Shown in pieces: positions 1-23,484 of a DNA stretch of 23,484 nucleotides. The translations under genes and the position numbers were made by a program. The first letter of the stretch is position 1. Every line of letters starts with the position of its first letter. The notes beneath the pieces are model-generated. The model ran no database searches. It saw only the letters and a program-made list of their open reading frames with translations, and had not been told where the DNA came from. This stretch comes from Streptosporangiaceae bacterium (GTDB taxonomy: Bacteria; Actinomycetota; Actinomycetes; Streptosporangiales; Streptosporangiaceae), in the NCBI GenBank assembly GCA_025934635.1, contig JAICWX010000120.1, positions 1 to 23,484 of the forward strand. Reading direction: 5' to 3'.

Positions 1-220
1 CCGCGGCCAGTACGGCCACCGGCCGCCAGTTCCGGACGACCAGCGCGACCGGGCCCGCCGCCAGCAGCAGGTACCCCCAGACGTCCAGCGTCCTGCTATC
101 GGCCTGGTGCCGGGCGGCCAGCGTGGTTCCGCCGACCTGGATTACGGCGGCCACCGCCGCCAGCACCAGGTCCCGGCGCCGCCCGCCCGCCAGCTGTTTT
201 ACCGCTGAGGCCACATCCAC
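1..220 (-). CDS. Sensor histidine kinase, N-terminal part only (runs off the left edge)
   Basis: Reading the minus strand from a GTG at 220 gives an open frame to the window edge. It starts VDVASAVKQLAGGRRRD, followed by two hydrophobic stretches (LVLAAVAAVIQVGGTT and WGYLLLAAGPVALVV) and an arginine turn (RNWRP). Alternating short membrane segments after a basic N-terminus are typical of the membrane domain of actinobacterial NarL-type sensor kinases. No kinase domain is visible, so the class rests on pattern likeness. A GTG at 214 is an alternative start, and neither has a clear ribosome binding site. It faces away from the large regulator at 657. It could instead be another small membrane protein. 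Confidence 0.55.
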   Translation of the reverse strand, partial: MDVASAVKQLAGGRRRDLVLAAVAAVIQVGGTTLAARHQADSRTLDVWGYLLLAAGPVALVVRNWRPVAVLAA

Positions 221-656
221 CTCAGCACGGTAGGCCGGACCGGCCCCGGAAATCGTCCGCCGGGCGGTGTAACCGCGCCTACCGCGACCGCGGTACGGCT
301 GCTACCCCCGGTGGAGTACAGCCCTGCGGCCGGACGCCCGCTGGGTGCCCGGCCGCACTCCCCCCCTGGGGCATTAACTGCCGAATTCCGAAAACGATCG
401 CCCGTGTCAGCGAAAGGCCCTGGCACGCATCGTGTTCGCATTCGATGTCCTTTATTCGCGGTCCGGGCAGGCCGCCAATTCCAGGTCGGCGCTTACCCGA
501 TAGTGCGAATCGCAGGACTCCAGAACCGAGCCTAGGGGGGACATCGCGGGACTACCATGAAGGAAAAGCCACAGAATCACCCACAGTTTCGGCCGCAGAT
601 GAGCGGGACAGCTTCCTGTGCGCAGGCCAGCGCCGGGATTAGTCCCGGAGGTGGTG
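221..656. other. Gene-free divergent spacer between the left histidine kinase and the XRE/ATPase gene
   Basis: No convincing gene was found here. The short open frames lack ribosome binding sites and protein-like composition. At 504-514 there is a perfect small palindrome, TGCGA-A-TCGCA, which could be an operator for one of the flanking genes. Promoters for both are expected here, but no convincing -35/-10 pair was picked out. Confidence 0.4.
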
Positions 657-3600
657 ATGGCAGAACAATCCGGCAACTCCTTCGCCGTGCTGCTCAAGCA
701 GGAGCGAACGGGCGCCCGGATGACGCAGCACGACCTCGCGGAGGCGGCCGGGCTCAGCGAGCGGGCCGTCAGCGACCTCGAGCGCGGGCTGGTCAGGAAG
801 CCGCACAAGGAAACCGTCAGCCTGCTGGCTGACGCACTGGGCCTCGAGGCCGCGCGCCGTGACGCGTTCGAGTCCGCGGCCCGGGGCCGCGGCCCGGCGG
901 CCGCCGGGGCTGGCCGCCGGGCGGCCGGGGGCGCCGGAGATTCCGTCGCCGATCCGCGGACGTGGCTGGCCCGCGTGGTCGCCGCCCTCGACGAGCTCGG
1001 CGTATCGGCGGCTCGCTCCATGGTGGCCAGGTGGCGAGCCGGCCCGGGTCTTGACGACGCCTGGCTGGCCTGGGTCGAGGGACTCATCAGGCTCACCGAG
1101 GAAGGCCGGCTGCGGCCCGCCGCCCGCCGCCCGCCGCCGGCCTCCAGCCGGGGGACTTTCTACGGTCGCGACCGCGAGGTGGCGGAGCTCGGCGGCTTCC
1201 TCGACCGGGTACGGCAGGGACGGGGCGGGGTCGCGCTTGTCCTGGGACCGGCCGGCATCGGCAAGTCCCGCCTGCTGGTCGAGCTCCTGGCCGCCCATCC
1301 GGCCGGCCTCGGGGCCGAGTGGGTGGCGCTTGACCGCGGCGAGGCCGGTTACCGGGGCTGGCGCCGCCTGCTCGCGCCGCTGTGGGTGACGCTCCGCCGG
1401 ACCGAGCTGGCGCCCGCCGGCCTGGTGCGGCACGTCGAGATCCTCGATGACATCCTGCTGGCCGACGACGACGGCGACCTGACCGGGAAGCTCTTCCCCG
1501 GCGAGGTGGCCGCGGCCGTCGCCGCGCTGCTGGATCACGTGGCCGCGCGGCAGCCCCTGGTGCTCGTCATCGACGACGCCCACCGCGGCGGTGCGAGCTC
1601 GGATCATCTCCTGGTCGAGGTGGCCCGGCGGGTCAGCGCCAGCAGTGTCGGCATCATCGCCGCGCTGCGCCGGGACGAACTGGAGGAGAACTCGCCGGTC
1701 GGTCCCTACGGCGACCAGGCCGGCGGGCGGGCGGCCCTGGACGTGGTGGTCCCCATCGACGTGCCGCCGCTGGACGCGGCCGCGACCGCGGACCTGATCC
1801 GGGAGCAGACCGGGGCCGAGCCGCCGGCCGAGATCGTCGAGCAGGTGCTGAGGCGGACCGGCGGGCGGCCGCACCTGATCGGCTTCACCAAGGTGCAGGC
1901 GCCCGCGCGCGGCCCGGCGAACGCCTCCTCGTGGGCCGTCGGCAAGCTCGAGGCCGAGGGCCTTCGCCTGCTCGAGCCCGCCATCCAGAGCCGGACCGAT
2001 GAGGTACGGGACGTCCTGTACGCCGCCGCGCTGTGCACGGCCGGCGGGTACATCGAGGCCGGCCTGGTCGCGGGCGTCACCGGCCGGCCGGTCCCGGCGG
2101 TCGAGCGGATCCTCGACGCCGAGCGCCTGCGCGGGCCGATTCTCGCGCCCCAGGTCTCCGCGTACTGCTTCCAGCATGACAACTGGATCGACGCGCTCAT
2201 CACCGTGTGCCCGGCCGGGCGGCGCCGCGCGCTGCACGCGCGGTGCCTCGAACTGCTGCGCGCCGATCCGGCCGCCGACCCGCAACGGCTCGCCCGGCAC
2301 GCCATCGAGGCCGGCGACGCGCTCGTCGGCGCGGCCGACCTGGTCGCCCTGGCCCGGCAGGCGGCCGACCAGGCCGTCGCGGACTACGCGTTCGCCGCGG
2401 CGGCCGAGTTCTCCGCGGCCGCCGCCCAGTACTCGGACGGAACCGATCGCATCGACCTGCTGATCCGCCAGGCCGACGCGCTGCGCTTCGGCGGTCGCTG
2501 GGACGAGGCCCGGCCGGTGCTGCGGCTGGCCGCCACGCTCGCCCGCGGACTCGGGCGGCCCGGCAGCGAGGCGATCGCGCTGATCCATCTCGAGCGGCTG
2601 ACCTGGAGCTACGGCCTGCACGAAAACCAGCTGACGGAGCAGATCCGGGAGGTGCTCGAGCGGCTGCCGCCCGGTGAGGCGATCCTGCGCGCCCAGGTCC
2701 AGGCCACGCTGGCGCTGCGGCTCGGCATCGCCGAGCGCAAATACGAGGGCGAGCAAGCCGACTTCGCCCGGGCCGCCCTCCTCGAGGTTCCCGCGGCCGG
2801 CGACTCGCCGGCCCGGGCCGACATCCTGATCGGCGTCCGGGGCGGCCTGCAGGATTACCTATCCCCGGGCAAGCTGCTGGAATACGACAAGGCCATCGTG
2901 GACACCGGGATCAAATTCCGTTCGGCCTTCCATATCAACGAGGGTCTTTTCGTCCGTGTCGTCGACCTCATCCGCGCCGGACGGCTGCTGGAGCTGCCGG
3001 CCGCCGTCCGCGCGTACCGGGACTTCAGCGAGCAGAACCCGGCGCCTGTGGTCATCTACGGCCAGGCCCTCATCGACGCGATGCTGTCGACCGCCCGGGG
3101 GGACTTCGCCGCCGCCGGCGAGCAGACGGCCGCGGCCGCGGCCCTCAGCCAGGCCTGGGGTGAATCAGTGGCCCAAGAGGCGCTGATGGCCCAGGTCGGC
3201 TGGCAGCTCTACGAGACCGGCCAGGTGGAGGGCCTGGCCGACGTGCTGACCGGGCTGCCGGGGCAGTCCGTGGGCACCTTCAACGAGCTGACGTGGTCCC
3301 TCGCGGCCGGGATCATCCACGCCGAGCTCGGCGATCTCGCCGCGGCGAGCCATCTGCTCAGCGAGGTCGCCGCGCGCACGGACGACTTCGCGGACCAGCC
3401 GCGCGGTCCCTCGCGCATCGGGACGCTCGCGGCCGCGACGATGGTGCTCGGCCATCCCCTCCTGCTCGGCGCGTTCCCGGCCGACGCCAGCCGCTGGGCC
3501 CGCAGCCTGGCCGGCCAGCTGACCGAGCACCAGGACGCCGTGGTGCTGATCGGGTGGCCGGCTGTCCTGCTCGGCAGCAAGCACCGTTTCATCGGCCTGG

Positions 3601-3857
3601 CGCACCTGGCCGCGGCCCAGCCGGCCCAGGCCGCCGAGCACCTGGCCCGCGCGGTCGCGGAGAACGGAGATTTCGCCGCCGTGCAGACCAGGACCCGCTT
3701 TGACCTGGCCCGGGCGCTCATCCGGGAGCGGGCTGGCCGCGCCCAGGGCAGCGCGGAGCTGGCGGACGTCCAGCGGCGGGCCGGCAAGCTCGGCATGGTG
3801 AACCTCGCCGTCCAGGCCGCCGCCGAACTGGACCGCGCGCACGGCCACGAGCGCTGA
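657..3857 (+). CDS. XRE-family HTH regulator with STAND-like ATPase and helical-repeat C-terminus
   Basis: The protein has 1066 residues. Residues about 9-65 form a Cro/C1-type helix-turn-helix (MTQHDLAEAAGLSERAVSDLERG). An alanine-rich linker follows, then an AAA_16-type ATPase: FYGRDREVAEL at about 168-178, Walker A GPAGIGKS at 197-204, Walker B LVLVIDDAH at 301-309. Residues from about 550 to the end are alanine- and leucine-rich paired helices resembling TPR repeats. The layout is that of signal-transducing ATPases that multimerise when a ligand binds the repeats, here linked to a DNA-binding head; no LuxR-type HTH is seen at the C-terminus. ATG 657 is preferred over the in-frame ATG 618 because GGAGG at 647-651 lies 5 bases before it. 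The ligand and target genes are unknown. It is separated by 106 bases from the next operon and may regulate it, which is inference. Confidence 0.85.
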   Translation: MAEQSGNSFAVLLKQERTGARMTQHDLAEAAGLSERAVSDLERGLVRKPHKETVSLLADALGLEAARRDAFESAARGRGPAAAGAGRRAAGGAGDSVADPRTWLARVVAALDELGVSAARSMVARWRAGPGLDDAWLAWVEGLIRLTEEGRLRPAARRPPPASSRGTFYGRDREVAELGGFLDRVRQGRGGVALVLGPAGIGKSRLLVELLAAHPAGLGAEWVALDRGEAGYRGWRRLLAPLWVTLRRTELAPAGLVRHVEILDDILLADDDGDLTGKLFPGEVAAAVAALLDHVAARQPLVLVIDDAHRGGASSDHLLVEVARRVSASSVGIIAALRRDELEENSPVGPYGDQAGGRAALDVVVPIDVPPLDAAATADLIREQTGAEPPAEIVEQVLRRTGGRPHLIGFTKVQAPARGPANASSWAVGKLEAEGLRLLEPAIQSRTDEVRDVLYAAALCTAGGYIEAGLVAGVTGRPVPAVERILDAERLRGPILAPQVSAYCFQHDNWIDALITVCPAGRRRALHARCLELLRADPAADPQRLARHAIEAGDALVGAADLVALARQAADQAVADYAFAAAAEFSAAAAQYSDGTDRIDLLIRQADALRFGGRWDEARPVLRLAATLARGLGRPGSEAIALIHLERLTWSYGLHENQLTEQIREVLERLPPGEAILRAQVQATLALRLGIAERKYEGEQADFARAALLEVPAAGDSPARADILIGVRGGLQDYLSPGKLLEYDKAIVDTGIKFRSAFHINEGLFVRVVDLIRAGRLLELPAAVRAYRDFSEQNPAPVVIYGQALIDAMLSTARGDFAAAGEQTAAAAALSQAWGESVAQEALMAQVGWQLYETGQVEGLADVLTGLPGQSVGTFNELTWSLAAGIIHAELGDLAAASHLLSEVAARTDDFADQPRGPSRIGTLAAATMVLGHPLLLGAFPADASRWARSLAGQLTEHQDAVVLIGWPAVLLGSKHRFIGLAHLAAAQPAQAAEHLARAVAENGDFAAVQTRTRFDLARALIRERAGRAQGSAELADVQRRAGKLGMVNLAVQAAAELDRAHGHER

Positions 3858-3919
3858 CCCTCGCGGAATACGACCTGGTAGTAGTGCTTTCGTCTAGTGG
3901 CGGGCTGAACCGGTCGTAG

Positions 3920-3938
3920 CCGATAAACGTCTTATCGG
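3920..3938. promoter_or_regulatory. Candidate operator, perfect inverted repeat CCGATAA-N5-TTATCGG
   Basis: CCGATAA (3920-3926) and TTATCGG (3932-3938) are exact reverse complements separated by 5 bases. The repeat ends 25 bases before the ATG at 3964 and just upstream of its ribosome binding site. It is AT-richer than its surroundings and is not followed by a T run, so an operator fits better than a terminator. Which regulator binds is unknown; the response regulator encoded at 5934 and the XRE/ATPase regulator are the obvious candidates. Confidence 0.4.
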
Positions 3939-3963
3939 ATACGCACTCACGAGGAGCGCTCAC

Positions 3964-4371
3964 ATGAAACGCATGCTGCTGATCCTGGCCGCGGTCGTGG
4001 CCACCGGGGGCATCGCAGCCGCACCCGCCGTCGCCGGGATAGCCGGGAACCCGTCCTTCAGCCACCAGATCCCGGTTCCGGTGCCCAGCCAGGCCCAGTC
4101 ACCCCGCTTCGCCGACGACCACGGTCACGACGGGACGGCAACCGCCGCCCCGGTAGCGCCGTCATCGCACGCCGAGCCCGGTGACGACCGCGGCGGCGCA
4201 TCGGCCCACGCCGAGCCGGGCGACGACCGCGGCGGCGCGACCGCTCACGCCGAGCCGGGCGATGACCGCGGCGGCGCGTCGGCCCACGCCGGGCCCAGTG
4301 ACGATCATGGCGGCGCGTCCGGCCATGACGGGTCAGGCGACGATAGCGGCGGCGGTCACGGTCGTGGCTGA
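3964..4371 (+). CDS. Small secreted Asp/His/Gly-rich tandem-repeat protein
   Basis: The protein has 135 residues. ATG 3964 is preceded by GAGGAG (3951-3956) at 7 bases. The N-terminus is a classical signal peptide: MKRM, a hydrophobic core of alanine, valine and leucine, and a likely cleavage site after APAVA at residue 24. From about residue 69 there are about five 13-residue repeats of the form HAEPGDDRGGASA; the first three are nearly identical and the last two diverged. The mature protein is low in hydrophobic residues and rich in Asp, His and Gly, so it is probably disordered, and the DD and H positions could bind divalent cations. No family is recognised. It ends 3 bases before the histidine kinase start, so the two are probably co-transcribed and the protein may act as an extracellular partner of that kinase (inference). 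Confidence 0.75.
   Translation: MKRMLLILAAVVATGGIAAAPAVAGIAGNPSFSHQIPVPVPSQAQSPRFADDHGHDGTATAAPVAPSSHAEPGDDRGGASAHAEPGDDRGGATAHAEPGDDRGGASAHAGPSDDHGGASGHDGSGDDSGGGHGRG
4168..4362 (+). repeat. 39-bp in-frame tandem repeat (about five copies)
   Basis: The unit encodes 13 residues starting HAEPGDD. Unit starts lie at the codons for His69, His82, His95, His108 and His121 of the secreted protein. Copies 1-3 are nearly identical in DNA and protein, while copies 4 and 5 drift (HAGPSDDHGG, HDGSGDDSGG). This suggests recent expansion at the 5' side of the array. Confidence 0.8.
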
Positions 4372-4374
4372 CAC

Positions 4375-5937
4375 GTGACCGGCAGATCGCTCGATGCCGC
4401 GGGTGCGGCCGGACATGATCCGGCCGCGCCCGCGGCGGCCGTGTCCGCTCCGGCCCTGCCCGCTGAGACAGTGCCCACTCCGGCGGAGCCCGCCACCATG
4501 CCGCTTCCGGTCACCGGGCCCGGCGAAGCCGCCGACTGGGTCGTGCTGGCCCGGCCGCGGGCCGAACGTCCGGCCGAGGAGCCGGCCAGCCTGCGCCGGG
4601 TCCTGTTCCCGGTCGCGCTCGCGGCGCTGGTCGTCGCGGTCATCGTGGCGGTCGGCGGATCCGTGGTCAGCCAGCGGATCGCCGAGTCCGAAGCGGTCCA
4701 CGACGTCGCCGTGCTCACCGACGACCTGGCCGACAGCGTGATCCAGCCCGCCCTGACCAACGCCATGCCAGCTGACCCGGCGCAGGCACGGCACGTCCTG
4801 GACCCGCTGGTGCACCCCTGGCGGCAGGATGGATCCATGGTCCGGGTCAAGGTGTGGACCCCGGCCGGGATGGTGCTGTACTCCGACGAGCCGCGCCTGA
4901 TCGGCGAGACCTTCGCGCTCGAGCCCGGCGCCCGCTCCGCATTGATGTCACCCCGCACCGACGCCGACATCAGCGACCTGCGCCTGCCGGAGAACCGGTT
5001 CGAGCGCGATGACGGCAAGCTGCTCGAGGTGTACCGGCCGGTCTGGACCCCGGACGGGCAGCCGCTCCTGTTCGAGACCTACTTCCGGTACGACGTGGTC
5101 AGCCAGCGCAGCCATCAGCTGTGGCGCGCCTTCGGCGGCGTCATGCTCAGCTCCCTGCTGGCCCTGATCATCTTGCTCAGCGGCGTCGGGTGGGTGTCGC
5201 TGGTCCGGTCCCGGCGGGCCCGGGCCGAACGGGAGCGGATGATGGAACGGGCCCTGGCTGCTTCGGACGAGGAGCGCCGGCGGATCGCGGCCACGCTGCA
5301 CGACGGCGTGGTCCAGCAACTGGTCGCGGCCTCGTTCATCGCGGCCGGCCAGGCCCAGCACGCCGCGGCGGACGGCGACGAGGGCCGGGCCGAGAGCCTC
5401 GAGTCGGTCGCCGCCACCGTCCGCGACAGCGTGGCCGGGCTGCGCTCGCTGCTGGTCGACATCTACCCGCCCAGCCTGCGCAGCGCCGGGCTGGCCAGCG
5501 CGCTGCACGACCTGGCCAGCGGCGCGTCCGGTCACGGGGCCGTCGTCGTCGCGGACGTCGACGCCGCGGTGGCGGACGCGGCCCCGGAGAGGCAGCAGGA
5601 AGTGATGTTCCGGATCGCCCAGGAGGCGCTGCGCAACGCGCTCCGGCACGCCGAGGCCGGGCACATCACGCTCCGCCTGGCGGCCGGCCCGGACGGGGCT
5701 GCCTGGGACGGAGCTGGCCGGGACGGAGCTGGCCGGGATGGGGCGGCGGTGCTCGAGGTCGCCGACGACGGCCGCGGGTTCGACGGCAGCGGTTTCCACG
5801 GGCGGGGCGCCGCGGGCGAGGGCCATTTCGGCCTCCGGCTGATGACCGACGCCGCCACCCACGGCGGCGGCGAGCTCAGCCTGCTCAGCGCGCCGGGCGG
5901 CGGCACCCGGATCCGCTACCGGGCCGGTGCGGCATGA
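4375..5937 (+). CDS. Membrane sensor histidine kinase, NarL/LiaS type
   Basis: This is a two-component kinase of 520 residues from GTG 4375. It has a Pro/Ala-rich cytoplasmic leader (1-70), TM1 at about 75-97, an extracytoplasmic sensor region of about 155 residues, and TM2 at about 253-275. A HisKA_3 dimerisation helix follows, with the phospho-accepting His309 in ATLHDGVVQQL. The HATPase_c domain has an N box (RIAQEALRNALRHA, Asn421), the DDGRGF box at 464-469 and HFGLRLM at 484-490. GTG 4375 has no clear ribosome binding site; ATG 4498 (residue 42) has GGAG 9 bases upstream and is a serious alternative that would remove the low-complexity leader. The stop overlaps the ATG of the response regulator (ATGA), so the two are translationally coupled. 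The signal sensed is unknown. A short glycine-rich insert between the N and G boxes comes from a 15-bp DNA repeat. Confidence 0.9.
   Translation: MTGRSLDAAGAAGHDPAAPAAAVSAPALPAETVPTPAEPATMPLPVTGPGEAADWVVLARPRAERPAEEPASLRRVLFPVALAALVVAVIVAVGGSVVSQRIAESEAVHDVAVLTDDLADSVIQPALTNAMPADPAQARHVLDPLVHPWRQDGSMVRVKVWTPAGMVLYSDEPRLIGETFALEPGARSALMSPRTDADISDLRLPENRFERDDGKLLEVYRPVWTPDGQPLLFETYFRYDVVSQRSHQLWRAFGGVMLSSLLALIILLSGVGWVSLVRSRRARAERERMMERALAASDEERRRIAATLHDGVVQQLVAASFIAAGQAQHAAADGDEGRAESLESVAATVRDSVAGLRSLLVDIYPPSLRSAGLASALHDLASGASGHGAVVVADVDAAVADAAPERQQEVMFRIAQEALRNALRHAEAGHITLRLAAGPDGAAWDGAGRDGAGRDGAAVLEVADDGRGFDGSGFHGRGAAGEGHFGLRLMTDAATHGGGELSLLSAPGGGTRIRYRAGAA
5705..5734 (+). repeat. 15-bp tandem repeat inside the kinase ATP-binding domain
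   Basis: GGGACGGAGCTGGCC occurs twice in direct tandem (5705-5719 and 5720-5734), followed by a partial third copy. It encodes DGAGR repeats in a loop between the N and G boxes of the HATPase domain. The in-frame length keeps the domain intact. Confidence 0.75.
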
Positions 5938-6563
5938 TCCGGGTGCTCGTCGTCGATGACCACCGGCTGGTCCGGGCCGGCCTGATCACGCTGCTCGAGG
6001 CGGCCGGGGACATCGAGGTCGTGGGGGAGGCGGCCGACGGCCGCCAGGCGCTGGAGGTGGCCAGGTCCGCCGCGCCCGACGTCACCCTGATGGACCTGTC
6101 GATGCCCGTCCTGGACGGCGTGGCCGCGACCAGGATGCTGCTCGATGAACAGCCGGACGTGCGGGTCGTCGCGCTGACGTCGTTCTCCGACCGGCAGCGC
6201 GTCACCGACGTGCTGGCCGCGGGCGCGATCGGCTACCTGCTCAAGGATTCCCGTCCGGAGGAACTGCTGGCCGCGGTCCGTTCGGCCGCCGACGGGCACT
6301 CCCCGCTGGACCCGCGGGTCGCCGGGGCGCTGCTGCCCGGCCGCGAGCCGCCCGTCACCGACCTGCTCAGCGAGCGGGAAAAGCAGGTCCTGCGGCTCGC
6401 CGCGGCCGGCCTGGCCAACAAGCAGATCGCCCGCAGGCTCGGCATCAGCGAGAGCACCGTGAAGGTGCACATCGGCAACATCTTCCGCCACATCGGCGTC
6501 CGCGACCGCACCTCCGCCGCCCTCTGGGCCCGCGAGAACCTCACCACCCCGGACGGACCCTGA
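5934..6563 (+). CDS. NarL/LuxR-type response regulator
   Basis: The protein has 209 residues. The receiver domain (1-120) carries the acidic pair Asp8/Asp9, phospho-acceptor Asp54 in TLMDLSMP, the switch LTS at 81-83 and Lys104 in YLLKD. The C-terminal LuxR-type HTH spans about 143-205 (LLSEREKQVLRLAAAGLANK, then STVKVHIGNIF). The ATG at 5934 overlaps the kinase stop by four bases, which identifies the kinase as its partner. It would bind DNA as a dimer after phosphorylation; the palindrome at 3920-3938 upstream of its own operon is a reasonable target to test. It ends only 9 bases from the convergent gene at 6573, with no ordinary terminator in between. Confidence 0.95.
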   Translation: MIRVLVVDDHRLVRAGLITLLEAAGDIEVVGEAADGRQALEVARSAAPDVTLMDLSMPVLDGVAATRMLLDEQPDVRVVALTSFSDRQRVTDVLAAGAIGYLLKDSRPEELLAAVRSAADGHSPLDPRVAGALLPGREPPVTDLLSEREKQVLRLAAAGLANKQIARRLGISESTVKVHIGNIFRHIGVRDRTSAALWARENLTTPDGP

Positions 6564-6572
6564 CCACTGGTC

Positions 6573-7349
6573 TCAATATTCACATCCCCACCACGGGCCC
6601 CGTTCGTCACACACTCCAGCCCCGGGCAACGACATCGATGCTCCATCAATGTCGTTCCGGCAGCATTGATGCTCCATCCATGCCGTTAAGGATCGGCCCG
6701 ATGCCGTCTCGCCCATGGCGGTCAGCAACACGGGTAACAGGGGTTCGCCGGGCGCGGTAAACGGGACGCCTTCGGCGCAGAGCGGGCACCGGTTAGCGGG
6801 CCAGGTCTGGCTCGGGAGGTTGGCGGCCGGGTAGAAGGGCACGCCCAGCTGCTCCGGGATCAGCTCGCTGGCGTCGCCCAGCGCGAGCAGGGCGGTCACC
6901 GCGACGGGGACCGCGCCGTGCCTGCGTACCTCGGCCGCGCAGGCCGCCACGGCGGTGCCGGCGTTGACGGCGTCGTCGACGATGCCGACCCGCCAGCCGC
7001 CGATCCCGCCGGGCACCGGGCCAGCGTGGTAGCCCGCGATCCCGCCGGGCACCGGGCCGAGGTGGTAGCCCGCGAGCTCGCCGGGCGCGCGGTAGCCGGG
7101 CAGGAACGCCGCCGTCAGCCGGTCGGCGACGGCGTAGGCCAGGAACGCGCCGCCCTCCAGGGGGCCGCAGACCGCGTCGACCGCATGCTCCCGCAGCCGG
7201 TCCGCCATCCAGCGGACGGGCTGACGGAGCAGAACCGGGCGCAGGAACAGCGCGTCCAGCTCCAGCCACACATCCCCGTGGTACCCGGTGCCCAGGTCGA
7301 AGTGCCCCCGGGCGGGCCGAGCGAGCGGGACCGCGTCCCAGGAATCCAC
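6573..7349 (-). CDS. Orotate phosphoribosyltransferase-like protein with a repeat-derived C-terminal tail
   Basis: The protein has 258 residues from GTG 7349. It belongs to the type I phosphoribosyltransferase fold: a PyrE-like N-terminus (HFDLGTGYHGDVWLELD), VDAVCGPLEGGAFLA near 57-71, and the PRPP-binding loop VGIVDDAVNAGTAV at 121-134 with its two Asp residues. Actinobacterial relatives usually end soon after a cysteine-containing motif like CPLCAEGVPF (188-197). Here the frame continues about 60 more residues, through the palindromic repeats at 6625-6686, before a TGA at 6573. Residues 93-116 are a 12-residue tandem duplication just before the PRPP loop. The nucleobase substrate cannot be assigned, and no pyrimidine genes are nearby. 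The start lacks a strong ribosome binding site. Confidence 0.8.
   Translation of the reverse strand: MDSWDAVPLARPARGHFDLGTGYHGDVWLELDALFLRPVLLRQPVRWMADRLREHAVDAVCGPLEGGAFLAYAVADRLTAAFLPGYRAPGELAGYHLGPVPGGIAGYHAGPVPGGIGGWRVGIVDDAVNAGTAVAACAAEVRRHGAVPVAVTALLALGDASELIPEQLGVPFYPAANLPSQTWPANRCPLCAEGVPFTAPGEPLLPVLLTAMGETASGRSLTAWMEHQCCRNDIDGASMSLPGAGVCDERGPWWGCEY
6625..6686. repeat. 62-bp double-palindrome element, left copy
   Basis: It contains two imperfect palindromes. The first has 13-base arms (AACGACATCGATG and CATCAATGTCGTT) around CTC, with one mismatch. The second, at about 6659-6687, is built the same way around CTC. Its reverse complement matches 20752-20813 at 58 of 62 positions. It lies inside the 3' part of the phosphoribosyltransferase frame and could also fold as a terminator hairpin for the convergent genes. 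Confidence 0.85.
7001..7072 (-). repeat. 36-bp tandem duplication in the phosphoribosyltransferase gene
   Basis: Bases 7001-7036 and 7037-7072 are near-identical direct copies. On the minus strand they encode AGYHLGPVPGGI and AGYHAGPVPGGI. The duplication is in frame and lies just upstream of the PRPP loop. Confidence 0.75.
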
Positions 7350-7401
7350 CCCGCCATGGTCTCACCGGTGGACCGTCCGCCTCAGCCATCTGGCGGCCGG
7401 A

Positions 7402-7419
7402 ATCAGCTAGCTGGCTGAT
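7402..7419. promoter_or_regulatory. Candidate operator in the divergent gap, ATCAGC-N6-GCTGAT
   Basis: ATCAGC (7402-7407) and GCTGAT (7414-7419) are exact inverted arms. An overlapping perfect palindrome CAGCTAGCTG covers 7404-7413. It lies between the divergent starts at 7349 and 7481. A regulatory role is inferred from position only. Confidence 0.25.
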
Positions 7420-7480
7420 ACGCACTGGATGCGGCAACGGGCAGGCTGAGACAGAAGAAACGAGGGGCAGGAGGACGGGG

Positions 7481-7705
7481 ATGTTCAAGCGCAGGCAAGC
7501 CCGGGACGAGGCCTGGGAGGGTGTCGTCACCGATAAGAAACGGTCTTCGCCGGACGGCCAGAATATGTACCACCGGATCTCGGTGACGCTGGGCGACGGC
7601 ACGGTCAAGGAGGTCCGGGTGCGGGGCGGGCTGTGGAAAACGCTGGAGCCGGGTGACCGGATCGTCAAGCGGTCCGGCGAGACCGCCCCGGTCAAGATCG
7701 GCTAG
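7481..7705 (+). CDS. Conserved small actinobacterial protein of unknown function
   Basis: The protein has 74 residues and a strong ribosome binding site (AGGAGG at 7469-7474, 6 bases before ATG). The sequence is basic at the start (MFKRRQARDEAWEGVVTDKK), then strand-like (YHRISVTLGDGTVKEVRVRG) and ends with GLWKTLEPGDRIVKRSG. The composition suggests a small beta-barrel. It has no signal peptide and no membrane segment, so it is probably cytoplasmic. It resembles short hypothetical proteins common in Streptomyces and relatives (possibly the DUF7489 group, recalled rather than checked). It lies upstream of the dipeptidase gene on the same strand with a 60-base gap. Confidence 0.75.
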   Translation: MFKRRQARDEAWEGVVTDKKRSSPDGQNMYHRISVTLGDGTVKEVRVRGGLWKTLEPGDRIVKRSGETAPVKIG

Positions 7706-7765
7706 CCCGCGGCCGGCGGCCCGGCTGATGGCGGCATGATGGCCAGCAGCAGAAGGGAGCTGTCC

Positions 7766-8755
7766 ATGCCACGAATCGACCTGCACGGGCACGCGGGCCG
7801 GTGCTTCCTGGCCGGGCTGCCGGCCGGGCATCAGCTGATCGCGACGATGGGCGCGGCCGCCGTCGCGGACGCGGTGCGGGCCGCCCAGGCCGCGGGCATG
7901 ACCGCGGTGAACCTGTCCGCCGTGGCGGATTTCGCGGTGCTGCGGCCGGATCCGGCCAAGGGGCTGCGCGCGCACCGCGACTTCCGGCCCGGTGAGGCGT
8001 ACGCCGATTACCGCCGCCAGCTGACGGGGATCCGGCAGGCCGCGGCCGAAGCCGGCGCCGAGGTGGCCACGTCAGCGGCCGACCTGGAGCGGGCCGCCCG
8101 TGACGGCCGCACCGCGGTACTGCTCGGCTGCGAGGGCGGTGACTTCCTCGAGAGTGACCTGGGCCGGCTAGCGGAGGCCCGGGCGGACGGCGTCACCGTG
8201 CTCACCCTGGTGCACTACCGGGTCAACGAGCTCGGTGACGTGCAGACCGAGGCGCCGGTGCACGACGGGCTGAGCCGGTTCGGCCGCGACGTGGTGGCCG
8301 AGTGCAACCGGCTCGGCATCGTGGTCGACTGCGCGCACGCCAGCTTCGCCACCACCATGGCCGTGCTCGAGGAATCCAGCCAGCCGGTGATCATCTCGCA
8401 CGGCCAGCTCGGCCACGGCGACGCCGACGGCGGCGACAGTGGGCATCCCCGGCTGATGGCCACCGAGCATGCGACCGCGGTCGCGGACGCGGGCGGCCTG
8501 ATCGGCGCCTGGCCCTGCGGCTTCACCAGCATCTCGATGGACGACTTCGGCACCGAGATCATCCGCCTCACCGAGGCGGCCGGGGCCGGCCACGTCGCCC
8601 TCGGCACCGACCTGGACGGAAACTACAAACCCGTCCTGACCAGCTACGACCAGCTCACCGACCTCACCGGCCTGCTCAGCGAGCGCGGCCTGCCCGCCGC
8701 CCACATCGACCAGATCCTGGGCGGCAACGCCATGCAGCTGCTGACCGGCATCCTG
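7766..8755 (+). CDS. M19-type membrane dipeptidase-like amidohydrolase lacking its own stop codon
   Basis: About 330 recognisable residues. ATG 7766 is chosen because AGAAGGGAG (ending at 7759) lies 6 bases upstream; ATGs at 7736 and 7739 are in frame but lack this. Metal-site motifs of the renal dipeptidase family are visible: Glu123 in CEGGDFLES, His191 in VVDCAHAS, His212 in VIISHGQL and Asp282 in ALGTDLDG. The N-terminal HxD of classical dipeptidases is replaced by H7-G-H9, so the substrate may not be a dipeptide. The family-typical end (QILGGNAMQLL) is reached at about residue 326. The frame then has no stop and runs on antisense through ureC and ureAB to a TAG at 11009-11011. The recognisable end touches the ureC stop codon complement (8756-8758). 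This may be a deletion junction, or a real protein with a long tail. Confidence 0.75.
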
Positions 8756-10393
8756 TTACAGGAAGTACAGGCGGGACAGCGGCACGGTCTCGGCCGGAGG
8801 TATGGCGAGCAGGGAATCGTCGAGGGTGGTGCGGCCGGTGGCGGGGTCGACCCGGACTTCGCCCAGGAGGCCGTGCCGGATCATCGCATCCGGCCGCAGG
8901 GAACGGGTGGCGCGGACCGGGACACGGCGGCGGACTCCCGGCAGATCAGCGCCGGAGTCCAGGGCGGCCTGGGCGACGAACATGACCGAGAGCTCGGCCG
9001 GGGTGGCGCCGCAGCCGCCGAACTGCGGGCCGAGCACGATCGGCTCGGCGATGTCGATCGCCGCGTTCGGGTCGCCGGTCGCCCCCCAGGCCGGCACGCC
9101 CGCCTTCAGCACCAGCGTCGGCTTGGCCCCGAACCAGGCCGGGTCCCACAGCACGATGTCGGCCAGCTTGCCCACCTCGACCGAGCCCACCTCGTGCGCC
9201 AGCCCGTGCGCCACCGCGGGATTGATGGTCAGCTTGGCCAGGTACCGCAGCACCCGCTCGTTATCGTCCGGACCAGGAGAACCGAAAAAGCGCTTCATCA
9301 CCGCGGCCAGGCCGAACGTGCGGCGCACCGTCTCCCCGGCCCGGCCCATGCCCTGCGCGTCGGACGACGTGATCGGGATGACGCCGAGGTCGTGCAGCGG
9401 CCCCTCGGCCGCCATCGTGCCCGCCCGGATCCGGTCCCGGGCCAGCGCCGCGTCCCGCTCCGGGTCCAGGCCGTGCACCAGCGTGATCATGTCCAGGTGC
9501 TCGGCCACCGCGTCCCGGCCGAACGGCAGCGTGGGGTTGGTCGAGGAGGTGACCACGTCCGCCCGGCCGGCCAGTTCCAGCACGTTGGGGGCGTGCCCGC
9601 CGCCGCAGCCCTCGACGTGGAAGGCGTGGAAGACCCGGCCGCCGGCCACCGCCAGCGTGTCGGCCACGCAGCCGGCCTCGTTCAGCCCGTCGGTGTGCAG
9701 CGCCACCTGCACGTCGTAGGCGTCGGCCACGGTCAGCGCGGTATCCAGGCAGCGCGGGTGCGCGCCGAGGTCCTCGTGCACCTTGAAGCCGCACGCGCCG
9801 CCCGCCGCCAGCCCCTCCACCAGCGGCGCCGGGTCCGAGGAGGAGCCGCGGGCCAGGAACCCGATGTTGACCGGCCACTGGTCGAAGGCGGCGAACGCCT
9901 TGCGCAGCAGCCACGGCGAGTTCAGGCCCACCCCCCACACCGGCCCGATCTCCTGCCCGATCACCGTGGTGACGCCCGACGACAGCGACGCCTCCAGCAC
10001 CCGCGGGGACAGCAGGTGCACATGGGTATCCACCGCGCCCGGCGTGGCCAGCAGGCCCTCGCCGGGGATGATCGTGGTCCCGGTGCCCACCACCACGTCC
10101 ACGCCGTCCAGGGTGTCCGGGTTCCCGGCCCGGCCGATGGCGCTGATCCGCCCGGCCCGCACGCCGACCGAGACGGTCCGCACGCCCAGGACCGGGTCGA
10201 GCAGCGTCACGTTGGTGATCACGATGTCGCAGGTCTCGGTGGCGGTCGCCGCCCGCAGGTGCATGCCGTCCCTGGCCGTCTTCCCGAAGCCGGTCCGGAA
10301 CTCGTCACCCGCCCGCTGCGCGTCCGCCTCCACCCGGATCACCAGCCCGGTATCGGCCAGCTCGATCAGGTCCCCCGCCGTCGGCCCGGTCAC
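8756..10393 (-). CDS. ureC: Divergent urease alpha subunit (UreC-like)
   Basis: The protein has 545 residues against about 567 in classical bacterial UreC. GTG 10393 overlaps the ureAB stop by four bases (GTGA). By alignment to Klebsiella UreC from memory, all nickel ligands are present: His124 and His126 (DTHVH), the carbamylated Lys204 (GFKVHEDLG), His233 (ALHTD), His259 (FHVEG) and Asp345 ([10 protein letters not shown]), plus the catalytic flap histidine His307. Two differences stand out. The flap cysteine equivalent (Cys319) is Val306. The loop after GVTT reads [12 protein letters not shown] instead of the usual GGGTGPAAGTHA and is about 3 residues shorter. It should form the catalytic core of a nickel amidohydrolase acting on urea or a urea-like substrate. 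No ureD, ureE, ureF or ureG is in the window. It ends in SRLYFL, close to the usual RYFLF. Confidence 0.9.
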
Positions 10394-11049
10394 GATACGT
10401 CCAGGTACCCGCAGGCCCGGGCCTTCTCCAGCGCCCGCTCCTTAGCGCCCGGCTCGTCCAGCGGCCCGTCCACCAGGCCGGCGAACCCGATGACCACCCG
10501 CCGCCCGCCGATCGGCACCAGCGGTACCCGCCGGGTACCGCCCGGCTCGAACCGCACCGCCGCGCCCGCGGTCACCGCCAGGTGCAGGCCGTACGCCGCC
10601 GCCCGGTCGAAGCGCAGCCGCGGGTTGGCCTCGAAGAAGTGGAAGTGGCTGGTTACCGAGATCGGCACCACCGCCGTGTTGGTCACCTCGAGCACGACCT
10701 CCCCGGCCAGCTCGGCCGACTCCAAAGCCCCGGCACCAGCAGCACCCGCCCGGAACGGATCACGCACCACCGCCAGCCGGGTGCCGTCGTCGAAGACCGC
10801 CTCCACCCGCACCTCGGGCACCGCCCGGACCACGCCCGGCAGGACCTCGGAAACATCGAGCACCGAACGGGCGGCCTCCACCGCCTCGGCCAGCCGCCTG
10901 CCGTCGCGGGCGGCCTCGCACACGGCGTCTGCCACCAGGGCGGTGGCCTCGACGACGTTCAGGCGCAGACCGCGACCGCGCCGGGCCCGCGCGAGCTCGG
11001 CGGTGAGGTAGATGAGGAGGCGATCTCGTTCGGCCTCATTGAGCTTCAA
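10390..11049 (-). CDS. ureAB: Fused urease gamma-beta subunit (UreAB)
   Basis: The protein has 219 residues. Residues 1 to about 75 match the UreA gamma subunit ([20 protein letters not shown], then [18 protein letters not shown] and EAARDGR). Residues from about 105 match the UreB beta subunit ([40 protein letters not shown]-like AYGLHLAV, then [13 protein letters not shown]). The gamma-beta fusion is known in some bacteria, including Helicobacter and actinomycete urease-like loci. The TTG at 11049 is the only start giving the conserved MKL N-terminus, and AGGAAGG lies about 10 bases upstream. It sits 16 bases after the amidohydrolase stop and overlaps ureC, so all three form one transcript. 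Confidence 0.9.
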
Positions 11050-11065
11050 CGGCGGCCTGCCTTCC

Positions 11066-12742
11066 TCATTCCCCGGTGCCGGCTACGACCTTGCCCCCCG
11101 CGACCGTCAGGACGACCGAGGTACTCCCGATACCGCTGGCGGGCATGGAGTACAGGTCCTGGTCGAGCACGGCCACGTCGGCCCGCATCCCCGGCAGCAG
11201 CTGCCCGGTGACCTCCTCGGCGTGGTTCACCCAGGCCACGCCGGTGGTGAACGCGTCCACCGCGTCCTCGAGCAGGACCGCCTGGCCGAGCTGGAACGGC
11301 TTGTCGCATTCGGGCGTGCCCGGCTGGCCCTGCCGCTCGGACAGCACCCGGTTCGCCGCCACGTGCATCTCCTGCAGCGGGTCGGGGGTGGACACCGGCC
11401 AGTCGCTGCCGAACGCGATCCGGGCGCCGCGCCGGGCCAGCGCGCCGATCTGGTACTGCCACAGGGCGCGCTCCGGGCCGACGAACGGCAGCGTCAGCTC
11501 CTCCATCTGCGGCTCCGAACACGCCCAGAGCGGCTGGAAGTTCGCCACCGCGTCCAGTTCCCGGAACCTGTTCATGTCGCGCGGCACGATGAACTGCAGG
11601 TGGGCCAGGTGATGCCGGCCGTCCCGGCGCTGCTGCTCCGGCAGGGCCGCGAGCGCGTCCAGCGCGGTGGTGACGGCCAGGTCGCCGAGCGCGTGGAAGT
11701 GCAGCTGGAAGCCCTCGGCGGCCAGCCGCCCGGTGGCATCGCGCAGCTCGTCGGGCTCGATGAACAGCTTGCCGCTGTGGCCGGTGGAATGACCGTCGCG
11801 GTCGAGGTAGGGCGCCGACATGGCGGCCGTGCCGGTCTCGCACACCCCGTCCAGCATCAGCTTCACCGAGGTGGCCAGGAACCGGCCGTCGCGGGCCTGC
11901 TCGCGGCGGGTCAGCAGGTCCGCCAGCTGGGTCACGCCGCGGGCCCGGTCCCACCACAGCGCGCCGGTCACGTGGGCGGTGAGCGAGCCGTCGGCGGCGG
12001 CCTGCCGGTAGGTCTCGAAGGCGTCCGGGATGCCGAGCTCGTCGGCCGCCCCGACGCAGGCGTCCTGCCAGCTGGTGATGCCGAGCGAGTGCAGGTAGGC
12101 CTGGGCCGCCAGCAGGCCCGCGGTCAGCTCGGCCGGGCTGGCGGCCGGGATGAGCCGGCCGACCAGGCGCATCGCCCCGTCGTGCAGCGCGCCGGCCGGG
12201 TTCCCGGCCGCGTCCCGCTCGATCCGGCCGTCGGCCGGGTCGGGGGTGCTTGCGTCGACGCCGCCCCTTCGCAGCGCTTCGGTATTAACCCAGGCGCTGT
12301 GGTGGTCGCGGTTCGGGATGAAGGCGGGCCGGCCGCCGGTGACCGAGTCCAGGTCGGCCGCCGTCGGCGTGCCGCCGGGGAAGGACTCCATCGCCCAGCC
12401 GCCGCCGAGCGCCCAGCCGTCGGCGGGCAGCTTCGCGCAGTAGGCGGCCACCGCGGCCAGGCACTCGGCCCGGGTCCGCAGCCCCAGCAGGTTGCAGCGC
12501 AGGCTCTCCAGGCCGCCGCTGACCGCGTGCACGTGCGCGTCGCCGAAGGCCGGCAGGGCCAGCCGCCCGCGCAGGTCGATCACCCGGGTCCGGGGGCCCT
12601 GGAGCTCGCGGATCTCGTCGTCGGTGCCCAGCGCCACGATCACGCCGTCCCGGGCGGCCAGCGCCGGGACGAACCGGGAAGGGTGGGCTGGACTGCGGAT
12701 CTTCCCGTTGGCCAGGATCAGGTCTGCCTCGGGTTGCGTCAC
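11066..12742 (-). CDS. YtcJ/NfdA-like amidohydrolase (amidohydrolase_3 family)
   Basis: The protein has 558 residues from GTG 12742 (AGGCGG about 7 bases upstream). This metal-dependent amidohydrolase TIM barrel carries HxH at 70-72 (GDAHVH), Lys294 in SVKLMLDGV, His348 and His350 in LHFHALGD, His381 in HLAHLQF and Asp447 in [12 protein letters not shown]. The N-terminal part ([10 protein letters not shown]) and the last 60 residues ([14 protein letters not shown]) form the composite beta-sandwich usual for the class. Members hydrolyse N-substituted formamides and other amides, and most are uncharacterised. It is the first gene of the operon with ureAB and ureC, which suggests it releases or precedes a urea-like product. 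It is divergent from the flavoenzyme at 12838. Confidence 0.88.
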
Positions 12743-12770
12743 GCGTGCACCGCCTGAATCTGTGAGGTTG

Positions 12771-12790
12771 TGTTTGTGTGCACGCTAACA
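12771..12790. promoter_or_regulatory. 20-bp palindromic operator candidate in the divergent promoter region
   Basis: TGTTTGTGTGCACGCTAACA pairs at 8 of 10 positions around the central GTGCAC, with consensus TGTTnGnGTGCACnCnAACA. It lies 28 bases from the amidohydrolase start and 47 bases from the preferred flavoenzyme start, so one bound regulator could control both directions. The candidate GTG start at 12778 falls inside it. No obvious regulator gene for this pair is adjacent; the LacI protein at 15356 appears to have different boxes. Confidence 0.5.
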
Positions 12791-12837
12791 GGTGGGCCCG
12801 ATTGACCGCCCAGAACGGGCGACCTTACGCTGCGTGG

Positions 12838-15285
12838 ATGAACGCTGCGCGGCCGGCCCGAGCCCGGGCCGTAGTCATCGGCGGCGGCGTAGTCGGCTGC
12901 AGCACCGCCTACCACCTGGCCAAGCGCGGCTGGACCGACGTGGTGCTGCTGGAGCGCAAACGGCTGACCTCCGGCACCACCTGGCACGCGGCCGGCCTGA
13001 TCACCCAGGCCCGGCCCACCCACGGCACCCGGGAAATCGTCCGGCGCAGCCTGCGGGTATTCAAGTCGCTGCCGGCGGAGACCGGGTTCGCCACCGGGTT
13101 CACCGAGACCGGGACCCTGCACCTGGCCGACAGCGCCGAGCGCCTGGAGGAGCTGAGCCGGCAGGCCTCGGCCGCCAGGGCCAGCGCCATCACCGCCGAG
13201 ATCATTTCCCCCGAACGGGCGGCCGAGCTGTTCCCCGGCCTGTACACCGGGGACCTGGCCGGGGCGGTGTACTACCCCGGCGACGGGCGCGGCAACGCCA
13301 CCGACACCACCATGGCCCTGGCCGGGGGCGCCCGCCAGCTCGGCGTGCGGATCTTCGAGAACACCGCGGTGACCGGGATCATCCGGCGCGACGGGCGGGT
13401 CGCGGGCGTCTCCACCGCGGACGGCGACATCGAGGCCGAGTACGTGGTGGCCGCGGCCGGCCTGTGGGGGCGCGAGGTCGGCGCGCTGGCCGGAGTGCGG
13501 GTCCCGCTCCAGGCACTGGCCCACTATTACGTGATCACCGAGGCGATTCCCGGCCTGGCGCCGGGCCTGCCGACGGTCAAGACCGCGCCGGACTACGCGT
13601 ACGTGCGGAACGAGGGCGCCGGGCTCATGGTCGGCTTCTTCGAGCCGGGCAGTTACCCGTGGGCCGCGCGCGGCATCCCCGCCGACGCGGAGTTCACCCG
13701 GCTGCCCGAGGACTGGGACCACCTGGGGCCGTTCTACGAGCAGATGATGAAGCGGCTGCCGGTGCTGGCCGAGACCGGCATCCGGCTGCACTTCTGCGGC
13801 CCGGAGAGCTTCACCCCGGACGGCCTGTACCACCTCGGCGAGGCACCGGGCCTGCGCAACTTCTTCGTCGCGGCCGGCTTCAACTCGGTCGGCTTCCTGT
13901 CCGGGCCCGGGGCCGGCTCGGTGCTGGCCGACTGGATCGTGGACGGGCGCTCGCCGCTCGACCTGCCCGAGACCGACCCCCGCCGGACCGCCCCGCACGA
14001 GACGAACCGGCGCTTCCTCGAGCAGCGCGTCACCGAGACGCTCGACCTGGCGTACGAGCTGCACTGGCCCTACCAGCAGCGGGAAAGCGCCCGCGGGCTG
14101 CGCCGCAGCCCGCTGCACGACCGGGTGGCGGCGGCCGGGGCGGTCTTCGGCGAGCTGCTCGGCTGGGAGCGGGCCAACTGGTACGCCCCTTCCGGGGTGC
14201 CGAAGCGATATGAGTACTCGTTCGGGCGGCAGAACTGGTTCGAGCACTCGGCCGCGGAGCACCAGGCCGTCCGGTCGGGGGTGGGGCTGTTCGATACCTC
14301 CTCGTTCGGCAAGCTGCTGGTGCAGGGGCGGGACGCGCTGGCGGTGCTGCAGCGGGTCAGCGCCGGGAACGTGGCGGTCGAGCCGGGCCGGATCGTCTAT
14401 ACCCAGTGGCTCAACGCCTTCGGCGGCATCGAGAGCGACGTCACCGTGACCCGGCTGGACCAGACCCGGTTCCTGGTCCTGTCCGGCCCGGCCACGCTGG
14501 CCCGGGACCGCGACTGGCTGGAGCGGAGCATCGGACCGGACGAGTTCGCCGTCGTCACCGACATCAGCGCGGCGCTGGCCATGATCGGTGTGATGGGACC
14601 GTCTTCGCGTTCCCTGCTGCAGTCTTTGACCGACGAGGGTCTGTCCGGCGCGGCCTTCCCGTTCGGGACTTCCCGGGAGATCGACCTCGGCTGCGGTTTC
14701 GTCCGGGCCACCCGGATCACCTACGTGGGCGAGCTCGGCTGGGAACTGCTCATCCCGGCCGACCTGGCTTCTCATGTTTACGAGACGCTGGTCTCGGCCG
14801 GTGACGGGTACGGGCTGCGGCACGCGGGCTATCACGCCCTGGACTCGCTGCGGATGGAGAAGGCCTACCGTTCGTGGGGCCACGACATCTCCGGCGGGGA
14901 CACGCCGCTGGAGGCGGGGCTGAGCTTCGCCGTGGCCTGGGACAAGCCTGATTTTACCGGGCGGGATGCCCTCCTCCGGCTCCGTGAACAGGGTGTATCG
15001 CGGCGGCTGGTGCAGTTCGCGCTGTCCGATCCGGACGCGTTCGCCTACCACGACGAGCCCGTCTACCGGGACGGCGTCCTGGCCGGGCGGGTCAGCTCGG
15101 CCGCCTACGGCCACACCCTTGGCCGCACGGTGGCGCTGGGCTACGTGACCGCGCCGGAACCGGGGACGCCGGCCTCCTGGTACACGGCGGGGAGCTACGA
15201 GATCGAGATCGCCGGCCAGCGGGTCGGGGCCGACGCCTCGCTGCGTCCCCTCTACGACCCGGCCTCGCAGCGTCCCCGCGGCTGA
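12838..15285 (+). CDS. FAD-dependent dimethylglycine/sarcosine dehydrogenase-like protein with GcvT folate domain
   Basis: The protein has 815 residues from ATG 12838. The upstream in-frame GTG 12778 would add 20 residues but lies inside the operator palindrome. Residues 11-380 form a DAO-type FAD domain with AVVIGGGVVGCSTAYHLAKR and ADP-binding VVLLER. His50 in SGTTWHAAG is the likely covalent FAD attachment site of this family. A linker (FAO_M-like, about 385-440) precedes a GcvT aminomethyltransferase-like folate-binding region (from about 440: YEYSFGRQNWFEHSAAEHQA, later YVGELGWELLIP). Relatives oxidise N-methyl groups of dimethylglycine or sarcosine and pass formaldehyde to tetrahydrofolate as methylene-THF. 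The exact N-methyl substrate cannot be read from sequence. It is divergent from the amidohydrolase/urease operon, and a joint pathway is inferred. Confidence 0.88.
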   Translation: MNAARPARARAVVIGGGVVGCSTAYHLAKRGWTDVVLLERKRLTSGTTWHAAGLITQARPTHGTREIVRRSLRVFKSLPAETGFATGFTETGTLHLADSAERLEELSRQASAARASAITAEIISPERAAELFPGLYTGDLAGAVYYPGDGRGNATDTTMALAGGARQLGVRIFENTAVTGIIRRDGRVAGVSTADGDIEAEYVVAAAGLWGREVGALAGVRVPLQALAHYYVITEAIPGLAPGLPTVKTAPDYAYVRNEGAGLMVGFFEPGSYPWAARGIPADAEFTRLPEDWDHLGPFYEQMMKRLPVLAETGIRLHFCGPESFTPDGLYHLGEAPGLRNFFVAAGFNSVGFLSGPGAGSVLADWIVDGRSPLDLPETDPRRTAPHETNRRFLEQRVTETLDLAYELHWPYQQRESARGLRRSPLHDRVAAAGAVFGELLGWERANWYAPSGVPKRYEYSFGRQNWFEHSAAEHQAVRSGVGLFDTSSFGKLLVQGRDALAVLQRVSAGNVAVEPGRIVYTQWLNAFGGIESDVTVTRLDQTRFLVLSGPATLARDRDWLERSIGPDEFAVVTDISAALAMIGVMGPSSRSLLQSLTDEGLSGAAFPFGTSREIDLGCGFVRATRITYVGELGWELLIPADLASHVYETLVSAGDGYGLRHAGYHALDSLRMEKAYRSWGHDISGGDTPLEAGLSFAVAWDKPDFTGRDALLRLREQGVSRRLVQFALSDPDAFAYHDEPVYRDGVLAGRVSSAAYGHTLGRTVALGYVTAPEPGTPASWYTAGSYEIEIAGQRVGADASLRPLYDPASQRPRG

Positions 15286-15297
15286 GTGGCTGCCTTG

Positions 15298-15337
15298 GTC
15301 TGCGATTCTGGTCGTCCTAGCAGCCAGAACCGCAGAC
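15298..15337. terminator. Bidirectional hairpin terminator between convergent genes
   Basis: Arms GTCTGCGATTCTGG (15298-15311) and CCAGAACCGCAGAC (15324-15337) pair with one mismatch around a 12-base loop. TT precedes and AAA follows the stem, giving short T tracts on either strand. It lies 12 bases after the flavoenzyme stop and 18 bases before the end of the convergent LacI gene, which is the right place to separate the two transcripts. Confidence 0.75.
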
Positions 15338-15355
15338 AAAGCGGCATTCTGGGAG

Positions 15356-16363
15356 TCACCGGGGCCGCGGCGGGCCGGTGCTTTCCCGTACCACCAGCAT
15401 GGTGGACAGCTCGATGTGCCGCGGCTCGCCGGCCGCGGTGGCCGGGTCGGAGCGGAGCATGCGGAAGGCCGTGGCCGCCATGGCCGCCAGCGGCTGCCGG
15501 ACCGTGGTCAGGGCCGGCGTGGCCCAGGCGGCCACCGGGACGTCGTCGAAGCCGACCACGCTCAGGTCGTCCGGCGCCCGCAGCCCGCGTTCGCCCAGCG
15601 CCTGGAGCACGCCGAACGCCTGGCTGTCGTTCCCGGCCAGCACGGCCGTGGGCGGCTCGGGCAGGGCGAGAAGCTCCCGGGCCCGCGCCCGCCCGGCCGT
15701 TACCATGAAGTCGCCCCGGCGGACGAGGGCCTCGTCCGGGCTGAGCCCGGCCGCCTGCCGGGCGGCGCGGTAGCCGTCCAGCCGGGCCTGGCTGGACCAC
15801 AGGCCGGGCGGACCGCCGATGATCGCGATACGGCGGTGGCCGAGTTCGATCAGGTGCCTGGTCGCGGTCATGCCGCCCAGCCAGTTGGTCGTGCCGACCG
15901 AACGGATGGCGTCACCGGGCTCGGTGGCCGGGTCGATCATCACCAGCGGGATCCGGGCGGCGGCCAGCCGGCGCAGCTCCCGGCTGCCCGGCAGGCGCAG
16001 TACGCACAGCGCGCCGTCGGTGCCCCGGGTCGTCGCCCGGTCCAGCCAGTCGTCGAATTCCCGCGGCGAGTGCACGGTCGTCGCGATCACGCTGGTGCCG
16101 GCCTCGTTGGCCGCCTCCAGGGTGCCGCGCAGCAGCTCCTCGGCCCAGGGACTGTGCAGGTCCGCGATCAGCAGGTCGACGACCCCGAAGCCGAGCCGGG
16201 AGGCGACCTGGTACCCGTGCTGCCTGAGCAGGATGGCGATCCGGGCCCGGGTGCCGGCCGCGACGTCCGTCCGCCCGTTGAGCACCTTGGAAACCGTCGA
16301 CACCGACACCCCGGCGCCGGCCGCGATATCGACCAGGGTGCTCCGGCGGGCGTCGCGCGCCAC
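15356..16363 (-). CDS. LacI-family transcriptional repressor
   Basis: The protein has 335 residues from GTG 16363 (AGGAG about 5 bases upstream). The LacI HTH and hinge helix span residues about 8-60 (TLVDIAAGAGVSVSTVSKVL, then a KNG/HxR-like segment). A periplasmic-binding-protein-like sensor domain covers about 60-330 (VVDLLIADLHSPWAEELLRG, VGTTNWLGGMTATRHLIELG, SVVGFDDVPVAAWATPALTT). Such repressors release DNA when bound by a sugar or derivative. It is divergent to the four-gene sugar operon starting at 16515, and both leaders carry the same TTTTCGA(A/G)AA box, so it probably represses that operon and itself. Confidence 0.92.
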   Translation of the reverse strand: MARDARRSTLVDIAAGAGVSVSTVSKVLNGRTDVAAGTRARIAILLRQHGYQVASRLGFGVVDLLIADLHSPWAEELLRGTLEAANEAGTSVIATTVHSPREFDDWLDRATTRGTDGALCVLRLPGSRELRRLAAARIPLVMIDPATEPGDAIRSVGTTNWLGGMTATRHLIELGHRRIAIIGGPPGLWSSQARLDGYRAARQAAGLSPDEALVRRGDFMVTAGRARARELLALPEPPTAVLAGNDSQAFGVLQALGERGLRAPDDLSVVGFDDVPVAAWATPALTTVRQPLAAMAATAFRMLRSDPATAAGEPRHIELSTMLVVRESTGPPRPR

Positions 16364-16368
16364 GATGG

Positions 16369-16384
16369 CTCCTTTTCGAAAAAT
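16369..16384. promoter_or_regulatory. Putative LacI operator in front of the repressor gene
   Basis: TTTTCGAAAA (16373-16382) is a perfect 10-base palindrome with the central CG usual for LacI-family sites. It lies directly upstream of, and partly overlaps, the ribosome binding site of the repressor on the minus strand. The 16-base segment matches 16495-16510 at 14 of 16 bases when read on the minus strand. Confidence 0.55.
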
Positions 16385-16447
16385 ATGCTTGAAATATCTT
16401 GGGTAGTCGCGTCCTCGTAGTATCGCCCACGATCGGAAAAATCTCTA

Positions 16448-16476
16448 TTGACCTGCTGGGAAGCGGAATCTAGCGT
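16448..16476 (+). promoter_or_regulatory. Sigma70-type promoter for the sugar operon
   Basis: TTGACC at 16448-16453 and TAGCGT at 16471-16476 are separated by 17 bases, fitting an actinobacterial housekeeping promoter (TTGACn, TAnnnT). Transcription would begin at about 16483, leaving a leader of about 30 bases before GTG 16515. The putative operator at 16495-16510 would sit just downstream of the start point. Confidence 0.6.
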
Positions 16477-16494
16477 GGTCCGGGGGAAGCGACG

Positions 16495-16510
16495 ATTTTT
16501 CGAGAAGGTG
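16495..16510. promoter_or_regulatory. Putative LacI operator in the sugar-operon leader
   Basis: ATTTTTCGAGAAGGTG includes TTTTCGAGAA (16497-16506), one base off the perfect palindrome in front of the repressor. It overlaps the GAAGG ribosome binding site (16504-16508) of the first operon gene. A repressor bound here would block early transcription. Confidence 0.5.
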
Positions 16511-16514
16511 AACT

Positions 16515-17258
16515 GTGACTGCCAAGCCTCCGGCCCTGCAGCTCTACACCGTCCGGGATCAGCTGGCCACCGACCGGGCCGGGATACTGAAGCGCGTCGC
16601 CGATTACGGCTACGCGGCGGTAGAGCCGTTCGGTATTACCAACGACCCGCAGGGGCTACGGGCCGACCTGGATGCGGCGGGCCTGTCCGTGTGCAGCGTG
16701 CACGCGATCCCCGTCGGGGACGAAGCCGAGGCCGTCATCAGCGCCGCCCGCACCCTCGGCGCGGACACCGTCATCGTCCCGTACCTGCCGCCGCCCCGGT
16801 TCGCCGATGCCGACGGCGTGCGCGGGATCGCCGCCGAGCTGAACGAGGCATCGGCCCGGCTAGCGGGCGAGGGCATGCGGCTGGGCTACCACAATCACGA
16901 TTTCGAGCTCTCCTCCCTGATCGACGGCACGCCCGCGCTGGAGGTGCTGGCCGGCCAGCTCGACGACGCGGTGCTGCTCGAGCTCGACACCTACTGGGCC
17001 GCGGTGGGCGGCCAGGACGTGCCCCCCCTGCTCGGCCGGCTGGGCGACCGGGTCGGTTACCTGCACGTCAAGGACGGCCCGGTCGTCAACCGGGAGGACT
17101 TCATGACCGCGGTCGGCTCCGGCCGGATGCCAGTCGCCGAGATCCTGGCCGCCAGCCCGTCGACCTGGCACGTGGTCGAGCTCGACCGCTGCGCCACCGA
17201 CATGATGACCGCGGTCGGGGACAGCCTGGCCTGGCTGACCGGACAGGGGCTGGCCTGA
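16515..17258 (+). CDS. Sugar phosphate isomerase/epimerase-like TIM barrel protein (short form)
   Basis: The protein has 247 residues; GTG 16515 has GAAGG 6 bases upstream. It is an AP-endonuclease-2/xylose-isomerase-like barrel. Likely metal and substrate residues are in LGYHNHDFE (His126, His128, Glu131), LELDTYW (Glu156, Asp158), LHVKDG (His184, Lys186, Asp187) and VVELD (Glu222, Asp224). These proteins isomerise or epimerise free or keto sugars, or cleave oxidised sugar derivatives. It is the first gene of the operon, and its TGA shares the base A with the ATG of the next gene (TGATG), so the two are coupled. There is no signal peptide, so it is cytoplasmic. The substrate is unknown. Confidence 0.85.
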   Translation: MTAKPPALQLYTVRDQLATDRAGILKRVADYGYAAVEPFGITNDPQGLRADLDAAGLSVCSVHAIPVGDEAEAVISAARTLGADTVIVPYLPPPRFADADGVRGIAAELNEASARLAGEGMRLGYHNHDFELSSLIDGTPALEVLAGQLDDAVLLELDTYWAAVGGQDVPPLLGRLGDRVGYLHVKDGPVVNREDFMTAVGSGRMPVAEILAASPSTWHVVELDRCATDMMTAVGDSLAWLTGQGLA

Positions 17259-18364
17259 TGAGGGGCGCGGGCCCGGTCGGTGTCGCCGTCGTCGGCTGCG
17301 GCACCATCAGCCGCGAGTACCTGCGCAACCTGACCGCGTTTCCCGACCTGCGCGTGCTGTTCTGCGCCGATATCGACCTCGAGCGGGCCGCCAAGCAGGC
17401 CGCCGCGTACGACGTGCCGGAGTCGGGAACGCCGGAGGAGGCGCTGCGGCACCCCGACGTGGAGATCGTGGTCAACCTGACCATCCCGGCCGCCCACGCC
17501 GAGGTCACCTCGGCCGCGCTGGCGGCCGGCCGGAGCGTCTGGACCGAGAAGCCGCTCACCCTCGACACCACCTCCGGGCGGCGCCTGCTGGCCGAAGCGG
17601 ACCAGGCCGGGCTGCTCCTCGGCTGCGCCCCCGACACGATGCTCGGCGCCGGGCTGCAGACCGCCCGGCGGCTGATGGCCGAGGGGGTGATCGGCGTGCC
17701 GCAGACGGCGCTGACGATGATGCAGTCACCCGGCCCCGAGCTCTGGCATCCCGATCCCGAGTTCCTGTTCCAGCCCGGCGCGGGCCCCGTGTTCGACATC
17801 GGGCCCTACTACCTGTCCTGGCTGGCCACGATCTTCGGCCCGGCCGAGCGGGTCGCGGCGGTAAGCCGCCGCAGCCGCGACACCAGGGTCATCGCCAAGG
17901 GGCCGCGGGCCGGCACGGAGTTCCGGGTGGAGGTGCCCACCCACTACTCCGGCCTGATCGAGTACGCGGCCGGCCCCGCCGCCACGTTCGTGTTCAGCTT
18001 CGAGTCGCCGCTCCCGCGGCACGGGTTCATGGAGGTCACCGGCACCGAGGCCACCATGGTGCTGCCCGACCCGAACCGGTTCGACGGCGAGATCAAGCTC
18101 CGCGCCATCGGATCCGACGACTGGGAGACCCGGCCGGTCAGCGGGGCGTCCGACGGGCGCGGGCTCGGCGTGCTCGACATGGCCCGGGTGCTGCGTACCG
18201 GGGGCCTGCTGCGCGCGCCGGGCGAACTGGGCCTGCACGTGCTGGAGACCATGGAGGCGATCGACCGGTCCGCCGCGGACCATTCGTTCCTGCCGGTGCG
18301 GTCGGGCTTCAGCCTGCCCGAGCCGCTGGACTCCGCCTGGGATCCCAAGGCCAGCACCCTGTAA
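17258..18364 (+). CDS. Gfo/Idh/MocA family oxidoreductase (first)
   Basis: The protein has 368 residues. The frame is open upstream to 16448, but ATG 17258 overlaps the previous stop by one base and gives the family N-terminus. The NAD(P)-binding motif is VAVVGCGTISREYL (9-22). The EKP motif with the catalytic lysine is at 97-99 (WTEKPL), and FDIGPYYLSWL (180-190) lies in the second domain. The family oxidises sugar hydroxyls, inositols or glycosides, often at C3. Pairing with an isomerase-like barrel on each side suggests an oxidised sugar intermediate. The stop TAA lies inside a duplicated 13-base sequence (see repeat at 18354). Confidence 0.9.
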   Translation: MRGAGPVGVAVVGCGTISREYLRNLTAFPDLRVLFCADIDLERAAKQAAAYDVPESGTPEEALRHPDVEIVVNLTIPAAHAEVTSAALAAGRSVWTEKPLTLDTTSGRRLLAEADQAGLLLGCAPDTMLGAGLQTARRLMAEGVIGVPQTALTMMQSPGPELWHPDPEFLFQPGAGPVFDIGPYYLSWLATIFGPAERVAAVSRRSRDTRVIAKGPRAGTEFRVEVPTHYSGLIEYAAGPAATFVFSFESPLPRHGFMEVTGTEATMVLPDPNRFDGEIKLRAIGSDDWETRPVSGASDGRGLGVLDMARVLRTGGLLRAPGELGLHVLETMEAIDRSAADHSFLPVRSGFSLPEPLDSAWDPKASTL

Positions 18365-18382
18365 GCACGGCACCCTGTAAGC
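18354..18382 (+). repeat. Near-tandem duplication spanning the stop codon of the first dehydrogenase gene
   Basis: GCACCCTGTAAGC occurs at 18354-18366 and again at 18370-18382 (period 16). The first copy holds the real TAA stop (18362-18364), and the second places the same codon context just downstream. Confidence 0.7.
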
Positions 18383-18416
18383 CCACCACCTTAGGATCAG
18401 CTTGACGGGAGGTCCG

Positions 18417-19604
18417 GTGACAGAGGAAACCGCGGGCCCGCCGGTACTCGGCGTCGGCCTGGTCGGCTACGCGTTCATGGGCGCGGCCCACTCCCAGGCC
18501 TGGCGGACCGTGCCGCACGTGTTCGACCTGCCGCTGCGGCCCGCCATGGCCGCACTGTGCGGCCGGGATCCGGTCGCCGTGCGCGCCGCGGCGGACCGGC
18601 TCGGCTGGGCCGCCACCGAGACGGACTGGCAGGCCCTGATCAAGCGGGACGACGTGCAGCTGGTGGACGTGTGCACGCCGGGCGAGTTCCACGCCGAGGT
18701 CGCCATCGCGGCGCTCGAGGCGGGCAAGCACGTGCTGTGCGAGAAGCCGCTCGCCAACACCCTGGCCGAGGCCGAGGCGATGGCGGCCGCGGCGGAGCGG
18801 GCCGCTGCCCGCGGGGTCCGCTCGATGACCGGGTTCAACTACCGCCGTGTCCCGGCCCTGGCCCTGGCCCGCCAGCTGGTCACCGAGGGCAGGATCGGCC
18901 AGCTCCGCCACGTCCGGGCGAGCTACCTCCAGGACTGGCTGATCGACCCGTCGTTCCCGCTGACCTGGCGGCTTCAGCGCGAGCGGGCCGGATCCGGCGC
19001 GCTGGGCGACCTGGGCGCCCACATCGTCGACCTGGCCCAGTACCTGACCGGGGAGCCGATCGCGGGCGTCTCCGCGGCCACCGCCACCTTCGTCGCCGAG
19101 CGGCCGCTGCCGGAAGCGGCGGACGGCTCCGCGCATTCCGGCCCGCGCTCCGGGCCGGTCACCGTGGACGACGCCGCGGTGTTCACCGGCCGGATGCGCT
19201 CGGGTGCCCTGGCCACGTTCGAGGCGACCAGGTTCGCGGCGGGCCGCAAGAACCAGCTGCGGATCGAGCTGAACGGGGACGGTGGCAGCCTGGCCTTCGA
19301 CCTCGAGCGGCTGAACGAGCTGGAGTTCTTCGACCGGGCCGGCGACAGCGCCGAGGCGGGCTTCCGCCGGATCCTGGTCACCGAGCCCGCCCACCCCTAC
19401 CTGTCCGCCTGGTGGCCGCCGGGCCACATCATCGGCTGGGAGCACACGTTCACGCACCAGGCCCGGGACCTGGTGACCGCGATCGCCACCGGCGGGGAGC
19501 TGGCCCCGACGTTCACCGACGGCCTCCAGGTGCAGCGCGTCCTGGACGCGGTCGAGCGCAGCGCCGCCAGCGAGGCCGCGTGGACACCCGTACCGACGAA
19601 CTGA
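18417..19604 (+). CDS. Gfo/Idh/MocA family oxidoreductase (second)
   Basis: The protein has 395 residues. GTG 18417 is preferred because GGGAGG (18407-18412) lies 4 bases upstream; the in-frame TTG 18402 would put that site inside the gene. The Rossmann start is [19 protein letters not shown] (11-29). EKP is at 109-111 (LCEKPLAN), and [11 protein letters not shown] (197-207) supplies the Asp/His/Asp residues typical of the active site. It is about 30 residues longer than the first dehydrogenase of this operon and not closely similar, so the two likely oxidise different substrates. It is separated from the next gene by 34 bases. Confidence 0.9.
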
Positions 19605-19638
19605 TGCTGATGCCAGCCGACCCGAGGGAGCCCTGACG

Positions 19639-20646
19639 ATGCCCCGTCCCTTCACCTTGTTCACCGGTCAGTGGGCTGACCTGCCCCTGGAGGAGATCTG
19701 CCAGCACGTCAAGGAGTGGGGCTACGACGGCCTCGAGCTGGCCTGCTGGGGTGACCACTTCGACGTGCAGCGGGCGCTGACCGAGGACGGCTACCTGGCC
19801 GGCCGGCACGAGCTGCTGGCCAAGTACGACCTGAAGTGCTGGGCGATCTCCAACCACCTGACCGGGCAGGCGGTCTGCGACCACCCCATCGACGCCCGCC
19901 ACCAGGCCATCCTGCCCGCCCGGATCTGGGGCGACGGCGAGCCGGAAGGCGTGCGGCAGCGCGCCGCGGCCGAGCTGGCCGACACCGCGCGGGCGGCCGC
20001 GGCGTTCGGGGTGGACACCGTGATCGGCTTCACCGGCTCGTCGATCTGGCACACGGTGGCGATGTTCCCGCCCGTGCCCGAGTCCATGATCGACGCGGGC
20101 TACCAGGATTTCGCCGACCGCTGGAACCCGATCCTCGACGTGTTCGACGCCGAGGGCGTCCGCTTCGCCCACGAGGTCCATCCCAGCGAGATCGCCTACG
20201 ACTTCTGGACCACCCACCGCGCGCTCGGGGCCGTGGACCACCGGCCCGCGTTCGGCCTGAACTTCGACCCGAGCCACTTCGTCTGGCAGGATCTCGACCC
20301 GATCGCGTTCCTGGACGAGTACCGGGACCGGATCTACCACGTGGACTGCAAGGAAGCCCGCAAGCGGCTCGACGGCCGCAGCGGCCGCCTCGGTTCCCAC
20401 CTGCCCTGGGGCGACCCGCACCGCGGCTGGGACTTCGTCTCGGCCGGCCGCGGCGACATCCGCTGGGAGGACATCTTCCGCATGCTGAACTCGATCGGCT
20501 ATTCCGGCCCGATCTCGATCGAGTGGGAGGACGCCGGGATGGACCGCCTGACCGGCGCGGCCGAGGCGATCACCTTCCTGCGCCGGTTCGACTTCGACCC
20601 GCCCCAGGCCGCCTTCGACGCCGCCTTCAGCTCCGGCCGCGACTAG
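19639..20646 (+). CDS. Sugar phosphate isomerase/epimerase-like TIM barrel protein (long form)
   Basis: The protein has 335 residues; GAGGGAG (19624-19630) lies 8 bases before ATG 19639. It is a xylose-isomerase-like barrel with probable metal ligands in FAHEVHPSE (Glu179, His181), NFDPSHFVW (Asp210, His213), IYHVDCKEA (His234, Asp236) and [10 protein letters not shown] (Glu295). This larger subgroup is usually found beside Gfo/Idh/MocA dehydrogenases, as here. It is the last gene of the operon. The stop TAG is inside an exact 17-base tandem duplication. The reaction is unknown; isomerisation or epimerisation of a keto-sugar, or eliminative cleavage of an oxidised glycoside, are the main options. 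Confidence 0.87.
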
Positions 20647-20663
20647 GCTCCGGCCGCGACTAG
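20630..20663 (+). repeat. Exact 17-bp tandem duplication spanning the stop codon of the long isomerase gene
   Basis: GCTCCGGCCGCGACTAG occurs at 20630-20646 and again at 20647-20663 with no gap. The first copy contains the real TAG stop and the second repeats it in the untranslated region. Confidence 0.85.
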
Positions 20664-20726
20664 CCAGCCCAGGCAGCGCTGACCGCGACATCGACAACAG
20701 TGCCACGTCGTCGTCGGCCCGGCTGA

Positions 20727-20813
20727 CCGGCATGGATGGAGCACTCAGCTGACGGCATGGATGGAGCATCGATGCTGCCGGCACGGCATTGATGGAGCAT
20801 CAATGTCGTTGCC
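20727..20813. repeat. Palindromic repeat array, right copy of the 62-bp element plus one degenerate unit
   Basis: Bases 20752-20813 match the reverse complement of 6625-6686 at 58 of 62 positions. They contain two palindromes centred on GAG; the second includes CATTGATG-GAG-CATCAATG with perfect 8-base arms. A third, half-degenerate unit (CCGGCATGGATGGAGCAC) lies at about 20728-20745. The array sits in the 326-base space between the sugar operon and the YbjQ-like gene. Apart from the array, no gene or clear promoter was seen from 20664 to 20972. Confidence 0.85.
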
Positions 20814-20972
20814 GAGCGCCCGATGCGGACTGGGTACGTGGCGGGCGAGGGCTGTGGTGCGAATGCGAATTCTGAGGCCAGGAACCCAAGCCGCGTGCCA
20901 GCCGGCGAACCTTTCACCCTGGGCGGTTCCGCCGATTACGATCGCTTTGTCGCGCGGGCTGACGGGGGCGGC

Positions 20973-21848
20973 ATGATCGACGGACGCATGGACGTACCGG
21001 CTCGGGCCGGGCCCGCGCCGGCGTGCCCGGGTCCGCTGCGCCCGGGGCAGCCGCGGGGATCATTGCTCTCGGCCAGGGAATTCGCCGCCCTGACGGGTGC
21101 GGGTTTCGATCCGGTGGGGTATGTCCTGGGCACCGCTGTCATCCGTCTCGGCTCCCCTAACCGCAGCGGGCTCTGCGACGGTCCGGGTCGGCGGCGCACC
21201 CATATCGCGCCGGCCGGCGAGATGGTCCAGCTAGCACTGTCGCGGGCGGTCGGCGAATGCGAGGCGCTGGGCGGTGACGGGATCGTCGGGGTGACGGTGC
21301 AGGCCCGGCCGTTCCCGGCGGGCGGCACCGAGTTCACCGTGCAGGGAACGGCGGTCCGGGCGCGTACCGCCGTCCGCCCGGCCGCTCCGTTCACCGCGCA
21401 TGTGTCCCCGCAGGAATTCGCCGGGCTCCTGCGGGCTGGCTGGGTGCCGGCCGCGCTTGCCGTCGGTGTCAGCGTTGGCACCCGGCACGATGACCGGCGC
21501 CGTCTGCCCGGCCTGGGCAACCGTGAGATGCCGGGCTACACCGAGCTTGTCAGTGACACCCGCGGCGTGGCCCGGACGCGGCTCATGCACGCGGCGATGC
21601 GTCACGCTGCGGAGGGGGTGGTGGTGGGCGAGATGACATTGCGCATCAGCGAGCGGCACTGCCAGACATACGAAGGGAGCCATGACCGCGTAGCCGAGGT
21701 CACGATGCTGGGTACCTCGATCGTCTCGTTCGGCCGGTCTCCGGCCACCGCTGACCGCCCGCCGCTCACCATGATGCGCCTCAATCCGGCCGCTGAGATT
21801 GCCGGCCAGGGCAAGCCCGCGATGACACGTCCAGGCGGAACCGCCTAG
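20973..21848 (+). CDS. Duplicated YbjQ/DUF74-like heavy-metal-binding-domain protein
   Basis: The protein has 291 residues from ATG 20973; the frame is open from 20823, and ATG 20988 is also possible. No start has a good ribosome binding site. Two homologous halves can be seen. The first starts SLLSAREFAALTGAGFDPVG and includes ALSRAVGECEALGGDGIVGV and EFTVQGTAVRA. The second starts HVSPQEFAGLLRAGWVPAAL and includes RTRLMHAAMRHAAEGVVVGE and EVTMLGTSIVSF. The helix plus DGIVGV pattern with a final GTAV strand is that of YbjQ-type domains, which form pentameric rings in single-domain relatives. The two-domain form is known from actinobacteria. It is probably cytoplasmic, and its role is unknown. 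Confidence 0.75.
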   Translation: MIDGRMDVPARAGPAPACPGPLRPGQPRGSLLSAREFAALTGAGFDPVGYVLGTAVIRLGSPNRSGLCDGPGRRRTHIAPAGEMVQLALSRAVGECEALGGDGIVGVTVQARPFPAGGTEFTVQGTAVRARTAVRPAAPFTAHVSPQEFAGLLRAGWVPAALAVGVSVGTRHDDRRRLPGLGNREMPGYTELVSDTRGVARTRLMHAAMRHAAEGVVVGEMTLRISERHCQTYEGSHDRVAEVTMLGTSIVSFGRSPATADRPPLTMMRLNPAAEIAGQGKPAMTRPGGTA

Positions 21849-22006
21849 AGACACCGTTCGTACCAGGCGCCATAACCTGCTGGATCCAGCAAGCCGGCCT
21901 GGAGATCACCCGGCCAGCAGTTCGTTCCCGAGGGCAACAGCGGCCACGCGCTGTTCTGGGCACGCCAGCCGGCCGGTCACCGGCCCTCAGGACGGCCAGG
22001 ATCGAT

Positions 22007-22213
22007 CTAGGCCGCTGAAACTCTCCCGGTGAGCATGACGCCGACGTGGTGCCCGGCGAACTGGTCAGCAACCGTGGCGGTGCGCTCGCCGCGGTAGGCC
22101 CACATGACGAAGTGATGACCGGGCCCGATGATCTCGTACGCTCCGGTCAGGATGAGCTCGCCCGGGACGACTACCAGCGCGGCCGTGATCACCCGCCCCG
22201 CGAGCTCCGCCAT
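22007..22213 (-). CDS. Small hypothetical protein
   Basis: The protein has 68 residues. ATG 22213 is preceded by AAGGGG 5 bases upstream on the minus strand, which supports translation. The sequence has a mildly hydrophobic first third (AELAGRVITAALVVVPGELI), then GAYEIIGPGHHFVMWAYRGE and a histidine pair in FAGHHVGVM. It is too polar for a clear membrane protein, and no family is recognised. It lies 51 bases downstream of the dienelactone-hydrolase-like gene on the same strand and may share its transcript. Coding status rests on the ribosome binding site and composition only. Confidence 0.5.
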   Translation of the reverse strand: MAELAGRVITAALVVVPGELILTGAYEIIGPGHHFVMWAYRGERTATVADQFAGHHVGVMLTGRVSAA

Positions 22214-22264
22214 CCGATCCCCTTACCACGACGAGAAACGCGGTCAGGGTACCGGCGAGCCCGG

Positions 22265-23026
22265 TCATGAGCCCAGGGTCCCGGCCAGGAAGGCGCGGGC
22301 GGCGGCGAAGGAGCGCTCGTCGGCGAGCCGGTCGTAGGCGACACCGGGCATGGCTCCGGGAGCTCCCGGAACCGCGTGCTGGTGAGTGAAGCCGTGCATG
22401 GCCCGGCCGTACATGACCAGTTCCCAGTCGGCGTCGGCCTGGTTCATCTCCTCGGCGAAGGCGGTGACGTCGCCCGGCGGGACGTGCGGGTCGGACGCGC
22501 CGTGGCAGACCAGGATCCTGGCCATCACGGCGCCGGGCACCGCGGGCCGGCTGGTGGCGAGGCTGCCGTGGATGCTCACCACGCCGGCCAGGTCCGCGCC
22601 CGCGCGGGCCAGGGCCAGCGCGGCCATGCCGCCGAAACAGAAGCCGACCGCCGCCAGCGGTCCGGCTGCCTCCGGGCAGCCCGCCAGCGCCGTCAGGCCC
22701 GCCCGGGTCCGGCGGACGAGCAGATCCGGGTCGTCGCGCAAGGCCAAGAGGCACGCCATGACCCGCTCACGGTTCCCCGTCACCCCCGGGCCGAACATGT
22801 CGCAGGCGAGCACCGTATAGCCGATCCCCGCGTACCGGCGGGCCTGTTCCCGGGCGTGCACGTCAAGCCCGGCGCCGCCGTGGATGAGCAGTATCCCCGG
22901 TCGCGGGCCGCCGTGGGCATCGTCCCAGCAGAGCAGCCCGGTCAGCGGGAGGTCGAGGTCCTGATAGGAGAGGCCGCGGGCGGCGATAGCGTCGCCGGAA
23001 GTTAGTGGAGAACTGTCGCTGATCAC
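22265..23026 (-). CDS. Dienelactone hydrolase family alpha/beta hydrolase
   Basis: The protein has 253 residues. The family triad is visible: nucleophile Cys130 in GFCFGG, Asp179 in GASDPHVP and His211 in MHGFTH. The oxyanion-hole strand ILLIHGGAGLD begins near residue 45. Members hydrolyse dienelactone in aromatic catabolism or other esters, and isolated genes like this one usually have unknown substrates. GTG 23026 is the only good start and lacks a ribosome binding site. A TAATCT box ends 7 bases before it, so a leaderless transcript is possible, although no good -35 is seen. No aromatic-degradation genes are nearby. Confidence 0.88.
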   Translation of the reverse strand: MISDSSPLTSGDAIAARGLSYQDLDLPLTGLLCWDDAHGGPRPGILLIHGGAGLDVHAREQARRYAGIGYTVLACDMFGPGVTGNRERVMACLLALRDDPDLLVRRTRAGLTALAGCPEAAGPLAAVGFCFGGMAALALARAGADLAGVVSIHGSLATSRPAVPGAVMARILVCHGASDPHVPPGDVTAFAEEMNQADADWELVMYGRAMHGFTHQHAVPGAPGAMPGVAYDRLADERSFAAARAFLAGTLGS

Positions 23027-23147
23027 GCCACGGAGATTAGCAACGGAATACCGGTAACGCCATTCATCATATCACAGAATATTTAATTTATAAAGTACCC
23101 GGGAATTGCAATTACGTTTCGGATATGGCGGCGAAGCGCTCTGATCG
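23027..23147. other. AT-rich spacer upstream of the dienelactone-hydrolase-like gene
   Basis: Bases about 23060-23125 are strikingly AT-rich for this window and include ATATTTAATTTATAAAG and the perfect palindrome AATTGCAATT (23104-23113). No gene is present. It lies between the hydrolase start and the end of the broken kinase-WD40 gene. It may contain promoter elements or be foreign or decayed DNA. Confidence 0.5.
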
Positions 23148-23484
23148 TCAGCGGACCCGCCATAGGTAGGCGCTGCCGTTGGTGCCGCTGGTCGCCAGCG
23201 TCTTGCCGTCGGGGCTGAACGCGACGGACAAGACCGCGGTCCGCATTTCCCCGGTCAGCAGGGAGGTGACCCGGCCGCCGGGTTAACCAGCGTGGCGACC
23301 GGTTTCCTGGCGGTCAGCTTCCCGGCCGGCAGATGTGCGGGTCGTCCACGGCCGCGGCCGCCCGCGACTCCCGGATGAAACGCAGGCGGAACGTCTCGTC
23401 GACGGCCATCGCCTGCGCCATGACCTTCAGCGCGACCAGCCGGCCCAGGCGCTCGTCCCTGGCCAGGTACACCACGGCCATCCC
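23148..23484 (-). pseudogene. Remnant of a serine/threonine protein kinase-WD40 gene (continues past the right edge)
   Basis: The minus strand from the edge reads GMAVVYLARDERLGRLVALK, then VMAQAMAVDETFRLRFIRES and DDPHI: the glycine loop, the VALK lysine and the alpha-C region of a Hanks-type Ser/Thr kinase. It stops at a TGA (23314-23316). Downstream, in another frame after a TAA (23283-23285), comes TAVLSVAFSPDGKTLATSG and SAYLWRVR with a TGA at 23148-23150, a typical last WD40 blade. The rest of the kinase domain and the other blades are missing between the two pieces. The gene therefore suffered a large internal deletion and frame shift. The kinase part has no start in the window. Confidence 0.75.

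Follow-up and report, generated by a model that had tools for sequence, protein, structure and literature searches.

GTAG-tagged REPs are usually attributed to RAYT transposases. Tagged REPs are known from proteobacteria and several other phyla, and those tagged with CGTC are described mainly as head-to-head dimers, according to the sections of PMC3733652 available to us. The same sections list untagged REP-like families in M. tuberculosis, D. radiodurans, Bordetellae, Brucellae and cyanobacteria; for the actinobacteria, the untagged M. tuberculosis family is the only one that they note.

The locus studied here is a window (the whole stretch of DNA analysed) of 23,484 nucleotides from a Streptosporangiaceae bacterium, in which an inverted pair of 62-base elements had been proposed to bracket a 14-kb block of metabolic genes. 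The inverted match itself was confirmed, as bases 6625-6686, reverse-complemented, are identical to 20752-20813 at 58 of 62 positions. Each copy does consist of two palindromes, 31 bp apart in both cases. Four exact instances of the core GATGGAGCATC are present in the window: two in the left copy at 6637 and 6668, reading GATGCTCCATC, and two in the right copy at 20760 and 20791. The degenerate further unit that had been noticed beside the right copy is also present, and scores weakly in our covariance model (20732-20748, 5.4 bits, E=3). With filters off, this model found no third full copy in the window; the next-best match, ranked after both copies and their opposite strands, reached 12.5 bits (E=0.035). 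The features are:

6573..7349, minus strand: orotate-phosphoribosyltransferase-like ORF, the frame of which runs through the left element
About 6625..6687 (62 nt), minus strand (GATGGAGCATC sense strand): left twin-palindrome element, 64.7 bits to the covariance model, which was built partly from this copy
6637..6647, minus strand: left copy, unit 2, core GATGGAGCATC
6668..6678, minus strand: left copy, unit 1, core GATGGAGCATC
19639..20646, plus strand: sugar-phosphate-isomerase-like gene (PF01261), with the right element about 100 bp downstream
20731..20749, plus strand: degenerate third unit CATGGATGGAGCACTCAGC, with 4 mismatches, 25 bp ahead of the right copy's first full unit
About 20751..20813 (62 nt), plus strand (sense strand): right twin-palindrome element, 63.7 bits to the covariance model, which was built partly from this copy
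20760..20770, plus strand: right copy, unit 1, core GATGGAGCATC
20791..20801, plus strand: right copy, unit 2, core GATGGAGCATC

We favor the interpretation that the two window copies are members of a dispersed, intergenic REP-like family that occurs in part of the order to which a relative, G001, belongs, and that their pairing across 14 kb is incidental. G001 is a MAG labelled Nocardiopsis sp., whose order we take to be Streptosporangiales; the copy counts come from relatives and not from the window's own genome, in which we infer a similar dispersal. G001 carries 65 tandem pairs, spread over 64 contigs (none in the reversed control), and 145 single 15-mer sites with up to 2 mismatches (reversed control 4). 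The exact core occurs there 44 times, and none of the order's other 344 genomes has more than 12. When sites were picked by one unit, with the spacing not preset, a partner was found at exactly 31 bp for 29 of 30 (30 of 36 exact sites had loci, and two pairs contribute two sites each), all other spacings occurring at most twice each. The G001 copies have sharp 59-bp boundaries, and within 50 bp of them 16 of 65 neighbours facing by their 3' end are found versus 0 of 49 facing by their 5' end. They are thus REPs in the general sense of high-copy, dispersed short palindromes, and they are extragenic: none of the 65 overlaps a gene predicted by our home-made gene finder, and in four other genomes (G339, G046, G047 and G036) 32 of 35 copies are likewise clear of genes, 3 of 35 overlapping one. 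In these four, 14 of 29 neighbours facing by their 3' end are as close, versus 2 of 25 facing by their 5' end. The idea that the element is a genome-wide extragenic palindromic repeat is therefore supported by way of relatives, through the G001 pairs and same-frame families elsewhere.

Pair density in G001 is about 1 per 100 kb and the window is denser, with 2 copies in 23 kb, a density that counts against a simple dispersed-repeat reading.

The setting of the window copies bears on the proposed bracketing. The left copy is not cleanly extragenic, as the 3' section of the minus-strand phosphoribosyltransferase-like ORF encloses it. Of 20 aligned homologues, 16 end earlier than this ORF, and two metagenomic homologues encode the same tail as the window ORF; at the same site in these kin, the tails NGMDGASMLPERH (P0034) and NGMDGASMPPERH (P0002) correspond to the translated element. 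To the right of the right copy, a YbjQ-like protein is encoded, as is a presumably dienelactone-hydrolase-like ORF (22265-23026); neither is a signalling gene and the right copy therefore marks no change of gene type. In relatives, moreover, many dispersed copies lie without any link to block boundaries, the outcome that had been named beforehand as refuting the bracketing. A block boundary was rejected on a further ground: the nine closest relatives examined keep together the right third alone, from LacI through an isomerase and two oxidoreductases to a second isomerase, with no element beside it according to the model and with the left genes absent from the stretches examined. It is therefore unlikely that the elements delimit a block of metabolic genes.

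Several carrier genomes were identified outside G001. The covariance model places about 11 copies in G339, 16 in G046, 16 in G036, 8 in G047, 4 in G032 and 2 in G030, and each carrier genome has its own inner sequence on a common frame. Each element follows a frame of 56-62 bp, CCGG-N17-CCGG-N6-CCGG-N17-CCGG or one of its variants, which holds two palindromic halves at a fixed period of 31 bp. Several copies in G046 and G047 form one long palindrome centred on TTATAA; the centre CCGGTTATAACCGG occurs 56 times in G046 (control 1) and 20 times in G047 (control 0). By eye, G047 copies joining a GATGGAGCATC half to a GGAAATC half link the families.

Broader searches returned little beyond these carriers. 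A class-wide search for spread beyond the order, with at most 14 candidates scored per genome, matched 6 of 374 genomes at E<=0.001, G001 among them and the other five genomes of the class with one match each (1.5e-4 to 8.7e-4). Exact cores across 84,980 genomes gave 10 stretches. Five of them belong to G001, and the remaining ones, from Methanolliviera, Acetatifactor, Lachnospiraceae, Epulonipiscium and Sphingomonas, were judged by eye to be other repeats. An order-wide pair search matched 11 of 345 genomes, the ten besides G001 with one 3-mismatch match each, and its reversed control matched in two genomes; a near pair in G029 was by eye a duplicated start region. Single weak model matches in other genomes were set aside as the number expected by chance, since each E-value applies to a single genome, so that about 20 would be expected from 200 genomes at E 0.1. 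A de novo scan for tandem palindromes in 19 stretches of relatives returned two low-complexity matches alone, both in L141. No Rfam family matched the elements, either in the window or at ten loci of G001, and this held below the gathering score as well. A phage or plasmid origin was rejected, since neither the phage nor the plasmid collection gave a match. Six viral contigs carry the motif inside what by eye is apparently one recurring protein-coding stretch. Among open-licence papers, no title was found describing a twin-palindrome element, and those containing the 11-letter core string were unrelated by title.

With regard to folding, RNA from the GATGGAGCATC strand of either copy folds better than every one of 200 dinucleotide-shuffled sequences (z -4.6 and -4.9); the opposite strand folds more weakly (z -2.5 and -3.4), with 2/200 and 1/200 shuffles folding as well. 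Symmetry is kept through change: 10 pairs show double changes versus 5.2 in shuffles, and 0 of 500 reach 10, a signal that rests partly on the two window rows. With the structure slid by 3 columns the covariation score was higher (0.094 versus 0.083), yet only 35 % of the cells then pair. Two hairpins (87.8 % of cells) and one long hairpin (87.7 %) fit equally, and for 55 of 65 G001 copies the best fold is without a three-base loop. Strand bias relative to the upstream gene was not significant (34 of 55, p=0.10), which weakens a role in RNA only.

The best reading is a lineage-specific dispersed intergenic repeat with predicted hairpins at transcript ends. A plausible scenario is that copies spread by duplication, settle in the gaps at gene 3' ends, where they would do least harm, and are then kept by descent. 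Transcribed copies would fold into strong hairpins acting as, or tolerated as, transcript ends, and the pairing of two copies around the 14-kb stretch would then be incidental.

It is also possible, although we hold this only tentatively, that the elements form a clade-wide family of palindromes within a palindrome, with a rigid 31-bp half-period, in which the inner sequence is replaced wholesale between species and the frame stays, the family being maintained by a co-evolving, unrecognised trans-acting factor, either a mobilising enzyme not of the Y1 type or a phased DNA-binding protein. We consider it unlikely that the elements are simply sites for a homodimeric DNA-binding protein (a chromosome organiser or global regulator) sitting on both palindromes, on one helix face and three turns apart. 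A rigid spacing of 31 bp, close to three helical turns, is what a protein on DNA would lead one to expect; it persists despite a variable linker (38 distinct hexamers among the 65 G001 copies), dyad symmetry is kept with double changes, and a changing protein could be tracked by genome-specific sequences. Set against this, copies lie near 3' ends and avoid 5' ends, unlike operators, and alignments between some G001 copies extend into the flank, to as much as 237 bp, which speaks for DNA copying and not for independent evolution of sites. A regulator binding array as originally suggested thus fits poorly at promoters (0 of 49 gene 5' ends within 50 bp), although a protein might bind elsewhere. 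The copies were also rejected as operators for the LacI protein encoded at 15356-16363, since they are at gene 3' ends and more than 4 kb away.

A classical REP or REPIN mobilised by a RAYT (a Y1 tyrosine transposase) is highly improbable. The elements are high-copy, palindromic, extragenic, dimeric and 3'-biased, as are REPs in the available sections of PMC3733652, but Y1_Tnp (PF01797) went unmatched in 7 of 8 element-bearing genomes, which may be incomplete, and none of the 3 Y1 matches in G001 shares a contig with any of the 65 pairs or has a clear flanking element (a weak covariance-model match of 16.2 bits lies about 1 kb from one of them). Nor is there a conserved GTAG/CGTC tag: in windows of 14-16 nt at the 5' and 3' ends of the 65 G001 copies, respectively, we counted GTAG in 1 and 1, CTAC in 1 and 1, CGTC in 9 and 5 and GACG in 0 and 5. 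The elements are REP-like, but as far as tested they are not a REP-RAYT system. The suggestion that they are ends of a mobile element was not substantiated, with no mobiliser gene recognised beside the copies and no target duplication demonstrated, although the long flanks that some copies share do suggest that DNA was copied. A common neighbour gene acting as mobiliser was rejected: among 287 predicted genes at 108 loci (1-2 kb flank) no cluster covers all carriers, the largest clusters having 9 members (G001 6, G046 2, G339 1) and 6 members (G001 4, G046 1, G335 1). Least probable of all is that the copies are recombination sites or composite-element ends through which the 14-kb block can be inverted or moved. 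An inverted pair of near-identical copies at a distance of about 14 kb would alone permit recombination, but dozens of dispersed pairs exist in G001, the left copy sits inside a reading frame, the nine relatives have neither the left genes beside the LacI-isomerase genes (in the stretches examined) nor a flanking element, and no recombinase was found among ten window proteins scanned with Pfam.

An actinobacterial family that behaves like REPs, keeps a rigid 31-bp geometry and shows no RAYT in the majority of its carriers would raise the question of what copies and keeps such repeats. The case also cautions that two paired short repeats need not be gene-block boundaries. The elements resemble MITEs in being non-autonomous, and some copies have flanks in common, but terminal inverted repeats outside the palindrome were not identified, nor was a target duplication or a clean empty site. 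Like the CGTC-tagged REPs, as far as the available sections of PMC3733652 describe them, they are palindromic and without a dedicated transposase, but among the 65 G001 copies CGTC lies close to the 5' end of 9 and to the 3' end of 5. With REPs, BIMEs and REPINs (GTAG-tagged, RAYT) they share, on the same partial source, being short, palindromic, extragenic, high-copy, often paired, often downstream of genes and lineage-specific in sequence. To the untagged REP-like families of those sections, one of them from the actinobacterium M. tuberculosis, they are alike by description rather than by sequence, in being palindromic, dispersed and free of a tag.

The 62-bp twin palindrome occurs twice in the window, and its left copy lies within an open reading frame:

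6573-7349, minus strand: ORF containing the left copy
about 6625-6686, minus strand: left copy
about 20752-20813, plus strand: right copy

As originally predicted, the two copies match in inverted orientation (58 of 62 positions identical), each has two palindromic units, and a further degenerate unit precedes the right copy. On the strand reading GATGGAGCATC the unit centres are 31 bp apart, and the degenerate unit is a decayed third one, 25 bp off. The left copy shares its sense strand with the upstream minus-strand phosphoribosyltransferase-like ORF and the right copy with the upstream plus-strand isomerase gene. Folded as RNA, the sense strands reached -36.7 (right) and -32.3 kcal/mol (left), with z-scores of -4.6 and -4.9; values for the antisense strands were -27.6 and -25.1 kcal/mol (z -2.5 and -3.4). 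Two copies from G001, a relative's MAG labelled Nocardiopsis sp., were folded alongside; one had a z of -6.3 and the other formed one long hairpin (z -2.4, equally stable shuffles 5 of 200).

The suggestion that the element is a genome-wide extragenic palindromic repeat was supported by G001, where the unit pair, with up to three mismatches, occurs 65 times on 64 contigs and the reversed control not at all. The 15-mer TCGATGGAGCATCGA has 145 sites there at up to two mismatches (reversed control 4), the exact core was counted 44 times, the next highest count among 345 genomes of the order being 12, and five of the ten stretches with two exact cores 14-26 bp apart in 84,980 scanned genomes came from G001. 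A covariance model built from the 65 G001 and two window copies gave strong matches in G001 only among 374 genomes of the class. The window's outer arms (CAT./.ATG) had no occurrence in G001 at up to two mismatches (control 1), so G001 shares core and period with the window but differs in the arms. Copy density in the window (two per 23 kb) is above that in G001, which could be due to chance or to the window's genome carrying more copies. In six viral contigs (L011-L016), CATNGATGGAGCATCNATG falls within one apparently recurrent coding stretch that does not seem to be related to the repeat.

The 65 G001 and two window copies align without gaps, and in G001 information drops sharply outside a segment of about 59 bp (positions -8 to +50). 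Longer alignments, reaching 237 bp at 78%, are possible for some G001 copies. In a spacing test designed to avoid circularity (30 of 36 exact single-unit sites, those with loci), 29 sites had a partner at exactly +/-31 bp and one stood alone, two pairs supplying both units among the 30. The linker is variable (38 distinct hexamers in the 65 copies) and the loops are GAG or GAA. With regard to structure, two hairpins and one long hairpin explain the alignment equally well. Double changes numbered 10 versus 5.2 in shuffles, above all 500 shuffles, a signal that depends partly on the two window rows; with the structure slid by three columns covariation was 0.094 versus 0.083, but far fewer cells were paired. 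The sense fold was the more stable in 46 of 65 copies, and the innermost variable pair was G-T 45 times versus A-C 7 (both units summed), a strand bias compatible with RNA, the copies being related and the events therefore non-independent.

Genes were called with a simple codon-based finder of our own, and their starts are uncertain. None of the 65 G001 copies overlapped a predicted gene. The 114 neighbouring gene ends comprised 65 3' and 49 5' ends, and those within 50 bp of a copy were 16 of 65 and 0 of 49, respectively. Where both neighbours were called (49 copies), 15 pairs were convergent, 7 divergent and 27 co-directional; orientation was sense to the upstream neighbour in 34 of 55 cases (p=0.10). 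The same bias was seen for 35 copies in the relatives G339, G046, G047 and G036 (3' ends 14 of 29 versus 5' ends 2 of 25 within 50 bp); three of these 35 copies overlapped a predicted gene.

The covariance model was also run on 200 genomes belonging to the same family as G051, which the isomerase marks as a close relative, with at most 26 candidates scored per genome and near-palindromes counted on both strands. A match at E<=0.1 was obtained in 38; because the E-values, which are rough, apply per genome, about 20 chance matches are expected. Six genomes besides G001 had several, at about 11 separate places in G339, 16 in G046 (one of which, L194, is not element-like), 16 in G036, 8 in G047, 4 in G032 and 2 in G030. 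The other 31 had one match (28 genomes) or two (three), mostly weak, the strongest being in G335 (1.6e-7) and G334 (1.2e-6). The inner sequence is genome-specific: CCGGATGAATGTGACATTCAGCCGG in G339, CCGGATGGATGTGGCATCCACCCGG then TTATAA in G046 and CCGGCTCGATGGAAATCTGAGCCGG then TTATAA in G047, with the TTATAA linker in 7 of 9 G046 and 3 of 8 G047 copies read, several of them forming a single overall palindrome. Long-arm pairing (standard pairs, loops counted) was higher than local pairing (loops excluded) in G339 (0.87 versus 0.78), G046 (0.88 versus 0.85) and G047 (0.79 versus 0.72). It was lower in G001 (0.77 versus 0.88), in the window (0.82 versus 0.95) and in G335, G334 and G332, each represented by a single copy. 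By eye, some G047 copies join a GATGGAGCATC half to a GGAAATC half, and such mixed copies connect the families. In G036 (L205-L212), seven of eight copies have about 50 bp of upstream sequence in common, the module CCCATGGGTCAC..TCACGTCAC.., which L206 lacks.

The frame CCGG-N17-CCGG-N6-CCGG-N17-CCGG has an exact match in 220 of the 345 genomes, led by G001 (39, control 1), G046 (13, control 0) and G047 (7, control 1), with no other above 6; a few others also exceed the control (G084 and G333, 5 versus 0). Since the listed places are partly chance-like (in G046 four of six are element-like, in G047 two or three of six), only the counts for G001 and G046 can be considered firm. G339 scored 0, its second half mostly starting GCGG. 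The centre CCGGTTATAACCGG, at up to one mismatch in 16 chosen genomes, was counted 56 times in G046 (control 1), 20 in G047 (0), 5 in G001 (0), 2 in G030 (1) and 1 in G032 (0); the other eleven had none, including G339 and G036, which have different linkers. Also among these eleven are the close relatives G051, G057, G338, G050, G208 and G333, of which G051, G050 and G208 were without a match in the model search too. With signals missing in several close relatives, the family is patchy among them.

The ORF that holds the left copy continues through the element in an alignment with 20 homologues. It has 734 related proteins at E<=1e-10 (its own included), named orotate phosphoribosyltransferase by one source, and no Pfam match. 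Sixteen of the 20 homologues end shortly past an IPL(S/T)P stretch, the remaining four extending further. Of the latter, P0002 and P0034, both metagenomic, terminate in NGMDGASMPPERH and NGMDGASMLPERH, the expected translation of GGCATGGATGGAGCATCNATG...CCGGAACG, and among 120 listed of the 734 only they and the window protein have DGAS in the last 60 residues. Judging from these protein tails, the element seems to occupy the same gene site in kin, which favors inheritance over recent arrival. The tail of P0035, another homologue (..GSMLHRPGG..), might, at a guess from its protein letters, represent the element turned round at the corresponding end of the gene. At 6980-7090 the ORF also has a short GYHxGPVPGGIAG-like repeat whose copy number differs among homologues.

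The proposal that the copies bracket a metabolic block was not supported by gene order in nine relatives (isomerase 82-86% identical; fetched contigs only). LacI, the first isomerase, two oxidoreductases and the second isomerase are in order in five (G051, G046, G208, G057, G030); four of these genes are left in G338 and G333, on short contigs, and in G334, where the 20 kb read revealed no LacI, and two in G050, at a contig end. The window's left genes were beside the LacI-isomerase genes on none of the fetched stretches. Nor did the model place an element next to the second isomerase; the highest-scoring match on these stretches (16.9 bits, E=0.017, in G208) is more than 6 kb from it. The inter-copy stretch is thus not kept as a unit in these relatives. 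In the window at 8756-11049, a protein with urease-alpha N-terminal and amidohydrolase domains (PF00449, PF01979) adjoins a 219-aa ORF that is, we presume, urease beta/gamma-like; the two are possibly a divergent urease-related pair.

We found no published description of the element in the titles and abstract openings of open-licence literature. That it belongs to a classical REP-RAYT system strikes us as very improbable: seven of eight carrier genomes yielded no Y1 transposase, although these may be incomplete, which raises the odds slightly. One Y1_Tnp gene in G001 has a weak model match (L136, 1484-1540; 16.2 bits, E=0.0012) some 1 kb away. Untagged REP-like families are named in other bacteria, including M. 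tuberculosis, in one report, which poses their relatedness as a question (PMC3733652). Our element lacks a conserved REP tag but otherwise behaves like REP elements, being short, palindromic, paired, extragenic, 3'-biased and lineage-specific.
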